A stretch of 64,000 nucleotides of DNA from a virus: the IMG/VR virus record IMGVR_UViG_3300017917_000733, positions 1 through 64,000 of that record, one strand, 5' to 3'. This document shows positions 1 to 64,000 of the stretch, piece after piece. The position numbers and the translations under genes were made by a program. The first letter of the stretch is position 1. Each line of letters begins with the position of its first letter. The notes beneath the pieces are model-generated. The model did not search any database. It saw only the letters and a list, made by a program, of their open reading frames with translations, and had not been told where the DNA came from.

Positions 1-237
1 GCCTACCAACTCGTTAGCGATAACTGTTGGCATTACACGACGGATAACTGGAAGAATAACGCGGTTTAGAGTAGCGATATTACCTGCAGTTGTTGTACCT
101 GCTGAAGATTCCTTCAATAGTGCTTTCTTAGTATTTTCTAAGATAACACCCATAGTTGAACGGCGAGTACCTTTTAAGCCTTCTAGTAGGGCTTCTTTAG
201 TCTCGTCCCAACGGCTTTCTAATAGAACTTGTGACAT
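1..237 (-). CDS. 23: Major capsid protein gp23, N-terminal part (cut by window edge)
   Basis: The first 79 codons of a gene that runs off the left edge. The reading frame starts at the ATG at 237-235 behind a good ribosome binding site (AGGAG) and has no stop. The product begins MSQVLLESRW and continues into a stretch reading LPVIRRVMPTVIANELVG, which matches the conserved N-arm region of T4-family major capsid proteins, where arginine- and proline-rich segments precede the HK97-fold core. gp23 forms the hexamers of the capsid shell and in T4 its N-terminus is removed by the prohead protease. Its position directly downstream of scaffold and protease genes, in T4 order, supports the call. Most of the protein is not visible, so catalytic or structural features beyond the N-terminus cannot be assessed. 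Confidence 0.88.
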   Translation of the reverse strand, partial: MSQVLLESRWDETKEALLEGLKGTRRSTMGVILENTKKALLKESSAGTTTAGNIATLNRVILPVIRRVMPTVIANELVG

Positions 238-252
238 GTTTATTTTCTCCTA

Positions 253-260
253 AATTTATG
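253..260 (-). promoter_or_regulatory. Weak late-promoter-like octamer before gp23
   Basis: On the minus strand this reads CATAAATT, one base away from the NNTAAATA octamer seen elsewhere in the window, 15 bases before the gp23 start. T4 gene 23 has its own strong late promoter, so a promoter is expected here, but the match is imperfect. Confidence 0.3.
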
Positions 261-269
261 TCTAATTTT

Positions 270-1373
270 TTATAGCCCTGCTAAACGCTTGAGTTCGATA
301 ACATTAGATGTGTCCTCGACTTCAACTTGTTGTTTGGCAGCTTGTTTATCTCCAGTAGCTTCTGTTACTTTTGATTCTGAGATTACTGCCTTTGCAGGCT
401 TCTTCTCAAGACCAGTGTTTAACACTGCTGGTAGATACTTATCGAAAGCGGCTTGTAGACGAGGTGTCTGGACGCTTTCTAGTAAGTTACGCATTGTGCT
501 TGCTTTTTCTTCATTTAATGTAGATAGCAATTCGCTCATTGTCTTCTCACGTAGATTAGACTCTTTGATAATGCGAACTTCACGTTCTTTTGATTCCACT
601 AATTTCTTAGCTTCGTTGACTTTTGCAACGGATTCAGCTAGTTGTTGATCCTTTTCTGCAAGTTGTTGCATTAGTTTGCGTGTTTCAGATTTCTCATTTA
701 AGTGAGTAACGCTGAATTCGCTAGCAAAACTTTCGAAAATACGACGACCAAAATTGTTCTCACGAGCAACTTTGATATCTTCTTTCAACTGGCTTAATTC
801 ACCCTTTAACTGGCCTGCTACAGCGGCGCTAACTCTCTTAGCACTTTCGGCAACAAATTTTGCCTTCAATGCTTCAAGTTGTTGACGACCTTCAGCAACC
901 AACTTAACCTTAGCTTCAACAACTGCTTGCTTGTCTTGTGCAAATTCTTTAATTTCACGAGCAAGAGCATGAACAATGAATTGTTCCAATTTTTCTTGGC
1001 TTTCTTTCATTGCCTTACGGTCGCTACGCAATTCTTTGATTTCTTCAGCTAGTTTAGTAACCATGAAATCATTGAACTTTGTTGCATTTTCACGTAATTT
1101 TTGTTGTGCAGCAATACGGTCTTCGTTCATCGCTTGTCTTTCAGATTGGAATTCTTCAATTTCACTCTGTAGACTATCTGTGACCATCTTGTCAAGGGCT
1201 TCTACCATTACAAGTCTGTCATGTTCATAACGTTGTGCGAATTCTTCGTGTAACTCTGCACGGACTTGCTCACGGGCTTCATTCAACTTAGACTCCCATG
1301 CTTCGTTTAAAGCCTGGGCTGTGTCTTCTTTGATTAGACCGCTTTCAAGTAATGGTTTGATAGCATCAAACAT
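270..1373 (-). CDS. 22: Prohead scaffold (core) protein gp22
   Basis: The 367-residue product is almost wholly charged alpha-helix with long coiled-coil segments (roughly residues 25-260), rich in Glu, Lys, Gln and Ala and lacking cysteine, as expected for the T4 gp22 scaffold around which the prohead assembles and which the prohead protease later degrades. A segment near residues 206-225 (ENNFGRRIFESFASEF) is characteristic of gp22 homologues in marine T4-like phages. It is longer than T4 gp22 (269 residues). The gene lies between protease and major capsid genes exactly as in T4, with 12 bases to the protease gene and 32 to gp23. The call rests on composition, motif and order. Confidence 0.88.
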   Translation of the reverse strand: MFDAIKPLLESGLIKEDTAQALNEAWESKLNEAREQVRAELHEEFAQRYEHDRLVMVEALDKMVTDSLQSEIEEFQSERQAMNEDRIAAQQKLRENATKFNDFMVTKLAEEIKELRSDRKAMKESQEKLEQFIVHALAREIKEFAQDKQAVVEAKVKLVAEGRQQLEALKAKFVAESAKRVSAAVAGQLKGELSQLKEDIKVARENNFGRRIFESFASEFSVTHLNEKSETRKLMQQLAEKDQQLAESVAKVNEAKKLVESKEREVRIIKESNLREKTMSELLSTLNEEKASTMRNLLESVQTPRLQAAFDKYLPAVLNTGLEKKPAKAVISESKVTEATGDKQAAKQQVEVEDTSNVIELKRLAGL

Positions 1374-1385
1374 GCTTATTCCCCT

Positions 1386-2021
1386 TTATTTGATTTTGAG
1401 ATCCTTGATGAGGCGCATTACTTCCTCTTTCAAGAACTTCTCTACTTTTTTGTCACCACTTGCTTCCTTAGCAATTTCCATTAGCTTATGACCATGTTTC
1501 ATGTTCATCATACCTTCGTATATAGCTTTTGGATATGCGTTAGGTGCGCTAGGTTGGGCAACAATATCCACAGTGACTATTTCAAAGTCACTGACTTTTC
1601 CGTCATAATCATTCACGTTTCCGCTACCACGACTACTGACGCCGAGTTTGACACCGCTCTCCAACATGGTAGTTACTAACTGACCCATTGGAGTTGGCAA
1701 AATCTTTAACTTACCATAACCATTTGCACCATCCATCCACATAGATGTAATCATATGTGATACACGGTCCAAATTGATTTTTAAGTCATCAGGGTGATCG
1801 ACTTCTCCTAATACGGAGTATCCACCTGTGATTTGTTCGTTTAGAGTATTAACGGCTGATTCGATTTCAGAAACAGGGTAAATACGCTCATTGGCGTTCT
1901 TTACCCCACCCTGAATGAAAATTCCCTTCATGTAAAGAGACTTTTCCTTACCCTCACCTGAACTTTCGACCACCATTCCTGCACGGTCAAAAGTCAGATG
2001 TTCTTTGAGATACAAAGCCAT
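1386..2021 (-). CDS. 21: Prohead maturation protease gp21
   Basis: A 211-residue serine protease of the T4 gp21 type, the same length as T4 gp21 (212). It cleaves scaffold, core proteins and the capsid protein N-termini during head maturation. Visible catalytic elements are His76 in GEVDHPDD, the nucleophile Ser129/130 in KLGVSSRG, and an acidic residue at D152 in TVDIVAQPSAP; all three blocks are hallmarks of the family. The C-terminus is lysine-rich and probably self-processed. It sits between the acidic core protein gene (15 bases upstream) and scaffold gene, matching T4 order. Confidence 0.93.
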   Translation of the reverse strand: MALYLKEHLTFDRAGMVVESSGEGKEKSLYMKGIFIQGGVKNANERIYPVSEIESAVNTLNEQITGGYSVLGEVDHPDDLKINLDRVSHMITSMWMDGANGYGKLKILPTPMGQLVTTMLESGVKLGVSSRGSGNVNDYDGKVSDFEIVTVDIVAQPSAPNAYPKAIYEGMMNMKHGHKLMEIAKEASGDKKVEKFLKEEVMRLIKDLKIK

Positions 2022-2036
2022 TTTCTCTCAGATTCC

Positions 2037-2852
2037 TTAAATGCGCTTCTTAGCTGTCTTTGATTCAGCTACTGGGCTCTTTGTGTTAACACCTGTAGCT
2101 TGAGTCTTAGTTGGAGCAGGAGCTTTTTCTAAGTCTTGACCAGCTTGTGCAGGAGCATTCTTGAATGATCCAGCGCCTTTAACTTGTGTCTCGCCTTTAG
2201 CATAAGCATTGCTTGGAGCTTTAGGACTTGTAGGAACTGCTTCTGCGTCACCAGAGAATTTAACTGGCTTGCTTGCCATTCCTGTTTGACCTGCGTTAGC
2301 TGCTACTGTACTTGTTGTTTGTGCGCCATTGTCACCGTGTGTTACGGAAACTTTCTTCAATGTAATTGCTTCCATGACAGACTCATCCATTTCGTCTTCT
2401 TCGTCATCGGATGCTTCCATCATATCTTCTTCATCATCAGCTTCTTCGCCTTCTTTTTCGTCAGCTTCTTCGCCGCCCATGATTTCTTCAAATTCTGCCA
2501 TTAGTTGGTCTAGCTTGTCTTCTAAATCAACAACACGGTCTTCTAAATCTTCTTCGCCTTCGCCTTCTTCGTCGTCGGCTTCAATGTCAACAACTTCGTC
2601 TTCACCGTCGTCATCATCCATAGCATCAACATCTAAATCTTCTTCTTCTGTCATGCCTTCTTCTTCAGCACCGATTTCGTCTAGTAGATCACCTACTTGA
2701 CCATGCATTCCCTCGTCCATTTCATCAGCCATCATTGACTCATAAATTTCACGGGATTTTTCAACCACGATATCGTGGAATAGTGCTTTAGCTTGTTCTT
2801 CGTTCTCATTGATAATTAGGTCAATGAGTTGTTCAAATTTTTTGTTATCCAT
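2037..2852 (-). CDS. Acidic prohead core protein (gp68/gp67 position)
   Basis: A 271-residue protein whose middle third (about residues 40-165) is dominated by Glu and Asp, followed by a Thr/Ala/Pro/Lys-rich tail ending KTAKKRI. The N-terminus (MDNKKFEQLIDLIINENEEQ) is a short amphipathic helix. By synteny it occupies the slot of the T4 prohead core proteins gp67/gp68, which are packed in the scaffold and cut into internal peptides by gp21; such proteins diverge greatly in sequence but keep an acidic character. No enzyme motif is present. The start has a strong ribosome site (AGGAG) 8-12 bases upstream. Assignment to gp68 rather than gp67 is by order only. Confidence 0.6.
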   Translation of the reverse strand: MDNKKFEQLIDLIINENEEQAKALFHDIVVEKSREIYESMMADEMDEGMHGQVGDLLDEIGAEEEGMTEEEDLDVDAMDDDDGEDEVVDIEADDEEGEGEEDLEDRVVDLEDKLDQLMAEFEEIMGGEEADEKEGEEADDEEDMMEASDDEEDEMDESVMEAITLKKVSVTHGDNGAQTTSTVAANAGQTGMASKPVKFSGDAEAVPTSPKAPSNAYAKGETQVKGAGSFKNAPAQAGQDLEKAPAPTKTQATGVNTKSPVAESKTAKKRI

Positions 2853-2889
2853 TATTTTTTTCTCCTGATAGAAATGGCTTGTGTAGTAT

Positions 2890-2897
2890 TATTTAGT
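2890..2897 (-). promoter_or_regulatory. Candidate late promoter before the acidic core protein gene
   Basis: Minus strand reads ACTAAATA, the form also found at 7427-7434 and 61430-61437. It lies just beyond a terminator hairpin and 37 bases before the start at 2852, so it would restart transcription for the core protein, protease, scaffold and capsid genes. Confidence 0.5.
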
Positions 2898-2910
2898 GGG
2901 TAGCATAAAA

Positions 2911-2936
2911 AAGAGCACAATAAGTGCTCATTTTTT
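2911..2936 (-). terminator. Bidirectional intrinsic terminator
   Basis: Perfect 6-bp stem GAGCAC (2913-2918) / GTGCTC (2924-2929) with a 5-base loop. It is followed by a run of T on either strand: TTTTTT at 2931-2936 on plus, and six T on minus opposite 2907-2912. On the minus strand it would stop transcripts arriving from the portal and 74-codon genes. Confidence 0.7.
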
Positions 2937-2966
2937 ACGTTTTTGACTAGAATATAGAAATTTTTG

Positions 2967-3191
2967 TTACATTGCAGGCTGTTGTTCGCCTTTTGGTGCA
3001 TATTGGTCGTGAATTTTTTTCAAATATTTTTTCTTTTCGTATGTTCTAACATCCAGCATTCTACGTAGTTTACGTATCTGTCTTAGTGTTAATTTAGTTT
3101 TTCTAGACTCACGCCACTTAGGTGCCGAGTTATCAGATTCTAAATCTTGATACCCCGGTATCGCAGCGTCAAACATTTCAAATAGTTTCAT
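2967..3191 (-). CDS. Small basic prohead core protein, gp67-like by position
   Basis: A 74-residue product, close to T4 gp67 in size (80), lying directly after the portal gene as gp67 does in T4. The N-terminus MKLFEMFDAA resembles the conserved first residues of gp67-type proteins of marine T4-like phages. The central segment (about residues 30-66, KTKLTLRQIRKLRRMLDVR) is strongly basic and helical and recurs in annotated marine homologues. No Shine-Dalgarno sequence is evident; the start codon lies 7 bases after a late promoter octamer (3199-3206), so the late message would carry almost no leader. A terminator follows at 2911-2936. Confidence 0.6.
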   Translation of the reverse strand: MKLFEMFDAAIPGYQDLESDNSAPKWRESRKTKLTLRQIRKLRRMLDVRTYEKKKYLKKIHDQYAPKGEQQPAM

Positions 3192-3198
3192 AGTTTAT

Positions 3199-3206
3199 TA
3201 TTTATG
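3199..3206 (-). promoter_or_regulatory. Candidate late promoter before the 74-codon gene
   Basis: Minus strand CATAAATA, overlapping the portal gene stop codon at 3202-3204. Using the usual spacing from a T4 late octamer to the start site, transcription would begin about 2 bases before the ATG at 3191. Confidence 0.45.
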
Positions 3207-4968
3207 CCAATCCACCAGGTGTAGCCGGTGCTCCAGCAGCGCCTGGCTCAGTTCCTACTGGTCCTGCTACTTCGGGTCCTTCTTGCCCTTCAGGCGGTGG
3301 CGTTTCCATAGTATCAGCCATTTCAGCATCAGCTTCCATGTCTCCTACACTAACGCCTACGCTACGTAAGTCACTACCTTGTGGTTCGATTTCATCATCT
3401 TTGTCGTTTTCTTCACGCCATAATGTTTCGTTCTTACTGATTTCTTCTTCAGTCAAGCCCAAGAAACGTTCTAGTGCAAAACGCTTACTGATATATGGAT
3501 ACGCTTCCATAGTACTGAAAACATTAACTCGTGCACCATCAAGCTCACTTTGACGATATGCAGCAAAGTTTTGTGGGGGATTGAACTCTAATGTGAACAA
3601 TCCGCTATCGATGTTAAAACCTCTCCAGCGCAAGAATAATTTGAATTCTTCGTCTAGTTTATGAGAGATATAATTCTGTAGTCGTTCGCAATATTGATTA
3701 AAACGATATTCCTGAATTAATGCTGTTCCAACTCGTCCATCATTAACAACTCTGTCGCTATCATCGGGACCTGTGGGTAAGTATGAACTTGGGATACGCA
3801 AACCACGTGCTAATCTGTTGTTGAAATAACGCAAATCGTCAATTTCACCTAAGTTTTGTCCACCTGGTAATGTTGTAACGTCAGATCCACGACCGTCAGC
3901 AGTGACTGGGAAGAAGTAATCTTCGTTCATCGACAATGGGTTATATGTTGCATCTAATACTGATTGTCCACCTTGACTACTTGGAATACGTCTTTGGTGA
4001 ATTTCGTTCTTAATACGCTCAACAAACGCCATAGCCATATGACTTGGCATATTACCAACGTCAATTTTGAATACTCTGCGCTCAGGTGCTCGTTGTACAC
4101 GATAGATTAAGATAGCATCTTCTAATAATTCTTTTTGTTTGAAAACTTTGAAGATGTTTTCTAGGATACTTTGTCCAAAAGGCCAGAATCTGTCCAAACC
4201 TTCTGTTAAACTTAAATGAACAACGTGTTTAGCATCGACTGCACTTTCACTTTGACCTAATGTAAAACGGCTACCTGTTGTATTATATGGCATAGCAGGA
4301 ACTGTGTATGGAGTGTTAGTTCCACCACCAGAACCACCTAGACCAGTTGCAGGGTTAGCTGCAAAGTCTGTGTTTGTTTTAGTTGCAACTGTTAAGTTTT
4401 GTAAGTTAATGTTAATGTCTTTGATAACATATTGTTCAGGCTTCTTACCTTCACTTTCGTTAACAATAACTTTAATAACTTTAACCATATCGACCCAATA
4501 TAATTTGAAGTTCTCTGGGTCACGAACAAAAACCTGATCTCCGTACTTTACAGTGTTACGGAATATCTTAAAGATACGTGTGTCAAATTCATTTAGCTTG
4601 CACCATTGCTGTAATTGTGTCTTTAACAATTCGACTTCGTGCTGAGTTGGATCTTGTTTAAAGTTTAAGTTGAATGGTGTTTTATTGTGTTCATTCTTTT
4701 GTGTACAGAATTCAGCTAGAATATCTAAACATGCGTTGATTTCAGCATCAACATCCATCATTTCATACTGGTTGTATCGTTCAATACGGTTTGGGTGACC
4801 AGTATAGACTTCAGGAAGTCTGGACATATAATTCTTATAGCCAAACTCAGTGTTGTTCCAGTTATCGGATTGTCCTGGGCCTGCATTCCATGCACCGCTG
4901 TTACTATTTGCACCAGAAATAGGGCTAGATATACCAGCCTTGTTTGTAAATCTTCTTTTGTAAGTCAT
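3202..4968 (-). CDS. 20: Portal vertex protein gp20
   Basis: The 588-residue product is the T4 gp20-type portal, a dodecameric ring at one capsid vertex through which DNA is packaged and to which the neck and tail attach. T4 gp20 has 524 residues. Recognisable features are the N-terminal block with MSRLPEVYTGHPNRIERY and the following DVDAEINACLDILAEF helix (about residues 48-90), a stem/crown region with RVQRAPERRVFKIDVGNMP (about 293-311), and the segment LPTGPDDSDRVVNDGRVGTA. The last 50 residues are a flexible Pro/Gly/Glu-rich tail. Gene order (20-67-68-21-22-23) is that of T4. No clear Shine-Dalgarno precedes the ATG; a late octamer lies 14 bases upstream. Confidence 0.95.
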   Translation of the reverse strand: MTYKRRFTNKAGISSPISGANSNSGAWNAGPGQSDNWNNTEFGYKNYMSRLPEVYTGHPNRIERYNQYEMMDVDAEINACLDILAEFCTQKNEHNKTPFNLNFKQDPTQHEVELLKTQLQQWCKLNEFDTRIFKIFRNTVKYGDQVFVRDPENFKLYWVDMVKVIKVIVNESEGKKPEQYVIKDININLQNLTVATKTNTDFAANPATGLGGSGGGTNTPYTVPAMPYNTTGSRFTLGQSESAVDAKHVVHLSLTEGLDRFWPFGQSILENIFKVFKQKELLEDAILIYRVQRAPERRVFKIDVGNMPSHMAMAFVERIKNEIHQRRIPSSQGGQSVLDATYNPLSMNEDYFFPVTADGRGSDVTTLPGGQNLGEIDDLRYFNNRLARGLRIPSSYLPTGPDDSDRVVNDGRVGTALIQEYRFNQYCERLQNYISHKLDEEFKLFLRWRGFNIDSGLFTLEFNPPQNFAAYRQSELDGARVNVFSTMEAYPYISKRFALERFLGLTEEEISKNETLWREENDKDDEIEPQGSDLRSVGVSVGDMEADAEMADTMETPPPEGQEGPEVAGPVGTEPGAAGAPATPGGLA

Positions 4969-4982
4969 AATATTTTGTTTAG

Positions 4983-4990
4983 TATTTAGC
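4983..4990 (-). promoter_or_regulatory. Candidate late promoter for portal gene
   Basis: Minus strand GCTAAATA, immediately after the tape-measure stop codon and 14 bases before the portal ATG at 4968. It shares the extended form CTAAATAC with the site at 7426-7433. Confidence 0.55.
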
Positions 4991-4991
4991 G

Positions 4992-7400
4992 TTAAACACG
5001 TGAATAAGTTAATATTGATTCTTGAATATCTTTGGTTGAACTCATAATATCAATCATCTGATTAAACTTATCAGTCATAGTTTCTATCATAGATACCATA
5101 ACCTCCGACGATGCATTTGAATTAGATCCTAATGCACTTGACAACTCTGTAGGTAAACTTGTCTTAGACGGTGTTTCATAACCATCTGGTAAGGGGATAA
5201 CCATTTCTGTACCATGTAACATTGCAGGGTAACCCAAGTTTGAGCCACTAAGAATTCCACCGTATCTTGCTTCTACTATTTTACCTTGTTTAAATCCTTC
5301 AACTTTTTCCATTGCAGCAAGCATTGCTTTTCGCTGTGATTGATCCAAATCGGCTACTCTTGTATCAGGGCTTGCACCAGTTGCTGAGAGTACATTTTTT
5401 AGATAAGATAATGTATCATTTTCACCAGACGGAGCATATTTCGAAATTGCATCTGCAATTGATAACCCAGCATAACTCTTACCAAATAATAACGCTGTTC
5501 GGGCCTGATCACCTATTTCTTTAGTAGGAAATATTGCAAAACGACCGTCAGAACCAATAGCTCCTTGGCTTATAGCAAATTTTCCATACTCTATATTACC
5601 CGGGTTATTATTGCGCCATGCTCTAGTTCCTTCTCGTCGTTGCTTAGTCCCGTCGCTAGCTTCAACTACATTAAATCCTGAACCAGTTTCCAATACTTGT
5701 GCTATTGGTTTTTCAGTGCTAGATTTTCCTGTAACAGTAGGTTCACTACCAGCGCCTGGCATATCCGGTGAAAGAGATTTCAGTGCTCTACCTAAAAGTG
5801 TTTTAGATGATGCTGCGCTACGAGCGGCATCATCCTGTCCGCCACCTGAACCACTGCTTTCAGAAAAAAGACCCGGTAACATTCTTTTTAATGCATCAAC
5901 CCAATAATTTAAAACATTTCCAAATACTTCAACTGTTTTAGCGACTGCTCTTAATGCAATAGAAACGGGACCTGATGTGACTCTAACTAATTCGTCAAAT
6001 GCTTGCTTTAATTCTCTTTCAGATTCAAGTTGTGCGTTACGTAAATCTTTTGCTGCATCCCCTTGTGATTTTGCAGTGTCCAAATCTTTTTGCAATTGTT
6101 CCAAATATTTTTGCTGCTCTTCGGCTGTCATCTTTTGGAAACGTTCGTATACTAAAGCCTGTTCACGTGCTTTATTAGATATTCCAAAAATCTTTTGAAA
6201 TTCTTTACTTGCTGGTCCTAATGCATAAGCAGTTTCACCGAATTGCTTTCTGAAATTTTGTACGGCTTCATAGTTTTGCTTTAGCATTTCCATTTGAACT
6301 TTTAATGGATCTTCACCTCTACGTAACATCTCATTGATTTTTTCGTAGTTTTGACCAGTCATTGCAAGAAATGCATTGTTTTCAGTCAAAACCATACCTG
6401 ATTTATTAGTGATTGATTCTAACTTACCTATAGCAGAGGTGGCATCGTTAGTTGCTACAATGTTAGCAGCTATAATTCTAGTGCTCTTTGCTTGATTGTC
6501 TAATCGTTCAGCTTCTGCCTGTAAACTTTTTTTACGGGCCTGATCTTGTTCTTTGTTAGCTTGTCTCAACAACTCAGCACGTTCTAATTCCAAATCATTA
6601 ATAAACGCATTGACGTTTTCATTGGCTTGTGCTAATTCCAACGCTTTCTGCTGTTGTTCAACATCATTACCAGTAAGTGCAGCTAACGTTGTTAGTTGTT
6701 CAATATACGCTAATGTTTCTTTTTGTAGTTGTCTTGGTGATTTTGCCAAAGAACCACCAGTTTCGGCTATCTGTTTAACATAACGACTTTGTATTTCTGT
6801 TACTTCTTCTTGGCTGAAACCCAAATTACGTAATGATTCACGCTGTTCTCTAGATAGTGCTGCAATTTGAGCAAACGCCTTAACACCATTACCTGTTGTA
6901 TTTCCCAATATAGTAAGGCTACTACCTAAACTTCTAGCATTTTTGTACAATGATTCCAATGACTGTGAAGTATACCCTGCTTTTAGTCCCATGTTTAAAA
7001 CATCACTAGTTGATGTTCCCAATGAGGCACCAAACTTACTCAAACCGTCATATGACTTTAAGATTGCATCATTTTGCTTTAATACAGCTTCAGCTAGTTT
7101 AGTGAATGCCAATGTTCCTATTTCTACAGCTTTACCTAAGGCACCAAAAGATCCAGCAAGGGAGCCTACACTTTTCCCTACAGTGTTAACTACCCCTGAG
7201 TATTTGGACATACTATTGTCAGTTGACATAATAGTACTACCAAGTTCGGTAAGACCCTTTTTAACGGCACTAAATGATGTTCTTCTTATATCATCATTTC
7301 CCCTTTGGTCGTCAGCCATTCTTTTAAAGGCTTCGGTCGTAGCGGATAACTGCTCAGTCAGTTGTCGCAACGCTTCTTCGGTGTTTAAATTATCAGCCAT
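4992..7400 (-). CDS. Tail tape-measure protein with C-terminal NPGNI (P5-like muramidase) domain
   Basis: The 802-residue protein has the layout of a tape measure: a helical N-terminal half (to about residue 470) with hydrophobic Gly/Ala/Ser-rich stretches and coiled coils. Near the C-terminus is the segment GGILSGSNLGYPAMLHGTEM followed by VIPLPDG, a signature typical of tape-measure C-termini. Between them (about residues 590-690) is a globular region opening with RNNNPGNIEYG, the motif of the phage structural protein P5-like lytic family, which may help the tail cross the cell wall. In T4 the tape measure is gp29 and lies elsewhere. Here the gene is divergently placed next to gp26/gp51, proteins thought to act as its assembly chaperones. 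Enzyme activity of the NPGNI domain is inference; no catalytic residue can be assigned by eye. Confidence 0.75.
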   Translation of the reverse strand: MADNLNTEEALRQLTEQLSATTEAFKRMADDQRGNDDIRRTSFSAVKKGLTELGSTIMSTDNSMSKYSGVVNTVGKSVGSLAGSFGALGKAVEIGTLAFTKLAEAVLKQNDAILKSYDGLSKFGASLGTSTSDVLNMGLKAGYTSQSLESLYKNARSLGSSLTILGNTTGNGVKAFAQIAALSREQRESLRNLGFSQEEVTEIQSRYVKQIAETGGSLAKSPRQLQKETLAYIEQLTTLAALTGNDVEQQQKALELAQANENVNAFINDLELERAELLRQANKEQDQARKKSLQAEAERLDNQAKSTRIIAANIVATNDATSAIGKLESITNKSGMVLTENNAFLAMTGQNYEKINEMLRRGEDPLKVQMEMLKQNYEAVQNFRKQFGETAYALGPASKEFQKIFGISNKAREQALVYERFQKMTAEEQQKYLEQLQKDLDTAKSQGDAAKDLRNAQLESERELKQAFDELVRVTSGPVSIALRAVAKTVEVFGNVLNYWVDALKRMLPGLFSESSGSGGGQDDAARSAASSKTLLGRALKSLSPDMPGAGSEPTVTGKSSTEKPIAQVLETGSGFNVVEASDGTKQRREGTRAWRNNNPGNIEYGKFAISQGAIGSDGRFAIFPTKEIGDQARTALLFGKSYAGLSIADAISKYAPSGENDTLSYLKNVLSATGASPDTRVADLDQSQRKAMLAAMEKVEGFKQGKIVEARYGGILSGSNLGYPAMLHGTEMVIPLPDGYETPSKTSLPTELSSALGSNSNASSEVMVSMIETMTDKFNQMIDIMSSTKDIQESILTYSRV

Positions 7401-7409
7401 TTTTTACCC

Positions 7410-7417
7410 ACTAAATA
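7410..7417 (+). promoter_or_regulatory. Candidate late promoter for gp26/gp51
   Basis: Reads ACTAAATA on plus; expected start near 7423, giving a leader of about 45 bases with GAGG before the ATG at 7468. It faces the minus-strand octamer at 7427-7434. Confidence 0.5.
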
Positions 7418-7426
7418 TCAGTTAAG

Positions 7427-7434
7427 TATTTAGT
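7427..7434 (-). promoter_or_regulatory. Candidate late promoter for the tape-measure gene
   Basis: Minus strand ACTAAATA, expected start near 7421, about 21 bases before the ATG at 7400. It is 9 bases from the opposing plus-strand octamer, so the two promoters probably cannot be occupied at once. Confidence 0.5.
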
Positions 7435-7467
7435 ATTTCTATTAATACCACTTTTTTTGAGGATCCT

Positions 7468-8295
7468 ATGGTAAATCCAAATAACCCGTTAAAACAATTT
7501 TTCCGTAAACCAGCTGTGTATCTTAGATTACCTTCAGGAGGCAACTATGCACCTGGTGTAATTAACATGCCTGAAAACGGTGAGCTTCCTATATATCCAA
7601 TGACTGCGTTAGACGAAATCACAGTAAGAACACCTGATGCATTGTTCAACGGAGAAGCCGTATCTAGTGTTATTAGAAGTTGTGCCCCTAACGTTCTTGA
7701 TCCTTGGCGCCTTAATAATATAGATTTAGATGCTCTTTTGATATCTATACGTTCAGCTAGTGAAGGCAGTGAATTAGAAATAGACACTGTTTGTCCTAAC
7801 TGCAATGAAGAGGCCAAATATGGATTAAACTTAACTGCATGTTTAAGCCAATTGTCAATTAATGCATATCAAAATGAATTATCTTTAGGTGATTTGGCGA
7901 TTAAATTCAAGTCCTTGACTTATAAAGAAATCAACTACATAAACAATAAACAGTTTGAGATACAGAAATTATATACTCAAATTGAGAACATTCAAGATTT
8001 GGAAGAAAAATCAAAAAGAACCAAAGATATTTTTGTTCTAATCAATGAAGCTACTAACGTTGCGTTAGCAAAATCCATTGAATATATTAAAACCCCAAGT
8101 AGTGTAGTTACTGAACAAGAGTTCATACTTGAATTTCTATTAAATTGCGACAGTAATACATATGAAATTATAAAAGAGGAAAATGTATCTATTAAGAAAA
8201 ATTCAGAGATACAACCTTTAGATATCAAATGTATACATTGCCAACACGAATATAAACAACTGTTCACATTCAACATGTCTGATTTTTTCGGTTAA
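7468..8295 (+). CDS. 26: Baseplate hub assembly protein gp26 (tape-measure chaperone type)
   Basis: The 275-residue product matches the T4 gp26 family of marine phages. The N-terminal part contains RKPAVYLRLPSGGNY and the segment LPIYPMTALDEITVRTPDAL, which are family hallmarks. Two CxxC pairs, C109/C112 (CPNC) and C255/C258 (CIHC), could bind one zinc ion. gp26 acts in hub assembly; with gp51 it is regarded as a chaperone around the tape measure. The frame ends DFFG-stop at 8295, but the last codons contain a slippery heptamer (8283-8289) followed by a stem-loop, so part of the ribosomes probably continue in the -1 frame into gp51. The start has GAGG upstream. The neighbouring divergent gene is the tape measure. 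Confidence 0.85.
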   Translation: MVNPNNPLKQFFRKPAVYLRLPSGGNYAPGVINMPENGELPIYPMTALDEITVRTPDALFNGEAVSSVIRSCAPNVLDPWRLNNIDLDALLISIRSASEGSELEIDTVCPNCNEEAKYGLNLTACLSQLSINAYQNELSLGDLAIKFKSLTYKEINYINNKQFEIQKLYTQIENIQDLEEKSKRTKDIFVLINEATNVALAKSIEYIKTPSSVVTEQEFILEFLLNCDSNTYEIIKEENVSIKKNSEIQPLDIKCIHCQHEYKQLFTFNMSDFFG

Positions 8296-8519
8296 GGCTT
8301 CTATCCCTTGACCCCCAAGGGATCAAGAAGCTAATCGATAATATGGAAAAAGAATGTTCTGATATAAAGCGCAATGCATTACAGCTTGCGTGGTACATGA
8401 GGGGAGCAGTCAGTTATACTGAAGTTTTGAATATGTCCGCAGAGGAACGAAACCATATTAATAAATTGATAGAAACTAACTTAGAAACTACTAAGAAATC
8501 AGGTCTACCATTCTTCTAA
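7468..8519 (+). CDS. Predicted gp26-gp51 frameshift fusion protein
   Basis: Predicted -1 frameshift product: 274 residues of gp26 through the TTC codon at 8287-8289, then 76 residues read from 8289 in the -1 frame, 350 in all. The joint reads SDFF-RLRLLSLDPQGIKKL and continues into the gp51-like segment. The -1 frame is fully open from the slippery site to the TAA at 8517-8519, including the 54 bases before the first gp51 ATG, which have no other coding explanation. This mirrors the G/GT tail-chaperone arrangement of lambda and many other tailed phages, made next to the tape-measure gene. The existence of the fusion is inference from sequence signals. Confidence 0.65.
8283..8330 (+). promoter_or_regulatory. 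Programmed -1 ribosomal frameshift signal
   Basis: Slippery heptamer T TTT TTC at 8283-8289 in the gp26 frame, 3 bases before its stop codon (TAA 8293-8295). After an 8-base spacer (8290-8297) comes a stem-loop: outer stem CTTC 8298-8301 with GAAG 8327-8330, inner perfect 8-bp stem ATCCCTTG 8303-8310 with CAAGGGAT 8316-8323, and a 5-base loop ACCCC. Heptamer, spacing and stimulatory stem are all as expected for -1 frameshifting, and the -1 frame opens into gp51. Confidence 0.75.
8343..8519 (+). CDS. 51: gp51-like baseplate hub assembly protein (58-codon reading frame)
   Basis: From the first ATG in this frame the product is 58 residues, MEKECSDIKRNALQLAWYMR onward, ending TTKKSGLPFF. That ending and the preceding WYMRG..SY.EVL.MS.EER pattern are what small marine T4-like proteins annotated as hub assembly catalyst gp51 look like. 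T4 gp51 itself is much longer (249). No Shine-Dalgarno precedes the ATG and the bases before it form the frameshift stem, so independent initiation looks poor. The segment is probably made mainly as the C-terminal part of the gp26 frameshift product. Function in helping tape-measure/hub assembly is inferred from family and neighbours. Confidence 0.65.
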   Translation: MEKECSDIKRNALQLAWYMRGAVSYTEVLNMSAEERNHINKLIETNLETTKKSGLPFF

Positions 8520-8556
8520 TTAAACCCGTAACTGTTCATTTATCACTTCGGGGGAA

Positions 8557-8624
8557 CATCTTTTTTCTTTTAAAGATGAACTTCGTTCATCTAGAACTTC
8601 GCTATCGCTCAGTTCTTATTTTTA
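8557..8624 (+). terminator. Terminator zone with three hairpins after gp51
   Basis: Hairpin 1: CATCTTT 8557-8563 / AAAGATG 8572-8578. Hairpin 2: GATGAAC 8575-8581 / GTTCATC 8585-8591, loop TTC. Hairpin 3: AGAACT 8593-8598 / AGTTCT 8611-8616, followed by TATTTTTA. Hairpins 1 and 2 share 8575-8578 and cannot both form. Hairpin 3 with its T-run looks like an intrinsic terminator for the gp26/gp51 message; on the minus strand the same stems could end the candidate RNA coming from the right. Confidence 0.55.
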
Positions 8625-8640
8625 CGGTAATCTATTGTCT

Positions 8641-9030
8641 AGTACTTTCTTTAATTATTACATTAAGGAATACATATTGCCGCTTTGAAGCCATGGTAGT
8701 GCTATTCAGCACCACCAATGGTTAAGGGTACACTTGCCATGCCCGTCATCCATAGTCACTTATGCCCGTACTGTCGCCGTCTTTGCTGACACAATACGCT
8801 ACCGGTTGCTCTGTAAAGTTTATGGCCTGTAGTGTAGCCATGTATTCTCTAAGTAATACACGCTACCGCAACGCACATTCTATAACATCAAAGTGAAATA
8901 GTTATAGACTTGTTGAGTGTTCGCTTTGTCGATTGCACTCTCGGTATTCCAAGACTCTCACGAATCTCGCATACTCCAGATCCATCGGCGTTATTCACGC
9001 TTCTTCAAGGAGGTCCTGCAGCCAGGACGA
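8641..9030 (-). ncRNA. Candidate large structured non-coding RNA, family not recognised
   Basis: About 390 bases without any reading frame of note on either strand, noticeably richer in G+C than neighbouring genes and packed with stems. In plus coordinates: GTCCTG 9013-9018/9023-9028; GCGT 8988-8991/8997-9000; AGACTC 8952-8957/8962-8967 inside GTAT 8944-8947/8971-8974; GAGTG 8915-8919/8936-8940; an 8-bp stem 8879-8886/8901-8908; a two-layer hairpin 8834-8838/8862-8866 over 8841-8846/8855-8860, closed by GTTGC 8805-8809/8868-8872; and a 13-bp hairpin 8691-8703/8708-8721 with one bulge. In two stems a G-U pair on the minus strand would be an A-C mismatch on plus, and one minus-strand loop is GUGA (GNRA type), so the RNA is read leftward. 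It follows the nuclease gene. Short direct repeats: ATGCCCGT at 8740 and 8762. No tRNA, tmRNA, RNase P, 6S or group I core was recognised. It could belong to, or resemble, the ornate phage RNAs (GOLLD/ROOL type). Confidence 0.55.
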
Positions 9031-9048
9031 CAAATTTTTACTTTAAAA

Positions 9049-9606
9049 TTAGGTATTAATAGTTAGGGAATTTTCTGGTGTTGACATGGTGTCTGTTGTT
9101 GAATATGTTTTTAATAATTCAGTGTTGAGTTGAAAGAAACTGTCAAATTCGAAAATTATCCAGTCTCCGTATTTTTTTGAAGTGTAATATAAGAAATTAT
9201 CAGATACCCACGTTAATTTGCTTTGTACACAAACATAACGACCTTTGCGATTAAATTTCATAAACAATATGTTTACGTCATTAGGATCAGCAACATCTAA
9301 CAATTGATCTAGCCAACCGTCTAAAACTTTACATTCCCCTGTAAGTAATAGATGAAACGGGAAGTCTGCATAGAACTTGCATTCGATATTCATGTTTTTG
9401 AATGAATGTCCGGGAACAACATCGCCCTTGAATGAACGAATCTGCCCCTCATGCAATATTTCTTTGCGTACTTGATTCTTCCCGCCCACATAAGCTCCAG
9501 ATCCTGGTGCACGAATGAAAGACTCACCGTATTTTTCTGATAAAAATTTAGCTATTTCTCGTTCGTAACCCGAACCTTTTTGTTTCTGTGGACTTGGCAT
9601 AATCAT
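9049..9606 (-). CDS. PD-(D/E)XK endonuclease (Hjc/RecB-like)
   Basis: The 185-residue protein opens with KQKGSGYEREIAKFLSEKYG, an N-terminal helix with the conserved Glu (E15-E17 region) of Holliday-junction-resolvase-like nucleases. A catalytic Asp follows in FKGDVVPGHSF and the E-x-K pair in NIECKFYADF (about residues 72-81). This is the PD-(D/E)XK metal-dependent nuclease core. Downstream are aromatic-rich strands and an unstructured Thr/Ser-rich tail. It sits 29 bases after gp46, in the same direction as gp46/gp47/gp55, so it probably acts in phage DNA recombination or branch resolution. T4 uses a different fold (gp49) for that, so this could be a functional replacement; that is inference. 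Two in-frame ATGs (9606, 9600) are possible starts. Confidence 0.75.
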   Translation of the reverse strand: MIMPSPQKQKGSGYEREIAKFLSEKYGESFIRAPGSGAYVGGKNQVRKEILHEGQIRSFKGDVVPGHSFKNMNIECKFYADFPFHLLLTGECKVLDGWLDQLLDVADPNDVNILFMKFNRKGRYVCVQSKLTWVSDNFLYYTSKKYGDWIIFEFDSFFQLNTELLKTYSTTDTMSTPENSLTINT

Positions 9607-9635
9607 ACTTATTACCTGTAGAGGAAAATCTAAAA

Positions 9636-11708
9636 TTATTCTACGTCTACCGCAGTATTATAACTTGTAAAGCCGTTTTCCTTAATGACTTTTAACACAC
9701 TAGGAACACGACCTGCAAGTTCTTCACGGTGTGATACAAGCCAAATAGATTTATGTCTACGCCGGCTCATGTCTTTGAGAATTGCTAGACTATTCTCAAC
9801 ACCCATTGTGTCAAGACCACTGTCAATCAATTCGTCAATGAATAGTGTATTGACTGGAGCATACAAGTTCTCCCAAACATCACGGAAAGCAAAACTCAAA
9901 CCAAGAATCAGTCTGTTTCGTTCACCACGACTTAAATTGTCAAAGTCAAGCTCACGACCAAGTTCAGTGATTTCAACTTGAAGGTCATTCTTAAAGATAA
10001 CATTGTGGGGAAGTCCGATTTTATCTAAGTAATGAGTTAGTCGCTGGTTGAGATAACTCAAGTTCTGGTCAATAATCTTTTTACGAACAAAACTGTCTTT
10101 GCTGGTCAATAAGTCTAGCAAGAACTTTTGATGTTCCATAGTCTTAGTGATTTCGTTAATCTTATCAAACTTTACTTCCTGCAATGCTTGACTTTCCATT
10201 TCAATAATTTGTTCTTGATATGGATCAGTTTCTCCCGCTTTGCTTTCAATCTGTAATAATAACGTCGATACCTTTGTACGATGCTCAACTGCTTGGGCTT
10301 CGGTATCATAATAAGTAGATGGACGCTTACCGAGAGTAACGCTAGGTGTGTCAAGAAGTTGTTCACTAAAGGGGTTATTCTCGCTGGATTTCTCGTCAAT
10401 CTGCTTTCTGATGTTATCAATTTCCGTTGATTGACGCACTGCCTCGGCTTCTGTCTTATAATGTGTAACAGGTTTGTCTCCTACAACAATAGGGTTAGCA
10501 ACTAATTCATCAAGTTGGAACTTTAAATCATCTAAATGACTCTTGCTAGCATTCCACAACTCAACTTTGCCATTCAAAACATTAGTGTGCTGTTCGTCAT
10601 GGAAATCTTGTCCACATGCATAACACTTGTGTTCTTTTAATGTTTCAATTTCTTGTGTGAGTTTGTCATAGTTCTTGCCTTCTTTAGCAATCTCTTTACG
10701 CAAACTTTCAACTTTACCATCATATGCTGTCTTTAGTTGAACTTGACTGTTGTAAACAGCTAGATCGGTATGAGCCTGCAATTCAGCAATAAAATCAATA
10801 TGGCTTAATTCATCCATTCTTAATTTAAGTTTTGCAATATCATTATCTTGCTTTTGCATCCAAGCAGTTTGGCGTGCAATTAATGCATCATATGTTTCTT
10901 GTTGTTGTTTTTGTTGATTCCAAACAACCAAGTCTTTGTGTGCTTGTAACTCAGCATCAATATCAATTTTGCTCAATTCATCATATTCAGATACAAGTGT
11001 AGCCAAATCTTCATCGTGCTTGCGCTGCCAAAGTGTTTGTCTACGCTTAACGCTATCAATTTGTTCTTTGACTCTTTTGTTGGCTTCTTCAACAGCCTTG
11101 ATACGAAATTCTTCCTGTTGTATATCGTCTTTACTTTGACGAATCAAATCTTTGACAACTTCTGCTTTCTCAGACAACAATGTGATACCCAATAGCTGTT
11201 CAATGATTTCACGCTGTTCATTATTTTTGAGTGCAAGGAACGGTTCGGAGTAAGTGTTCAACACAACAATGTGCTTGAACATTTCAGGAGTCATATTCAA
11301 CACACGCTCAATTGCAGCCTGTGTTTCTTTATTCTCACCCTGTTGATCCTCAGTAGCCTTTTGCTGAACATCGTTTACATAGAACTTGAGAACATTGGGC
11401 TTACGACCACGCTCAATCTTATAATCAGTACCGTTGACATTGAACTCAAGTGTAACCATCATACCTTTAGCATTGGTACGATTGACTAGGTTATCTTTAC
11501 GAATGTTATTGATTGGCTGACCAAACAGTGCATAAGAAAGACCTTGAATCAATGTGGTCTTGCCCGTACCATTACGAGCACCGTCGCCACCTAAGTCTAA
11601 GTTTTCACCTAGAATCAGTGTAATATCTTTTTTGTCAAAGTCAACTGCTTGTGTTACATTACCGATTGATAGAAAATTCCGTAGTGTAATATTCTTAATG
11701 TTAATCAT
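9636..11708 (-). CDS. 46: Recombination endonuclease subunit gp46 (SbcC/Rad50-like ATPase)
   Basis: The 690-residue product is an SMC/Rad50-type ABC ATPase, the partner of gp47 in DNA end resection, recombination-dependent replication and host DNA breakdown. The Walker A loop is at residues 34-52 (GENLDL...NGTGKTT). Long coiled coils (about 165-330 and 385-500) flank a zinc-hook region with CYACG near residue 363. The ABC signature LSRGERNRL lies near residue 592 and Walker B (NTLFIDELIDSGLD) near 622. It is longer than T4 gp46 (560) because of extended coils. The coil shows an internal near-repeat (two WQRKHDED / WMQKQDND segments). The start overlaps the gp47 stop by 4 bases, implying coupled translation. 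Confidence 0.95.
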   Translation of the reverse strand: MINIKNITLRNFLSIGNVTQAVDFDKKDITLILGENLDLGGDGARNGTGKTTLIQGLSYALFGQPINNIRKDNLVNRTNAKGMMVTLEFNVNGTDYKIERGRKPNVLKFYVNDVQQKATEDQQGENKETQAAIERVLNMTPEMFKHIVVLNTYSEPFLALKNNEQREIIEQLLGITLLSEKAEVVKDLIRQSKDDIQQEEFRIKAVEEANKRVKEQIDSVKRRQTLWQRKHDEDLATLVSEYDELSKIDIDAELQAHKDLVVWNQQKQQQETYDALIARQTAWMQKQDNDIAKLKLRMDELSHIDFIAELQAHTDLAVYNSQVQLKTAYDGKVESLRKEIAKEGKNYDKLTQEIETLKEHKCYACGQDFHDEQHTNVLNGKVELWNASKSHLDDLKFQLDELVANPIVVGDKPVTHYKTEAEAVRQSTEIDNIRKQIDEKSSENNPFSEQLLDTPSVTLGKRPSTYYDTEAQAVEHRTKVSTLLLQIESKAGETDPYQEQIIEMESQALQEVKFDKINEITKTMEHQKFLLDLLTSKDSFVRKKIIDQNLSYLNQRLTHYLDKIGLPHNVIFKNDLQVEITELGRELDFDNLSRGERNRLILGLSFAFRDVWENLYAPVNTLFIDELIDSGLDTMGVENSLAILKDMSRRRHKSIWLVSHREELAGRVPSVLKVIKENGFTSYNTAVDVE

Positions 11709-12721
11709 AGGTTGTTATAGATATCCAAAAGTAGTTTTTTATCGAAATTTTTACTTTCGATAGCATTGATTTGGTCAATGACGATTTGGTCAACAGACTC
11801 AAACTTTAATCCGTCACTGTTCTGACCTTGCTCAATACCCTCACCTTTGATAGGAATCAATGTCATTTCTCTTAGTTTATGTTCTGGTATAAATGTTTCA
11901 CGTAGGAAGTTTGCTTCCTCATACGAAATATCAATATCAAGATGTACTCTAACATGACTGTCAATTAAAAGATAGCCCTCTGGGTTCTCTAAGATTTCAC
12001 TGAGTTTATGCACACGATAGATTGGTTGACGAGGCCAGGACTTGAAAGTAGGCTCTTGACCCCATTCTAGTATCATCATACCTCGTGCATCATCACCTGC
12101 GTCTGCGTAGTTATGTGGGAAAGCATTACCTGTATACCAGACATTGCCCTTTGCTTGACGCTTGTGAAAATGACCACTGAATACTTTTTCAAAGCCAGTC
12201 ATATGTGCAACATTTAATTCACCGTGATCTGGCATTTCAACCATAGCATTCATAAAGAAGTTAGGCAGTTCGAAATGACCGAACAAATACTTTCCGCCCA
12301 TCTTTTGAAGTTTCTTGTAATCTTCTCCAACTAACCAAGGGCTAATAACTACATCACCTTCTTTGAAAAAATCATTAACAACTTTAACATTTGGTAAATG
12401 CTTTGCCCATTCAACACTGTGAATATCACGGCGGTCACGATAGTATAAATCGTGATTGCCAGGAATAAAGTATACAGTATCGAAATTAGCATTTAGTTTC
12501 TCCAGTGCTTGTAGACCAAATTGCAATGTGTGAATATTGATACTTGCACGATGATGATTCCAATCACCTAAAAAGAAACAGGTTTCACAACCTTCTTTCT
12601 TTGCTGTTTCAATAAACCAATCTACGAAATTGGCACAATCTTGGTTATGTTGTAGGCTGTTTGACTTCAATCCAAAATGAATATCTGTGAATACAGCAGC
12701 TTTTTTAAAAAGGTTACTCAT
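11705..12721 (-). CDS. 47: Recombination endonuclease subunit gp47 (SbcD/Mre11-like nuclease)
   Basis: The 338-residue product (T4 gp47: 339) is a calcineurin-like phosphoesterase nuclease. All five metal-binding motifs are visible: FTDIHFG (residues 11-17), LGDWNHHR, PGNHDLYY, FGHFELP and SGHFHKRQ. Together with gp46 it forms the Mre11/Rad50-type complex acting at DNA ends. It overlaps gp46 by 4 bases and starts 50 bases after the gp55 stop. Family assignment is secure; nothing is missing from the active site. Confidence 0.95.
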   Translation of the reverse strand: MSNLFKKAAVFTDIHFGLKSNSLQHNQDCANFVDWFIETAKKEGCETCFFLGDWNHHRASINIHTLQFGLQALEKLNANFDTVYFIPGNHDLYYRDRRDIHSVEWAKHLPNVKVVNDFFKEGDVVISPWLVGEDYKKLQKMGGKYLFGHFELPNFFMNAMVEMPDHGELNVAHMTGFEKVFSGHFHKRQAKGNVWYTGNAFPHNYADAGDDARGMMILEWGQEPTFKSWPRQPIYRVHKLSEILENPEGYLLIDSHVRVHLDIDISYEEANFLRETFIPEHKLREMTLIPIKGEGIEQGQNSDGLKFESVDQIVIDQINAIESKNFDKKLLLDIYNNL

Positions 12722-12727
12722 TCGGCT

Positions 12728-12757
12728 ATTATAATGAAAACAGAGTTACTAATGCAA
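12728..12757 (-). promoter_or_regulatory. Possible sigma70-like early promoter before gp47
   Basis: Minus strand has TATAAT (12728-12733) and TTGCAT (12752-12757) with an 18-base spacer, in the gap between gp55 and gp47. The predicted start would fall almost on the gp47 ATG, which weakens the case. Confidence 0.3.
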
Positions 12758-12771
12758 CTTTGTTGGTTAAA

Positions 12772-13671
12772 TTATTCTTCGTATGACCCAGAACCTATAC
12801 CCTGTCGTGACCAACTTGGGTTAAGTCCATTGATTTCTAAAATGTCATCACGTATGTTTTGGCTACGCTTTTCCGTATTCAAAACACGACAGAAACTGTT
12901 TGTTATCGCAGCAGTGTAATACGCAAATGGGTTAGCTGATTTAGCTTCGTTGAATCGCAAACCAACATATGTTAATTGAAGAACTGCACTAGCTTTCATT
13001 TCATCAACATATGTATAACCACGCCAGTTGAACTTCATAGCATACTTGTCGCAAAGCATGAGATACATTTTGGCTAGCTTATTTGTAATCTTTCCATGCT
13101 CCTTGTTAAAAGTACCTGTTTCCAAATCTCCATCCCAATGACTTTTACCTACACAATATAGTGTACCGTTTTCGTCAATTTTATAATGTTGGAAAGGAGG
13201 GAAGTTAACCTTGACATGAACCATATCATCAACCTCATCTTTAGTTGTGGTATCTTCTAGGTCAGCAAAAATCTCGTCTACATCTGGTTCATCAAACTCA
13301 AAGATATCTTTTGCTGTTTTCTTTTTGACAGTTTTGCGGGGTTGTTTTGGGGCTACGGGAATATGATCCCAAGTCATTACACGAAATACTAAGTCTGTAG
13401 TTGGAATCTTTTTTGGATCTACTTTCTCACCCGTTTCTATGCTTAATCTTGCTGCTCTGACTTCTTTTGCTTCTTTGATTACAGAACTTTTTGCCGCTTG
13501 TTTTAAGCTACTTTCTATAGGATCATGCGGCATGTCTATAATCAAATCATACCTGTGATATTCAGGTTTAGTGAAATAACAATATGAATTTTTGCTTTCG
13601 TGTATTTCTTTAAGAATGTCTTTATTGTTTAGATAATTTACTGGTTTTTTGGGGGTAGGTAATAAACTCAT
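12772..13671 (-). CDS. 55: Late-transcription sigma factor gp55
   Basis: The product (299 residues) directs host RNA polymerase to TATAAATA-type late promoters together with gp33 and the gp45 clamp. The N-terminal block VNYLNNKDILKEIHESK (residues 11-27) matches T4 gp55 (YNYVNNKELLQAI). The C-terminal core (about residues 190-285) contains LCDKYAMKFNWRGYTYVDEM and NEAKSANPFAYYTAAITNSF, the sigma region-2-like part. T4 gp55 has about 185 residues; the extra length here is a roughly 140-residue insertion between these blocks, partly basic, partly acidic (TAKDIFEFDEPDVDEIFADL). The many NNTAAATA sites in the window are its expected targets. It lies upstream of gp47 with 50 bases between. Confidence 0.88.
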   Translation of the reverse strand: MSLLPTPKKPVNYLNNKDILKEIHESKNSYCYFTKPEYHRYDLIIDMPHDPIESSLKQAAKSSVIKEAKEVRAARLSIETGEKVDPKKIPTTDLVFRVMTWDHIPVAPKQPRKTVKKKTAKDIFEFDEPDVDEIFADLEDTTTKDEVDDMVHVKVNFPPFQHYKIDENGTLYCVGKSHWDGDLETGTFNKEHGKITNKLAKMYLMLCDKYAMKFNWRGYTYVDEMKASAVLQLTYVGLRFNEAKSANPFAYYTAAITNSFCRVLNTEKRSQNIRDDILEINGLNPSWSRQGIGSGSYEE

Positions 13672-13697
13672 AGTTCTCCGTAGTTGTGTTGAGAATA

Positions 13698-13719
13698 TTT
13701 TAATACTTTTGTATTAAAA
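13698..13719. repeat. AT-rich perfect inverted repeat before gp55
   Basis: TTTTAATAC (13698-13706), loop TTTT, GTATTAAAA (13711-13719): a 9-bp perfect palindrome between gp55 (start 13671) and the divergent baseplate gene. It could be an operator or an AT-rich hairpin in the gp55 leader. Confidence 0.45.
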
Positions 13720-13757
13720 ATGCAAGTGGTTCGGTAAAAAGTGATGGATTTTATAGC

Positions 13758-13765
13758 GATAAATA
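13758..13765 (+). promoter_or_regulatory. Candidate late promoter for the 13789-21422 baseplate genes
   Basis: GATAAATA on plus, expected start near 13771, 18 bases before the ATG at 13789 which has AAAGG upstream. This supports 13789 over an in-frame upstream GTG at 13741. It abuts a minus-strand GCTAAATA. Confidence 0.55.
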
Positions 13766-13773
13766 TATTTAGC
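13766..13773 (-). promoter_or_regulatory. Candidate late promoter directed at gp55
   Basis: Minus strand GCTAAATA, directly abutting the plus-strand octamer. Transcription would start near 13760 and reach gp55 at 13671 after crossing the palindrome 13698-13719, implying possible late self-expression of gp55. Confidence 0.4.
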
Positions 13774-13788
13774 AAAGGTATAAACTCT

Positions 13789-15192
13789 ATGGCATTGGCA
13801 AACATTGATACTCTACTAGCTGAGATAGCTAGAATTAAAGAACAGATACGTTGGAGAGAGGCCAGCCTTGCCAACGTTAATCCTAATTATAAAGATAACC
13901 AAGCCTACATACAAAGATTACAAGGTGAAATTGCCTCACTTAAAGCTGATTTAGCAACACAAGAAACTGCGCTAGCATCAGCATCTACTCCTACCAAAGT
14001 TAAACCTACTAGAGCTAACACAGAAACTGCTGTTATTGCAACTCCTTATGATGATGACGGTAACTTAAATGCAGGCTGGAGAATAAATGAAGAAACAGGT
14101 GAACCTTATTATGTTGGCACAGACGTTCCAATATCTCAACCTGAAATAGATCCCGCAGAATCAGCAAGATTGGAAGCTGAACAAAGACTATTAGCACAAG
14201 AACAGCCGGATTACAATAAACCACCTGAAGTAGATCCAAATGAAGATCCAGTTGCCGCTTTAGATGAAGCAACTAGATTAGAAAGAGAACAAGAGTTATT
14301 TAGGCAGCAGTTAGCAGAACAAGAAGATCCTTTTGATGCAGGAAGTTTAAATAGACAGGGTATACCTAGCGCAACAAATAATGCCAGAGCACAAGCTAGT
14401 ACACAAGATGCTGTAAATTTCAGCCAGTTACCTGATTGGAGAGTTAGATTAGCACTCGCGCCAAATACTCCGAACATTTTATACAAAGCTGACCCGGCAG
14501 GCATATTACAACCGCTACAAGCAACAAATGGTGTTGTATTTCCATATACTCCGTCTGTACAAGTTAATTATTCCGCAAATTATGAACCATTTGATTTGGT
14601 TCATAACAACTATAAAGTTTATCAATATAAAAATAGCAGCGTAGAACAATTACAGATAACTTGTGATTTTACTGCACAAGATACAAAAGAAGCAACTTAT
14701 CTACTTGCGGTAATACATTTCTTTAGGTCAGTTACAAAAATGTTCTATGGAAAAGATCAGAACCCTAAAGCAGGAACACCCCCGCCGTTATGCTATCTTT
14801 ATGGATTAGGTGATTTTCAGTTCAACGCACATCCATTATTGATTAACAGTTTTAATTATTCTTTACCCAACAATGTTGACTATATACGAGCAGGTTCACC
14901 AACTTTAGTACCGGGTCAATCTCCTGCAGGGTATAGTAACCCTAACAATTCACAAACAGTATCAGGTGTAAGAATGAACAGTAATGGATTAAGCGCGGGT
15001 GCAAACACACCACCGCCAGTATTCTCACAACCGACTAACAAAGAGCCTACGTATGTACCAACAAAAATGCAAATAACTATATCAGCAATTCCAATTGTAA
15101 CTAGAAATGATATCAGTAACAGATTTAGTCTGCGCGATTATGCAACAGGTGGATTATTGTTAGGTAAAACTAGCAAGGGAGGAATTTGGTAA
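13789..15192 (+). CDS. Baseplate/tail-tube-proximal structural protein
   Basis: The 467-residue protein has an N-terminal coiled coil (residues 1-62, MALANIDTLLAEIARIKEQI), then an acidic Pro/Glu/Gln-rich linker (about 63-215) and a folded C-terminal domain. The folded part contains LPDWRVRLALAPNTPNILYK, VHFFRS-like AVIHFFRSVTKMFYG, and PPPLCYLYGLGDFQFNAHPL, a pattern found in virion structural proteins of marine T4-like phages. It may correspond to a tube-initiation baseplate protein such as gp48 or gp54, but this cannot be settled by eye. The start at 13789 is chosen because it has AAAGG and follows the late octamer. Its stop overlaps the next start (TAATG). Confidence 0.55.
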   Translation: MALANIDTLLAEIARIKEQIRWREASLANVNPNYKDNQAYIQRLQGEIASLKADLATQETALASASTPTKVKPTRANTETAVIATPYDDDGNLNAGWRINEETGEPYYVGTDVPISQPEIDPAESARLEAEQRLLAQEQPDYNKPPEVDPNEDPVAALDEATRLEREQELFRQQLAEQEDPFDAGSLNRQGIPSATNNARAQASTQDAVNFSQLPDWRVRLALAPNTPNILYKADPAGILQPLQATNGVVFPYTPSVQVNYSANYEPFDLVHNNYKVYQYKNSSVEQLQITCDFTAQDTKEATYLLAVIHFFRSVTKMFYGKDQNPKAGTPPPLCYLYGLGDFQFNAHPLLINSFNYSLPNNVDYIRAGSPTLVPGQSPAGYSNPNNSQTVSGVRMNSNGLSAGANTPPPVFSQPTNKEPTYVPTKMQITISAIPIVTRNDISNRFSLRDYATGGLLLGKTSKGGIW

Positions 15193-15503
15193 TGGCTAGC
15201 AACGATTTATATCCAAGCACAAGTCCGTATTACAATACGGATATTGTAAATGCAAAATTTTTAGATGTTATGATGAATAGAGCCATTGTAAAAGATCCTA
15301 CAGATAGATATTGGATTATCACATCGGCATATGAATATCGTCCTGACTTATTAGCATATGATTTGTATTCAGATTCAAGATTATGGTGGGTATTTGCCCA
15401 ACGAAACCCAAATACATTAAAAGACCCGTTATTCAGTTTTACTGAGGGTACTGGTATATACTTACCTAAAAACGAAATGCTTAGACAGGTGTTAGGAATC
15501 TAA
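15192..15503 (+). CDS. 53: Baseplate wedge protein gp53-like
   Basis: The 103-residue product carries the gp53-type core: a run of Tyr/Asp near the N-terminus, then DRYWIITSAYEYRPDLLAYD, LYSDSRLWWVFAQRNPNTLK and a short strand ending GIYLP that resembles the start of the LysM-like tail found in T4 gp53. T4 gp53 is 196 residues, so this is a short version. gp53 helps clamp wedges to the hub and sits just upstream of gene 5 in T4; here a long unassigned gene lies between. The ATG at 15192 overlaps the preceding stop; it ends one base before the next ATG. Confidence 0.65.
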   Translation: MASNDLYPSTSPYYNTDIVNAKFLDVMMNRAIVKDPTDRYWIITSAYEYRPDLLAYDLYSDSRLWWVFAQRNPNTLKDPLFSFTEGTGIYLPKNEMLRQVLGI

Positions 15504-18089
15504 ATGGCTGATACAACACAAACAGGTCAACAAAATAGTCAGTACATTGCTGGTGGAGGATCAAATGACGATAACCCCACAGTACAAAAGTTCGATGACG
15601 GGTCTAACGTACAAACATTCGATGACGGGTCTACACTAGTAACTGGCAGTGATGGAAAAGTAATATCAACCAGTGCAACATCATTTAATGTATTGGGTAC
15701 AACGGCCCCGACGGCAGCACAAGAATTACCAGGTAAAAGAACTTATAACCCATTAAGTGTTTTTAGTAGTTACAACTACCAATTAACACTGTACATGATT
15801 ACACCCGATGCATACGATGCATTTATGAATTCAGATAGAAAAAATATAAATGCCTTTGTTCAAGGTAATGCGGGTAATGTAGATCAGGGTACTGGCGGAG
15901 CATACATTGTAGCACAAAGCGGAGGCTTAGGAACTGATATTCCAAGAGCACCTGGTATGCCGTATGATTACTATATTGATAACTTAAAAATCACTTCAAT
16001 CGTAAACACAAAATCAGCAAGCACCGCAACCAATTCAACTAAAATATCTTTTAACATATATGAACCATATGGATTTTCATTCATATCTCAACTAACGAAT
16101 GCCTCAAACACTCTAATTCAAACTAGTAGATTAAAGAATATAAGTGAAGTAAAAAACGCAACTAGACAGTTTTTTATATTAGGTATTAAATTTTTGGGTT
16201 ATGACAAAGAAGGCAAAGTTATTACAGGACCTGAATTAGCACAATTAACTGGAGGCAGTACGTTTGAATTCTTTTACGACATTAAGATTAATAGTTTAAA
16301 ATTTAAACTTGACGGTAAATTAACAACATATGAAATTACTGCGGCATCACTTCCTACACAAACAGCATTTGGAACAGCTAGAGGTAGACTGAATACAGGT
16401 GTTGAAATATCAGGAAAAACCGTTGAAGAAACGTTAACAGCATTAGAAAATAAGTTAAATGTTCAACAGGAAGAAATTACTAAAACTTCTTCAGGACAAA
16501 ACAACCAAACAGTTAAAACAAAAAACATTTATAGAATTAAATATTTAGGTGACGTAGAAGATTTAAAAAAAGCTGAAACAGTTACTGACGCTGATAAAAA
16601 AGATAAATCAAAATGGCCAATGAGTCCTGTTGCAAAAACAGTACAAGCTAATGATGGATATGCAGTAAAAGCTAATCCTGATAATACTAAGAGAACATTT
16701 AGTTTTGGTAAGTCTATAACCATAATGCAGGCAATTAATTCTATAATTGCTCAAAGTACATATCTATCTGACGCATTAAAGGTTATTCAAAGTGCTGAAG
16801 TTGATAGCATGGCGGGGCCAAACGACACAATACCTAATCCAGCACCTACAAAAACACTTAGATGGTATAATTTATCAGCTAGCGTAAAATGTTTAGATTT
16901 TGATACATCTATAGGTGATTTTGTTTATGAAATTACATACTATATTCAACCATACGAAATACCATACATACAAACACCTTATGTTGATAAAACAGCAAGA
17001 TATTATGGTCCACACAAACGTTATGAATATTATTATACAGGTCAAAATAGCGAAATTATAAGTTACGAGCAAACATTGAATAACGCTTACTTTATGGCAG
17101 CAATAATACCTACAGGTAATGAGTTGTCGCAAGGTGGTCCTACAGATCAACCAACTATACCAATGGGAGAACAAAATCAGGATAAAACTGGTGGCAAGAA
17201 CACTAAAATGCAAACGCAGAATACAGTTCAAACTAGTTTGTATGATCCTTCATCATATGCTCATGCAAAAATAACTATTTTAGGAGATCCTGACTTTCTA
17301 ATGCAGGATTCACCGTCATCAGCAAATCAAATTTATAAACAATATTATGGAAGCAATGGCTACACTGTTAATCCTAATGGTGGACAGGTTTTTATCGAAA
17401 TTGATTTCAAAGAGGGTGTCGATTACAGCAATGATACTGGATTGATGACCATTAATGAGAGCATACAGTTTTGGAAGTACTCCCCTGAAATAGCTAGCAA
17501 GGTTAAAGGTGTTAGTTACATGTTAGTGACAGTAGATAGTGTGTTTTCTAATGGAAAATTTACACAAGTATTGAATGCCAAAATAACTACTTTCCCTGAT
17601 GACAAGAAAAATAATCAAAGTTCAACAAGAGAACTTAGTCCCACAACCGCAACTAATGCTAGAACAAGTTTTGCAGCTACTGACCCAAGACGCTTGGATC
17701 TCAGAACACCAACAACAGATGTTAGAACACCTACAAATAACGTGCCTGTTGCAACACCTAACTCAAATCAAACTACGTTGGGATCTGGATTTAAACAAGA
17801 TTCGGATATACCAGCAGGAACTAATTCGTCAAACAGTACAGCTCCTGATTATACAGATCCGTTTTGGCCTACGGGAGAAACACAATATACATCGCCAACT
17901 GGTGGCGGACCTGGTATAAGAGAAAACGTTGCGGGTGTAGCCCAAACTGCACCAGCTAATATAAATGTTGCGAACGATGATGCTATGGGCATTACAAATT
18001 CTTTACCAAATATTAAAAGAAGTATGCAACAGGCTGATGCAGGTAGAGAAACAGATAACCCTGACCAAACAGTAAGAAATATATCGTAA
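15504..18089 (+). CDS. Large baseplate hub-region structural protein
   Basis: The 861-residue protein begins with a low-complexity segment holding two tandem 9-residue repeats (VQKFDDGSN, VQTFDDGST, bases 15587-15640). It continues with a folded region containing RTYNPLSVFSSYNYQLTLYM and YDYYIDNLKITSIVNTKSAS, then FNIYEPYGFSFISQL, and ends with a disordered Thr/Asn/Pro tail (after about residue 690). It lies between the gp53-like and gp5-like genes, so it is a virion protein of the baseplate hub. A gp27-like role is possible by position but no specific motif proves it. It follows the previous gene without a gap. Confidence 0.5.
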   Translation: MADTTQTGQQNSQYIAGGGSNDDNPTVQKFDDGSNVQTFDDGSTLVTGSDGKVISTSATSFNVLGTTAPTAAQELPGKRTYNPLSVFSSYNYQLTLYMITPDAYDAFMNSDRKNINAFVQGNAGNVDQGTGGAYIVAQSGGLGTDIPRAPGMPYDYYIDNLKITSIVNTKSASTATNSTKISFNIYEPYGFSFISQLTNASNTLIQTSRLKNISEVKNATRQFFILGIKFLGYDKEGKVITGPELAQLTGGSTFEFFYDIKINSLKFKLDGKLTTYEITAASLPTQTAFGTARGRLNTGVEISGKTVEETLTALENKLNVQQEEITKTSSGQNNQTVKTKNIYRIKYLGDVEDLKKAETVTDADKKDKSKWPMSPVAKTVQANDGYAVKANPDNTKRTFSFGKSITIMQAINSIIAQSTYLSDALKVIQSAEVDSMAGPNDTIPNPAPTKTLRWYNLSASVKCLDFDTSIGDFVYEITYYIQPYEIPYIQTPYVDKTARYYGPHKRYEYYYTGQNSEIISYEQTLNNAYFMAAIIPTGNELSQGGPTDQPTIPMGEQNQDKTGGKNTKMQTQNTVQTSLYDPSSYAHAKITILGDPDFLMQDSPSSANQIYKQYYGSNGYTVNPNGGQVFIEIDFKEGVDYSNDTGLMTINESIQFWKYSPEIASKVKGVSYMLVTVDSVFSNGKFTQVLNAKITTFPDDKKNNQSSTRELSPTTATNARTSFAATDPRRLDLRTPTTDVRTPTNNVPVATPNSNQTTLGSGFKQDSDIPAGTNSSNSTAPDYTDPFWPTGETQYTSPTGGGPGIRENVAGVAQTAPANINVANDDAMGITNSLPNIKRSMQQADAGRETDNPDQTVRNIS

Positions 18090-18101
18090 AGAGAATAGAA
18101 T

Positions 18102-21100
18102 ATGCCATATGATGATATAGTCCCAAGAGGTGCTACCAAAGGAAGTAAACCAGATGCAGGTGGTGCAGTATTACGCACGATGCCAGTGTTGGCGGTTGTC
18201 AAAGACAATATTGATCCTGTTCGTTCTGGTAGAATTCGTGTCTACGTGGGTGACTTTGGTGGACTAGACCCTAACGATAGTACAAACTGGGTAACTGTTT
18301 CATACATGACACCCTTTTATGGACGCACAACATCATCAGCACAAAAGACTGGTTACGGTGAGTTTGATAAAAACCCGCACAGCTATGGAGTCTGGAATAG
18401 CCCACCTGATATAGGCACTACTGTTATTTGTATTTTTATTAACGGTGATCCTAACTTTGGATATTATATAGGTTGTGTTCCTGAACCAGAAGCATTACAA
18501 ATGGTTCCTGCAATTGGTGGAACTGATTATGTGATTCCTAACGCAGGTGAAGCAAATAGTTTAGGCGGTGCAACTAGATTACCAGTAACAAACTTAAACA
18601 CAAACAACGACAATATTGCTGATAGCGCAAACTTTTTAAACGTACCAAAGCCAATTCATAGTTATGTTGCATCAACATTAATGCAACAGGGTTTAATTAA
18701 AGACCCTATTCGCGGTGTTATTGGTTCTAGCGCACAACGAGAAACACCTTCACGAGTTGGTTGGGGCGTCAGCACACCTGGTCGTCCTATATATGCAGGT
18801 GGTTATGACGAAAACAGTATCGCTAACGCAGCAAAATCAGGACAAGATATTTATGGATTGAATGTCCAAGCACGTAGAGGTGGTCACACATTCGTTATGG
18901 ATGACGGTGACATTTTAGGTAGAGACCAGCTAATACGTTTACGCACGGCATTGGGTCATCAAATATTAATGAGTGATGATGGACAAACATTATTCATCAT
19001 TCACGCAAATGGACAAAGTTATATTGAGTTGGGCAAAGAAGGTACAATAGATATGTACTCAACTAACTCAGTGAATATTAGAACACAGGGTGATTTAAAC
19101 TTACACGCCGATAACAATATTAATATCAACGCTAAAAAAGATTTAAACATCTTTGCGGAAAACATTACTACAAACGCTGATAAAGAAATGGCACAACGTG
19201 TAGGTGCAAACTTTTCAACATCTGTTACTGGAAACCACACTGTAAAGGTTGATGGTGGAATGAGTTTAGCAAGTGCAGGTGAAGCATCTGTTGCTAGTAA
19301 ATCCGTTACATTTATTAATGGGTCAAAGATTAATCTTAACACAGGTAGCACAGGTCTAGTACCACAAGAAGTAAAACCATTAACACAAGTGCCGCATACA
19401 GATACATTATACGATAATATTAAAGGTTGGAATGCTGCACCTGCCGCACTAAACAGTATTGTAAGTCGTGCACCTGCACATGCACCGTGGGTTGGGGCAA
19501 ACAAGGGAGTTGATGTAAAAGTATCAGGTAGTGCATCTGATGCGTTACCGGCGGCACCGAATCCTGCAGTACAATCAGCAAATACTCAAGCTAACAACAC
19601 ACCAACTACAACCCCACCTGTAACGCCTTCAGTTGCAGCAACTGTGCCCACAAACACAGCAATAAGTGCTGCTGTTGATAAGAACACTACAGCGGCAATA
19701 GTTGGACAAACAGCAGTCGCTGCTGCAACAGGTCCTGCTGCTGATGCTGTTAAAAAGGGTGCAGGAGTAGTTCAATCTGAAAACGGCCCAGTTGCAGCTA
19801 TTGGCAAAATGGCACAGTCACCAAAACAAATGGAAGACGCGCAATATCTAAAAGCTGGTTCATCAGCTAGGATTGATGCACTGATAGCTAGTGGCAAGTC
19901 AGTTGAAGAAGCAATTACACCTAACATGTTTACTGGTAAAGATGGTATCAATAACTTAGATGATTATATTAAAAGTAAAAACGCTCAAGTTTCCGCACAA
20001 GTTAATATATACCAACAAGCACAAACTAAGTTAGTACAGTCAGGTGTAATTACGGGAAGAGAATCAGGAACACAATTAGGCGGACTAATTATGTCTACTG
20101 CAACTCTTGGATTATCTAGCACAGTGAATTTTATAAAGAATTCTGCATCATCGGTGACAGGATTAGTTTCAGGTGCAGCTAATATTGTTTCAAAAACAGC
20201 AAACTCAGTATTGGGTTCTGTATCATCTATGATGAGTTTAGGTAATAAAGCAACTAACTTAGCTGCAGGTCCAATGAGTGGATTATCTTCTTTGACTACT
20301 AGCATAACGGCACTGGCTAAAAATGCTACCTCCGGCGTCACTGGTTTGTTTGATGTAACTAAAGGTTTAGCAGCATCTGCATATAGCTCAATTGTTGCAA
20401 GTCTTCCAAAACTTAAAGCTAATGAACCCAACAATGTAAAAGATATCGCTGAACAAGCTGCTGAAAAGGCACAAGCAACAGGAACAAACACTGCACAAAA
20501 AGGTCTATTAGATTCATTGTCAGGCACTGCAACTAGATTGGTAAGTGGCACAGTTGGTGCAATTACCAATGTTGTAAAAACTGCTGCAACGTCAGTCACA
20601 ACAACTGTTGGTAATATCGTAGCTGCTACTAAAACAATGGCAGGATCAGCAACAGGGCTTTCAATGCTTCCAGGATCTGATAAGGCTGTCGCTACGGTAG
20701 TCAATAACGCTAATAATGTGTCTACTGTTATACCGGGTGCTGAATCAGTTAAGAACTTAATTAATACCGCAAATATACCGGGAGCATCATCTATTGCTGC
20801 ACCTGCAAATACACTTGGTACTAACGTATTGAATGCAACAAATAATATAGGTGGAAACTTAGCTAACAATTTACAGCAATTGAAAAACGGTTCTACATCA
20901 CTAACACAAATAGCATCAGCCGGGTTACCTGCAGCGGCAGCAGCAGAACTTAATGGGGCAATAAATTCATTAACAAAAAATAGTCCTATACCTATTAGGA
21001 TGCCAGTGTTCGCATCAAATACATTTAGTAGAGATGGAATCTCTACTCAAATGAGTTCGTTATTAGGTAGTAGCAAAATACCATTGCCAAATTATAAGGG

Positions 21101-21422
21101 CAATGATGCAACAAACGGAACTACTCCCGGTGAGTCTTTACTAGAAAAACAGACACAAACATTAAGTGAAATCGCTGCCCTCACTGATAAAAACTTTGAC
21201 TTGATTAAAACTGAACGTGACGCAAGGAATGCATTATCCGAGGCTAAAAAAACACTACCTCAAGGTTCACCTGAATTAGTAACATTAGAAAATGCCTATA
21301 AGTTAGCAAAAGAAGCAGTGGTTGCAAACGAAAAACAAATAGCTTCATTGAGACAGCGAGACAACACAATAGCTAGATCCACAAATAACACAGGAGATAC
21401 CACAGGCACAGAGTCTGTATAA
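18102..21422 (+). CDS. 5: Baseplate hub/spike protein gp5-like (no lysozyme domain seen)
   Basis: The 1106-residue product has an OB-fold-like N-terminal domain (about residues 25-135: VVKDNIDPVRSGRIRVYVGD; then VSYMTPFYGRT and PPDIGTTVICIFINGDPNFG) of the gp5/VgrG family. A repetitive beta-helix spike follows (about residues 290-400, with EGTIDMYSTNSVNIRTQGDL and ADNNININAKKDLNIFAENI). Next come several hundred residues rich in Ala, Thr, Ser and Val, and a C-terminal coiled coil (about 1010-1100). T4 gp5 is 575 residues with an internal lysozyme; no lysozyme-like Glu/Asp/Thr site is recognisable here. The cell-wall-active part may instead be the NPGNI domain of the tape measure. The long Ala/Thr region has unknown function. 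Confidence 0.75.
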   Translation: MPYDDIVPRGATKGSKPDAGGAVLRTMPVLAVVKDNIDPVRSGRIRVYVGDFGGLDPNDSTNWVTVSYMTPFYGRTTSSAQKTGYGEFDKNPHSYGVWNSPPDIGTTVICIFINGDPNFGYYIGCVPEPEALQMVPAIGGTDYVIPNAGEANSLGGATRLPVTNLNTNNDNIADSANFLNVPKPIHSYVASTLMQQGLIKDPIRGVIGSSAQRETPSRVGWGVSTPGRPIYAGGYDENSIANAAKSGQDIYGLNVQARRGGHTFVMDDGDILGRDQLIRLRTALGHQILMSDDGQTLFIIHANGQSYIELGKEGTIDMYSTNSVNIRTQGDLNLHADNNININAKKDLNIFAENITTNADKEMAQRVGANFSTSVTGNHTVKVDGGMSLASAGEASVASKSVTFINGSKINLNTGSTGLVPQEVKPLTQVPHTDTLYDNIKGWNAAPAALNSIVSRAPAHAPWVGANKGVDVKVSGSASDALPAAPNPAVQSANTQANNTPTTTPPVTPSVAATVPTNTAISAAVDKNTTAAIVGQTAVAAATGPAADAVKKGAGVVQSENGPVAAIGKMAQSPKQMEDAQYLKAGSSARIDALIASGKSVEEAITPNMFTGKDGINNLDDYIKSKNAQVSAQVNIYQQAQTKLVQSGVITGRESGTQLGGLIMSTATLGLSSTVNFIKNSASSVTGLVSGAANIVSKTANSVLGSVSSMMSLGNKATNLAAGPMSGLSSLTTSITALAKNATSGVTGLFDVTKGLAASAYSSIVASLPKLKANEPNNVKDIAEQAAEKAQATGTNTAQKGLLDSLSGTATRLVSGTVGAITNVVKTAATSVTTTVGNIVAATKTMAGSATGLSMLPGSDKAVATVVNNANNVSTVIPGAESVKNLINTANIPGASSIAAPANTLGTNVLNATNNIGGNLANNLQQLKNGSTSLTQIASAGLPAAAAAELNGAINSLTKNSPIPIRMPVFASNTFSRDGISTQMSSLLGSSKIPLPNYKGNDATNGTTPGESLLEKQTQTLSEIAALTDKNFDLIKTERDARNALSEAKKTLPQGSPELVTLENAYKLAKEAVVANEKQIASLRQRDNTIARSTNNTGDTTGTESV

Positions 21423-21424
21423 CG

Positions 21425-21432
21425 TATAAATA
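21425..21432 (+). promoter_or_regulatory. Late promoter TATAAATA before gp25
   Basis: Exact T4 late consensus, 5 bases before the gp25 ATG at 21438. The expected start site is the A of the ATG, so the message may be leaderless; no Shine-Dalgarno is seen. Confidence 0.7.
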
Positions 21433-21437
21433 ACATT

Positions 21438-21887
21438 ATGCCTACATATATTGGATTCAGCACTAAAAATGCAAACAAGCCCAGAACCACAAACGCACAA
21501 ACAGGCGTAGACGGTGGTACAGGATCAACTGTAAACCCTATAAATTTTGGTAAAAAGTATAGATTGGTTGATGAAGCATTGGTCATACAGGACTTTATCA
21601 ATGCGTTGAATATTCCTCAAGGACAAAAAGTAGGTAAACCGGGTTACGGTACAACGCTTTGGTCTTTTGTCTTTGAGCCTAATACTGCGGATGTACAGTT
21701 CCAACTACAAGACGAAATACGTAGAGTCGCTAGTCAAGATCCTAGACTTATTGTTAATCTTGTTAAAGCATATCCTAAAGAGAACGGAATTTTAATAGAG
21801 ATTGAATTAGCTATAGCTCCCTTCAACAATGCTCAAATATTAAACGTTTTCTTTGATAACGCAACGAACTCAGCTAGAGTTCAATAA
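21438..21887 (+). CDS. 25: Baseplate wedge protein gp25
   Basis: The 149-residue product (T4 gp25: 132) belongs to the GPW/gp25 family, whose members resemble lysozyme-fold sheath-initiating wedge proteins. Recognisable segments are VDEALVIQDFINALNIPQGQ, KPGYGTTLWSFVFEPN and LQDEIRRVASQDPRLIV, followed by alternating strands to the end. gp25 anchors the first ring of the tail sheath to the baseplate next to gp6 and gp53. Downstream is gp6, as in many T4-like marine phages. There is no Shine-Dalgarno; a perfect late octamer ends 5 bases before the ATG. Confidence 0.92.
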   Translation: MPTYIGFSTKNANKPRTTNAQTGVDGGTGSTVNPINFGKKYRLVDEALVIQDFINALNIPQGQKVGKPGYGTTLWSFVFEPNTADVQFQLQDEIRRVASQDPRLIVNLVKAYPKENGILIEIELAIAPFNNAQILNVFFDNATNSARVQ

Positions 21888-21912
21888 TCCCAAAATCCGT
21901 GTTTTTGTTTAT

Positions 21913-21920
21913 GATAAATA
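21913..21920 (+). promoter_or_regulatory. Candidate late promoter for gp6
   Basis: GATAAATA with expected start near 21926, 12 bases before the ATG at 21938, leaving room for the AAAGAG-like ribosome site. Confidence 0.6.
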
Positions 21921-21937
21921 CATAAAAGAGAACACAT

Positions 21938-24900
21938 ATGGCTACAAGTTCAAGACAATCAGCAATCTTTGGGGTAAACGACTGGAAAGCGATTTACCAA
22001 ACATTCCGTGAAGCGGACTTTAGAAGCTACGATTATGAAACCTTACGCAAGAGTTTCATTGATTATCTACGTGCTTACTATCCCGAAACATTTAACGACT
22101 ATATCGAGTCAAGCGAATTTATCGCCCTACTCGACATTATAGCTTTTATGGGTCAAGGTCTTGCTTTCCGTAATGATTTAAATACCCGCGAAAACTTCAT
22201 CGATACTGCTGAACGCCGTGATAGTGTTGTCAAACTAGCAAACTTGGTTAGCTACACACCTAAGCGTAATATCGCTGCACAGGGTTATATCAAAGTAACA
22301 AGCATTCAAACTACAGAAGATATCACTGATATCAATGGTTTCAATTTGAGCAACATTCCTGTATTATGGAATGACCCTGCTAACCCAAACTGGTTAAACC
22401 AATACAACACAATTATCAATGCTACACTAATTAATAGTCAACGTATTGGTCGTCCTGGTAACACAGCACAGATTTTAGATGTTAAAACAGACGAATATTC
22501 TATCAATATTCCACCAAACACATTGCCTGTCGTTCCATTCAGTAGTGTAGTTGACAACCAAACAATGAACTTTGAGTTGGTAAGTGGTACTAGCTTGAAT
22601 GAAGACTATGTATATGAAATTCCTCCTGCACCATCAGGAACTTTCAATATTTTATATCGTAATGACAAGTTAGGTTACGGTAGCCCAAATACTGGTTACT
22701 TCTTCTATTTCAAACAAGGCTCATTACAGAGTTACGATTTTAACCTACAACAGCAAATTGCTAACCAAGTTGTAGATATTGACATTCAAGGTATCAACAA
22801 CACAGATACTTGGTTATATCAGTTGAATAATAACAACACAACAAACGTAACAAGAACACTTTGGAAATTAGTTGAGAATGTTTATGCCGATGCATTTTTA
22901 CAAACAGAAACCAGCGCACGTAGAATTTTCTCTGTTACCTCACGTTTCAATGACCAAGTAAGTTATGTTTTTGGTGACGGTGTTTTCAGTGAAATACCTG
23001 TTGGAACTTTCAGAGCATATGTTCGTGCAGGCAACGCATTAACATATACTATTGACCCTTCAGAAATGCAGGGTATCAGCGTAACAATTAATTATATTAG
23101 TCGTGCAGGAAGAACAGAGGCATTGACATTGGGATTAGAATTACAACTACCAGTATCTAATGCACAAGCACGTGAAACACTTGCCAATATTAAGCAACGT
23201 GCTCCTGCTCGTTATTACACACAGAATCGTATGGTTAATGGTGAAGATTACAACAATTTCCCATATACATTATACAGTTCTATCATCAAATCAAAAGCTA
23301 TCAATCGTAGTAGCATCGGTGTTTCTAAAAACTTAGATTTGTTAGATCCAACAGGAAAGTATTCAAGCATAAACAGTTTTGCAAATGATGGTGGGTTATA
23401 CCAAAATAGCAATAATGGCGCAACAATATTAACAATTAATAATCGTAGTGATATCATTACTTTCTTGACCGATACGCTTAGTGGTATATTGGATGAAACA
23501 CGTACCTATCAATATTATCTGCAAAACTTTACCAGATATGCAGCAACAAGTCCTGATGGTTTAGTATATTGGAATGAATCGACTGTTGATGCAAATAGTG
23601 TTACTGGTTATTTTTATAACTTGTCAGGCTCTATAACAACACCTTTACCAACTGGTACGTTCTCAACATATACGTTAAAGTATATTACTAAAGGTGCAAT
23701 GCTTAAATTTGTAGCACCTACTGGTTATTACTTTGATGCTAATAATAGATTAGTGTCAGGTATTCCTTCTCCTGCTGACAAAACATATTTTTGGACTACT
23801 GTATTAAATGTAGTAGGTGATGGTTACAACAATGGTGAAGGACAGTTCAGTAATGGCGTAGGTCCAATAACATTAAATGGATTCGTAACAGCTGGTTGTG
23901 TTCTTTCTACAATCATACCTGCATTTGATAACACGTTGCCCACAACAGTAAGAGATGAATGCGTAACTAAAATGGATTTGAATCAAGACTTTTCATTAGT
24001 CTTTAACAATTCATTAACAGTTGCACAAGACCGCTGGTCAGTAGAAATCTATGACGCTAATAATTGGTTTGTTAATTTCAACAGTACTGGTAATAATACG
24101 TATGAGATAACATATCGTTCATTAGCTTATTTCTTTGGAAGTGTTGCTGATACCAGATTCACATTTGACGGATCTAAATTAGTATATGATCCGTTTACTG
24201 GCATAGTTTTACAAGACCATGTAAAAGTCTTAGCAACAAATACACAATACAATTCAAACTATCCACTAAGTGGCCCAGTAACTATGAGTGTTATTGGGCA
24301 AACAGTTGAAAGTGATGGATACGTCAATGACTTTGAAGTTGAGGTTGCTAGTATTGATGTAAATGATAGAACAATTGTATCTAACCCAGATTTCTTCAAT
24401 GAAGTTACAGGATATGTTTCTGGTGAATCAAACATTGGAATCTATACATTCTTTGAATTAATTGAAGACGCTGTAAATTTAGCTAGATATCAATTGATTG
24501 AATCTTCACAAGTAGTGTACGCATACGCCACCCAGAATCAGATTCAAGTTGTAAAATATGAATATCCCGTAGGACAATTGTTCTACGCATACGGAGAGAA
24601 TAAATTCTATAAGACGGTACAAGATACAACAACTACTGTGCAGAATTATTTGTTACCAGAGCAAACAAATTATTTAATGGCACCTGGTCGCCAAGGATTG
24701 CAGTTCCAATATCGTCATAACAGTAACAATACAACACGTATTGATCCTGCTACAACTAATATTATTGATTTGTATTTGGTTACACAATCTTACTATACAG
24801 CGTATCAAAATTGGATTCAGGATACTACTGATACTATTCCTGAACCAGATAGACCTACAATTAATGAATTAAATCAAGCATATGGTACACTACAGGATTA

Positions 24901-25312
24901 CAAGATGTTAAGTGACAGTGTAATTCCAAATAGCGTAGTGTTCAAACCATTGTTTGGTGATAAAGCTGCACCTGCACTTAGAGGTACAGTTAAAGTAATT
25001 AAATCTCCTAATACTAATGCAAGTAATAGTGAGATTCGTAGTGCTGTATTAACAGCAATGAATAGTTATTTCAGTATCAACAACTGGAACTTTGGAGATA
25101 CATTCTATTTCTCTGAGTTGACTGCATACTTGCATGACCAATTAGGAGAATTAATTAGTTCAGTTGTTTTAGTTCCCAATGATCCAACACAATCATTTGG
25201 TGATCTATATGAAATAAAAGCTGCCCCATACGAAATTTTTGTTAATGGTGCAACAGCTAACAACGTAGTAGTAATTGCGGCTCTTACACCCGCCGAATTA
25301 CAAATGAGATAA
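21938..25312 (+). CDS. 6: Baseplate wedge protein gp6
   Basis: The 1124-residue product is a baseplate J/gp6-type wedge protein, longer than T4 gp6 (660). The N-terminus is diagnostic: YQTFREADFRSYDYETLRKS, DYIESSEFIALLDIIAFMGQ, and AERRDSVVKLANLVSYTPKR (residues about 20-105). Further blocks include RVFGDGV-like YVFGDGVFSEIPVGTFRAYV and, near the end, SPNTNASNSEIRSAVLTAMN and LGELISSVVLVPNDP, typical of the C-terminal dimerisation region. gp6 forms the inner ring of the baseplate. The middle (about 470-850) is Asn/Tyr/Thr-rich and accounts for the extra length. Confidence 0.93.
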   Translation: MATSSRQSAIFGVNDWKAIYQTFREADFRSYDYETLRKSFIDYLRAYYPETFNDYIESSEFIALLDIIAFMGQGLAFRNDLNTRENFIDTAERRDSVVKLANLVSYTPKRNIAAQGYIKVTSIQTTEDITDINGFNLSNIPVLWNDPANPNWLNQYNTIINATLINSQRIGRPGNTAQILDVKTDEYSINIPPNTLPVVPFSSVVDNQTMNFELVSGTSLNEDYVYEIPPAPSGTFNILYRNDKLGYGSPNTGYFFYFKQGSLQSYDFNLQQQIANQVVDIDIQGINNTDTWLYQLNNNNTTNVTRTLWKLVENVYADAFLQTETSARRIFSVTSRFNDQVSYVFGDGVFSEIPVGTFRAYVRAGNALTYTIDPSEMQGISVTINYISRAGRTEALTLGLELQLPVSNAQARETLANIKQRAPARYYTQNRMVNGEDYNNFPYTLYSSIIKSKAINRSSIGVSKNLDLLDPTGKYSSINSFANDGGLYQNSNNGATILTINNRSDIITFLTDTLSGILDETRTYQYYLQNFTRYAATSPDGLVYWNESTVDANSVTGYFYNLSGSITTPLPTGTFSTYTLKYITKGAMLKFVAPTGYYFDANNRLVSGIPSPADKTYFWTTVLNVVGDGYNNGEGQFSNGVGPITLNGFVTAGCVLSTIIPAFDNTLPTTVRDECVTKMDLNQDFSLVFNNSLTVAQDRWSVEIYDANNWFVNFNSTGNNTYEITYRSLAYFFGSVADTRFTFDGSKLVYDPFTGIVLQDHVKVLATNTQYNSNYPLSGPVTMSVIGQTVESDGYVNDFEVEVASIDVNDRTIVSNPDFFNEVTGYVSGESNIGIYTFFELIEDAVNLARYQLIESSQVVYAYATQNQIQVVKYEYPVGQLFYAYGENKFYKTVQDTTTTVQNYLLPEQTNYLMAPGRQGLQFQYRHNSNNTTRIDPATTNIIDLYLVTQSYYTAYQNWIQDTTDTIPEPDRPTINELNQAYGTLQDYKMLSDSVIPNSVVFKPLFGDKAAPALRGTVKVIKSPNTNASNSEIRSAVLTAMNSYFSINNWNFGDTFYFSELTAYLHDQLGELISSVVLVPNDPTQSFGDLYEIKAAPYEIFVNGATANNVVVIAALTPAELQMR

Positions 25313-25340
25313 GTAATATAATAACTTAGAGAAAAACAAG

Positions 25341-28300
25341 ATGGTAACACGCATTCGAACACTAAATTTTCTACCAGACATTTTTAAAACTACAACTAAC
25401 TCGCAGTTTTTAAATGCAACGTTAGATCAGATAGTACAGCAACCTAATACTAGAAAAATTGAAGGTTATATAGGTAGCAAATTTGGTTATGGTGTAAACG
25501 CAACAAACAAATATGTAGTTGAACCAAATAAAACAAGAACAGATTACCAATTAGATCCAGGCGTTGTCTTTTTAAAGAAAGATACTGGATTCGCACAAGA
25601 CTTTATCAGTTATCCTGGAATCATTGATGCTCTTAATCTTGCAGGTGGAGTTACCAATGATAACAGTAGAATGTTTGAAAGCCAATTCTATTCATGGGAT
25701 AGCTTTACAAACTTAGATAAAATAATTAACTTCAATCAATATTACTGGGTACCAGAAGGACCCGAAGCTGTCACAGTCTCTACAGGAATTGTTTATAAAG
25801 ACGAAAATTATGTCGTAACTGATACCCCTAACGGTTATTTAATTTCTGCTGAAGGATCATCCCTCTCTACTACAAACCCATACCTAACATTATTACGTGG
25901 TGGTACATACACGTTCACAGTGGACCAAAATACACAGTTTTGGATACAAGGTGTTCCTGGTGTAACTGGCTTTGACCCAGCACAAGTTAATGTACAAACT
26001 CGTGACGTTTTAGGTGTTGAAAATAACGGTGCTACTCAAGGCGTAATTACTTTTACTGTCCCCGAAAAAGATGCACAAAATGAATATGATGTACCTGGCA
26101 ATAACTCAGTTGATATTGTAACAACATTGCCGTTTGCTCAAGTCAATGGCGCTCTTATATCTGCGATTAATGGTCTTGACGGCATCACTTCATTAGATGG
26201 ATTAACGTTAATGTTCTATGACACAGGGGTTGAAAATGAACAAGGATTCATTCAACCTGTTTCTGGTCCTGGATATTATACCGATGTTGCTGCTACTTTT
26301 TATCAGATAACAGTTGACAACGGTCAAATAATACTAAGCGATTATGCTCCGATTCCTACGGGAGAAAAAATTACAGCTAAGTACGGTACTCAGTGGATCG
26401 GTAGAAGTTTCTTTAGAAATACGTTTGGGCAGATTACTTTAATTCCTTACTTGAGTGCAGTTTTAGATACACTCTACTATCAAGATGGTTCTTCTGAAAA
26501 CAAAGTAGGTCAATTACGTTTAATTGAAGCAAACGCAACTGATAGAATCAATATAATCGAAAATATTCTAGGAAGAAAAAATTATACTTCACCAAATGGA
26601 GTTGTTTTTACAAATGGTTTAAAAATTATTTTTGACGGTAATATATATCCAACATCTTATGAAAATACTGAATACTATGTTGAAGGTGTAGGTACAGCTA
26701 TAACGTTAATTCCAGTAGATGAAACTTTAGTACCGGAACCATTTACATTTGGATCATATATTCCTTATGACACGTTAAATTATGATATTGGAAACTATGA
26801 TGTTGGTTTATATGTACCAGTAACACCCGATTACATAACAATTGCTAGAAATGCAATTAATAAGAATGCGTGGAGTCGCAGTAATCGTTGGTTCCACATT
26901 GATGTTTTGAATGCTACAGCAGCATATAACAATAATCCTGATTTATTAAGTTTGTATACAACTAATGACAATAAAGCAAAAAGACCTATTATCGAGTTTT
27001 ATCCAAACCTAAGATTGTTTAACTCCGGTATAGTGGGTAAAGCACCAGTCAACTTTATTGACCAAAGAACAACTGATGCATTTACATATGTTGCAGGCCA
27101 AGAGAATTACTACCCTGATGTTCAAGTGTACACTGCCTACACTGCAACTATCAATGCGGCATCTGGATCAATAATTACTACAGCAACAGCTACTACCGCG
27201 AACCCAAATAACGCTATCGTTTGTACTAGTACTGCTGGATTTAGAAAAAATGATAAGGTTACATTTACTGGTACTACTTTTGGTGGAATAACAGCTAGCA
27301 CAACATATTATATTGAAAGTGTTGTAGATTCTACATCTTTCACTATAACTACCGAACAGAACGGTGACGTATTAGTACTCACTGCTGGTTCTGGTACAAT
27401 GACAGTTACCGTAAATCCTTTAACCACAACAATTGATGTTGCTACAAGCGATATTACCGGAACACTTCAAGTTGGACAATACGTAGTTGATAGTACAAAC
27501 TTGCTACCAATAAATTCTCGCATTCAAAGTATTTCATCAACAAGCGGAACAACTACTATTGTTGTATATTGGGATGATGTTCAATCTGTATCAGGAACAA
27601 CTGTTGCATCCATTATAGCCAATGATATAAACAATGATAACTATCAATTATTCGACGGTGCTAGGATCGTTTTTACTGAAGACACTAATCCTGAAGTAAG
27701 AAATAAAGTATATGTAGCACATTTTGCAACTCCAGTAACTGGTGGCGACACAGTTATCACATTGACTCTTGCTGATGATGCTACTGTATTACCCTACGAA
27801 CAGGTGGTGGCATACAGCGGTTACAATAATTTAGGAAAAACATTTTACTTTGATGGTACTCAGTGGATACAAGCACAACAAAAAAATACAGTTAACCAAC
27901 CACCGTTGTTCGATGTGTTTGACAAAGATGGTATAAGTTTTGGTAATGAAACTGTATATCAAGGTACTAGCTTTACTGGTAATAAATTATTTGCTTACGG
28001 TATAGGTTCTGGTATAGAAGATATATATCTAGGATTTCCGTTAAGATACAGTTCAGTCGATAATGTAGGTGATATTAGCTTTGATGTATCGTTAAACCTA
28101 GACACATTTAATTATGTAAACACTTTAACTAACTCTCCTGTAACTAAAAAGGTAAACACAGGATATGTTTACAACTATACTGACATAGCAACGTATGACA
28201 GAATGCTTGGATGGCAAACAGCAATTGGACCTAGTGTTCAATATCAGCTATTTGAATTCAATTACTATGCTAGCAATCCAGTAACAAGTTATACATGTGA

Positions 28301-31300
28301 TATATCCATGTTGAACTCTACTGATAGTCCATGGCCAACTATTCAAGTATTTGTCAACAACGTTTTGCAGCCTAGAACAAGTTACACAACAACAGTAACA
28401 CCTAATTCTACTATTGTTAACTTTACAGTTCCTGAACCGTTGATTGATACTGTAGTTGAAGTTGCATTACTAAGTAATCAAGTTAGCAAAATAGGTTTTT
28501 ATGGAATACCAATTAATTTAAACAATAATCCATTAAACCAAGATTTGTCAGTTGTCAATATAGGTGATATTCGCGGCCAGTATCAAAGCATATATTACAA
28601 CAATCCTAATACTGTAGGTAATGTGTTTGGTCCAAATAACTATCGTGATTTGGGTGATGTAGTTCCTTATGGAACTAGAATAATTCAGAACAGCGCAAGT
28701 CTAGTTTTACCCGGTACTTTCCTAAGACAACAGAATCATAATTTATTTGATGCGTTGATGTTCAACAGCAAAGAATATATTAATTTCAAAACACTATTGG
28801 TAAGCACAGTAAACAACACTGATTACAACGTTTATCAAACGCCTGCGTTCATGTTAGATGATGCGCTAGACCAAATTACAGCAAACAAAACTGACGGTGA
28901 TCCCTTCTTCTGGTCAGACATGCTACCTGGTAAGTCAGCATACATCACAAATACATATAGCTTTGCCAACGCATTAGATATTAGCATCTATCCGTTAAGT
29001 AAAATTTATAATTTTAACACCGCAAACTACAATGGTGTATTGGTCTATCTAACACGTAACAACATAATAACACAATTGATTAATAATGTTGATTACACTG
29101 TAAGTGTTGACGCTCCTTCACTCACGGTGACATTAGATTTGTTACCTAATGACCAAATTACTATTAAAGAATACAATCAAACATATGGTTCATATGTACC
29201 TAACACCCCAACCAAGTTAGGACTATATCCATCTACTATTCCTAGCGTTGTTTTAGATTCTAACTATAACCAGCCTACATATTTTATAGTAGGACATGAT
29301 GGATCATATAACAAATTATATGGTGATTATGTTAATGGTCAACTAGTTGACTTTAGAGATAAGGTTTTACTAGAGTTTGAAACTAGAATTTACAACAACT
29401 TAAAATTAGGTGATACTTTACCTATAAGTGAGTATGACATACTACCTGGTTTCTTCAGAGATACAGACTATTCATACGATGAAATTCTTGAAATTTATTC
29501 ATCCAATTTCTTGAATTGGGTTGGTCAAAATAGAATTGATTACAAGACACAATATTATAATGCAAATAACGAATATACTTACAACTATAACCGTAGTGGT
29601 AACAAGATAAACAATGAGCCTATACCACAGGGTTATTGGAGAGGTATATATCAATATTTCTACGATACAGCAAATCCAGACACCATGCCATGGCAAATGA
29701 TTGGCTTTACAGACAAGCCAACCTGGTGGGAAACACGCTACGGTCCTGCACCATATACAAGTGACAACTTAGTATTGTGGGGAGATTTAGCACAAGGTAT
29801 TAACTGGAACAATGGAAACCCAGTCACATTATCTCAGTTTGTAAGACCAGAATTGTTACAAGTTTTACCTGTAGATAGCAACGGTGACTTAGTTTCTCCG
29901 TTCGTCGCTATAGTTAGAAACTACACAAGCCAAACATTCATGCGTGATTGGAAAGTGGGCGATGTAGGACCTGCTGAATTCAGCTATCGTCGTAGTAGCA
30001 CATGGCCATTTGACTTAATGAAAATAATGGCTTTAACTAAGCCTGCACAATTCTTCAATTTGGGCGTTGACTTAGACAACTATAGATACAACAGCGAATT
30101 TAACCAATACTTAGTAAATGATAGAAGTCATTTGATTATCAGCGATGTTGAAATCTATGGTAATGGTACAGCAAAGACAAGTTATATTAACTGGATTGTT
30201 GACTATGAAAAACAAGTTGGTATTGATGCAACGACAAACATTACTGATTTGCTAGACAACTTAGATGTTCGTTTAGTATATCGCCTAGCTGGATTCTCAG
30301 ACAAGAATCTATTAAAGTTCTATGTTGAAAAGGGTACACCAAACAGTAATAATGCAAGCCTGTTGATCCCTGACGAAAGTTATAGCGTATTATTATATGA
30401 TAATCCACCGTTTGACCGTATCATTTATTCCGGTGTAATCATTCAAATTAGCAATGACGGTTACTTTAAAGTATATGGCAACAGCCAAACTAATGCGTAC
30501 TTCAAAGTACTAAAGCCAAAAATTAATGGTAACTATGAAACAGTAACAGTAGACAACTACAGTGTTAAATTGCCTAACGATTACTCCGATATAGAAGAAG
30601 TAATTGCATACGGAACTACATTATATAGTATCCAAGAAGTTGCAACTTTCTTAAAGAGCTATGGAAAATATTTACAAAGTCAAGGTGTATTGTTTGAGCA
30701 AGTAGAAGTTGGTATGCCGATAACTTGGGAGCAAATGGTTGCTGAATTCTTGTACTGGGCACAAAGCGGCTGGGATATCGGTAGCATAATCAATATTAAC
30801 CCTGCAGCCAAATTGATTGCAATTGACAAAGTTGATAGTGTTGTGCAACCATTGACATTACAACGTCAAAACTTTATCTTAAATCAAAACTTGTATCCAA
30901 TACAATCAGTAGATTTAAGTGTTGTTCGTGATGGCACAGCATTTACTGCACAACCATTAAATCAAGGTGATACTGTTGCATATGGTCAATTTAATATGTA
31001 CAGTTTCGAACACGGTATTGTATTTGATAACGTTACATTATTTGATGATATCATCTACAATTTAGTTACCGGATTACGTCAGAACCGCATTTATGTTCGT
31101 GGAACAAAAACTGCTGAGTGGAACGGCACAATTGATGCACAAGGTTTCATCTTAAATCAAGACAACATTATTGAATGGAGCCCTGTAACTAAGTATACGA
31201 CTGGTTCTATCGTAACATACAAAAACAAATATTGGATTGCTACAAAGATAATTCAACCCGCAATGGTTTTCCAAGAAAGAGATTGGAAAGAAACAGACTA

Positions 31301-34300
31301 TAATGAAATTCAAAAAGGTCTATTACCAAACTCTAGTACTAGAAGCTATGAGTCTACTCTTTACTATGATGTAGATAAAGCTAACTTAGAACAAGATGCT
31401 GATTTATTAAGTTTCAGCTTGATCGGATATCGCCCACGTGATTATCTAGCATTGGCTGATTTAACAGACATAACACAAATTAACGTCTACAAAAACTTAA
31501 TAAAGAACAAGGGCACACGTAACGCTACTGAAGCATTCAAGGGTGCTACACTACCGCAAGGCGGCATTGACTATGATATCTATGAAAACTGGGCTATCAA
31601 GACCAGTGAGTTCGGTGGAGTACTTAACAATAACTTTGTTGAATTTAGATTAAATCAAACAGAGTTGACAGGTAATCCTAGTATAGTCGGTTTGACAACT
31701 GGATACTACACTAACGGGGTACAACAAGAAGTACCTTTATATAACCTATACAATTATGGAAGACCAGTAACTGATCCTAATGTATTGCCAGTAGTGCCAG
31801 CAGAAGAACCTTCAAAGTTATTCCCCGACGCTGGATATGTTAACTTCAATGATGTTAAGATTTCGTCTTACTTCTACTCAGGATTAATTAATAACACAGT
31901 ACCGTTAAGCAATTTATACGTAGGTGACTATGTTTGGTTAGCTAACTATCAAGGTACATGGAATGTAATGACACCTGTAAGTCAGGGTGAAGTAGTCTTG
32001 GCTAGAAGTATAGGAACAGATGTAGTTTCACTAACATTTGATAAACCACATAGCCTAACACAATACACACCTTTTGCTTTGATTAATTTCAATAGCAATT
32101 TAGATGGTTACTATATTGCTAATAGCATCGTTGATCCTTATACTATAACTATTACTATACCTAATTTAGGAACACCTTTCTTAACAGCAATTACAGGTAA
32201 TGGTATAGTTGTTACATTCCAATCAAATCGTGTAAGAAAAACCTCAGACATTACAAATCTACCATTACTAAACAATGAGTTTGTAAAAGACAAAGTTTGG
32301 GTTGATACTGCATCAAACGGCTCTTGGGCTGTATACCGCAAATCACTAAACTACCAGTATAGCAAAGAATTTACAAACGATGGTTCTTTAAACTACGGTA
32401 GCGCAGTAGCATACGCTGATTCATTTGGATACTTGATTGGAGATAACGAGTTAGGTGAAGTCTACAGATATGTTTACAACCCATTAAGAAATCGTTATGA
32501 TTTAGTGCAAACACTAACAGGTGATAGTTCATTTGGTTCGACAATTTCATACTCAGGTAATATTGTTGCTATTTCTCAGCCTACAGGTGCTACTGCATCT
32601 GATAGAAAAGTTAGAATTTATGAATATGTTTCTAACAATTTAGTTGATGAATTACAACTACTACAAACCATAGATGCACCTGATAGCTTGATTACTTCTT
32701 GGGGTAGTGCATTAGCTGTATCCGGTGACCTAAATTGGTTATATGTTTCTGACACCGCAAACAATACTGTTTATGTCTATCGTAAATCATTAGTTGACGG
32801 ACTATATGCATACTCTACTGTATTGCCAAGTGTATCAGGTTTAGTATCTGGTGACAATTTTGGTAGCTCACTGTCAACAAATTATTACGGCGATACTGTA
32901 ACGGTTGGAGCACCAAACATTGATGTTGGCGCATTAGCTGACGTTGGATATGCTTATGCGTTTGATAGACTATATCAAAACTTTGAAGCAGCAACCACAA
33001 GTATTCCGTTTGTTCCATTAACGTTTAACCTAGCAGTTACTGTAAGTACAACGTCTAAAACTGCAACAAATACTTCTGAAGGTGGTTTTGCGGATTACAT
33101 TAAGGTTACTAGTGGATTGACAGGTGTGTCAATAGATGATCCTGTAGTGTTCTCTGGCACAATATTATCTGCTGGCGCATTACAAGAAAATAGAATCTAT
33201 TATGTTGTTGATATATCAGGCTCAAGATTCAAAGTAAGCACAACTCGCGGCGGCGCTCCTGTAACATTGTCCACTGATACTGGAACAATGACATGCACAT
33301 TCCAAACTGAACCAGTGTTTGTCAGCGTTAACGGAACTACGCTTTCTGATGACAATTATTTTGTTGTAGGATCTGTATTAAGTGTTATAAGCACAATTAA
33401 CGCAGGTGATATTATCAATGTAAGCACATCTACATTCGTGTTATCACAAACATTTGCATCAGAAGATACTACAAGGGTAGGTCCTGAATTTGGTACTAGC
33501 GTTGCAAATAATAGCTATGCTACTGAAATATTAGTTGGCGCACCTTTTGAAATACGTGAAACAACCGGTGAAGGTGCAATTTATAGGTACACTAATAGCG
33601 GTGGAAAGTATGGCTACATCATTGGTACAGGTACCGTAGCCATTTCAGCTCCAACTACTATTTTGATTAATGGTTATGCAGTGTCATTAGTTGCGGGCGA
33701 TGCTACTAGTGTCGCAAACGCTATATTGGCAGCTAACATAACAAACGTAACCGCTAGTGCTGTTGACGGCAAATTAACAATTGCATTACTTAATACATCA
33801 TTGGCAACAGTAAATGATAAGTTAAATCTTGCAGTATTGAACGATTCAGATTGGGCTGAATTAGGAATTGACCTATACACAAGAACAGAAGTCATAACAT
33901 GCCCTCATACACAAGGCGCAACTCAATTCGGTACAGTTATTAAATTCAACGAGTATCAATCATTTGTAGCGAGTGCTGTATCTGGAAACAGATATGTTGG
34001 AACAACATTTGATAGCACTGATGACGAAAACTTTGACAACGACACTATATTTGACAACAACGCTACACAATTTGTAGATGTGTTCAAGAATGCAGGTGCT
34101 GTTTACATGTTTGATTACCTAGAGAATTATAATGAAACTTTATTAAATGTTGGTAAATTTGTTTATGCACAAAGCACAAATTCATTAAACACTGAGTATG
34201 GTAATCAACCTTTATATGGTAAGGCACTTGATTTTAATAACTATACAGTTGTTGTGGGTTCTCCTAACTTTGAATTTGACGGAAACTATGGTCAGGTTAT

Positions 34301-37300
34301 ATCTTATGTAAACGATATAAACGAGTCTGATTGGTTTATTTACAGAAATTCATCCAGTATTGTTGATATCAACAAAATTCAAAATGCACAATTGTTTAGT
34401 GCCGAAAATAACCAAACATTGGTTAACTTAGATTATATTGATCCACTACAAGGTAAAATTCTAGGGTCTGTAAGACAAAACATTGATATAGTGTCTAATA
34501 CTGATCCTGCTAATTACAACTCACCAAACGCTACTAACAAGGGAAGCATTGTTTGGGGACCTGAACAAGTAGGTCAAGTGTGGTTCAACACAAACAACGT
34601 AAGATTTGTTAACTATCATCAAAATGATGATGTAGAATATAATAGTCAATATTGGGGACAAGTTTTCCCGGGAAGTGATGTTGCTGTATATTCTTGGATA
34701 GCAAGCAATGAATTACCTGTCAACTATCAAGGTCCGGGAACACCGCATGATTTGGATTCATATGTAGTATTCAATACTCAAGATACGCGCGGTATGTTTG
34801 TTCCAGTATATTACTATTGGGTAAGAAACACAAATATCGTATTCACAAAGAGAGGAAAAACTCTTTCTGATACTATCATTGAATCTTATATTACTAATCC
34901 AAAGAACTCTGGAATAAGTTACTTTGCTCCATTGCTACCAAATGTATTTGGATTATACAACACAGATGAGTATGTAAACAATACTGATACTGTTTTCCAT
35001 GTAGGATTTAGTACAGGAACTAACGATGATGTAGCTCATGCTGAATACTCATTGATTCGTGCAAACTATGCTGACGATTTCTTACCTGGATTACCAATAA
35101 ACAATAATCAATCTCCAATATCTTTATATGATAGATTGTTAGATAGTTTATCTGGTGTTGATGAGACTGGCGCAGTTGTACCGGATCCATTCTTACCTAA
35201 AGCTGTTCAAAGTGGTATCTATGCTCGCCCAAGACAAAGTTTCTTTGTAAACCGTTTTGGTGCATTAAAGAATTACTTGACTTATGCAAATGAAATAATT
35301 GCACAGTATCCTATAACCGAAACTAAGAATGAATTAACGTTCTTGTTCAAAGTAGGTGATATTAATCCTTCTACTGGATTGCCGTTCTATGATACACAGA
35401 ATTTCTGGAACTATATTAACTGGTGGGCAACTGGATATGATAACAATACTAAATCTGTCTTGCAAGTACCTTTATACGCTGATTTGTCAGCATTAAGCGT
35501 ACCAGCAGGAACTATTGTTACTGTTGCTCAAAACAATAATGGTAATTCTGAAACTTATGTATTGCAAACTACAGGTACATGGGAGCGTATTGGATTACAA
35601 AATGGTACAATAGAATTCAAATCTACATTATGGGATTACAACGAAGGTAAGTTTGGATTTGGTGGTAGCTTCTATGATACTACAGTTTACGATGAGTATC
35701 CATCAGAAGAAACAAGATATATTATTCGTGCAATAAACGAACAAATATTTACAGACGAGTTATTAATTCACAGAAACAAAGGCTTGATTCTATTGTTTGA
35801 GTACATTCAATCTGAAACAATCGAATCACAAAACTATTTACCGTGGTTAAACAAAACTTCTCTAGTAGACGTATCACATACCATTCGTGAACTACGTCCA
35901 ATTGAAGTATTCCAGTCAGATAATCAACAATTCTTGTCTAGTTATTTGAATGAAGCAAAACCATATCACGTAGTAATTAAAGATTTCTTATTCAAGTATA
36001 CAGGTACAGATGTGTTTGAAGGTGATATAACTGATTTTGATTTACCTGCGAAATTCAATTTTGAAACAAATCAATTTATTACACCTGAATTAGTTTACAG
36101 CAGCCCATCTACTGTAAACCAGTATCTACCTACTGATTCAATCTGGCAAACAACAGATTACTCTCAGTGGTTCAATAATTATGGATTGAGTATTACAGGT
36201 GTTGATAATTATCAAATTACTGTATTGTCATCTTATATTGCTCTCAACTCTCAAACTATTGTTGTAGATAACGTAAGTGGCTTTCCTGTTAATGGAGTAA
36301 TACGTATTGGTGATGAACAAATAGGATATTCTGATGTTGATAGAAGTACGAACACACTATTTGGTTTAACTAGAGGTGTTAACGAAACAGCTATCACTAC
36401 ACATATACCAGGTGAAAACATCTATATCAATTTACCAGCAGCATTGTTATTAAACGCCGGTAGAGGATATGTAAATCCACCTAGAATAACAGCCTATATT
36501 GATACTTCAATATACCCTGAACCAAGGCAAGCTGCTATTTTAGAACCTGTAATGAATTTGGATAAAATTCTAAGCATTAACGTTATTAATCCTGGTGATG
36601 GTTACGCAGTTCTTCCTGAAATTATTATTGACCCATCAATAACAGTAAGTGTTAACTCTGATGATGTAAGTACCACAGAAAACACTATTCGCTTGTTGCA
36701 ACCTTTATTACAAACAGGTGACCTTGTCCGTTATACTGTCGGAGCCGACACAACAGCAATCGGCGGATTAGATAATGGTCAATATTATTATGTAAATGTT
36801 CTAGATACAACTCCATCATTTATCATAGCATTGTATACCACATATTCAAATGCAGTAAATGACGTAGACCGTGTAACTCTTTACTCAACAGGGTCAGGTT
36901 CAAACAACAACCTAAGCGTAAGTGCTAAGGCATCTTGCGTTACTAACTCACAGCCTATCAGAGAAAATCAAATTACTTTAAGATTTGACAGAACTTCTTA
37001 TAATTCTGAAATTACTGAATGGCAATCAGGCGAATTCTATGGTTCGTTCTATGCAGGTTTGTATAATAATAGCGAAACTATTTCTAGTTCTAGCATTGGA
37101 TTGTACGCAACGCAACCACCGATAGACACTATATTAGCTAGCTTTAGAGGTGCACCATTCCAAATTTCTAACGTTACTGATGACTTATCATTAACATGGT
37201 CATCCCGTACACGTAACGTAGTTTCTACTACATCTGGAACAAATGTAATTACTATCGAGCCTTCTGAAGGCGGTGCACCTGATATGGGATCAGTTAGCCC

Positions 37301-40300
37301 AACTACTGGTTTCTATGTTGGAATGCCGATAAAATTTGTTGGCTCTGTAGGTACTTCTGGATTATCTGACAGTACAACCTATTATGTTAATAACATAGTT
37401 AACGGTACTGATTTTACAGTATCTGCATCTAGCACTCTAACACCTACTGTTGCTCTAAACACCACAACAATAGGAACAGCTGGCTTATTAAGCTATATTG
37501 GTCAAGTGGTAGATACAACTATTATTACTATTGATTATCCTGGTATTAGAAACGTATCTGCAACAGCAGCTACAACCAACGCACTAACTGTAGATTTAAC
37601 ATTTAGTGGTCAAGGTGGCACATCTAGATTCTACCCAGGACTACCTATATCGTTTGTAGGAAATGTATTTGGGTCAGTCATCGAAAATGAAATATATTAT
37701 GTTACTACAATCATTGACGATCAGACCTTTACTATGTCAACTAACTCTGATCCAGAGTTGATTAACGTAACAGCAACCAATTCTTCTGGTAACATTATTA
37801 CTTGTGAAAGTACTTTAGGATTAAGCGTAAACGATCCAGTCATATTCAACAATATGACTATTAGTGGGTCTACAGTAAGTAGTTTTGGTGGCATCACAAG
37901 CGGAATTATCTATTACGTAGCAACTGTATTATCACCAACCACATTTACTATTGCAACCGCACCAAACAGTTCTGCAATTAGTTTAACCACACAAGCTGCT
38001 GGAACTGGTACAGGCTGTATTGTCACAAATCAAAAAGATACAGCACAACTTTCAACTGCTACTGGTAATATGACGTTGAACGTTGGACTTCCATTAAGCC
38101 CAGGGCAGGTCAATGGTCAAAGGTTTACATTGTACCAGTCAGTGCCTGAATTTGGGAATACAACACCGTACACTAATATAACTGGAACAACTGGTGACTT
38201 ACTAACATATACTATAACACACACTGTCTCTGCAGGAGATGAAATCATCTTATTCACAAGCGGAGGAAGCATTTTTAGTAATATGTATGTAAACATGCCG
38301 TTCCGAGTAGCATCAAACATTGGTAACTTGACAACAGGTACAACATATTATATTACTGATTTTGGTAATGTAACAACAACTGTTACAGGAACAGCTACAC
38401 CAAGCAACATATTAACGTGTAATTCGACTGATGGTTTTTATGTTGACATGCCAGTAAAGTTCTCAGGAACATCATTGGGTGGAATAGATTTAAACACTAC
38501 ATATTTTATTGTTAATATCAATAGTTCAACTGAATTCGAAATTAGCACTACTATGGGCGGAAGTAGTTTTGCTGTATACGCTGATGCTGGAACAATGACA
38601 GTTACAGGTTCACCCTATATTACAGCGTCTACATCTATAGGTGGTTTAAATGTTACACTATCCGATGCAACAGGTAACGTGACAGCAACACAATATGTAA
38701 CAGGCACACCTATATTTGATATAGGATATACATTGGGCGGTTACTATGTTGATAACATAGTAGATGCTGGTTCAGGTTTCGCAGTAACCAATACTATTAC
38801 TATTTTGGGTAGCGATGTAGGTGGAGTAGATGGGGTCAATGATTTAACTATTATGGTCAATACAGTTGATACACAAGGTGAAATATTGACAACAATCGTA
38901 GAAGGTACACCTCCAGGCACAGTCAGTTATTATTACTTGAAAGTAATTTCTGAAACTCAATGTGAAGTTTACTATGACCCATTGATGCAAATACCTGTAC
39001 CTATCAACGACTTTGTATACGTTCAAGGTGATTACGCATTATTACCAGAACCATTCTACTTTAACCAAAGTATTGTGAAATATGGTAATAATGTTTATCA
39101 GTGTATTGTAAGTAACAACGACACTGAATTCATTCCTGGTAAATGGTTATTATTGGATAGTGGCAGTAGAGAATTAAACGCATTAGATAGAATCATCGGC
39201 TACTACAAACCAGAAAAGTCTAACGACCTAGCATGGCAAAATTATATCAACATGCCTGGCTTGGATTTAACTCAATTAGTAAGAGGTATCGTATATCCTA
39301 ACAGCACTTACTTAGGAAATGCATTTGCACCAGATGAAGAATTCCCGTTAGATGTAATCTTACAGGATCAACCTTTCACACCTAGTAATGTTGATATCAA
39401 AGCAGTAATTTACGATGGTTCTGCATATTATGCACCTGCTGTTATTATTGATGACTACTCAGCGTTATTAGTAAGTCAAGACGGTGTAACTTGGAATATT
39501 GAAAAACTTGCAGAGCAACCTATCGATTTCACGGATATGATATACGCTAACTCTAGATACTTGATAGCATCAGATAATAATGCTATATCATTGTTATTTG
39601 GATACACTGGAACTATATATTCACCGATAGTCACAGGTGCTCAATTAAATAGCATAGCGTACAATAACGGAACATTTGTCACTGCAGGCAACAAGATAAT
39701 AAGGTCTACTGATTTAGAAGTATGGACTGACGTTTATACATTTACAAATGGCTATAATAATACAATTAACAGTGTATCTTATGTTGATGTAGCATTCTTT
39801 ACTGGTTTCATTGCTGTAGGTAAAACTGTTATTCCTGGAGGCTCAGGACAATATGGAATTATTTTAACCAGTATTGACGGTGTAGTATGGACACAATCAG
39901 CGTTCACACTTGCTGATTATGGATTAAATTCTGTTGCAGCAAATTCTGACTACATTGTAGCTGTAGGTGAAAATGGATCTATCATATCATCTACTAATGC
40001 ATCTAACTGGGTACAAGAAGTTTCTGGTACTACTGAAACATTGAACAATATTGTTTGGGGATATGATAAATTTGTAGTTGTAGGTGGAAACACTACAGGT
40101 ACTATAATAACAGCACCTAGCACACCAACTACATGGACATTACAAACATCAGGTACAACTGAGTTGTTAAATGATGTTGTATATAATTCATTAGGTGATG
40201 AGTATATTGTAGTAGGTGAAAATAATACTATCCTACAAAGCTCAGATGCTATTACTTGGGTAAACCAATCTAAAATTTTACTTGAGCCAACAAAATACAA

Positions 40301-43300
40301 CATTCAAGGTTCACCGTTCTTATCAGGATATGGACCTGAAGAATTAGTTCCTGGAGTGGTTTCTGATAACTTGACAATGATTGTCAATACACGTCCTGGC
40401 ACAAACTGGGATGAAACTATATACCAACATGTTGGGTATAGCGTAGTTACACGTGAAATTACACAAACAGTAGGAACACAATCAGAATTTAGTTTTGATG
40501 ACATGGTTGAAGTACCTTCTCAAATTGCAGTATACCTAGTTGATTCTTCTACTGGTTTAGGAACAAGATTGTATGAAATAAATGATTACACATCTAATTG
40601 GTTAACTAAGACTATAACATTAACAACTGCACCTTCAATTGGTGACAAGATTATGATATGCGTCTACGATGTTGGTAACGGAGACCAGTTAGTTAAATCA
40701 TCTACTGATTACAATCCTATACAAGTAAATGATACAACTGGATTCTGTGAGATTCAATTAGATTGTAACTACACTGGAACTAGAAGCAGCGGTTCTGGTG
40801 TAATGAGACCAACTACTACTCCTATAAATGTAACAGTAATATCAACTAGTTCAGTAGATAACTCTATATTATGTGAGTCAGTGGATGAATTTGTAATTAA
40901 TAGCCAAATCACATTCCAGGGTTCATTATTTGGTGGGATAACTGCTGATACTCCTTATTATGTTAAAACAAGAAGCTACGCAAGTAACAGGATAACAATC
41001 TCTAACAGCATTATAGATGGCGTTGCAGGACCTGTATTTAACCTAACAACTGCATCTGGTCCTTCTATGACAGCAATAGTTCAAACAGGTAATGGTTTAG
41101 TTTGGACAGATCCTATCGTTTATCATAATGGATCAACATTGATATTGGGAACAACCTTGTTCTTAACAAATACTAGTGGAGATACAAATACAATCTATTG
41201 TAATACAACTGGTGGTATTGCTGCAAACGATCCAATTGTGTTTAGTGACACGATGTTTGGAGATGTAATTGTTCCGCAAACAGTTTATTACGTAAAACAA
41301 GTTATTGACGGTAATGAATTCACTATTTCTGAAACATTAGGTGGGCCAACGTTAGCATTAACTACTGCTGCAGGTGGTGCAATAGCTATAACAAATGACT
41401 ATGCATTTATTATGGCATCTAATAGTTTAACAGCAAACATGATATTTGCATCTCAGTATAATAATACTACAGATTTTATCTCTTATACTATACTTGGAGA
41501 AACTTATCCTGAACAATATCGCTTTACTATTCCGCAATTACAAACATTTGTTGCTGACGGATCTACAACAGTATTCAACTTGACAAACTATGTTTCAGGT
41601 TCCAATCCAGAAAATGCAGTTGTCGAAGTTAATGGTGTTCGTTTGTCTGACGTAGACTACGTTATAGATGGTTCATTAGATACATTGACCATGCTTTATG
41701 GAACTCCTGCATCAGACGATGTAGTAGCAATAACTAGCTATAACTCTACAACTCGTCAGTATTTCAACACACAGTACGACATTACTGGAAATATTGTTTC
41801 TAACATAGTTAATATCAGTAATGATATTAGTGTGCCTATAGCAACATCATCTTGTACAAGCACAAGTAGCGTTACAAACGAAATTACATGTGCGGATACA
41901 ACAGGTTTTGTAGTAGATCAGACAGTAGAGTTTAAAGCACCTTCTTCAACATTTGGTGGAATTGTTGCTGGTACAATTTACTATATTGAGTCTGTAACCA
42001 GTTCAACAACGTTCAAGATTTCTACCACACAAGGCGGTAGTGCTATGACATTGACTACTGATTCAGGTGTTATGGTTGCTTATGTTGGTGGACAACCTGC
42101 TGTTCGTGTAACTACTGGAATAACCAACGGATTTACTGACGGTGATTTAGTCAGACTAGATGGAGTTGTTGGACCTACACAATTAAACAACCAAGTATTC
42201 TATGCAAGAATAATAAGTTCTACCCAGTTTGATCTTTACAATCAACCTTACGATTCATCTTATAATGCTATAAATGATCCTGTTACAGGAACCACTATGA
42301 ATGCTTATATATCCGGAGGCTATGTATGGAAAGATCAGACATATATATTACAGACAACCAGAGCAACTGCTACTGATTCGTCAAACAATATAACTGTCAA
42401 TTCAGTCGATGACCTTGTGTTGAATACTCCAATCGTCTTTACTGGAACTACATTTGGTAATATTGTTGAAGGAACAGTTTACTATATTATTGACATTAAT
42501 ATTGCTGTAAACACTATAAAGATTTCTGAAACACATCAAGGCCCAGTGTTCGTCCTCTCAGTTGATACGGGTGATATGGCCGTGACTCAATGGAAGCAAG
42601 ATAATGTTGATAGACTATGGGTCACTGTCAATGGATATCGCGTTCCAAGTAGTTCGTTGTTTATTAATGATGGAGTAAACATCAGCATATTGACAACAAT
42701 CACAGCAGGTGACACTGTAACTATTACTAGCATGATTCCTAGCGAAACACCAAATCAAGTTACATATATTCAAAATGTAGGTAAGACTGGTATACCTAGT
42801 GTTTATCGCGCTGATCCTCCAACTACTACATGGTTAACACAACCGTTGTACGTTACAAACGATACAATTTATGTAAATGATGCATCTAAATTGGTGACAA
42901 CAAATACGTTTGTTGTAACGGTCGACAGTGTACCATTTTCTGTTCAGTTAGGAGATGATAAGAACTCTATCAGTAACATAACTGTATACAATAAAACTAC
43001 TTCTACTGAATTATCATCTAACGATTTCCATCTAGAAATACAGGATACAGCTCCTGTATTGGTGATAGAAAGTTCTATAAGTATTGGAAATGAAGTAGAA
43101 ATTACGGTAGTTTCTGGTAATTTACTCTATGTAAACGGAGAACAAATTAAGTTCTCATCAATAGATTTTACAACAAATTCAATATCTGGATTACAACGCG
43201 GTGCGAATGGTACCGGAGTCAATATAGAGATTTCGATATATTCACGTGTGTACGGTATATTGTCATCACATAAAATGGCTGATCCAGATTATTACGTGAC

Positions 43301-43394
43301 TTGGAATTCATATGTTTACAACACTGTTGAGGGTGACCCATTACAAATCAGTGATACTAACCCTGCAATATTCTTGAGAACGGACATACCTTAA
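25341..43394 (+). CDS. 7: Giant gp7-like baseplate protein with repeats and propellers
   Basis: One uninterrupted frame of 6017 codons directly after gp6. The N-terminus (NFLPDIFKTTTNSQFLNATL, KIEGYIGSKFGYG) matches the opening of the large gp7-slot wedge proteins of marine T4-like phages; T4 gp7 has 1032 residues. Landmarks: FG-GAP-like propeller repeats (about residues 2350-2990, for example DNFGSSLSTNYYGDTVTVGA); a baseplate-type segment EAKPYHVVIKDFL near 3538; DLTQLVRGIVYPNSTYLGN near 4640; sialidase/BNR-like propeller repeats (about 4710-4980, SQDGVTWN, TSIDGVVWTQS, SSTNASNWVQ); and about a dozen copies of a 70-85 residue YYI/FGGI repeat, mostly after residue 3770. No signal peptide or membrane segment. 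The N-terminal part should build the wedge, and the repeats probably extend outward for host contact; that split is inference. Confidence 0.7.
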   Translation: MVTRIRTLNFLPDIFKTTTNSQFLNATLDQIVQQPNTRKIEGYIGSKFGYGVNATNKYVVEPNKTRTDYQLDPGVVFLKKDTGFAQDFISYPGIIDALNLAGGVTNDNSRMFESQFYSWDSFTNLDKIINFNQYYWVPEGPEAVTVSTGIVYKDENYVVTDTPNGYLISAEGSSLSTTNPYLTLLRGGTYTFTVDQNTQFWIQGVPGVTGFDPAQVNVQTRDVLGVENNGATQGVITFTVPEKDAQNEYDVPGNNSVDIVTTLPFAQVNGALISAINGLDGITSLDGLTLMFYDTGVENEQGFIQPVSGPGYYTDVAATFYQITVDNGQIILSDYAPIPTGEKITAKYGTQWIGRSFFRNTFGQITLIPYLSAVLDTLYYQDGSSENKVGQLRLIEANATDRINIIENILGRKNYTSPNGVVFTNGLKIIFDGNIYPTSYENTEYYVEGVGTAITLIPVDETLVPEPFTFGSYIPYDTLNYDIGNYDVGLYVPVTPDYITIARNAINKNAWSRSNRWFHIDVLNATAAYNNNPDLLSLYTTNDNKAKRPIIEFYPNLRLFNSGIVGKAPVNFIDQRTTDAFTYVAGQENYYPDVQVYTAYTATINAASGSIITTATATTANPNNAIVCTSTAGFRKNDKVTFTGTTFGGITASTTYYIESVVDSTSFTITTEQNGDVLVLTAGSGTMTVTVNPLTTTIDVATSDITGTLQVGQYVVDSTNLLPINSRIQSISSTSGTTTIVVYWDDVQSVSGTTVASIIANDINNDNYQLFDGARIVFTEDTNPEVRNKVYVAHFATPVTGGDTVITLTLADDATVLPYEQVVAYSGYNNLGKTFYFDGTQWIQAQQKNTVNQPPLFDVFDKDGISFGNETVYQGTSFTGNKLFAYGIGSGIEDIYLGFPLRYSSVDNVGDISFDVSLNLDTFNYVNTLTNSPVTKKVNTGYVYNYTDIATYDRMLGWQTAIGPSVQYQLFEFNYYASNPVTSYTCDISMLNSTDSPWPTIQVFVNNVLQPRTSYTTTVTPNSTIVNFTVPEPLIDTVVEVALLSNQVSKIGFYGIPINLNNNPLNQDLSVVNIGDIRGQYQSIYYNNPNTVGNVFGPNNYRDLGDVVPYGTRIIQNSASLVLPGTFLRQQNHNLFDALMFNSKEYINFKTLLVSTVNNTDYNVYQTPAFMLDDALDQITANKTDGDPFFWSDMLPGKSAYITNTYSFANALDISIYPLSKIYNFNTANYNGVLVYLTRNNIITQLINNVDYTVSVDAPSLTVTLDLLPNDQITIKEYNQTYGSYVPNTPTKLGLYPSTIPSVVLDSNYNQPTYFIVGHDGSYNKLYGDYVNGQLVDFRDKVLLEFETRIYNNLKLGDTLPISEYDILPGFFRDTDYSYDEILEIYSSNFLNWVGQNRIDYKTQYYNANNEYTYNYNRSGNKINNEPIPQGYWRGIYQYFYDTANPDTMPWQMIGFTDKPTWWETRYGPAPYTSDNLVLWGDLAQGINWNNGNPVTLSQFVRPELLQVLPVDSNGDLVSPFVAIVRNYTSQTFMRDWKVGDVGPAEFSYRRSSTWPFDLMKIMALTKPAQFFNLGVDLDNYRYNSEFNQYLVNDRSHLIISDVEIYGNGTAKTSYINWIVDYEKQVGIDATTNITDLLDNLDVRLVYRLAGFSDKNLLKFYVEKGTPNSNNASLLIPDESYSVLLYDNPPFDRIIYSGVIIQISNDGYFKVYGNSQTNAYFKVLKPKINGNYETVTVDNYSVKLPNDYSDIEEVIAYGTTLYSIQEVATFLKSYGKYLQSQGVLFEQVEVGMPITWEQMVAEFLYWAQSGWDIGSIININPAAKLIAIDKVDSVVQPLTLQRQNFILNQNLYPIQSVDLSVVRDGTAFTAQPLNQGDTVAYGQFNMYSFEHGIVFDNVTLFDDIIYNLVTGLRQNRIYVRGTKTAEWNGTIDAQGFILNQDNIIEWSPVTKYTTGSIVTYKNKYWIATKIIQPAMVFQERDWKETDYNEIQKGLLPNSSTRSYESTLYYDVDKANLEQDADLLSFSLIGYRPRDYLALADLTDITQINVYKNLIKNKGTRNATEAFKGATLPQGGIDYDIYENWAIKTSEFGGVLNNNFVEFRLNQTELTGNPSIVGLTTGYYTNGVQQEVPLYNLYNYGRPVTDPNVLPVVPAEEPSKLFPDAGYVNFNDVKISSYFYSGLINNTVPLSNLYVGDYVWLANYQGTWNVMTPVSQGEVVLARSIGTDVVSLTFDKPHSLTQYTPFALINFNSNLDGYYIANSIVDPYTITITIPNLGTPFLTAITGNGIVVTFQSNRVRKTSDITNLPLLNNEFVKDKVWVDTASNGSWAVYRKSLNYQYSKEFTNDGSLNYGSAVAYADSFGYLIGDNELGEVYRYVYNPLRNRYDLVQTLTGDSSFGSTISYSGNIVAISQPTGATASDRKVRIYEYVSNNLVDELQLLQTIDAPDSLITSWGSALAVSGDLNWLYVSDTANNTVYVYRKSLVDGLYAYSTVLPSVSGLVSGDNFGSSLSTNYYGDTVTVGAPNIDVGALADVGYAYAFDRLYQNFEAATTSIPFVPLTFNLAVTVSTTSKTATNTSEGGFADYIKVTSGLTGVSIDDPVVFSGTILSAGALQENRIYYVVDISGSRFKVSTTRGGAPVTLSTDTGTMTCTFQTEPVFVSVNGTTLSDDNYFVVGSVLSVISTINAGDIINVSTSTFVLSQTFASEDTTRVGPEFGTSVANNSYATEILVGAPFEIRETTGEGAIYRYTNSGGKYGYIIGTGTVAISAPTTILINGYAVSLVAGDATSVANAILAANITNVTASAVDGKLTIALLNTSLATVNDKLNLAVLNDSDWAELGIDLYTRTEVITCPHTQGATQFGTVIKFNEYQSFVASAVSGNRYVGTTFDSTDDENFDNDTIFDNNATQFVDVFKNAGAVYMFDYLENYNETLLNVGKFVYAQSTNSLNTEYGNQPLYGKALDFNNYTVVVGSPNFEFDGNYGQVISYVNDINESDWFIYRNSSSIVDINKIQNAQLFSAENNQTLVNLDYIDPLQGKILGSVRQNIDIVSNTDPANYNSPNATNKGSIVWGPEQVGQVWFNTNNVRFVNYHQNDDVEYNSQYWGQVFPGSDVAVYSWIASNELPVNYQGPGTPHDLDSYVVFNTQDTRGMFVPVYYYWVRNTNIVFTKRGKTLSDTIIESYITNPKNSGISYFAPLLPNVFGLYNTDEYVNNTDTVFHVGFSTGTNDDVAHAEYSLIRANYADDFLPGLPINNNQSPISLYDRLLDSLSGVDETGAVVPDPFLPKAVQSGIYARPRQSFFVNRFGALKNYLTYANEIIAQYPITETKNELTFLFKVGDINPSTGLPFYDTQNFWNYINWWATGYDNNTKSVLQVPLYADLSALSVPAGTIVTVAQNNNGNSETYVLQTTGTWERIGLQNGTIEFKSTLWDYNEGKFGFGGSFYDTTVYDEYPSEETRYIIRAINEQIFTDELLIHRNKGLILLFEYIQSETIESQNYLPWLNKTSLVDVSHTIRELRPIEVFQSDNQQFLSSYLNEAKPYHVVIKDFLFKYTGTDVFEGDITDFDLPAKFNFETNQFITPELVYSSPSTVNQYLPTDSIWQTTDYSQWFNNYGLSITGVDNYQITVLSSYIALNSQTIVVDNVSGFPVNGVIRIGDEQIGYSDVDRSTNTLFGLTRGVNETAITTHIPGENIYINLPAALLLNAGRGYVNPPRITAYIDTSIYPEPRQAAILEPVMNLDKILSINVINPGDGYAVLPEIIIDPSITVSVNSDDVSTTENTIRLLQPLLQTGDLVRYTVGADTTAIGGLDNGQYYYVNVLDTTPSFIIALYTTYSNAVNDVDRVTLYSTGSGSNNNLSVSAKASCVTNSQPIRENQITLRFDRTSYNSEITEWQSGEFYGSFYAGLYNNSETISSSSIGLYATQPPIDTILASFRGAPFQISNVTDDLSLTWSSRTRNVVSTTSGTNVITIEPSEGGAPDMGSVSPTTGFYVGMPIKFVGSVGTSGLSDSTTYYVNNIVNGTDFTVSASSTLTPTVALNTTTIGTAGLLSYIGQVVDTTIITIDYPGIRNVSATAATTNALTVDLTFSGQGGTSRFYPGLPISFVGNVFGSVIENEIYYVTTIIDDQTFTMSTNSDPELINVTATNSSGNIITCESTLGLSVNDPVIFNNMTISGSTVSSFGGITSGIIYYVATVLSPTTFTIATAPNSSAISLTTQAAGTGTGCIVTNQKDTAQLSTATGNMTLNVGLPLSPGQVNGQRFTLYQSVPEFGNTTPYTNITGTTGDLLTYTITHTVSAGDEIILFTSGGSIFSNMYVNMPFRVASNIGNLTTGTTYYITDFGNVTTTVTGTATPSNILTCNSTDGFYVDMPVKFSGTSLGGIDLNTTYFIVNINSSTEFEISTTMGGSSFAVYADAGTMTVTGSPYITASTSIGGLNVTLSDATGNVTATQYVTGTPIFDIGYTLGGYYVDNIVDAGSGFAVTNTITILGSDVGGVDGVNDLTIMVNTVDTQGEILTTIVEGTPPGTVSYYYLKVISETQCEVYYDPLMQIPVPINDFVYVQGDYALLPEPFYFNQSIVKYGNNVYQCIVSNNDTEFIPGKWLLLDSGSRELNALDRIIGYYKPEKSNDLAWQNYINMPGLDLTQLVRGIVYPNSTYLGNAFAPDEEFPLDVILQDQPFTPSNVDIKAVIYDGSAYYAPAVIIDDYSALLVSQDGVTWNIEKLAEQPIDFTDMIYANSRYLIASDNNAISLLFGYTGTIYSPIVTGAQLNSIAYNNGTFVTAGNKIIRSTDLEVWTDVYTFTNGYNNTINSVSYVDVAFFTGFIAVGKTVIPGGSGQYGIILTSIDGVVWTQSAFTLADYGLNSVAANSDYIVAVGENGSIISSTNASNWVQEVSGTTETLNNIVWGYDKFVVVGGNTTGTIITAPSTPTTWTLQTSGTTELLNDVVYNSLGDEYIVVGENNTILQSSDAITWVNQSKILLEPTKYNIQGSPFLSGYGPEELVPGVVSDNLTMIVNTRPGTNWDETIYQHVGYSVVTREITQTVGTQSEFSFDDMVEVPSQIAVYLVDSSTGLGTRLYEINDYTSNWLTKTITLTTAPSIGDKIMICVYDVGNGDQLVKSSTDYNPIQVNDTTGFCEIQLDCNYTGTRSSGSGVMRPTTTPINVTVISTSSVDNSILCESVDEFVINSQITFQGSLFGGITADTPYYVKTRSYASNRITISNSIIDGVAGPVFNLTTASGPSMTAIVQTGNGLVWTDPIVYHNGSTLILGTTLFLTNTSGDTNTIYCNTTGGIAANDPIVFSDTMFGDVIVPQTVYYVKQVIDGNEFTISETLGGPTLALTTAAGGAIAITNDYAFIMASNSLTANMIFASQYNNTTDFISYTILGETYPEQYRFTIPQLQTFVADGSTTVFNLTNYVSGSNPENAVVEVNGVRLSDVDYVIDGSLDTLTMLYGTPASDDVVAITSYNSTTRQYFNTQYDITGNIVSNIVNISNDISVPIATSSCTSTSSVTNEITCADTTGFVVDQTVEFKAPSSTFGGIVAGTIYYIESVTSSTTFKISTTQGGSAMTLTTDSGVMVAYVGGQPAVRVTTGITNGFTDGDLVRLDGVVGPTQLNNQVFYARIISSTQFDLYNQPYDSSYNAINDPVTGTTMNAYISGGYVWKDQTYILQTTRATATDSSNNITVNSVDDLVLNTPIVFTGTTFGNIVEGTVYYIIDINIAVNTIKISETHQGPVFVLSVDTGDMAVTQWKQDNVDRLWVTVNGYRVPSSSLFINDGVNISILTTITAGDTVTITSMIPSETPNQVTYIQNVGKTGIPSVYRADPPTTTWLTQPLYVTNDTIYVNDASKLVTTNTFVVTVDSVPFSVQLGDDKNSISNITVYNKTTSTELSSNDFHLEIQDTAPVLVIESSISIGNEVEITVVSGNLLYVNGEQIKFSSIDFTTNSISGLQRGANGTGVNIEISIYSRVYGILSSHKMADPDYYVTWNSYVYNTVEGDPLQISDTNPAIFLRTDIP
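37206..42590 (+). repeat. Family of 70-85-residue degenerate repeats in the giant protein
   Basis: Around nine to ten copies in this stretch, with isolated copies at about 27183-27413 and 33025-33303. The consensus is ITC.ST.GF..ND.V.F.GT.FGGI...T.YYI..V.....F.IST..GG....LTT..G.M. Copies start near 37206, 37550, 37757, 38380, 40820, 41150, 41830, 42090 (weak) and 42355. Copies differ a good deal in DNA sequence, so they are old protein-level repeats, not recent tandem duplications. Confidence 0.65.
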
Positions 43395-43396
43395 AA

Positions 43397-43404
43397 GATA
43401 AATA
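43397..43404 (+). promoter_or_regulatory. Candidate late promoter before the 51-codon gene
   Basis: GATAAATA, 5 bases before the ATG at 43410, so the expected start site is the ATG itself, as at gp25. Confidence 0.55.
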
Positions 43405-43409
43405 AATAT

Positions 43410-43565
43410 ATGAATAATTTTACGGAAAAAAGTCAAGACCCGCAAAAACAAGAGGCTCCTGAAAAGAAGCCCAACGAAAACGCGGGTTATTACTTTTCTT
43501 CTCATATCAAGATATTTGATCCGAACACGAAAGAAATATTAGTCCAAAAACGAGGCGATAACTAA
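43410..43565 (+). CDS. Small 51-residue protein, truncated paralogue of its neighbour
   Basis: A 51-residue frame, MNNFTEKSQDPQKQ onward, with a charged Pro/Lys/Glu-rich first half and the second half SSHIKIFDPNTKEILVQKRG. The second half resembles the N-terminus of the next protein (VEGFLKIYDPNNGEIFVDKK), so it looks like a duplicated first beta-hairpin without the rest. Its stop overlaps the next start (TAATG), implying translational coupling. A late promoter octamer ends 5 bases before its ATG. Function unknown; it may be a structural accessory or simply bring ribosomes to the next gene. Confidence 0.6.
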   Translation: MNNFTEKSQDPQKQEAPEKKPNENAGYYFSSHIKIFDPNTKEILVQKRGDN

Positions 43566-44191
43566 TGTCATTAATCAATCTGTCATATAAAGTTGAGGGT
43601 TTTCTAAAGATTTACGACCCTAATAATGGGGAAATCTTTGTAGATAAAAAGAACGCCATTAACTATGAAAACATGTCGCAAGCTATTGCGTACTCACTAA
43701 GCGCCCGCGCACAAGGCCAGGGCCAAATCTATCAAATGGCTTTTGGTAATGGCGGTGCAAGTGTTGACGAAACAGGTGTTATTACTTATCTACCACCAAA
43801 TACCACTGGTCAAAATGCTGCGTTGTACAACCAAACATATGCAAAAATTGTTAACGACAATAGCGTTTTTAACCTAGACCCTACACGTAACAAAATGACA
43901 GTATTGCATACTACAGGCAAGTTCTATACTGACATTTTGGTACAATGTTTATTAGATTACGGTGAGCCTGCAGGCCAGGCTGCGTTTGATAACAGTACAC
44001 AGACTGATTCCAGCTATATTTTCGATGAATTGGGATTACTAGCGAATTGGGGTACAGATACTGAAGGAAATGTAATTACAAGGTTGTTGACACACGTTGT
44101 TTTTCACCCTGTTCAAAAATCTTTGAATAGACAAATTCAGATAGATTACACAGTTAGAATACAAAGTTTGACAAACTTGATAACAATTTAA
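43565..44191 (+). CDS. Virion structural protein (baseplate/tail fibre region)
   Basis: The 208-residue product starts with the IYDPNNGEIFVDKKNAINYE block and then NMSQAIAYSLSARAQGQGQI and YQMAFGNGG, a combination found in structural proteins of marine T4-like phages. The rest is beta-rich, ending with VVFHPVQKSLNRQIQIDYTV. Position after the giant gp7-like gene is that of gp8 in T4, but size (T4 gp8: 334) and sequence do not prove equivalence. It is coupled to the 51-codon gene upstream. A tail fibre gene follows after its own late promoter. Confidence 0.55.
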   Translation: MSLINLSYKVEGFLKIYDPNNGEIFVDKKNAINYENMSQAIAYSLSARAQGQGQIYQMAFGNGGASVDETGVITYLPPNTTGQNAALYNQTYAKIVNDNSVFNLDPTRNKMTVLHTTGKFYTDILVQCLLDYGEPAGQAAFDNSTQTDSSYIFDELGLLANWGTDTEGNVITRLLTHVVFHPVQKSLNRQIQIDYTVRIQSLTNLITI

Positions 44192-44192
44192 A

Positions 44193-44200
44193 GATAAATA
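44193..44200 (+). promoter_or_regulatory. Candidate late promoter for tail fibre gene
   Basis: GATAAATA, expected start near 44206, 22 bases before the ATG at 44228 with a GGAG ribosome site between. Confidence 0.6.
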
Positions 44201-44227
44201 GTCAAGAATATCGGAGTGATTTTTTAA

Positions 44228-45430
44228 ATGGCATATACGATTATAAAAAGTGATGGAACAGTCTTAACAACCATTGCTGATGGAACAATCAATACTACAA
44301 GTACATCACTGGGCCTACCCGGTAGGAATTATTCAGGATATGGACAAGCGTTAGACACTAACTTTGTACATATTACTGAAAATTTTGCTGACACCACACC
44401 ACCTGTTAACCCTCTAAGAGGTCAGTTATGGTATGATACCAATGCTGGTTCTCTTAAAGTTTGTCCTGCTGACGGTACAAGTAACGCTAATGCTTGGTTA
44501 ACACTAACAACAACTTCTTCAGGTGGCACAACAACATTTGGTCAAGTTACAGTAACTGGTAACTTGCAAGCAAACAATGTAACAGTCACAAATGCTACTT
44601 CAAGTGATATAATTACTGTTCGTTTGGCAACTGTAACAGCAAATGCCACAATCGCAAACGCTATTGTCACTACAGCTAACGTCAGCACATTGAATACAGC
44701 AGTTATTTCTACTGGTGCAAATACAACAACTGGCTCACTAACTGGTACATGGACTGCTAACGGTGGCGCAAGCGGTAACACTCTAATCGTTACAAACGGT
44801 AATATTGTTGCAGTTACAGGTATTAAAACAGACAATTACTATTATGCAAACGGTACCCCATTCAACCCAACAGGGTCATATAATAACGGTAACGTATTTG
44901 ATTACTTGACTGGTTCTAATGCTGTTGTTCAGTTTAGCGGAAACATTGCTCCTACAAAAGTCACAACTACTGCAATTGCAGGTGGCGGAACAGTTACTGG
45001 TATTTGGACATTAGCAGTTGGTGCAAGATGGCAAGCAAGTTACGCTGACTTAGCCGAACGCTTTGAAGCTGATGCACTATACGAGCCAGGTACTGTTGTT
45101 GAATTAGGCGGTGATAAAGAAATCACTGCTGTTCAATATGAACTATCTGACGATGTATTTGGCGTTATATCAACTACTGCTGGTTACTTAATGAATGCTA
45201 TGGCAGGTGATGATGACACGCACCCTGCTATTGCTGTTGGAGGCCGTGTACAAGTTAAAGTTATCGGTAAAGTCAAAAAAGGTCAACGTTTAGTTAGCGC
45301 TGGCAAGGGTATTGCTAGAGCAGCTAAGAAAGAAGAATTAACCGCTTTCAACGTTATCGGTAGAGCACTAGCAAACAAAACAGACGACGGTTTGGGCACA
45401 GTAGAAGCTGTAGTCACAATTAGTAAGTAA
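44228..45430 (+). CDS. Tail fibre-like protein with ADLAERF/PGTVV C-terminal domain
   Basis: The 400-residue protein has an N-terminal attachment module (residues 1-95) with LGLPGRNYSGYGQALDTNFV and HITENFADTTPPVNPLRGQL then WYDT, seen in marine phage tail fibres. A Thr/Asn/Val-rich shaft of short alternating strands follows (about 96-250). The C-terminal domain (about 265-400) contains YADLAERFEADALYEPGTVV and GVISTTAGYLMN, resembling the trimer-forming intramolecular-chaperone/peptidase G2 type domains at fibre ends. No catalytic residue is assigned. It has a ribosome site GGAG and its own late promoter. Confidence 0.65.
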   Translation: MAYTIIKSDGTVLTTIADGTINTTSTSLGLPGRNYSGYGQALDTNFVHITENFADTTPPVNPLRGQLWYDTNAGSLKVCPADGTSNANAWLTLTTTSSGGTTTFGQVTVTGNLQANNVTVTNATSSDIITVRLATVTANATIANAIVTTANVSTLNTAVISTGANTTTGSLTGTWTANGGASGNTLIVTNGNIVAVTGIKTDNYYYANGTPFNPTGSYNNGNVFDYLTGSNAVVQFSGNIAPTKVTTTAIAGGGTVTGIWTLAVGARWQASYADLAERFEADALYEPGTVVELGGDKEITAVQYELSDDVFGVISTTAGYLMNAMAGDDDTHPAIAVGGRVQVKVIGKVKKGQRLVSAGKGIARAAKKEELTAFNVIGRALANKTDDGLGTVEAVVTISK

Positions 45431-45440
45431 GGATTAAAGA

Positions 45441-46394
45441 ATGACATACGCACAGTTTGGTACTATTGCCGCAAGTGATTACAATAATTTAGTGGGTGGT
45501 GATCCAGTAACTACTTCAGGAAAGTTGAATACTGTATGGGCAACCGGTGGAACAAATGCTGGGTATGGTCAACCAGCTTTAGCAAACGTTGCTGTTGGTA
45601 ACACAGTCGGTGCTAGTGAATGGGCTAATTTAGTTAATAGAACAGCTAACTCAGCTTCTCATCAAGGGAGTTCTATTACTAGTGTAACTGCACCCACAGT
45701 GGGTGGCACAGTGACATATTTGTCTGCTATTCCTACTAACTTAACTACAATTTATACTAATAGATTAAACGCGCAAACACAAGGTGCGACTACATCTAAT
45801 GCAGCGTCTAGAGGAACATCTTGGAGTTCTGCGCTAACATTTACGCACACCGTTACATTTGCTAACGGTGATGCTGCTCGTTATTTCTTTAACTCAGGTG
45901 GACAGTTAAAAATTACTTGTTCACATGCTAACACAGCAACATCAATTAACCAGTTGTACAATCAACTAGCAAGTAATATTGGCACTGTTGTTATGAGTGC
46001 TCCTAGTTCTGGTACGATCACTATAACCGGAACAACATATAGCGGTATAAGTAAAATAGGTGGCGGCGGTAACACACCGACTATAGACGCTAATAAGGGA
46101 TATTTTGCACAAACAACGTCAAACGCAAACGTATTCACGCAAACAGCAAGTACTGGTCCTTCAGGTTATTTGGGTTCTTTCATCCGTGTAATTACAAAGA
46201 GCAATGGAACACAAGGTTCAAACGGTGACGCTGGTTCTGTCATTACTATCTACACAGTTTGGGATGAAGTTCCAGACGGATTAGTAGTAGGTTCAGGATC
46301 AACTACTACAGTGGTCGCGCAAGCTCCAGAAACTACATATCTAGCAAACACCTGGGGCACAATTACTATTTCAGGAACCGTTACTGGTGCATAA
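45441..46394 (+). CDS. Virion structural protein, possible fibre-associated
   Basis: The 317-residue product starts MTYAQFGTIAASDYNNLVGG, a pattern repeated in tail or fibre proteins of marine phages that begin with short motifs binding other virion parts. The rest is Thr/Ser/Asn/Gly-rich beta structure with GGGGNTPTIDANKGYFAQTT and a C-terminal Ig-like-looking region (FIRVITKSNGTQGSNG...ITIYTVWDEVPDGL). There is no enzyme motif. It has AAGGA before the ATG and is the last virion gene before the accessory operon. Its precise role is not recognisable. Confidence 0.5.
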   Translation: MTYAQFGTIAASDYNNLVGGDPVTTSGKLNTVWATGGTNAGYGQPALANVAVGNTVGASEWANLVNRTANSASHQGSSITSVTAPTVGGTVTYLSAIPTNLTTIYTNRLNAQTQGATTSNAASRGTSWSSALTFTHTVTFANGDAARYFFNSGGQLKITCSHANTATSINQLYNQLASNIGTVVMSAPSSGTITITGTTYSGISKIGGGGNTPTIDANKGYFAQTTSNANVFTQTASTGPSGYLGSFIRVITKSNGTQGSNGDAGSVITIYTVWDEVPDGLVVGSGSTTTVVAQAPETTYLANTWGTITISGTVTGA

Positions 46395-46405
46395 TTTTTA
46401 AAATT

Positions 46406-46445
46406 GTCTTTGTATCCATCTAAATAATGACATGGATACAAAGAC
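46406..46445 (+). promoter_or_regulatory. 14-bp inverted repeat holding a late promoter and a start codon
   Basis: Perfect arms GTCTTTGTATCCAT (46406-46419) and ATGGATACAAAGAC (46432-46445) with a 12-base loop. The late octamer TCTAAATA occupies 46419-46426, in the loop and the last arm base. The right arm begins with the ATG of the next gene at 46432. RNA read through from upstream would bury the start codon in a 14-bp stem; RNA begun at the octamer (expected start 46432) would lack the left arm. No T-run follows, so it is not a standard terminator. Confidence 0.7.
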
Positions 46446-46737
46446 CTTAATAGCGGACGCAAAAGCCCGTTTCAATCACAACTCAGCAAAAGCACACTTA
46501 AAAGACAAATACGAAGCCAAACTTGTCGTGGCTGACCAAGGTGGACTTTGGAAAGCGACACCTGAACTTATTGGGTTTCTCGCATCTAGCACAGACGAAT
46601 ATGTAATTTTAATAGACACCTTTGACAATCCAGTACTAGTAAACCGCATTACGTTGCATGATGTGTTGTATAAAGCATATAACGATGCTATGCAATTGTG
46701 GTTCGCAGAATGGAAAGAATTGGAAAGTAAACGATGA
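46432..46737 (+). CDS. Small hypothetical protein heading the accessory operon
   Basis: A 101-residue mixed alpha/beta protein, beginning MDTKTLIADAKARFNHNSAK, containing LWKATPELIGFLASSTDEYV and ending in an acidic/aromatic helix (QLWFAEWKELESKR). There is no cysteine and no recognised motif, though proteins with a similar opening occur beside structural genes in marine T4-like phages. It starts inside the right arm of the inverted repeat at 46406-46445, without a Shine-Dalgarno sequence, and overlaps the following gene by 4 bases. As first gene of an eleven-gene overlapping series, its translation may set that of the rest. Function unknown. Confidence 0.6.
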   Translation: MDTKTLIADAKARFNHNSAKAHLKDKYEAKLVVADQGGLWKATPELIGFLASSTDEYVILIDTFDNPVLVNRITLHDVLYKAYNDAMQLWFAEWKELESKR

Positions 46738-47537
46738 GTAGGGGCGCATTATTATTTGCGTTTAACTCACCTAAGTACAATTATTATGATATGGCGGTGG
46801 CTACAGCTAAACGCATCAATCATTTTTTAGACATGCCAGTAACTGTTGTTACTGATGAAGAATCACTACCTAAAAATACAAGCTACACATTTGATAATGT
46901 AGTTATAACTACACCTGATAAAAATAACAAACGTGACTGGGGTATGTGGATAAACAAAGGTAGATATCAAGCATTTGAGTTTAGTCCATATGATGAAACT
47001 ATATTGTTAGACACTGATTATATGGTAAATTCAAATAAGTTGCTAAAGACATTTGAATTACCTACTGATTTTTGCTGTCACGATACTACTACATTTTTAA
47101 TGCAGCCTGGCTTGCCACAAGAATATTTGAGTGTATACAGCGATAAAACATTATGGGCAACAGTCGTTCGATTCAATAAAACTAAACGATCAAAACAAAT
47201 ATTTGATTGTTTAGAAATGATTCAGAAAAACTTTGAGCATTATGCTAACATTCATGGTTTTATCTCAGCCACATTTAGAAATGACTACGCATTGACACTA
47301 GCAACAAGATTAGTAAACGGTCACATGAAAGACAAGGCTGATGTAATTCCTTGGGACCTATTACACGTTGGTAAAAATACAATTGTGCATAGAAACAATG
47401 ATGAAGAATTAAACACAGAATATACAGCTATGTTTGATAACTGGCAACGAGGCAAAATTCGTAAAGAATATATAACAATCAAAGATTTAGATTTTCATGT
47501 GATGAACAAAGAAAACTTTTTGGAACTTATAAAATGA
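46734..47537 (+). CDS. Glycosyltransferase-like protein (GT-A, DTD motif)
   Basis: The 267-residue product has a Rossmann-like N-terminal half (ALLFAFNSPKYNYYDMAVAT, then a strand MPVTVVTDE) and the acidic metal/nucleotide-sugar motif D93-T-D95 in SPYDETILLDTDYMV, typical of GT-A glycosyltransferases such as the GT8-like group. A later H/W-rich segment (NDYALTLATRLVNGH, VIPWDLLHVG) would form the acceptor side. It is paralogous to the next gene: both share SPYDxTI followed by an acidic metal motif. The sugar donor and acceptor are unknown. It overlaps both neighbours by 4 bases (ATGA). Confidence 0.65.
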   Translation: MSRGALLFAFNSPKYNYYDMAVATAKRINHFLDMPVTVVTDEESLPKNTSYTFDNVVITTPDKNNKRDWGMWINKGRYQAFEFSPYDETILLDTDYMVNSNKLLKTFELPTDFCCHDTTTFLMQPGLPQEYLSVYSDKTLWATVVRFNKTKRSKQIFDCLEMIQKNFEHYANIHGFISATFRNDYALTLATRLVNGHMKDKADVIPWDLLHVGKNTIVHRNNDEELNTEYTAMFDNWQRGKIRKEYITIKDLDFHVMNKENFLELIK

Positions 47538-48280
47538 ACAAAGGTTTCGTAATAATGGCACAAAATACTGACAAAGTAGATTATGTGCATTGTGCTAAAG
47601 TTTTAGAAAAAAGCATAAAAAGAGTTATGCCTAATGCTAATGTAACAATTGTGACAACCGAAATGTTACCACATGGTGACAAAGGTGGATACGCAAACGA
47701 TTGGCAAGTATATGAAGTTAGTCCATACGACTTAACAATAAAATTAGAAGCTGACATGTATATTCCTAGAAACATTGAACACTGGTTTGATGTAATGAGT
47801 CAGCAAGATGTTGTAGTATGTGATAAGATTAGAAACTTTAAAGGTGAAATTTCTGATGTTAGAGTTTATCGTAGATTTATAGATGACAATTTACTACCCG
47901 ATGTTTATAACGCAATAACATTTTTCAAAAAGTCGGACACAGCAAAACAGTTTTTTGAAATGGTTCGTGATGTATTTGAAAATTGGGAAGAATACAGAGC
48001 TATATTAAAATGTAAATCAGACGAGCCTGTATCAACTGATTGGGCATATGCTATAGCATGTCACATTATGGGAGTTGAAAAAACAACCATGCCATTCAAC
48101 GAACTATCAATGGTTCATATGAAACAGTTTATCAATGGTACACAAACTGAGAACTGGACTGATACACTAATTTACGAATGTTTGTCAGACCACATTCGTG
48201 TAAATACATATCCTCAGTTATATCCTTTTCACTATCATGTGAAAAACTTTGGTGATAAAATATTACAAGGACTAACATGA
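47534..48280 (+). CDS. Glycosyltransferase-like paralogue (EAD in place of DTD)
   Basis: A 248-residue relative of the preceding protein: MNKGFVIMAQNTDKVDYVHC aligns with its N-terminus, and SPYDLTIKLEADMYIPRN (residues 63-80) aligns with its SPYDETILLDTDYMV. The metal motif is E72-A-D74, a conservative change that still gives two acidic residues. Later there is VYNAITFFKKSD and STDWAYAIACHIMG. It is probably a second GT-A transferase or a non-catalytic partner. It overlaps the preceding gene by 4 bases and the following one by 4. Confidence 0.6.
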   Translation: MNKGFVIMAQNTDKVDYVHCAKVLEKSIKRVMPNANVTIVTTEMLPHGDKGGYANDWQVYEVSPYDLTIKLEADMYIPRNIEHWFDVMSQQDVVVCDKIRNFKGEISDVRVYRRFIDDNLLPDVYNAITFFKKSDTAKQFFEMVRDVFENWEEYRAILKCKSDEPVSTDWAYAIACHIMGVEKTTMPFNELSMVHMKQFINGTQTENWTDTLIYECLSDHIRVNTYPQLYPFHYHVKNFGDKILQGLT

Positions 48281-48618
48281 ACACAGAAGATGATTATGTC
48301 ATATTATGGGAAGCTCCTAAGATTGAAACACCCGAGTTTAGACTGTACTATGATGACAACGGAAAAGTTATAGGTTATTGCGGTGATAAGTCAATGACAG
48401 GAAATTATATCGTTATTGACAAACAAACCTTCTTAGAAGGAAGAATGGATGTAAGAATCATAGATGGTGTAATTTCTAGAGCAGCACCCAATGCTGTTGT
48501 TTATAAATTGATGCCTAGCAATGAAGGAATTAGTTGCTATAAAAATGATGTAAGTATTATCGTCAACGACGATTCTATTGAAACTACTAAATGGAAAATT
48601 GTAACATATGAGCTATGA
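48277..48618 (+). CDS. Small hypothetical protein (beta-rich)
   Basis: A 113-residue, strand-rich protein with the segment FRLYYDDNGKVIGYCGDKSM and NYIVIDKQTFLEGRMDVRII. Proteins with this YYDdnGKV / YIVIDKQTF pattern occur as short unassigned products in marine T4-like phages. No catalytic motif. Being small, acidic and next to radical SAM genes, it was considered as a peptide substrate, but nothing in it (no leader-like region, few cysteines) favours that. It overlaps the previous gene by 4 bases and the next by 11. Confidence 0.55.
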   Translation: MNTEDDYVILWEAPKIETPEFRLYYDDNGKVIGYCGDKSMTGNYIVIDKQTFLEGRMDVRIIDGVISRAAPNAVVYKLMPSNEGISCYKNDVSIIVNDDSIETTKWKIVTYEL

Positions 48619-49561
48619 GGATATCGTTGACGTTGCTGATTTAGATTGCATATATCTAAGTTATGATGAACCACAAAAAGAAGAATTTTGGCTCAAGATT
48701 AAGAACATGATACCTTGGGCTAAACGAGTCGATGGTGTTAAGGGGTCTGACGCTGCACATAAAGCTGCGGGAAAAGCAAGTGAAACTGAGCGTTTCATTT
48801 TGATTGACGGGGATAACATGCCCGATGAAAACTTTTTCAACATGCAGTTAGACTTTACTGGGTTAGATCCTATCTACAAGAAAGCACAGTTTCGTTGGAA
48901 AGCAATTAATCATATCAACGGTTTACGTTATGGTAATGGTGGATTAAGTAGCTGGACTAAAGAATATGTATCAAAAATGAAAACGCATGAGGCACAAAAT
49001 GAAGGTGATGTGACACGTATTGCTGATTTTTGTATGGACAGTTCTGATAACATATACTGGGCTATGTGGGACTGTTATTCAACTACATATCCTAACTATA
49101 CCCCTTTCCAAGCATGGCGCGCAGGTTTTCGTGAGGGTGTTAAGATGGTACTAAGCAGAGGTGCTGTCCCATCAATAGACGAATTTAAAGAAACAGTCGC
49201 TACCAGAAATCTTAACAATCTCACAATTTGGCACAATGTAGGTGCCGATGTTGAAAATGGAATGTGGGCTATATATGGCGCACGCCTAGGTACATATATG
49301 ACATTGCTCACTGATTGGAATTCACAAAACGTTCAATGGTTCGATAATTACATTCAAATGTGGGAAGAACAAGAACATCGTAATCCATTGGTTGAAGCAG
49401 AAAGCATTGGTAAAGTTCTAAAAGACAAGTTAGGATTACCTATGTGTATTCTTGATGAAGAACAAAGCCTGTTCTTCAAGCGACATTACCAAGCCGATAA
49501 ATATAACTTGGGTCCATTGGTGAAAGAAATGGATGTAATAAGAAAGATTGAAGGTTGGTAA
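48608..49561 (+). CDS. Glycosyltransferase-like protein (DGD motif)
   Basis: The 317-residue product has an N-terminal nucleotide-sugar-transferase-like fold: DLDCIYLSYDEPQKEEFWLK, WAKRVDGVKG, then ERFILIDGDNMPDENFF with the acidic pair D67-G-D69, as in the DxD motif of GT-A enzymes. The remainder is helical and Trp/Tyr-rich (PNYTPFQAWRAGFREGVKMV; WAIYGARLGTYMTLLTDWNS). It differs in sequence from the two paralogues upstream. Donor and acceptor unknown. It overlaps the previous gene by 11 bases and the radical SAM gene that follows by one base (TAATG). Confidence 0.6.
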   Translation: MSYEDIVDVADLDCIYLSYDEPQKEEFWLKIKNMIPWAKRVDGVKGSDAAHKAAGKASETERFILIDGDNMPDENFFNMQLDFTGLDPIYKKAQFRWKAINHINGLRYGNGGLSSWTKEYVSKMKTHEAQNEGDVTRIADFCMDSSDNIYWAMWDCYSTTYPNYTPFQAWRAGFREGVKMVLSRGAVPSIDEFKETVATRNLNNLTIWHNVGADVENGMWAIYGARLGTYMTLLTDWNSQNVQWFDNYIQMWEEQEHRNPLVEAESIGKVLKDKLGLPMCILDEEQSLFFKRHYQADKYNLGPLVKEMDVIRKIEGW

Positions 49562-50514
49562 TGGAACACAAATATATTAAATTAGTGCACAGCAATCCTA
49601 CACATGAAGATTGGTTCGTTGTCAACTGGTGTTTGGGTAATACTTGTAATTTTGCCTGTAGTTATTGTCCTAGCGAACTACATGACGGGTCCAAACCATG
49701 GCCATCACTTGATGATATCAAAGCATTTATAACTAAGACAGTAGAACAAACTTATCCTAGAAAAGTCTATTTTGAATTCACCGGTGGTGAAGTAACATTG
49801 TATCGTCACTTTATTGAAATATGTCAACACTGTACTGATTTAGGTGCTAAAGTTGGATTAATTAGTAATGGATCACGTACATTGCGCTGGTGGGAAGAAA
49901 ACAAAAAGTATTTTGACCATGTGTGTTTAAGTTTTCACCCGCAATTTGCTGACGCCGATCATTTCATTGAGGTAGTCAAGTTGTTACATGATGATATAAG
50001 AACGCATGTTAACATTATGATGGATCCTGATAAGTTTGATTATTGTTATGCAATTGCTAACAAGATTAAAAACTTAGGTAATTTGAGCATGGCATTACAG
50101 CCACTCATACACGATTTTGGAGATACATTGTATGACTATACTCCTTCTCAGAAAAATATCTTTGATAAGCAACATGAATTGATTACTAGACATATTAAGT
50201 TTACAAAGTCTTTTGATTATTACAGAGGTGCGATGCGACTAATATATCCCGATGGTACATCAGAAATTAGTAGCGCACATCGTTTTATTAGTTTTAAAAC
50301 TAACGACTGGAGTGGTTGGAAATGTTATTCAGGTGTTGAGCAGGTTATCGTTGATATGGACGGCAGCATTTGGCGCGGCTGGTGCAGAGTAGGTGGACCA
50401 ATTGGTTACATACACGATGCAAATTTAGAGATACCTACAGATCCTATAATATGTAATAAAACAATGTGTCATTGTAATTTTGATATTATGAGCACAAAGG
50501 AAAATAATGTCTGA
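49561..50514 (+). CDS. Radical SAM enzyme A, core first, Cys-rich domain last
   Basis: The 317-residue enzyme has the 4Fe-4S radical SAM motif C29-x3-C33-x2-C36 (TCNFACSYC), a GGE-type block (FTGGEVTLYR) and SNGSR, typical of the partial TIM barrel. The C-terminal region (about 250-312) holds C255, C275, C298, C303 and C305 in WKCYSGVEQVIVDMDG, GWCRVGG and CNKTMCHC, an auxiliary iron-sulfur (SPASM/twitch-like) domain. The same domain, with nearly the same cysteine spacing, sits at the N-terminus of the minus-strand protein at 58990-60057. Substrate unknown. The start is taken as ATG 49561, overlapping the previous stop; the gene overlaps the next by 8 bases. Confidence 0.85.
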   Translation: MEHKYIKLVHSNPTHEDWFVVNWCLGNTCNFACSYCPSELHDGSKPWPSLDDIKAFITKTVEQTYPRKVYFEFTGGEVTLYRHFIEICQHCTDLGAKVGLISNGSRTLRWWEENKKYFDHVCLSFHPQFADADHFIEVVKLLHDDIRTHVNIMMDPDKFDYCYAIANKIKNLGNLSMALQPLIHDFGDTLYDYTPSQKNIFDKQHELITRHIKFTKSFDYYRGAMRLIYPDGTSEISSAHRFISFKTNDWSGWKCYSGVEQVIVDMDGSIWRGWCRVGGPIGYIHDANLEIPTDPIICNKTMCHCNFDIMSTKENNV

Positions 50515-51880
50515 TTCATTGAAAACAATTTGCGATTTGAAATGGAATTATCCTATATTTGGAATGGATAGAGGAGAGTTTCGTAGCTGCTGTAGAACAC
50601 CCACTAATCTTGTAACAGAAGCTGAATTGCAAGAATTTGGTATTGATGCATTTTTAAATTCACCTAAACAAAAACAAGAACGACTCGATTTAATTCAAGG
50701 TGTTAGAACAGAAGCATGTACAAGCTGCTGGAGACTAGAAGATTCCGGGATACAAAGTCCCCGACACCATCCTAAACAAATGTGGTGGCAACTTATCAAA
50801 TCAGAACAAGTTAAACCCAGTGAATACACAGAAGAAAAATTAAAGCTAGAACTAAGCAAAATCAATGATATAAACCATCCTGCATTAAACAGCTACAAGC
50901 CCTACATGCTAGAAATCAGTATGGGAAATACTTGCGATTTGAAATGCATGTATTGCAGTCATCACTATTCTACACAATGGGCTACGGAACGTATCAAGTA
51001 TTTTGAGATAACACAAGAACAATACGACAGAGAATTCCCCAAAGCACCGCCTAGCTTTGACGGTAAATTTTGGGAATGGTTTAATGAATACGGTCGTTAT
51101 AGTATCACACGTTTAGGATTGATCGGTGGTGAGCCACTTATCATGCCCGAGTTTTACACATTCATGGACAAAGTAATTGCTAGTGTTGAAGAAATTAATG
51201 ACCAACGTAAAGAAAAGATTACGTTGTGGATCGTTAGCAACTTAAATACACCATCAAATTACTTGCAACGTGTAATGCAATATCTACCTAAGATTGCTAA
51301 AGTGTTTAACTTAGAAATTTTAGGTAGTATGGAAAGTGTAGGTGAAAAGGCTGAGTATATTCGTAACGGGGTAAGTTGGGAAAGATTTACTAAGAATGTT
51401 GACACTATATTGTCTAATAAAGAACTAGAATTTGATTTTGGTTTTATTATGAGCGTTAACGCTTTGAACATTACCAGCTTAAAAGATTTCATCTCTTATA
51501 CAAAACAATTATATGAGAAACACGGCAGACCAGTAACATTAAAACAAAATTTGATTAGTTTCCCTAGTTGGCAAAGTCCTATGATATTATCACAGGATTT
51601 TATTCCATACTTAAAAGATACTATTAATTATCTAAATGACAACGCGGAATCTATGCCAGTAGTAAAAGATCCATTAGGGTCATGGTCTGCCTACGCTAAG
51701 TTCTTACAAACAATCATAGACGGCATTAACAATCCAAATATAGATAGAGTAGCCGACAGGCGCAAATTTGCTGAGTGGTTCGCTACTTATGATGAACGCA
51801 GGCAATTAGTACAAGCAGATGTTTTTCCAGAGTACCGAGAGTTTCAACGTATGTGCAAGGAATTGTTAGATGCTAAGTAA
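50507..51880 (+). CDS. Radical SAM enzyme B, N-terminal Cys-rich domain
   Basis: The 457-residue enzyme has the cluster motif C143-x3-C147-x2-C150 (CDLKCMYC) and LIGGEPLI. Before the core lies an auxiliary cysteine-rich region: C9, C28, C29 (FRSCCRTP) and C71/C74 (ACTSCWRLEDSGIQSPR). The pattern CxxCW..E..G..S.R recurs in proteins C and D and in the minus-strand B-prime (60054-61409), to which this protein aligns over its whole length (ICDLKWNYPIFGMDRGEFRS versus LCHLRWGYPNISLTRNEIRT). Such twitch-bearing enzymes often modify peptides or sugars, but the substrate here is unknown. Overlaps the next gene by 11 bases. Confidence 0.85.
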   Translation: MSDSLKTICDLKWNYPIFGMDRGEFRSCCRTPTNLVTEAELQEFGIDAFLNSPKQKQERLDLIQGVRTEACTSCWRLEDSGIQSPRHHPKQMWWQLIKSEQVKPSEYTEEKLKLELSKINDINHPALNSYKPYMLEISMGNTCDLKCMYCSHHYSTQWATERIKYFEITQEQYDREFPKAPPSFDGKFWEWFNEYGRYSITRLGLIGGEPLIMPEFYTFMDKVIASVEEINDQRKEKITLWIVSNLNTPSNYLQRVMQYLPKIAKVFNLEILGSMESVGEKAEYIRNGVSWERFTKNVDTILSNKELEFDFGFIMSVNALNITSLKDFISYTKQLYEKHGRPVTLKQNLISFPSWQSPMILSQDFIPYLKDTINYLNDNAESMPVVKDPLGSWSAYAKFLQTIIDGINNPNIDRVADRRKFAEWFATYDERRQLVQADVFPEYREFQRMCKELLDAK

Positions 51881-53240
51881 AGCCAAATTTATACCTATAT
51901 TAGCAGAGAGCAGCGAAAAGGTTGTGCTTGCTAGAAACGTTGCCGCTAAATTGGATGAAGAGTACAACACAGATTTAAAATCGGTTGTCTACGGAACAGG
52001 TGATTGGACTGAACGTCTGCGAGAAAGAGTTCCCGACAATTTTTGCTTGTATCCATTCATACACTTTCAACTAGATCCTGACGGTAGAGCAAGACCTTGC
52101 TGTAAATACAAAGTCGGTGATGCATCTTGGCAAGAAAATGTTCCTAAATTACCAGAATCTAATATAGGTGAATTATGGGATCAACAGGAATTTCAAGAAT
52201 TACGTGATAAATTTTTGCGTAATGAAAGACCTAGTGGTTGTAAAGCATGTTGGGATGAAGAGGATGCTGGCATTAAGAGCATGAGGTTGCAGCGTGAGGC
52301 AGCAGGCAAAGAGCACCCGTTCGCTACATTCTTTCATCATATTCCAAGAACATATCCTAAGACTTTAGATTTAAAACTTAGCAATCTATGTAATTTAAAA
52401 TGCAGAATATGCACTCCTTTTTTAAGTAGTCAATGGATGAAAGAAATTAAGGATTTAAATGTCATCGACATGGGCACACATGAAAGTTTTGTTAATAACT
52501 CTAGGGAAAAGTTTAGCGCCAATCCTGAGAATGAAGAAATATTAAAACAGTGGGCACCCTCAGTTACATTTTTAGAATTTTACGGTGGTGAGCCATTAAT
52601 GCAGCAAGAGCATGATAAAATTCTGAAAATATTCCACGAATATGGTAACCCGTCTGAAACAGGTTTATATTATAATACTAATTCAACTATATGTGATGAA
52701 GAATTCTTTAAACTTTGGGCTCCATTTAAAGAAGTAATCATTAATTTCAGTATTGATGATGTGGGTGATAGATTTGAGTATGAAAGAAAAAATGCTAAAT
52801 GGGCTGAGACATTACGCAATATTGAATTGTACAAGGAATACGGTTTAAAATATAATGTCAATTTACAATTGAAGTTTTATACTACGGTGGGAATTCTAAA
52901 TGTGTTTTACTTGAAAGAGTTTTTTGAGTTTGCTAAACCATACAATATCCCTATTATGTTAAACATGGTTCACTATCCACATCATTACTCAATTGTAAAC
53001 TTACCAACAGAAGTTAAAGACAGTATTAAAGAGAAACTAATATCAATTGATACAGCTGGTACTCTTGATCCATGGTCTCCTACAATAGATAATATTATAA
53101 ATTTCATGTATGGTAATGAATGTAATTATGAACTATTAAAGATGCTCTTTGCAAAAGTTAGAATGCATGATGGATATCGAAATGAATCTTTTGAAAAGAC
53201 GTTTCCTGAATTTTATGAAATGATTCGTAAATATGAATAA
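51870..53240 (+). CDS. Radical SAM enzyme C, N-terminal SPASM-like domain
   Basis: The 456-residue enzyme has, after about 55 unassigned residues, a cysteine-rich segment with FCLYPFIHFQLDPDGRARPC followed by CK, and GCKACWDEEDAGIKSMR. The radical SAM motif is C174-x3-C178-x2-C181 (CNLKCRIC), with FYGGEPLM and a SIDD-type strand (INFSIDDVGDRFEYER). It is clearly related to protein D (FCPMPWINLSTDVNGSLRPC, CQSCWDEEAAGVQSFR). Auxiliary iron-sulfur clusters placed before the core are unusual relative to the standard C-terminal SPASM. Substrate unknown; overlaps the next gene by 8 bases. Confidence 0.85.
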   Translation: MLSKAKFIPILAESSEKVVLARNVAAKLDEEYNTDLKSVVYGTGDWTERLRERVPDNFCLYPFIHFQLDPDGRARPCCKYKVGDASWQENVPKLPESNIGELWDQQEFQELRDKFLRNERPSGCKACWDEEDAGIKSMRLQREAAGKEHPFATFFHHIPRTYPKTLDLKLSNLCNLKCRICTPFLSSQWMKEIKDLNVIDMGTHESFVNNSREKFSANPENEEILKQWAPSVTFLEFYGGEPLMQQEHDKILKIFHEYGNPSETGLYYNTNSTICDEEFFKLWAPFKEVIINFSIDDVGDRFEYERKNAKWAETLRNIELYKEYGLKYNVNLQLKFYTTVGILNVFYLKEFFEFAKPYNIPIMLNMVHYPHHYSIVNLPTEVKDSIKEKLISIDTAGTLDPWSPTIDNIINFMYGNECNYELLKMLFAKVRMHDGYRNESFEKTFPEFYEMIRKYE

Positions 53241-54402
53241 AACTTTTTGTCCTATGCCGTGGATAAATTTGTCTACGGATGTTAATGGATCACTAAGACC
53301 TTGTTGTAAATTTGCACAACCTAGTCCTGACAACGAATATCAATTACCTAATATGAAAGATGGTAGTTTAGATGTAGTATGGAATGATGTTAAGTTTCAA
53401 AACTTACGACAAGCATTCTTAGATGGAAAGAAACCTAAAGAATGTCAAAGTTGTTGGGACGAAGAGGCTGCCGGAGTACAAAGTTTTAGGGTTCAATTTG
53501 CACAACATAAAAAAATCGATTTGTCTAAAGTTGAATTTACACCGTTTGCTAAAAACGGACCTATGGCATTAGATTTGAAACTAAACAATGTATGCAATCT
53601 TAAATGTAGAATTTGCGGAGCACAAGCTAGCTCTACTTTCTTGAAAGAATACCAAGAACGATTCAATATTAAAATTGAAGACGGTGCGTATTGGCTTTCT
53701 AATAAAATTCTAGGCACTCAAAACGAACAAGTGTTATCTGAATGGGCTAAGGATTTAGTTCATTTAGAAGTAACGGGAGGCGAGCCAATGGCTAGTCCTG
53801 AAAACATTAAAGTGTTAGAGTTATTGATAAATTCTGGACGAGCATCTGAGATTACTATACTGTTGAACACAAATGGTACACTGTATAACAAAAAGTTTAT
53901 AGACCTATTACTAAATTTCAAGTCAGTTACGTTATGCATTTCAATTGATGATTTATATGGACGTTTGGAATATGAGAGATATCCTACTGAGTGGGATGAA
54001 ATTCAAACCAATCTACAAAAATTCTTAAAATTGCGTAGTGAAAACAAAAATGTATTTTTAACATTGTGTCCTACAGTAAGTAATTTTAATGTTTACTATT
54101 TGCCTGAATATCTTGAATGGTCTAAAGAGTTAGATATACATACTTACTATAACATATTACATTATGCACCCAGTCATAGTATAAAAAATTTACCTGATAA
54201 GTTAAAAGATATTGTAGCAGAAAGATTAACAGCAACTGAGTTTACTGAAGTTAAACGTTTTCTTTTGCTTAAAAGAGAAAATGATAGTTTGATTCAGGAG
54301 TTCATTTCAACAACTATTGAATTGGATGATTTTAGACAACAAAACTTTGAAGAAACATTTGGTATTTGGGGTCAACTAGTCATGGAATATAAAAATGGAT
54401 AA
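53233..54402 (+). CDS. Radical SAM enzyme D, N-terminal SPASM-like domain
   Basis: The 389-residue paralogue of C lacks C's N-terminal extension and begins directly with MNKTFCPMPWINLSTDVNGS. Auxiliary cysteines include C6, C24/C25 (RPCCKF) and C71/C74 (CQSCWDEEAAG). Core motif C121-x3-C125-x2-C128 (CNLKCRIC), then VTGGEPMAS and LNTNGT. The segment ISIDDLYGRLEYERYPTEW matches the corresponding region in C. Probably a tandem duplicate that has diverged to a different step or substrate. Overlaps neighbours by 8 bases each. Confidence 0.85.
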   Translation: MNKTFCPMPWINLSTDVNGSLRPCCKFAQPSPDNEYQLPNMKDGSLDVVWNDVKFQNLRQAFLDGKKPKECQSCWDEEAAGVQSFRVQFAQHKKIDLSKVEFTPFAKNGPMALDLKLNNVCNLKCRICGAQASSTFLKEYQERFNIKIEDGAYWLSNKILGTQNEQVLSEWAKDLVHLEVTGGEPMASPENIKVLELLINSGRASEITILLNTNGTLYNKKFIDLLLNFKSVTLCISIDDLYGRLEYERYPTEWDEIQTNLQKFLKLRSENKNVFLTLCPTVSNFNVYYLPEYLEWSKELDIHTYYNILHYAPSHSIKNLPDKLKDIVAERLTATEFTEVKRFLLLKRENDSLIQEFISTTIELDDFRQQNFEETFGIWGQLVMEYKNG

Positions 54403-55570
54403 TAAATTAACAATAGAACAAATCGAAGAATATAATCAAAAACGTAGAGACTTTGATAAATCCAGAAATATTAACACAATAAGCCCTTGCGTTGCTCCGT
54501 ACAATAACATGTACTTCACCACCGAAGGACATGTTGCACCGTGTTGGTTATTAGTAGGTCAACTAGAGAAATGGGGCCCTGATAATTCTATTAAAGATAT
54601 ATGGACAAGTAAAACGTTTCAAACATATAGAGAAAATTTAAAGAATGGAATTTTTGAAAACAAATGCGGAGTATGCAAACAAAAAATAGAAGCAAATACT
54701 TGGCCACTCGCACTTGCATACGATGGTTTCAGTGTCAAAGAATATCCTACGTGTTTAGAATTGGAATTAAGTAATCAATGTAATTTAGAGTGTATCATGT
54801 GTGAGGGTAGACTAAGTTCCGGTATCAGAAAAAACCGTGATAAACTACCACCGATGCCAAATATATACGATGATAGTTTTGTTGAACAATTAAAAGAATT
54901 TATTCCTCATTTAGAAGAACTGCGATTCAATGGCGGCGAGCCATTTGCACAAAAAATTGTTTATGATATTTGTATGTTAGTGGCAAAACTCAAACCAGAA
55001 TTGCGTATCAATATTGCAACTAATGGCACAGTATATAATAAACAAGTTAGAGAAATGTTAGATAAATGTAATATTCATTTGAATATCAGTATTGATAGTT
55101 TGGACAAAGAAAACTATGAATCAATTAGGATAAACGGTGACTTTGATATACTCATGGATAACTTCCAAACATTTAAAAAATACTGTCACGAAAATCAACG
55201 CGGGCTAAGTGTTATGGTTAATCCGATGAGAAACAATTGGTGGGAAATGCCTGAGTTTGTTAGATTTGCTACTTCAAATAAAGTACATTTGTGGTATAAT
55301 ACTATTCATCATCCAGACCATTTAGGCATTTGGAATTTACCTAGTGATAAGTTAAAAGAAATATTAGATACCCTTAATCCAAAAGTAGAAGAACTACGAC
55401 CACCTGAAGTTTCTGATAACTTTACAGCATATGGTAATTGGGAAAAACTAAAACATTTTGTTCAGAATCAAATTCAAAATTGGTATAATAAACAACTTGC
55501 ACGTGAATCAGAGAATAAACAGAGAATAATAAATATTGCAAGTGCGAATAGTTATAGAGGAATTTCGTGA
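54395..55570 (+). CDS. Radical SAM enzyme E, N-terminal SPASM-like domain
   Basis: The 391-residue enzyme has a short basic lead-in followed by SPCVAPYNNMYFTTEGHVAP, CWLL and KCGVCK, the auxiliary cysteine region. The core motif is C129-x3-C133-x2-C136 (CNLECIMC), followed by RFNGGEPFAQ, IATNGTVYN and NISIDSLDKENYESIR. The last of these is the SIDs/ES-type strand shared with peptide-modifying radical SAM proteins. It is the last of the five plus-strand copies and couples by a 4-base overlap to a hydrolase gene. Substrate unknown. Confidence 0.85.
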   Translation: MDNKLTIEQIEEYNQKRRDFDKSRNINTISPCVAPYNNMYFTTEGHVAPCWLLVGQLEKWGPDNSIKDIWTSKTFQTYRENLKNGIFENKCGVCKQKIEANTWPLALAYDGFSVKEYPTCLELELSNQCNLECIMCEGRLSSGIRKNRDKLPPMPNIYDDSFVEQLKEFIPHLEELRFNGGEPFAQKIVYDICMLVAKLKPELRINIATNGTVYNKQVREMLDKCNIHLNISIDSLDKENYESIRINGDFDILMDNFQTFKKYCHENQRGLSVMVNPMRNNWWEMPEFVRFATSNKVHLWYNTIHHPDHLGIWNLPSDKLKEILDTLNPKVEELRPPEVSDNFTAYGNWEKLKHFVQNQIQNWYNKQLARESENKQRIINIASANSYRGIS

Positions 55571-56436
55571 AAAAAATATTACTTAATGGTTGCAGTTTTG
55601 TAGCAGGCGATGCTATTTCTTGGAACAAGTATTATCCTGATATTGATTGGATAAAGTATGTCTATTTAAGAAAATTACATCCCACTTATTCATCTAAACA
55701 AATTGAATCAAAATTTTTTCTGTACACCACTAAGTTACGTCCACATGATAATTTGTCCGGTAAATTAAGAACTAAACTGGGTACTGAGGTACTTGATATT
55801 TCTATAGATGGAAATACAAACGATTATATCACAAACTCTACTATTGATTATCTTCAAACGCTGTCACCTGAAGAACGAAAAAACTACCATGTGTGCATCG
55901 GTTGGACTGAATATACCCGTCGCCTACGATGGATTATAGAACAAAATCATTTTTTCAATTTACACCATTCTCATTTATCAGATGATAATTTTATAAATGA
56001 AAAAGATTTCATAAAAGAAGTAATAGTAAATTCTGCTGAATTTGACCATTTATTTAATTATTACAACAATATATTATTGTTAGAAAATTACTTAAAAATT
56101 AACGGTATAACATATACATTTTGGCGTTCACTTGGCTATGAAATATTAAAAGAAACGCAGAGGGTAATCAATCAACCTAATAAAGTACTAGTGCCGTATA
56201 ATAGGCCATATAAAGCTACAGTGTTTTTCCATAATAATATTATGGATAGCAGCAAATGGATTAAATTTGTTGAAGACGATATGCCTTGGGCACGTAAGTC
56301 ATGGGGCAATAATGTGTATGAAAGAAAACTACATGTAGCGGCTAATAATCTTCACCCCAACAGTCAAGCTGTCGAAGAATTATCGGATTTGATTGTGGAC
56401 ATGTTAAAAACCTCAGGCTCTCTCAATCACAATTAA
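55567..56436 (+). CDS. SGNH/GDSL-type hydrolase-like protein
   Basis: The 289-residue product begins MKKILLNGCSFVAGDAIS, where GCSF-AGD is the nucleophile block of SGNH hydrolases (Ser10). ISIDGNTNDYI gives an Asn-containing oxyanion block, and LHPNSQAVEELSD near the end supplies the catalytic His. Such proteins remove or add acyl groups on sugars or lipids and are common beside glycan genes. It starts with GTG (55567), overlapping the previous stop by 4 bases, and its last 24 bases overlap the 3 prime end of the convergent gene on the other strand. Activity is inferred from motif order only. Confidence 0.6.
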   Translation: MKKILLNGCSFVAGDAISWNKYYPDIDWIKYVYLRKLHPTYSSKQIESKFFLYTTKLRPHDNLSGKLRTKLGTEVLDISIDGNTNDYITNSTIDYLQTLSPEERKNYHVCIGWTEYTRRLRWIIEQNHFFNLHHSHLSDDNFINEKDFIKEVIVNSAEFDHLFNYYNNILLLENYLKINGITYTFWRSLGYEILKETQRVINQPNKVLVPYNRPYKATVFFHNNIMDSSKWIKFVEDDMPWARKSWGNNVYERKLHVAANNLHPNSQAVEELSDLIVDMLKTSGSLNHN

Positions 56437-58986
56437 ACTCTCGACTTGTTCTGTTATTTTCCATTCATCATTTATAAATTTATCAACTCCGGTAGTAACT
56501 GCATCGTCCAACTTATACATATGAACTAATATTTTTCCAGTATCAACTAGTGTATTAGAGAAAAAATGTAACGCCTCAAGTAACCTATCAGTATCACCTA
56601 CTGATAATAAAATCATATTTATTTTTTTAGGGAATAAATGATACGTGGGTGAACTATACTCGTGCATTAGAGAAATATTTGTATATTTTTCAACAACTAA
56701 ATTTCGTGCAGTAATTCCTGTATTGTCCTTTTCGAATGATTCTAATAATGGTTTTAAAATTTCTAATGATTTCTCTTCGGATAATTTTAGATTTTTTCCA
56801 GCATCTATTAACTGTTCGTGTAGCCACTTTTGGTTTAGTTCTTCTCTCCAATGATTCATCCCAAAAGAGTTAAACGGATCTGCTGATATAACTTTAAGAG
56901 TTTTATTAGCATTTGCAATAATAACAGGTCTTCCTCCTAAGTTAGGACCTATATCAATTACTACCCCTCCTGTAGGTAAGTTCCTAGCGATATTATGCAA
57001 CGCGATTCTTTCAGGCACACTCATTGATGACAGACAGCTTTCTAAAGGAAGTTCTCTAGGACGTTGGTCAGATTCTATATAAAATATTTTTCTAGTTTTT
57101 GTTTTCTTAATATCAGTCCATTTACCAGAAGTTTCATATACATATTCAAAATCGGTTAATTCTGTCGCTGATTCAATATAGTTAACAAACTTGTATGTGT
57201 TAAGTATTTGGTAATTCCCACTATCATCGATTTTGAATCTTATTTTTGATGTGTAGGAATACATTGACGGTTCTACAACAAAAATGAAATCTTTGCGATC
57301 CAACTCATCATTAAAATCTATTGTTATTTCATACCCGCCTTTGACTCTCCATAACAACCTTAAAAATCCAAAAACTTCATTCATTAAGCTATCAGCAAAA
57401 TCACCATGCTCTGACTTAATTAAGTTGTAGTCAAAGTCTTCATACTCTACTTCGGAGGATACTTTTTCACTATCAAAATCTACAGTAAAATGTTCAGTTA
57501 TATCACCTATGCTATGTACATTAGTAAGTGTCCCCCCAAATGTTTTACACAAGTGCAACCAAATATGCATTAACTTGATTCTTATCATTCTATGCAGTCT
57601 AGTATTTTTAAGGTCTAGTGTATACCAACCTCCTAAAAGCTGGTGATCCCTAGGATTCATATTATACTTTTCGCGGTTATCATAATCTGAACCTAAGTTG
57701 TCACCTAAACCCGGGCCTGGACTAACTGCTAGAATTCTCATTCTATGATTCCACAACATGTTCATGCTATGTGAGAAAGCCTCAATGTCTTCACCAGGAG
57801 CACCAATTACCCAACATGCTGATACTTGCATTCCTACTTTGTGACTGTCAATTAAGTTTTGATTAATTTCTGCTACAGTGTTCTTTTTATTAATTGCTTT
57901 TAAAACCTTATCGCTACCGGATTCAATGCCATAGTTAAATCCTTGGGCGCCAGCAGCCTTCATTAATTTATAGAATTCAAGATCCATTCTGCCGTCTGCT
58001 CTCGCATATCCCCACCAATTGATACCTAAATCTCGTTCAATTAACCCTTCACAAAATTTTCTGAATTCTTTTAAGTTACCATTCATTAGGCTATCAACAA
58101 ATGAAACAAAGTTAATACCGTATTTTTTAACCTGATACTCTAATTCATCAATAACATTAGAGGAACCCCTGTCTCTAAATTTCCAGTAATATACTTCAGT
58201 ACAATAACTACACTTGGCAATACAACCTCTACTTATTTCAGCACAAATAGAATTTTTACCCCAGTATTTTTCTAAATCAAAATCAGAGTAATCAGGATAT
58301 GGCAAACTATCAATGTCTATACGTGTATCACTGTATAAACTACCTATAGAAATTTGTTCTGGTTTAATATCATTTTCCCAGTTGTTTAAAAAGTCTAAAA
58401 CGTTTTGTTCACTCTCGCCTATGAAATAATAATCAGATTCTTTGGGCATAACAAAATTTCTTTCGTTACACTGTGGTCCACCCATAATTATGGTAACATT
58501 AGGTTTGCGTTTTCTTAACTCTCGTATCATCCATAATGTAGGTTCAAGATTTGTATAATACGTACTGAACCCTACGATATCACTTTCTTCTTCTAGTATC
58601 TTATTCAAATATGATTCCAGTATAGGCTCATATGTAGGATGAATTCTAGTAAAGTATTCTGTACCTTGCCACCACCAATAATTAGCACCGTTCCATGCAT
58701 CAGCTAGGTCTGGGTTTGCTTCTTTGAGTGCATAATGTGATTCTACATTGAAATCAAAGACTCGTGTAGTATACCCAGCTTCGCGGGTTAATGCTGACAA
58801 TCTTGCAAGGTTGTACGGTGGCATATAGATAGCCCAACTACCCATTACACATAATGTTATTTTTGTTTTTCTAGAGGCAGTGAATACTTCTACTCCCTTG
58901 ACGTTCAAACGTAATTTTCTCGCATTGGGTGCAGTATTTTTAGGGAATACATTTTCTGCTAACCACGTGTCTTTATCTACAGCCAT
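56413..58986 (-). CDS. B12-binding-type radical SAM protein fused to a methyltransferase-like domain
   Basis: The 857-residue protein has three parts. Residues about 40-215 form a cobalamin-binding-type Rossmann domain (MPPYNLARLSALTREAGYTT; DIVGFSTYYTNLEP; IIMGGPQ), without an obvious DxHxxG ligand motif. Residues about 240-450 are the radical SAM core with C255-x3-C259-x2-C262 (CIAKCSYC), NYGIESGSDKVL and VIGAPGE. Residues about 660-857 resemble a class I SAM-dependent methyltransferase, with GGVVIDIGPNLGGRP as the glycine-rich loop and VISADPF as the acidic strand. The region between (450-660) is unassigned. Related B12 radical SAM enzymes methylate or rearrange carbon centres. It lies 3 bases after the A-prime gene; the C-terminus overlaps the convergent hydrolase gene. 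Confidence 0.75.
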   Translation of the reverse strand: MAVDKDTWLAENVFPKNTAPNARKLRLNVKGVEVFTASRKTKITLCVMGSWAIYMPPYNLARLSALTREAGYTTRVFDFNVESHYALKEANPDLADAWNGANYWWWQGTEYFTRIHPTYEPILESYLNKILEEESDIVGFSTYYTNLEPTLWMIRELRKRKPNVTIIMGGPQCNERNFVMPKESDYYFIGESEQNVLDFLNNWENDIKPEQISIGSLYSDTRIDIDSLPYPDYSDFDLEKYWGKNSICAEISRGCIAKCSYCTEVYYWKFRDRGSSNVIDELEYQVKKYGINFVSFVDSLMNGNLKEFRKFCEGLIERDLGINWWGYARADGRMDLEFYKLMKAAGAQGFNYGIESGSDKVLKAINKKNTVAEINQNLIDSHKVGMQVSACWVIGAPGEDIEAFSHSMNMLWNHRMRILAVSPGPGLGDNLGSDYDNREKYNMNPRDHQLLGGWYTLDLKNTRLHRMIRIKLMHIWLHLCKTFGGTLTNVHSIGDITEHFTVDFDSEKVSSEVEYEDFDYNLIKSEHGDFADSLMNEVFGFLRLLWRVKGGYEITIDFNDELDRKDFIFVVEPSMYSYTSKIRFKIDDSGNYQILNTYKFVNYIESATELTDFEYVYETSGKWTDIKKTKTRKIFYIESDQRPRELPLESCLSSMSVPERIALHNIARNLPTGGVVIDIGPNLGGRPVIIANANKTLKVISADPFNSFGMNHWREELNQKWLHEQLIDAGKNLKLSEEKSLEILKPLLESFEKDNTGITARNLVVEKYTNISLMHEYSSPTYHLFPKKINMILLSVGDTDRLLEALHFFSNTLVDTGKILVHMYKLDDAVTTGVDKFINDEWKITEQVESLIVIERA

Positions 58987-58989
58987 AAT

Positions 58990-60057
58990 TTACTTCCTAT
59001 CACCGAATAGTATATAATCTTCTTGTTTGTAACCTTCCATGATTTCAGATCCTGAGCCAGAGTCTGGCGCACTATTTTTGTTATTAAGACTACCGCGAAT
59101 AGGAACAATAGCCCACGTGCAGTAATCTTTAAAGTGTGGTAGATTTTTTAATTCTTCTTCTAAGCTAAGTGTTTCTTCAACATTGTGTGGAGCCATCATA
59201 AATTTAACTTCTAAATGCCCAACACCTACATTTTTATGTTCAGCCTTTTCTTTTGCCACAGCTTCAACGACCTTAACGAACTTTGCCCTGTCATAAAACT
59301 CATAGTGTACTGATAGATTTAAATCACCATAGTGAATAATTTCTTGGTAGTAGTCAGGTTTGCGACTACCGTTGCTGTGTAAGCTAACGTGATGTCCGCA
59401 TGCATTCAAATAACGTAACCAATCTAAGAAATCTTTGTTAACAGTTGGTTCGCCACCTGAAATAATGAAATTAACACTCTCACCCTTCGTAAACTTGCTT
59501 TCAATCAAATGTGTAGCTCTCATTAATTCTTCTAATGACTTATGTGGGTCAGTGTTATTATGTATCCAGGGCCAGCAATAGCTACAATCGTAGTTACAAC
59601 GACGACCTATTTCCCAATAGATTTGCTTCTGCGTACTAGCGTGAGTTCTTTCCATACTGACGAAATCAGTTAGTTCAGTGTCAAGTAACTCAGGTTGTGC
59701 TGGTAAATTTTGACCTTTACGTAATGTAGGTATAAATTCTATCTTGCTTGCTTTAGGTATAAACAAGTCAGCACCGCAACTACACACGTTCTTAGTACAG
59801 TCTATCCAGTCATCGGGAACAGAAAAATCATCCCAAACACTGCCCAACTTACCACCAACCCTGCAGCTTGCTGTCCAAACTCCACCATCCATATCAATAA
59901 ACAAACTATCAACACCTGCGCCGCACTTCCAACCTGTTAAGTAATTTAATCTTGCCCCTACTAATTCATCAGTAGACCAATCTCTCCAATTACCATTTTG
60001 GTTATATGTTCTGATAGGCTTACCAGGTGTAAATTCGTAATTTGTTCTGTCTGTCAT
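58990..60057 (-). CDS. Radical SAM enzyme A-prime, Cys-rich domain first (permuted paralogue of A)
   Basis: The 355-residue enzyme starts with an auxiliary cysteine domain, C45 (GWKCGAGVDSLFIDMDG), C65 (ASCRVGG), C87, C92 and C94 (CTKNVCSC). The radical SAM core follows with C154-x3-C158-x2-C161 (CNYDCSYC) and ISGGEPTVN, then HSNGSRK. The cysteine domain aligns with the C-terminal domain of protein A (49561-50514) residue for residue around its cysteines, but stands on the opposite side of the core. Transcribed after B-prime (4-base overlap) and before the fusion gene. Substrate unknown. Confidence 0.85.
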   Translation of the reverse strand: MTDRTNYEFTPGKPIRTYNQNGNWRDWSTDELVGARLNYLTGWKCGAGVDSLFIDMDGGVWTASCRVGGKLGSVWDDFSVPDDWIDCTKNVCSCGADLFIPKASKIEFIPTLRKGQNLPAQPELLDTELTDFVSMERTHASTQKQIYWEIGRRCNYDCSYCWPWIHNNTDPHKSLEELMRATHLIESKFTKGESVNFIISGGEPTVNKDFLDWLRYLNACGHHVSLHSNGSRKPDYYQEIIHYGDLNLSVHYEFYDRAKFVKVVEAVAKEKAEHKNVGVGHLEVKFMMAPHNVEETLSLEEELKNLPHFKDYCTWAIVPIRGSLNNKNSAPDSGSGSEIMEGYKQEDYILFGDRK

Positions 60058-61409
60058 TTAATCTCTCCGCACTGTATGTAGAACTCTTTGAGTTCGGGGA
60101 ATGTTTCTGTAAAATTTAGTCCGCGTAATTCATCGAAATCTTTGAACCAAGCATGAAATTGTTGTCTCAAAATACTTTGATCGGAGTTGTTATTCTTAAT
60201 ACTGTCTCTTAGATTTATTAAGAAATCAGTATAAGCACCCCATCTACCATATCGGTCACTGAAGTCAGGCATAGATGATTGAACAGATTGTATCCATTCA
60301 ATTGCATCTGATAAGTTATCAGCAAAATTTGGTGTCAAAACAAAAGGTGTGTGACTATTAGGCCACGTTACTATGTTTTGCTTCAACATCGCAGGTTTAC
60401 CTGTATCCTGACTTACTTTATATACCCATTGTAAAAACTTCTTATATCTTGGGATGCTAAGTGCTGTAATGCTAGGTAAAAATCCTAACGTAACTCTGTC
60501 ATTGTCTTTTGTCATGTTGAATAACTTATAGACATTACTTTCAAATCGTTTCCAATCTAACCCGTTACGAATGTATTCAGCCTGTTCTTCTGTGCTTTCC
60601 ATACTTATTAGAATTTCTAGTTTGAACTTTTCATTCAACTTAGGTAGATAATTCATAAGTTTATTGAAATAGCTTTCAGGAGTATTCAAGTTAGTGACTA
60701 TCCATATAGTAGTGTTGTCGTTTTCAACATCTTTGTAAACATTTAACAACTTATCAATGAATGGATAAAAGTCGGGTGTAATCAACGGCTCGCCGCCGAT
60801 AATACCTATTCTATCTAAACTATGTTTTGCTTCGGTATCAACCCATCGCCAGAACAAATCAATAAACTTTTGATTAGGAGATCCGTTGACTTCTTCATAA
60901 ATCTGATATGAAATTTTACCATTCTTAACGCTCTCACTGGCCCATTGACTACTATAAACGTGATTGCAATACATGCACTTTAAGTCGCATGTATTTCCTA
61001 AACTCACTTCTAGCATGAAAGGCTTGTGACTTCTTAGAAACTTTGAGTCAAGGCTAACTTGTTCAGAAATAACATTAAGGTCGTCTGTTTGAAATTCTTC
61101 AAACATGTTTCTATGATAAGCAAAATCAATAAACCCCTGAGGACTATTGCCTCGTAAGCTGACCGCGCCTTGATCTTCAATTTGCCAACATTGATTACAA
61201 TCACTATGACGCTCTCCCTTTACCATTTCAAATCTGCGATTTATTTGATAATCAGTATTTAGGAATAAGTTAATATCATAAGTGTTTAAATCCTTCTCAG
61301 TTACTGTCTGAAAGGGAGTTTTACAGCATGTTCGTATCTCATTCCTAGTTAAACTGATGTTTGGATAACCCCAGCGCAAATGGCATAGGCTTTTTTCGTT
61401 TGAGGGCAT
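60054..61409 (-). CDS. Radical SAM enzyme B-prime, paralogue of B
   Basis: The 451-residue enzyme aligns with protein B (50507-51880) from end to end: auxiliary cysteines in RTCCKTP and DCNQCWQIEDQGAVSLRG, core motif C141-x3-C145-x2-C148 (CDLKCMYC), IGIIGGEPLI, TNLNTPESYFNKLMNYLP and YIRNGLDWKRFESNV. The two proteins differ enough to be an old duplication. It is the first gene of the minus-strand three-gene series, with a late octamer at 61430-61437 about 20 bases before its ATG. Substrate unknown. Confidence 0.85.
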   Translation of the reverse strand: MPSNEKSLCHLRWGYPNISLTRNEIRTCCKTPFQTVTEKDLNTYDINLFLNTDYQINRRFEMVKGERHSDCNQCWQIEDQGAVSLRGNSPQGFIDFAYHRNMFEEFQTDDLNVISEQVSLDSKFLRSHKPFMLEVSLGNTCDLKCMYCNHVYSSQWASESVKNGKISYQIYEEVNGSPNQKFIDLFWRWVDTEAKHSLDRIGIIGGEPLITPDFYPFIDKLLNVYKDVENDNTTIWIVTNLNTPESYFNKLMNYLPKLNEKFKLEILISMESTEEQAEYIRNGLDWKRFESNVYKLFNMTKDNDRVTLGFLPSITALSIPRYKKFLQWVYKVSQDTGKPAMLKQNIVTWPNSHTPFVLTPNFADNLSDAIEWIQSVQSSMPDFSDRYGRWGAYTDFLINLRDSIKNNNSDQSILRQQFHAWFKDFDELRGLNFTETFPELKEFYIQCGEIK

Positions 61410-61419
61410 AATGGATTTT

Positions 61420-61427
61420 TATAAATA
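61420..61427 (+). promoter_or_regulatory. Late promoter TATAAATA for the 32-codon and carbamoyltransferase genes
   Basis: Exact late consensus, expected start near 61433, 16 bases before the ATG at 61449. Two bases separate it from the opposing octamer. Confidence 0.65.
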
Positions 61428-61429
61428 AC

Positions 61430-61437
61430 TATTTAGT
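61430..61437 (-). promoter_or_regulatory. Candidate late promoter for B-prime
   Basis: Minus strand ACTAAATA, expected start near 61424, about 15 bases before the ATG at 61409. It faces the plus-strand TATAAATA, so binding at one should block the other. Confidence 0.55.
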
Positions 61438-61448
61438 GAGATTGGTTT

Positions 61449-61547
61449 ATGAAATTTTTAAAAAACTGGATATTGAGTATCATCCGTGAGTATAGGTACA
61501 GAAAAAAATTAAAACAACTTAAAAAACGAGACCCTTTCATATATTAA
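61449..61547 (+). CDS. 32-residue basic protein before the carbamoyltransferase
   Basis: A 32-codon frame, MKFLKNWILSIIREYRYRKK and ending KRDPFIY, whose stop is directly followed by the carbamoyltransferase ATG (TAAATG). The N-terminal third is hydrophobic/aromatic, the middle strongly basic and helical, and the tail DPFIY resembles small unassigned proteins seen in marine T4-like phages ending KKxDPFIYK. It lies 16 bases after the predicted late start site. It may be membrane-associated, a small binding protein, or a coupling leader. It was also considered as a radical SAM peptide substrate, without direct support. Confidence 0.6.
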   Translation: MKFLKNWILSIIREYRYRKKLKQLKKRDPFIY

Positions 61548-63023
61548 ATGAATTACTTAGGCATATCATCCGGCTTCCATGATGCATCGGCTACCTTAAT
61601 TGATTTCGAAGGTAATATCTTATTTGCTGGTCATAGTGAACGATACAGTAAAAATAAGCATGACAAATACTTAGATATTGACCTATTGAGAGATGTAACT
61701 AAATATCAAACGGATGCTTTGGAAATCCATTATTACGAAAGACCTTGGCTAAAGTCGTTAAGAGAAATACGAGCAGGCCAACCAATTTCACATCTAACAG
61801 CTAAAAGTGCTATAGGACAACAGTTCGTGTCATTTTTAGATAATCCAAAAATTCATACATATAATCATCATTTAAGTCATGCTGCTGGCGGATTTCAAAC
61901 TAGTCCTTTCGAAGATGCAACTGTCGTTGTTATAGACGCAATAGGTGAGTTTGATACTATAACAATATGGGACGCTAGATACGATAATAATGGATTTGCA
62001 AAGTACAAAAAACTATACAGCAAAAAGTATCCAAACAGTATTGGTTTATTTTACTCAGCAATGACTCAACGAGTAGGTCTTAGACCTTTAGACGAAGAAT
62101 ACATTCTTATGGGAATGGCCGCATACGGTGAGCCTGTGCATCTACATGATATGATGGCACTTTTCAATAATGTATCAGATATAAATTTTAAAGAAAATTT
62201 ACACATAGGTGTTCCTGAAGATTTTTTAAATAATGCGAATCCTATGGATATCGCTAATAGCGCACAGCATTTGGTAGAATGGATGATTAAGCAAGTTGTA
62301 AGTAAAGCTAGGTATTTAGGGTCAAGCAAAAATTTAGTATATAGCGGTGGCGTTGCACTAAACTGTTTAGCTAACAGACTATTAGGAGATTATTTTGAAA
62401 ACATTTGGATCATGCCTAATCCAGGTGATGCAGGAAGTAGTCTCGGAGCGGCTGCTCTTGGTTATGGCAGAAAACTTAATTGGATTAATGCTTTTCTTGG
62501 GCATGACATTGCCGGTACTTATCCCACTAACAATATACTTGACCATCTACTTACCGATCGTATTGTTGGTGTGGCTAGTGGTAGGGCAGAATTTGGACCA
62601 AGAGCCTTAGGAAATAGAAGTCTGCTTGCAGACCCAAGAGGAAACGAAGTAAAGGATCTAGTAAATGAAATCAAACGCAGACAAAAATTTCGACCATTTG
62701 CGCCAGTCATTCTGGAAGAGTATGTTGATGATTATTTTGATATGCCTGCTGGGTTCAGTAATAGTAGGTATATGCAAGTCATCGCTCCTTGCAGGCATCC
62801 TGACTTATTTCCTGCTATCGTTCATTATGATGGTACCAGTCGTGTCCAAACAGTGTCAAAAGATGGAACAGGCATTAGAGAACTCCTCGAAAAATGGTAC
62901 GTACTAACAGGCTGTCCTATGCTATTGAATACGTCATTGAACATTCGAGGCGAACCCATGGTCAACGATAGAAATGATGCAGCCCGTTTTGAGAATCTGT
63001 ATGGAGTCAAAGTTTTATCATAA
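61548..63023 (+). CDS. NodU/TobZ-type O-carbamoyltransferase
   Basis: The 491-residue protein belongs to the carbamoyltransferase family that moves a carbamoyl group from carbamoyl phosphate (through carbamoyl-adenylate) to a hydroxyl on a sugar or similar acceptor. Visible are GISSGFHDASATLI (start of the Kae1-like domain), metal-binding H107, H108 and H111 in YNHHLSHAAGG, LVYSGGVALNCLANRLL, PGDAGSSLGAAALGYG, and the C-terminal YrdC-like part with FGPRALGNRSLLADPRG and RQKFRPFAPVILEE. It is somewhat shorter than NodU/TobZ (about 570). Together with the nearby glycosyltransferases it suggests a carbamoylated glycan or nucleoside. It follows the 32-codon gene directly. Confidence 0.88.
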   Translation: MNYLGISSGFHDASATLIDFEGNILFAGHSERYSKNKHDKYLDIDLLRDVTKYQTDALEIHYYERPWLKSLREIRAGQPISHLTAKSAIGQQFVSFLDNPKIHTYNHHLSHAAGGFQTSPFEDATVVVIDAIGEFDTITIWDARYDNNGFAKYKKLYSKKYPNSIGLFYSAMTQRVGLRPLDEEYILMGMAAYGEPVHLHDMMALFNNVSDINFKENLHIGVPEDFLNNANPMDIANSAQHLVEWMIKQVVSKARYLGSSKNLVYSGGVALNCLANRLLGDYFENIWIMPNPGDAGSSLGAAALGYGRKLNWINAFLGHDIAGTYPTNNILDHLLTDRIVGVASGRAEFGPRALGNRSLLADPRGNEVKDLVNEIKRRQKFRPFAPVILEEYVDDYFDMPAGFSNSRYMQVIAPCRHPDLFPAIVHYDGTSRVQTVSKDGTGIRELLEKWYVLTGCPMLLNTSLNIRGEPMVNDRNDAARFENLYGVKVLS

Positions 63024-63031
63024 GTAATTAA

Positions 63032-64000
63032 ATGCTAAGAGATGTATTTTATTACGGAAAAAAGCCAAACGCACACCCTAGAGAAAAGTTCGCAGTAAAC
63101 CTAGCTGACGCTAGACAACAATGCACAACAGAACACTTTTGGATAATTAATGAATACTGTGATTATCGTGGGTTCGATTGGGATTTTGATTTTGAATTTT
63201 TACCCGACGAAGATGTTTGGGCAGAAAACCATAACAACGTATGGCCTAGTCAACATCAAAAAGATAGTGGCACGTGGTTATGCTCTAAAGAACACAGCGA
63301 TATTATAATATATCGTGCTGACGTAGATCCTGTAAAAAGAAGAAATGAAATAAACGAACACTGGGTTCTTTTGAAAAATGTAGATACAGAAAAATTTGAT
63401 TTTAGCTGGCATCCTGATCCAACCGAACCTCCCTATATCTATGTATTTGGAAATCAATGGTATGATGTAAGTTTAGAACCCACACTAGAATATCATGTTT
63501 CGGGTGCAACTGATAAGAAATACATGACAGATATAATAGCGCATACAAAACCTGATATGGACAATTGGGTTACTACTTATCAAGTGGAAGATTTTGACTA
63601 TAGCTGGCGCCCTCACCCACACAATCCTCCTATGATATATCAGTTCGGAACATTACTGGATGATATACACTTAAAGGATGGTCCTGTATATAACGCTCCG
63701 GGAAATGATGGTACAATCGTCTACCTTGATAATAAACTTGCTACAAAATCTAAAGTTTCATATCCTAAGTATTATATTAACAATACACTAGATGAGTTAA
63801 TACAAGACCATCCTAACGAAATATTTTGGGCCTTGCGTAAAAATATTAACTACGATAATTTTGATTTTAGTTGGACACCGACCAAAGAAAACGTTTTTCA
63901 TATAAACGTATTCGGATCTCCTGATAGTGAAACTACGCAAACTTATTTTGTTAATTCGGAAATGATAAGTCGCGGATTCAAAAGTTTCAATTTTATAGAA
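63032..64000 (+). CDS. FDxSW-repeat protein, N-terminal 323 codons (cut by window edge)
   Basis: Starting at ATG 63032, 8 bases after the carbamoyltransferase stop, this frame is open to the window edge. The product, MLRDVFYYGKKPNAHPREKF onward, has repeated modules with FDxxW/FDFSWHPDPTEPPYIYVFG: clear copies are FDFSWHPDPTEPPYIYVFG, FDYSWRPHPHNPPMIYQFG and a weaker FDFSWTPTKENVFHINVFGS, plus a lead-in FDWDFDFEFLPDEDVW. Each module follows a stretch ending in a hydrophobic helix. Large proteins with such repeats occur in marine T4-like phages and are sometimes annotated as glycosyltransferase-like; no catalytic motif is seen in this part. Function unknown. Confidence 0.7.
   Translation, partial: MLRDVFYYGKKPNAHPREKFAVNLADARQQCTTEHFWIINEYCDYRGFDWDFDFEFLPDEDVWAENHNNVWPSQHQKDSGTWLCSKEHSDIIIYRADVDPVKRRNEINEHWVLLKNVDTEKFDFSWHPDPTEPPYIYVFGNQWYDVSLEPTLEYHVSGATDKKYMTDIIAHTKPDMDNWVTTYQVEDFDYSWRPHPHNPPMIYQFGTLLDDIHLKDGPVYNAPGNDGTIVYLDNKLATKSKVSYPKYYINNTLDELIQDHPNEIFWALRKNINYDNFDFSWTPTKENVFHINVFGSPDSETTQTYFVNSEMISRGFKSFNFIE

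Follow-up and report, generated by a model that had tools for sequence, protein, structure and literature searches.

Does a T4-like phage from the environment make two tail assembly chaperones from a single gp26-like gene, by slipping into the -1 frame near the end of that gene? Frameshifting of the G-T type is widespread in long-tailed phages 'except T4' (Atkins et al. 2016, PMC5009743). The question is raised by a gene in the stretch of 64,000 nucleotides analysed here, positions 1 to 64,000 of IMG/VR record IMGVR_UViG_3300017917_000733 (hereafter the window). From comparison of this locus with its relatives we propose, with a probability of about 0.88, that programmed -1 frameshifting on gp26 yields proteins of 275 and 350 aa, the probable short and long forms of a tail assembly chaperone.

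The gp26-like gene and its surroundings

The elements on which this reading is built are the following.

7468..8295, plus strand: gp26-like gene with a 275-aa 0-frame product, probable TAC-N and 'G' equivalent (PF12322, phrog_150, AlphaFold/BFVD matches)
8283..8289, plus strand: slippery heptamer T TTT TTC in the gp26 frame (same heptamer in 91 of 91 distinct relatives)
8289..8519, plus strand: -1 frame extension, 76 residues and a stop, probable TAC-C and 'T' equivalent (open conserved frame, codon-position bias)

The gp26 gene is 828 nt long and positions 8281-8295 read GAT TTT TTC GGT TAA in its frame, the heptamer being separated by 3 nt from the stop TAA at 8293-8295, exactly as in the original prediction. 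The -1 frame is free of stops from 8283 to 8516 and closes at 8517-8519. Reading through it confirmed the anticipated fusion of 350 residues (274 + 76), against 275 for the 0-frame product. The extension has the sequence RLRLLSLDPQGIKKLIDNMEKECSDIKRNALQLAWYMRGAVSYTEVLNMSAEERNHINKLIETNLETTKKSGLPFF.

The 0-frame product matches Pfam T4_baseplate PF12322 (E 5e-14, 52.8 bits, curated cut-off 24.5), the single match to this family in the whole 121 kb record, as well as phrog_150 'baseplate hub' (E 2e-16). Its AlphaFold model (pLDDT 88) retrieves T4-like baseplate hub and hub assembly proteins from BFVD (best E 4e-22), and found no significant fold match in the PDB (none below E 0.59). By its sequence, the gp26 product is a member of the T4 gp26/gp51 baseplate family. 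The extension is modelled as all-helical (AlphaFold, pLDDT 90); this model gave no significant fold match in BFVD, and direct searches of Pfam, NCBIfam and the PDB with the 76-aa sequence gave no credible match.

Two minus-strand genes lie on the other side of gp26.

4992..7400, minus strand: tape-measure-like gene, 802 aa, adjoining the gp26 gene and divergent from it (phrog_2276 tape measure, E 3e-19)
3202..4968, minus strand: portal protein gene, gp20-like, of T4-like context (Portal_T4 PF07230, E 6e-106)

The tape-measure neighbour expected from the first reading of the sequence is thus present, and gp26 adjoins it as looked for in a G/GT pair, though on the opposite strand. The counterpart of this 802-aa gene bears the annotation 'tape measure' in Erwinia phage pEa_SNUABM_47, and in RaK2 its similarity to a tape measure is recorded. 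The order portal, tape-measure-like gene, then divergent gp26 with a small frame is common to Eneladusvirus, Mimasvirus, Asteriusvirus, Alcyoneusvirus and other jumbo phages. Residues 582-724 of the tape-measure-like product match phrog_873 'endolysin' (E 6.5e-22) and perhaps form a peptidoglycan-degrading domain.

Conservation of the heptamer and of the extension

A DNA-level search of the phage collection returned no relatives; these were therefore gathered from viral contigs and isolates by protein searches, giving 92 distinct loci, window included. The heptamer TTTTTTC stands in the gp26 frame of all 91 distinct relatives as in the window, at gp26 identities of 29-58%, and its distance to the stop varies from 3 to 33 nt across the 92 loci. 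The -1 frame has a length of 70-77 codons in all 89 full-length relatives and in the window (90 sequences), two of the 92 loci being left out of this count as they are cut by contig ends. Relatives devoid of the heptamer or with a -1 frame interrupted by stops, which the original prediction had named as observations that would speak against it, were thus not encountered. Phenylalanine codons elsewhere in the same gp26 genes are mixed, 423 TTT for 228 TTC, yet the order T + TTT + TTC at the slip site never changes, so that the conservation of the heptamer exceeds chance. The idea that a sequencing error or a decayed gene splits the two frames is excluded by the relatives and keeps practically no probability: the identical break is found at the identical place in the 91 other sequences, complete isolate genomes among them, and we found no point in its favour.

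The peptide encoded in the -1 frame right after the slip is conserved (FFRx[RKQM]LL..., an invariant R coming first and xRLL-like residues after it); the 0-frame residues past the slip are variable and terminate at differing points among relatives. Over codons 1-18, ahead of the first ATG of the window, sequence pairs diverge by 0.38/0.26/0.55 at positions 1/2/3 of the -1 codons; over codons 19-76 the values are 0.36/0.23/0.57. Since this bias is equal before and after the ATG, the stretch preceding it looks translated in the -1 frame and joined to gp26. With the extension as tblastn query, Atu_ph07 and Phosso match starting at residue 1.

These observations bear on a simpler arrangement, in which the downstream frame is a separate gene, expressed without fusion from its own start or by termination-reinitiation at the gp26 stop. 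Public annotation is on its side, the extension being given as a separate hypothetical gene or as 'gp51' in 121Q, KVP40, S-PM2 and others, and so are the 11 of 90 sequences in which -1 codon 2 is an ATG that overlaps the stop (ATGA) and the TAATG of some isolates. However, the first ATG in the window occurs only at codon 19 (position 8343), with no Shine-Dalgarno-like 4-mer found before it, in agreement with the earlier remark that the gp51 ATG has no ribosome site. Across the 90 sequences, first start codons are spread over codons 2-37 and an SD-like 4-mer is present in only 9/90, which is far from the clear independent initiation that would have favoured a separate gene. Moreover, this arrangement does not account for a -1 peptide conserved ahead of any start, and leaves the invariant heptamer unexplained. 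We consider it very unlikely and retain frameshifting, to which coupled re-initiation may add in some phages.

As to annotation, the -1 extension at 3828-4040 of the Klebsiella phage RaK2 (locus L013) is wholly unannotated. Most other isolates list it as a hypothetical gene of its own, and public annotation thereby misses the fusion.

A stem-loop under selection downstream of the heptamer

The heptamer is followed by a structured element.

8296..8332, plus strand: predicted stimulatory stem-loop (outer stem 8296-8302/8326-8332, inner helix 8303-8310/8316-8323, loop 8311-8315, spacer 6 nt)

The perfect 8-bp core had been located exactly in the original prediction, whereas the outer stem, described there as 4 bp, comprises 7 pairs, including one G-U, plus a 2-nt bulge. 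As it starts at 8296, the spacer of 8 bases also has to be corrected to 6 nt. The 63 nt from 8283 to 8345 fold at -25.3 kcal/mol, whereas shuffled versions average -10.6 (z -5.6). Over 76 distinct sequences whose extension is of the 76-codon type, the mean folding energy of the 50 nt past the heptamer is -14.5 kcal/mol, compared with -10.9 after synonymous-codon shuffles between these sequences (z -13.9); in the same test a control stretch later in the -1 frame gives a z of -1.7. Outer stem pairing is observed in 88% of cells in the 76 sequences, with a few double changes. The inner helix, taken in one fixed register, shows a small excess over synonymous shuffles, and this low z of 2.4 is due to the helix register varying between sequences; given this variation, the folding-energy test was preferred over the fixed-register pairing test. 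The RNA stem is under selection beyond protein coding.

In the 121Q-type phages and in loci L003-L005, folding past the heptamer is weak or absent and not unusual. Thus, the stem is a feature of the clade of the window and is not universal, and alignment of the gp26-gp51 junctions, proposed at the outset in expectation of a conserved heptamer followed by a stem, recovers the first in all relatives and the second in this clade. There, the 3' stimulatory structure looked for in a G/GT pair is present. Not every frameshifted tail-chaperone family member needs a 3' RNA structure.

The stem is also informative about the level at which slippage would occur. RNA polymerase could slip on the T6 run and alter the frame in the mRNA itself, and the invariance of the six-T run among relatives would be compatible with this. 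Yet the C closing the heptamer never varies either, and a stem-loop kept by selection 6 nt further on suits ribosomal slippage; six T are, besides, short for efficient transcriptional slippage. We therefore hold transcriptional slippage to be very improbable, and infer from the sequences that ribosomal slippage takes place at T TTT TTC.

A candidate structured RNA beyond the extension, and other RNA elements

Beyond the extension, the minus strand of the gene-free stretch 8561-9046 carries a candidate RNA of about 400 nt, conserved in 75 loci of the clade of the window, with 65 consensus pairs of which 42 display double compensatory changes. This stretch matched nothing in either Rfam 15 or the phage collection, and the candidate was not found in 121Q-type phages or in L003-L005. 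The covariation suggests a large structured RNA that has not been described before. A short perfect hairpin at 8573-8592 (AGATGAACTTCGTTCATCT), between convergent units, is kept by compensatory changes in relatives and is possibly a two-way terminator; it was not listed by a simple terminator scan. In L003, a viral contig of the same group, positions 6510-6645 on the minus strand match the Rfam Polynucleobacter-1 RNA RF01718 at 121 bits, indicating that this RNA family can be phage-borne.

Proposed mechanism

Ribosomes translating gp26 would meet T TTT TTC with the stem-loop 6 nt ahead. The majority would stop 3 nt further on at the TAA, giving the 275-aa protein, while in a minority both tRNAs would slip back one base, re-pair on TTT TTT and read 76 more codons, giving the 350-aa protein. 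By analogy with lambda gpG/gpGT, both products would act on the neighbouring tape-measure protein and the extension would recruit the tail tube protein. The two proteins would probably be the short and the long form of the tail assembly chaperone and correspond to gp26 and gp51 of T4. This assignment is based on gene position, on protein family and on the published identification of T4-like tail assembly chaperones, as related by the citing papers PMC10885494 and PMC12846349.

T4 and other T4-like phages

Synechococcus phage S-PM2, Vibrio phage KVP40 and Delftia phage phiW-14 also have TTTTTTC 3 nt before the gp26 stop, and their open -1 frame is annotated as a short 'gp51' or hypothetical gene; in Sinorhizobium phage phiM12 the heptamer reads TTTTTTT. 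According to Sullivan et al. 2010 (PMC3037559), gp51 of cyanophages and of marine vibriophages is without the first ~200 residues. Going by the sequences, such truncated-looking gp51 proteins are what annotated frameshift extensions would look like.

T4 possesses two full separate genes, gp26 and gp51, where the window has one gene and a frameshift. The T4 genes are on opposite strands, both proteins belong to PF12322, gp51 has ~48 additional C-terminal residues, and the -1 frame past gp26 is closed. Since T4 gp26 and gp51 are both homologues of the N-terminal part, the counterpart of T4 gp51 is the whole fusion and not the downstream segment alone. The original view of gp26/gp51 as the G/GT equivalent fits position and family, provided that gp51 is equated with the fusion. 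The downstream segment had been called gp51-like; its frame is indeed open, but its likeness to gp51 in sequence is weak. A profile of the fusions is collinear with the gp51 family to the C-terminus at an hhalign probability of 21% (E 1e-3), and in this weak overall match SYEDILNMSSEER of the extension falls opposite YSLNSI..MIP.ER of gp51. Of 53 extensions, a single one reached phrog_150, at E 0.02, and nothing could be learned from hhalign comparisons of gp26 by itself with individual T4 proteins.

We are somewhat inclined to suppose that a single gene frameshifted at T TTT TTC is the ancestral source of both tail chaperones across all T4-like phages, including the clade of the window, 121Q-type jumbo phages, cyanophages, KVP40 and phiW-14. 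The separate gp26 and gp51 of T4 would then be derived: the gene would have been duplicated and fused in frame, and the slip site lost afterwards.

Comparison with known systems

If the proposed frameshift operates, a large unannotated environmental T4-like group would make two tail chaperones from one gene. The loci assembled here form a strong comparative data set for an arrangement long held absent from T4. They also offer an explanation for the truncated look of 'gp51' in cyanophages and marine vibriophages, and for the annotation of the extension as a separate hypothetical gene. The abstract of Vladimirov, Gautam and Davidson (Virology 2022) is said to give genes 26 and 51 as the T4 pair, with frameshifting kept in several T4-like groups.

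The frameshifted gp26/gp51 arrangement has already been published for T4-like phages (Vladimirov 2022, as relayed by citing papers). Of these, PMC12846349 names poly-T stretches as known -1 signals of the TAC-N genes in T4-like phages, and PMC10885494 reports that in some T4-like phages a short gene and a longer fused gene take the place of the frameshift. The chaperones so described share with the window the family PF12322/phrog_150 and poly-T slip signals. The contribution of the present analysis lies in the extent of the data set, in the selection acting on the RNA stem and in the occurrence of the arrangement in this environmental clade.

S-PM2 and KVP40 resemble the window by TTTTTTC 3 nt ahead of the gp26 stop and by the open -1 frame, but differ by the sequence of the extension and by gene order, a large downstream gene being on the same strand. 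The TAC frameshifts of Pakpunavirus and Andersonviridae display a similar -1 frame, conserved over 200 nt, with the downstream ORF annotated 'hypothetical'; they belong to other phage families and use the slip sequence GTTTTT (PMC12846349). Lambda gpG/gpGT is alike in that one gene adjoining the tape-measure gene gives a short and a long product, the ribosome slipping into the -1 frame close to the end of the gene. No resemblance to lambda gpG/gpGT in sequence or fold emerged, however, and the tape-measure gene of the window is divergent, on the opposite strand. The slip heptamer is G GGA AAG in lambda and T TTT TTC in the window.

Follow-up and report, generated by a model that had tools for sequence, protein, structure and literature searches.

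Gene neighbourhood and extent of the RNA

The stretch of 64,000 nucleotides analysed here (the window) is one part of a 121-kb phage record of IMG/VR. Judged from its predicted genes the phage is T4-like, because the window encodes a portal protein of the T4 Gp20 family (PF07230, 355 bits), a late sigma factor, an SbcD-like gp47 and an AAA_23 gp46-like protein. The genes for the late sigma factor (13671-12772), gp47, gp46 and a resolvase follow one another leftward on the minus strand, the first three corresponding to the gp55-gp47-gp46 run. The RNA described here occupies the gap behind them, with the stop codon of the resolvase directly 5' and the convergent pair of orf58 and baseplate hub genes beyond its 3' end. 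No same-strand gene lies directly downstream in the window; the next minus-strand gene starts past orf58 and the hub gene, at 7400. A single plus-strand ORF of 6017 amino acids (about 18 kb, 25341-43394) is found elsewhere in the window. The features of the locus are:

7468-8295, plus strand: T4-type baseplate hub gene (PF12322, phrog_150), convergent neighbour
8343-8519, plus strand: orf58, an ORF of 58 amino acids without Pfam or PHROG match, syntenic in relatives, convergent neighbour
8574-8592 and 8593-8616: two inverted repeats, putative transcription end, with compensatory variants in relatives
8676-9031, minus strand: conserved structured RNA body of about 356 nt, predicted from nhmmer matches in 200 of 200 sources, the alignment of 125 distinct copies, and covariation
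9049-9606, minus strand: predicted resolvase gene, PDDEXK_15/RusA-like (PF24608, 87.9 bits; phrog_244), upstream gene
9083-9093, minus strand: mini-hairpin GAC-ACCAU-GUC inside the 3' end of the resolvase ORF, the only copy in the window (0.05 expected)

On comparative evidence, window positions 9031-8676 are a noncoding RNA gene of T4-like phages. An earlier note on this DNA had placed a structured RNA without reading frame at 8641-9030 on the minus strand; this span was nearly exact, as the conserved RNA runs from 9031 to 8676, and the longest overlapping ORFs comprise 49 amino acids in frames that are not kept across homologues. When all six frames were read in each of the 125 homologues, the longest stretch free of stop codons was 66 codons at the median, between extremes of 41 and 123. 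An AUG after the last hairpin (P9) is conserved in 124 of the 125 copies; translation from this codon was rejected, since the peptide would vary from 3 to 64 residues among the copies, with frameshifts. The single-sequence fold of the minus strand is mildly unusual at most (z -2.54; 2 of 100 shuffles equally stable), and that of the plus strand gave a z of -1.25 (13 of 100).

No promoter of its own was recognised for the RNA; two nearby promoter-like sites, fewer than in shuffles, lie on the plus strand. A late promoter of the type TATAAATA was considered and is not found at the RNA. The word TAAAAATT just 5' of P1, kept in most but not all relatives, was likewise dismissed, its frequency in the window being at chance. 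TATAAATA occurs twice in the window (21425-21432 and 61420-61427, plus strand; 9.45 expected), 6 and 121 nt before plus-strand ORFs, and these two sites are possibly T4-type late promoters in a stretch that otherwise avoids the word. At the 3' side, the terminator zone proposed in the earlier note is retained as the pair of inverted repeats listed above; a consensus scan, however, scores no terminator there.

No Rfam family reaches its gathering threshold in the window, and a permissive scan of 8400-9200 (E<=5) gave nothing credible; the two matches to RAGATH-30 (8582-8625; 20.3 bits, cut-off 59.5) and sR16 (8513-8567) were taken as chance. Among 13 loci of the window clade, the Rfam search gave two matches at E<=2, both far under their cut-offs. 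ARAGORN finds no tmRNA in the window, and the number of tRNAs in the 64 kb is zero. A blastn search of GenBank phages with the window RNA and four RNAs of other branches gave no match, and no RNA above noise was found, also with the covariance model R1 described below, in the isolate phages SCTP-2, Phosso, Atu_ph07 and PA5oct, whose resolvases or hubs are related. No description of such an RNA was found in the accessible text of open-licence PMC papers, and the main text of a report on large freshwater phages, as far as accessible, makes no mention of noncoding RNA or Rfam (PMC7674155).

Homologues, fold and strand

Of 278 loci obtained in a resolvase search of IMG/VR the best 80 were used; with the gap as blastn query, similarity was detected right behind the resolvase in 79 of these 80; in the exception (L067) the contig ends at the position of the RNA. 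At least 118 further loci were collected from IMG/VR with a pattern taken from one conserved segment of the RNA, irrespective of the resolvase. These loci, together with the window and its own copy (L001), make up 200 sources, and the nucleotide profile (nhmmer) matches in all 200, of which the 118 pattern-fetched loci contain the RNA by construction. Near full-length copies, present in 187 of the 200 sources, were collapsed to 125 distinct copies with 56-100% identity to the window, and 13 partial copies were dropped; these family sizes are lower bounds, and some loci share one contig. The covariance model of the core (R1) detects one strong copy in each of 11 viral records of up to 524 kb; two of the records also give weaker matches, with E values of 0.17 and 0.97 that do not rise above noise.

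In 188 of the 200 sources the RNA and the resolvase are no more than 200 nt apart. Of the other 12, eleven have the RNA less than 500 nt from the start of the contig; in the twelfth (L168) the resolvase is replaced by a gene for a SegE-type GIY-YIG endonuclease (2653-3096, minus strand; PF19835, 113.9 bits), and the RNA is retained. Convergent orf58 follows downstream in 191 sources, and the other nine end within 1.2 kb. When a more divergent resolvase was used as query, the RNA was found in 36 of 69 loci, with one further locus (L216) cut by the contig end. The remaining 32 (L244-L275), which carry a more distant resolvase, have no RNA within 1.5 kb of it as searched with profiles, covariance model and motif; in 28 of these the resolvase visibly points the other way with respect to gp46 or the hub gene. 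Single motif matches in L264 and L265 were discarded as without supporting context. A single fixed locus between the predicted gp55-gp47-gp46(-resolvase) and orf58-hub genes is shown by this comparison.

Of 121 distinct regions upstream of the RNA, 120 carry the mini-hairpin (the exception being L117), which has a 3-bp stem and an A-rich pentaloop (mostly GAC-ACCAN-GTC) and lies 55 nt (median) ahead of the profile start; the 121 regions are related and therefore do not represent 121 independent cases. The same loose definition matches in 33 of 1,000 random segments of the same loci. As a rule the element extends into the resolvase ORF at its 3' end; in L168 it lies behind the stop codon of the gene that takes the place of the resolvase. 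The stem is GAC/GTC in 120 copies, GAG/CTC in 18 and GTC/GAC in one, and such swaps of both strands suggest an element that acts at the nucleotide level, as RNA or DNA; it is probably a protein-binding or processing mark of the RNA transcript. In L151 (6412-7074, minus strand) the C-terminus of the resolvase has grown into ENNS-type repeats, and a run of GAG-AACAA-CTC mini-hairpins precedes the RNA.

The predicted helices, all on the minus strand, are listed below with window positions and, in brackets, local positions (local i = window 9043 - i):

9013-9028 (15-30): hairpin P1; covarying pairs 20/25 (94% paired) and 19/26 (85% paired)
8974-9012: P2 (31-34/66-69), CUCC 9012-9009 with GGAG 8977-8974, enclosing hairpin P2a (about 9004-8984)
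8949-8971 (72-94): P3, hairpin of variable length with GNRA loop
8946-8942 with 8804-8800 (97-101/239-243): core helix UACCG/CGGUA, closing the four-way junction of P4, P5 and P6
8915-8940 (103-128): hairpin P4; 5 pairs, 4 changed on both sides, 100% paired
8875-8913 (130-168): hairpin P5; 11 pairs, 10 changed on both sides, 95.9% paired
8896-8891 with 8761-8756 (147-152/282-287): distal pseudoknot PK of the P5 loop; 6 pairs, 5 changed on both sides, 99.6% paired
8805-8872: P6 (8872-8867/8810-8805; 171-176/233-238) with hairpin P6a (8866-8834)
8826-8824 with 8766-8764 (217-219/277-279): pseudoknot helix P7, interleaved with P6
8767-8798 (245-276): hairpin P8; 11 pairs, each changed on both sides, 94.3% paired
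8676-8717: hairpin P9 (8717-8694; 326-349), nearly invariant in sequence, and conserved 3' tail

All 500 cells of P2 are paired, with CUCU/AGAG variants in L078 and L152. P3, which was outside the set of tested pairs, has a GNRA loop with four closing pairs in 82 of the 125 copies and extra arms in L063, L100, L145, L138 and L196. In the core helix 97.9% of the cells are paired and four of the pairs are invariant; its first pair is changed on both sides in 7 of the 47 diverse members and fails in 5. P6 is paired in 95.4% of the cells and the outer pairs of P6a in 78.7%; the three pairs of P7 are each changed on both sides, with 100% of the counted cells paired. Many unpaired positions of the RNA are invariant among relatives.

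Several of these elements had already been seen in the single sequence: the nested three-stem domain at 8805-8872 is exactly P6 plus P6a, the GNRA-type GUGA loop is that of P3, and the 13-bp hairpin with GAAU loop is P9, for which, however, the consensus stem has 10 bp. Both pseudoknots (PK and P7) and the long-range core helix were absent from the earlier note.

Standard pairs account for 97.0% of the 9,215 cells when all tested pairs are counted in the 125 copies. In a diverse subset (A1/A2) of 47 copies, chosen greedily at less than 86% identity, 42 of the 53 core pairs are changed on both sides, and 95.6% of the cells are paired, compared with 78.8% after shuffling and 32-40% with slid partners. 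A tree-based null (60 simulated alignments) was limited to columns of more than 60% occupancy; inferred substitutions were moved along the tree and to any column, with rate differences between columns ignored. Against this null 23 column pairs have E<=0.05, and 18 of these are canonical and lie within helices, including two pairs of PK. The other five were left uncounted: two cross-phase P5a pairs, two that pair more weakly (local 19/26 and 176/233), and the noncanonical local 301/360. The last (window 8742 and 8683) covaries as G-G/U-U/C-C and passes the tree null; it may be a tertiary contact.

The stems are kept by compensatory change in homologous regions, so the structured-RNA reading survives the check by which it could have been refuted. 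The strand, predicted at first from G-U pairs, is likewise borne out across the family: there are 414 G-U cells versus 51 A-C cells, and because of this asymmetry the minus strand is taken as the RNA strand. The predicted fold of P1 to P9 with its four-way junction and two pseudoknots, and its strand, are shown by comparison of the homologues.

A wider family including RF01718

Five relatives found via the resolvase of Salicola phage SCTP-2 (L277-L281) appeared at first to be missing the RNA. Behind the resolvase they have about 600-1300 nt without a long ORF, carrying the motif GGUACnGnnCAACCGCC; in L278 this stretch comes after an extra ORF of 320 amino acids, and in L277, L279 and L280 it precedes convergent orf58 and hub genes as in the window. 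Two of the five match Rfam family RF01718 (L277, 93.5 bits; L279, 96.2 bits; cut-off 37), so far an orphan family of 141 nt. The motif occurs in at least 120 stretches of IMG/VR, of which 20 were scanned and 12 match RF01718; in the one locus measured (L309), the 3' end of the RF01718 match lies about 105 nt upstream of the motif. RF01718 (Polynucleobacter-1) is found among open-licence PMC papers, in their accessible text, only in a table of PMC2864571.

Among the 125 superfamily loci (the at least 120 motif stretches and the five relatives), gp46 precedes the RNA and convergent orf58 and/or hub genes follow it in 59, in some cases with further genes intervening; of the remainder, 50 have one of these flanks, one (L278) has the resolvase only, and 13 have no matched gene. 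In all, orf58 and/or the hub gene are convergent downstream in 94 of the 125. The RNA of L286 and L291 shares its strand with the hub gene and orf58, and because of this and the varying flanks the RNA is not bound to one operon. The strict mini-hairpin is found upstream in 14 of 111 superfamily loci: three of these copies fall within resolvase ORFs, eight within a single different ORF that those loci share, and three outside ORFs of at least 50 codons.

Two clusters of 45 and 36 distinct regions comprise 81 of the 106 distinct superfamily regions with enough flanking sequence. Outside the training set, the cl0 profile matches L277-L281 (E 1e-8 to 4e-71) and the cl1 profile L277, L279, L280 and L281 (E 1e-12 to 1e-24). 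Profiles confirm 120 of the 125 loci, having been built from 81 of the same loci; the failures are L311, L313, L337, L368 and L378.

A possible similarity to the window clade in sequence is suggested by its profile, which matches in 4 of 119 regions (L290, L345, L384, L307; E 1.7e-5 to 6.9e-4), each on the expected strand and in a collinear place, mostly via the P2a and P2 strands, in one 5' segment of 45-70 nt; two non-significant matches lie at the same place, and two are noise. In the reverse direction the matches are weak: the cl1 profile reaches E 0.009-0.06 in 3 of the 125 window-clade RNAs and 0.012-0.077 in eight window-clade loci of a second set, and the cl0 profile matches none of the 125. 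R1 with filters off, applied to five loci of other branches, gave nothing significant, with E 0.092 at the expected place in one of them (L281) versus 0.064 at an unrelated place (L280).

P6 (a GUUG/CAAC-type helix), P7 and PK (from the P5 loop to a segment 3' of P7) are present in both other clusters with independent covariation: 12 of 21 pairs are changed on both sides in A3 (24 of the 36 members of one cluster) and 11 of 20 in A4 (24 of the 45 of the other), and none of 500 shuffles reaches either count. In A3, 14-15 of the 24 sequences do not form the last two PK pairs, P6 is nearly invariant in both sets, and in A4 one measure, that of further pair types, does not exceed the shuffled level (235 of 500). 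P8 and P5, whose alignment is unsure, do not enter these counts.

RF01718 forms the 5' part of many of the RNAs that related T4-like phages carry at the corresponding locus; like the window RNA, these contain PK, P6 and P7 in the same order. The window RNA itself, however, has no RF01718 match at the gathering cut-off of 37 bits, at E<=5 in 8400-9200, or at E<=1 across the whole 121-kb record. Its 5' domain is a different one, and the RF01718 branches have another 3' region where the window RNA has P9. In several RF01718-branch RNAs (e.g. L296, L321, L345) two CUnnGAUGAU-type repeats around a hairpin lie 3' of the core; no counterpart was recognised in the window RNA. The window RNA and the RF01718-branch RNAs very probably share common descent; alternatively, recombination or exchange of the 5' domain alone could account for the likeness. 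The evidence is good but not complete that the window RNA is a divergent branch of a superfamily of phage RNAs of which Rfam holds only a fragment. The statement of the earlier note that no standard RNA family applies is, accordingly, right for the window and has to be amended for its kin in other branches.

In bacterial genomes the window-clade pattern has no match. The superfamily pattern occurs in at least 119 stretches, of which L476 alone has an extended match to a family profile (E 1.9e-31); the others among the matches listed cover about 20-35 nt around the pattern at E 4e-4 or worse, the chance level expected for 15 fixed bases. The contig of L476, which is 4.4 kb long and was assigned to a Methylococcaceae MAG, carries an RF01718-branch RNA (379-764, plus strand); it is possibly a phage contig, with a faint hint of a methanotroph host.

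Proposed role and comparison with known RNAs

We consider the RNA to be, with a probability of roughly 0.6, a stable RNA that acts in trans. It would be transcribed with, or just after, the early/middle recombination genes; the transcript would end at the inverted repeats (8616-8574), and the RNA would persist as a stable compact molecule, acting in trans as RNA or RNP. Trans action is suggested because many unpaired positions are invariant, because the neighbouring gene can be swapped with the RNA kept, and because there is no downstream gene to regulate; the invariant unpaired positions are better explained by a specific binding partner or an active site than by a knot that only confers stability. 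In a more far-reaching form, which we offer as a tentative proposal, the RNA would be a double-pseudoknotted trans-acting machine of a new class, catalytic, ribosome- or polymerase-directed, or self-assembling like GOLLD and ROOL, which has been kept for very long at one T4-like locus; RF01718 would be its visible tip and the mini-hairpin its dedicated protein or processing mark.

The position just past the resolvase stop codon, with the inverted repeats at the end facing the convergent genes, would also suit a 3'-UTR element of the gp55-gp47-gp46-resolvase mRNA, in which the knotted RNA would stop exonucleases or colliding transcription and thereby control early-operon expression at the convergent junction. 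In L286 and L291 the RNA is likewise 3' of same-strand genes, so that it lies 3' of a same-strand gene cluster in both orientations seen, a place that would fit such a role. We regard it as rather unlikely, however, since such an element would need little sequence conservation, yet many unpaired positions are invariant; furthermore, the immediate upstream gene is swappable (L168), and the resolvase is unmatched in many superfamily loci. A DNA element (a replication origin or packaging site) with palindromes that merely look RNA-like is very improbable: the fixed single-copy locus and the nearly invariant inverted repeat of P9 would fit, but the G-U to A-C asymmetry of 414:51 fits a folded minus-strand RNA and not symmetric DNA, and the covariation of the pseudoknots also speaks against it.

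The pairings of group I intron cores follow the order P3-P7-P8, and P6, the P7 pseudoknot and P8 of the window RNA are interleaved in an order that resembles it. Together with many invariant core nucleotides and the covariation of P6, P7 and P8 in the window clade (of P6 and P7 also in the two further clusters), this would be compatible with a ribozyme that could cleave, ligate or cap itself or other RNAs. Group I intron cores, however, usually have a strand joining P7 and P8, whereas P8 of the window RNA abuts P7 without one; the RNA starts behind a stop codon and interrupts no exon, and there is no split gene. No ribozyme or intron family of Rfam matches the window, none comes near its threshold in the 13 window-clade loci, and a Hovlinc match in L280 is far under its cut-off, so that we hold a ribozyme to be improbable. 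The table mentioned above that lists RF01718 has columns that we take to be RNA, cis-regulatory and riboswitch. In its row for Polynucleobacter-1, which seems to be marked 'y y ?' (PMC2864571, 2010), a riboswitch-like cis-regulatory leader would find some backing; this reading is, however, already disfavoured and its chance slight, since no same-strand gene lies directly downstream and convergent orf58 and hub genes come next, as in the 94 superfamily loci counted above.

The RNA is single-copy and has a fixed place in the T4-like phage backbone. Through it the orphan Rfam family RF01718 is set in a genomic context and extended by a long additional region of conserved structure. The well-supported two-pseudoknot fold and 125 natural variants make structure determination, probing and knock-out directly feasible.

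To our knowledge, large phage RNAs of unknown function are few, and GOLLD and ROOL are the named examples. GOLLD is a large, elaborately folded, phage- or prophage-borne RNA of unknown function, ROOL is phage-borne with multiple pseudoknots and no known protein partner, and both form RNA cages, according to the accessible text of PMC12286853. The likeness to both that the earlier note had drawn holds in style and does not extend to family membership: the window RNA matches neither family in Rfam, members of GOLLD exceed 800 nt and the window RNA is under half that size, and GOLLD and ROOL are often near tRNA islands, whereas the window has no tRNA. The window RNA has in common with GOLLD that it is a large, elaborately folded, phage-borne RNA, and with ROOL that it is phage-borne and contains multiple pseudoknots.
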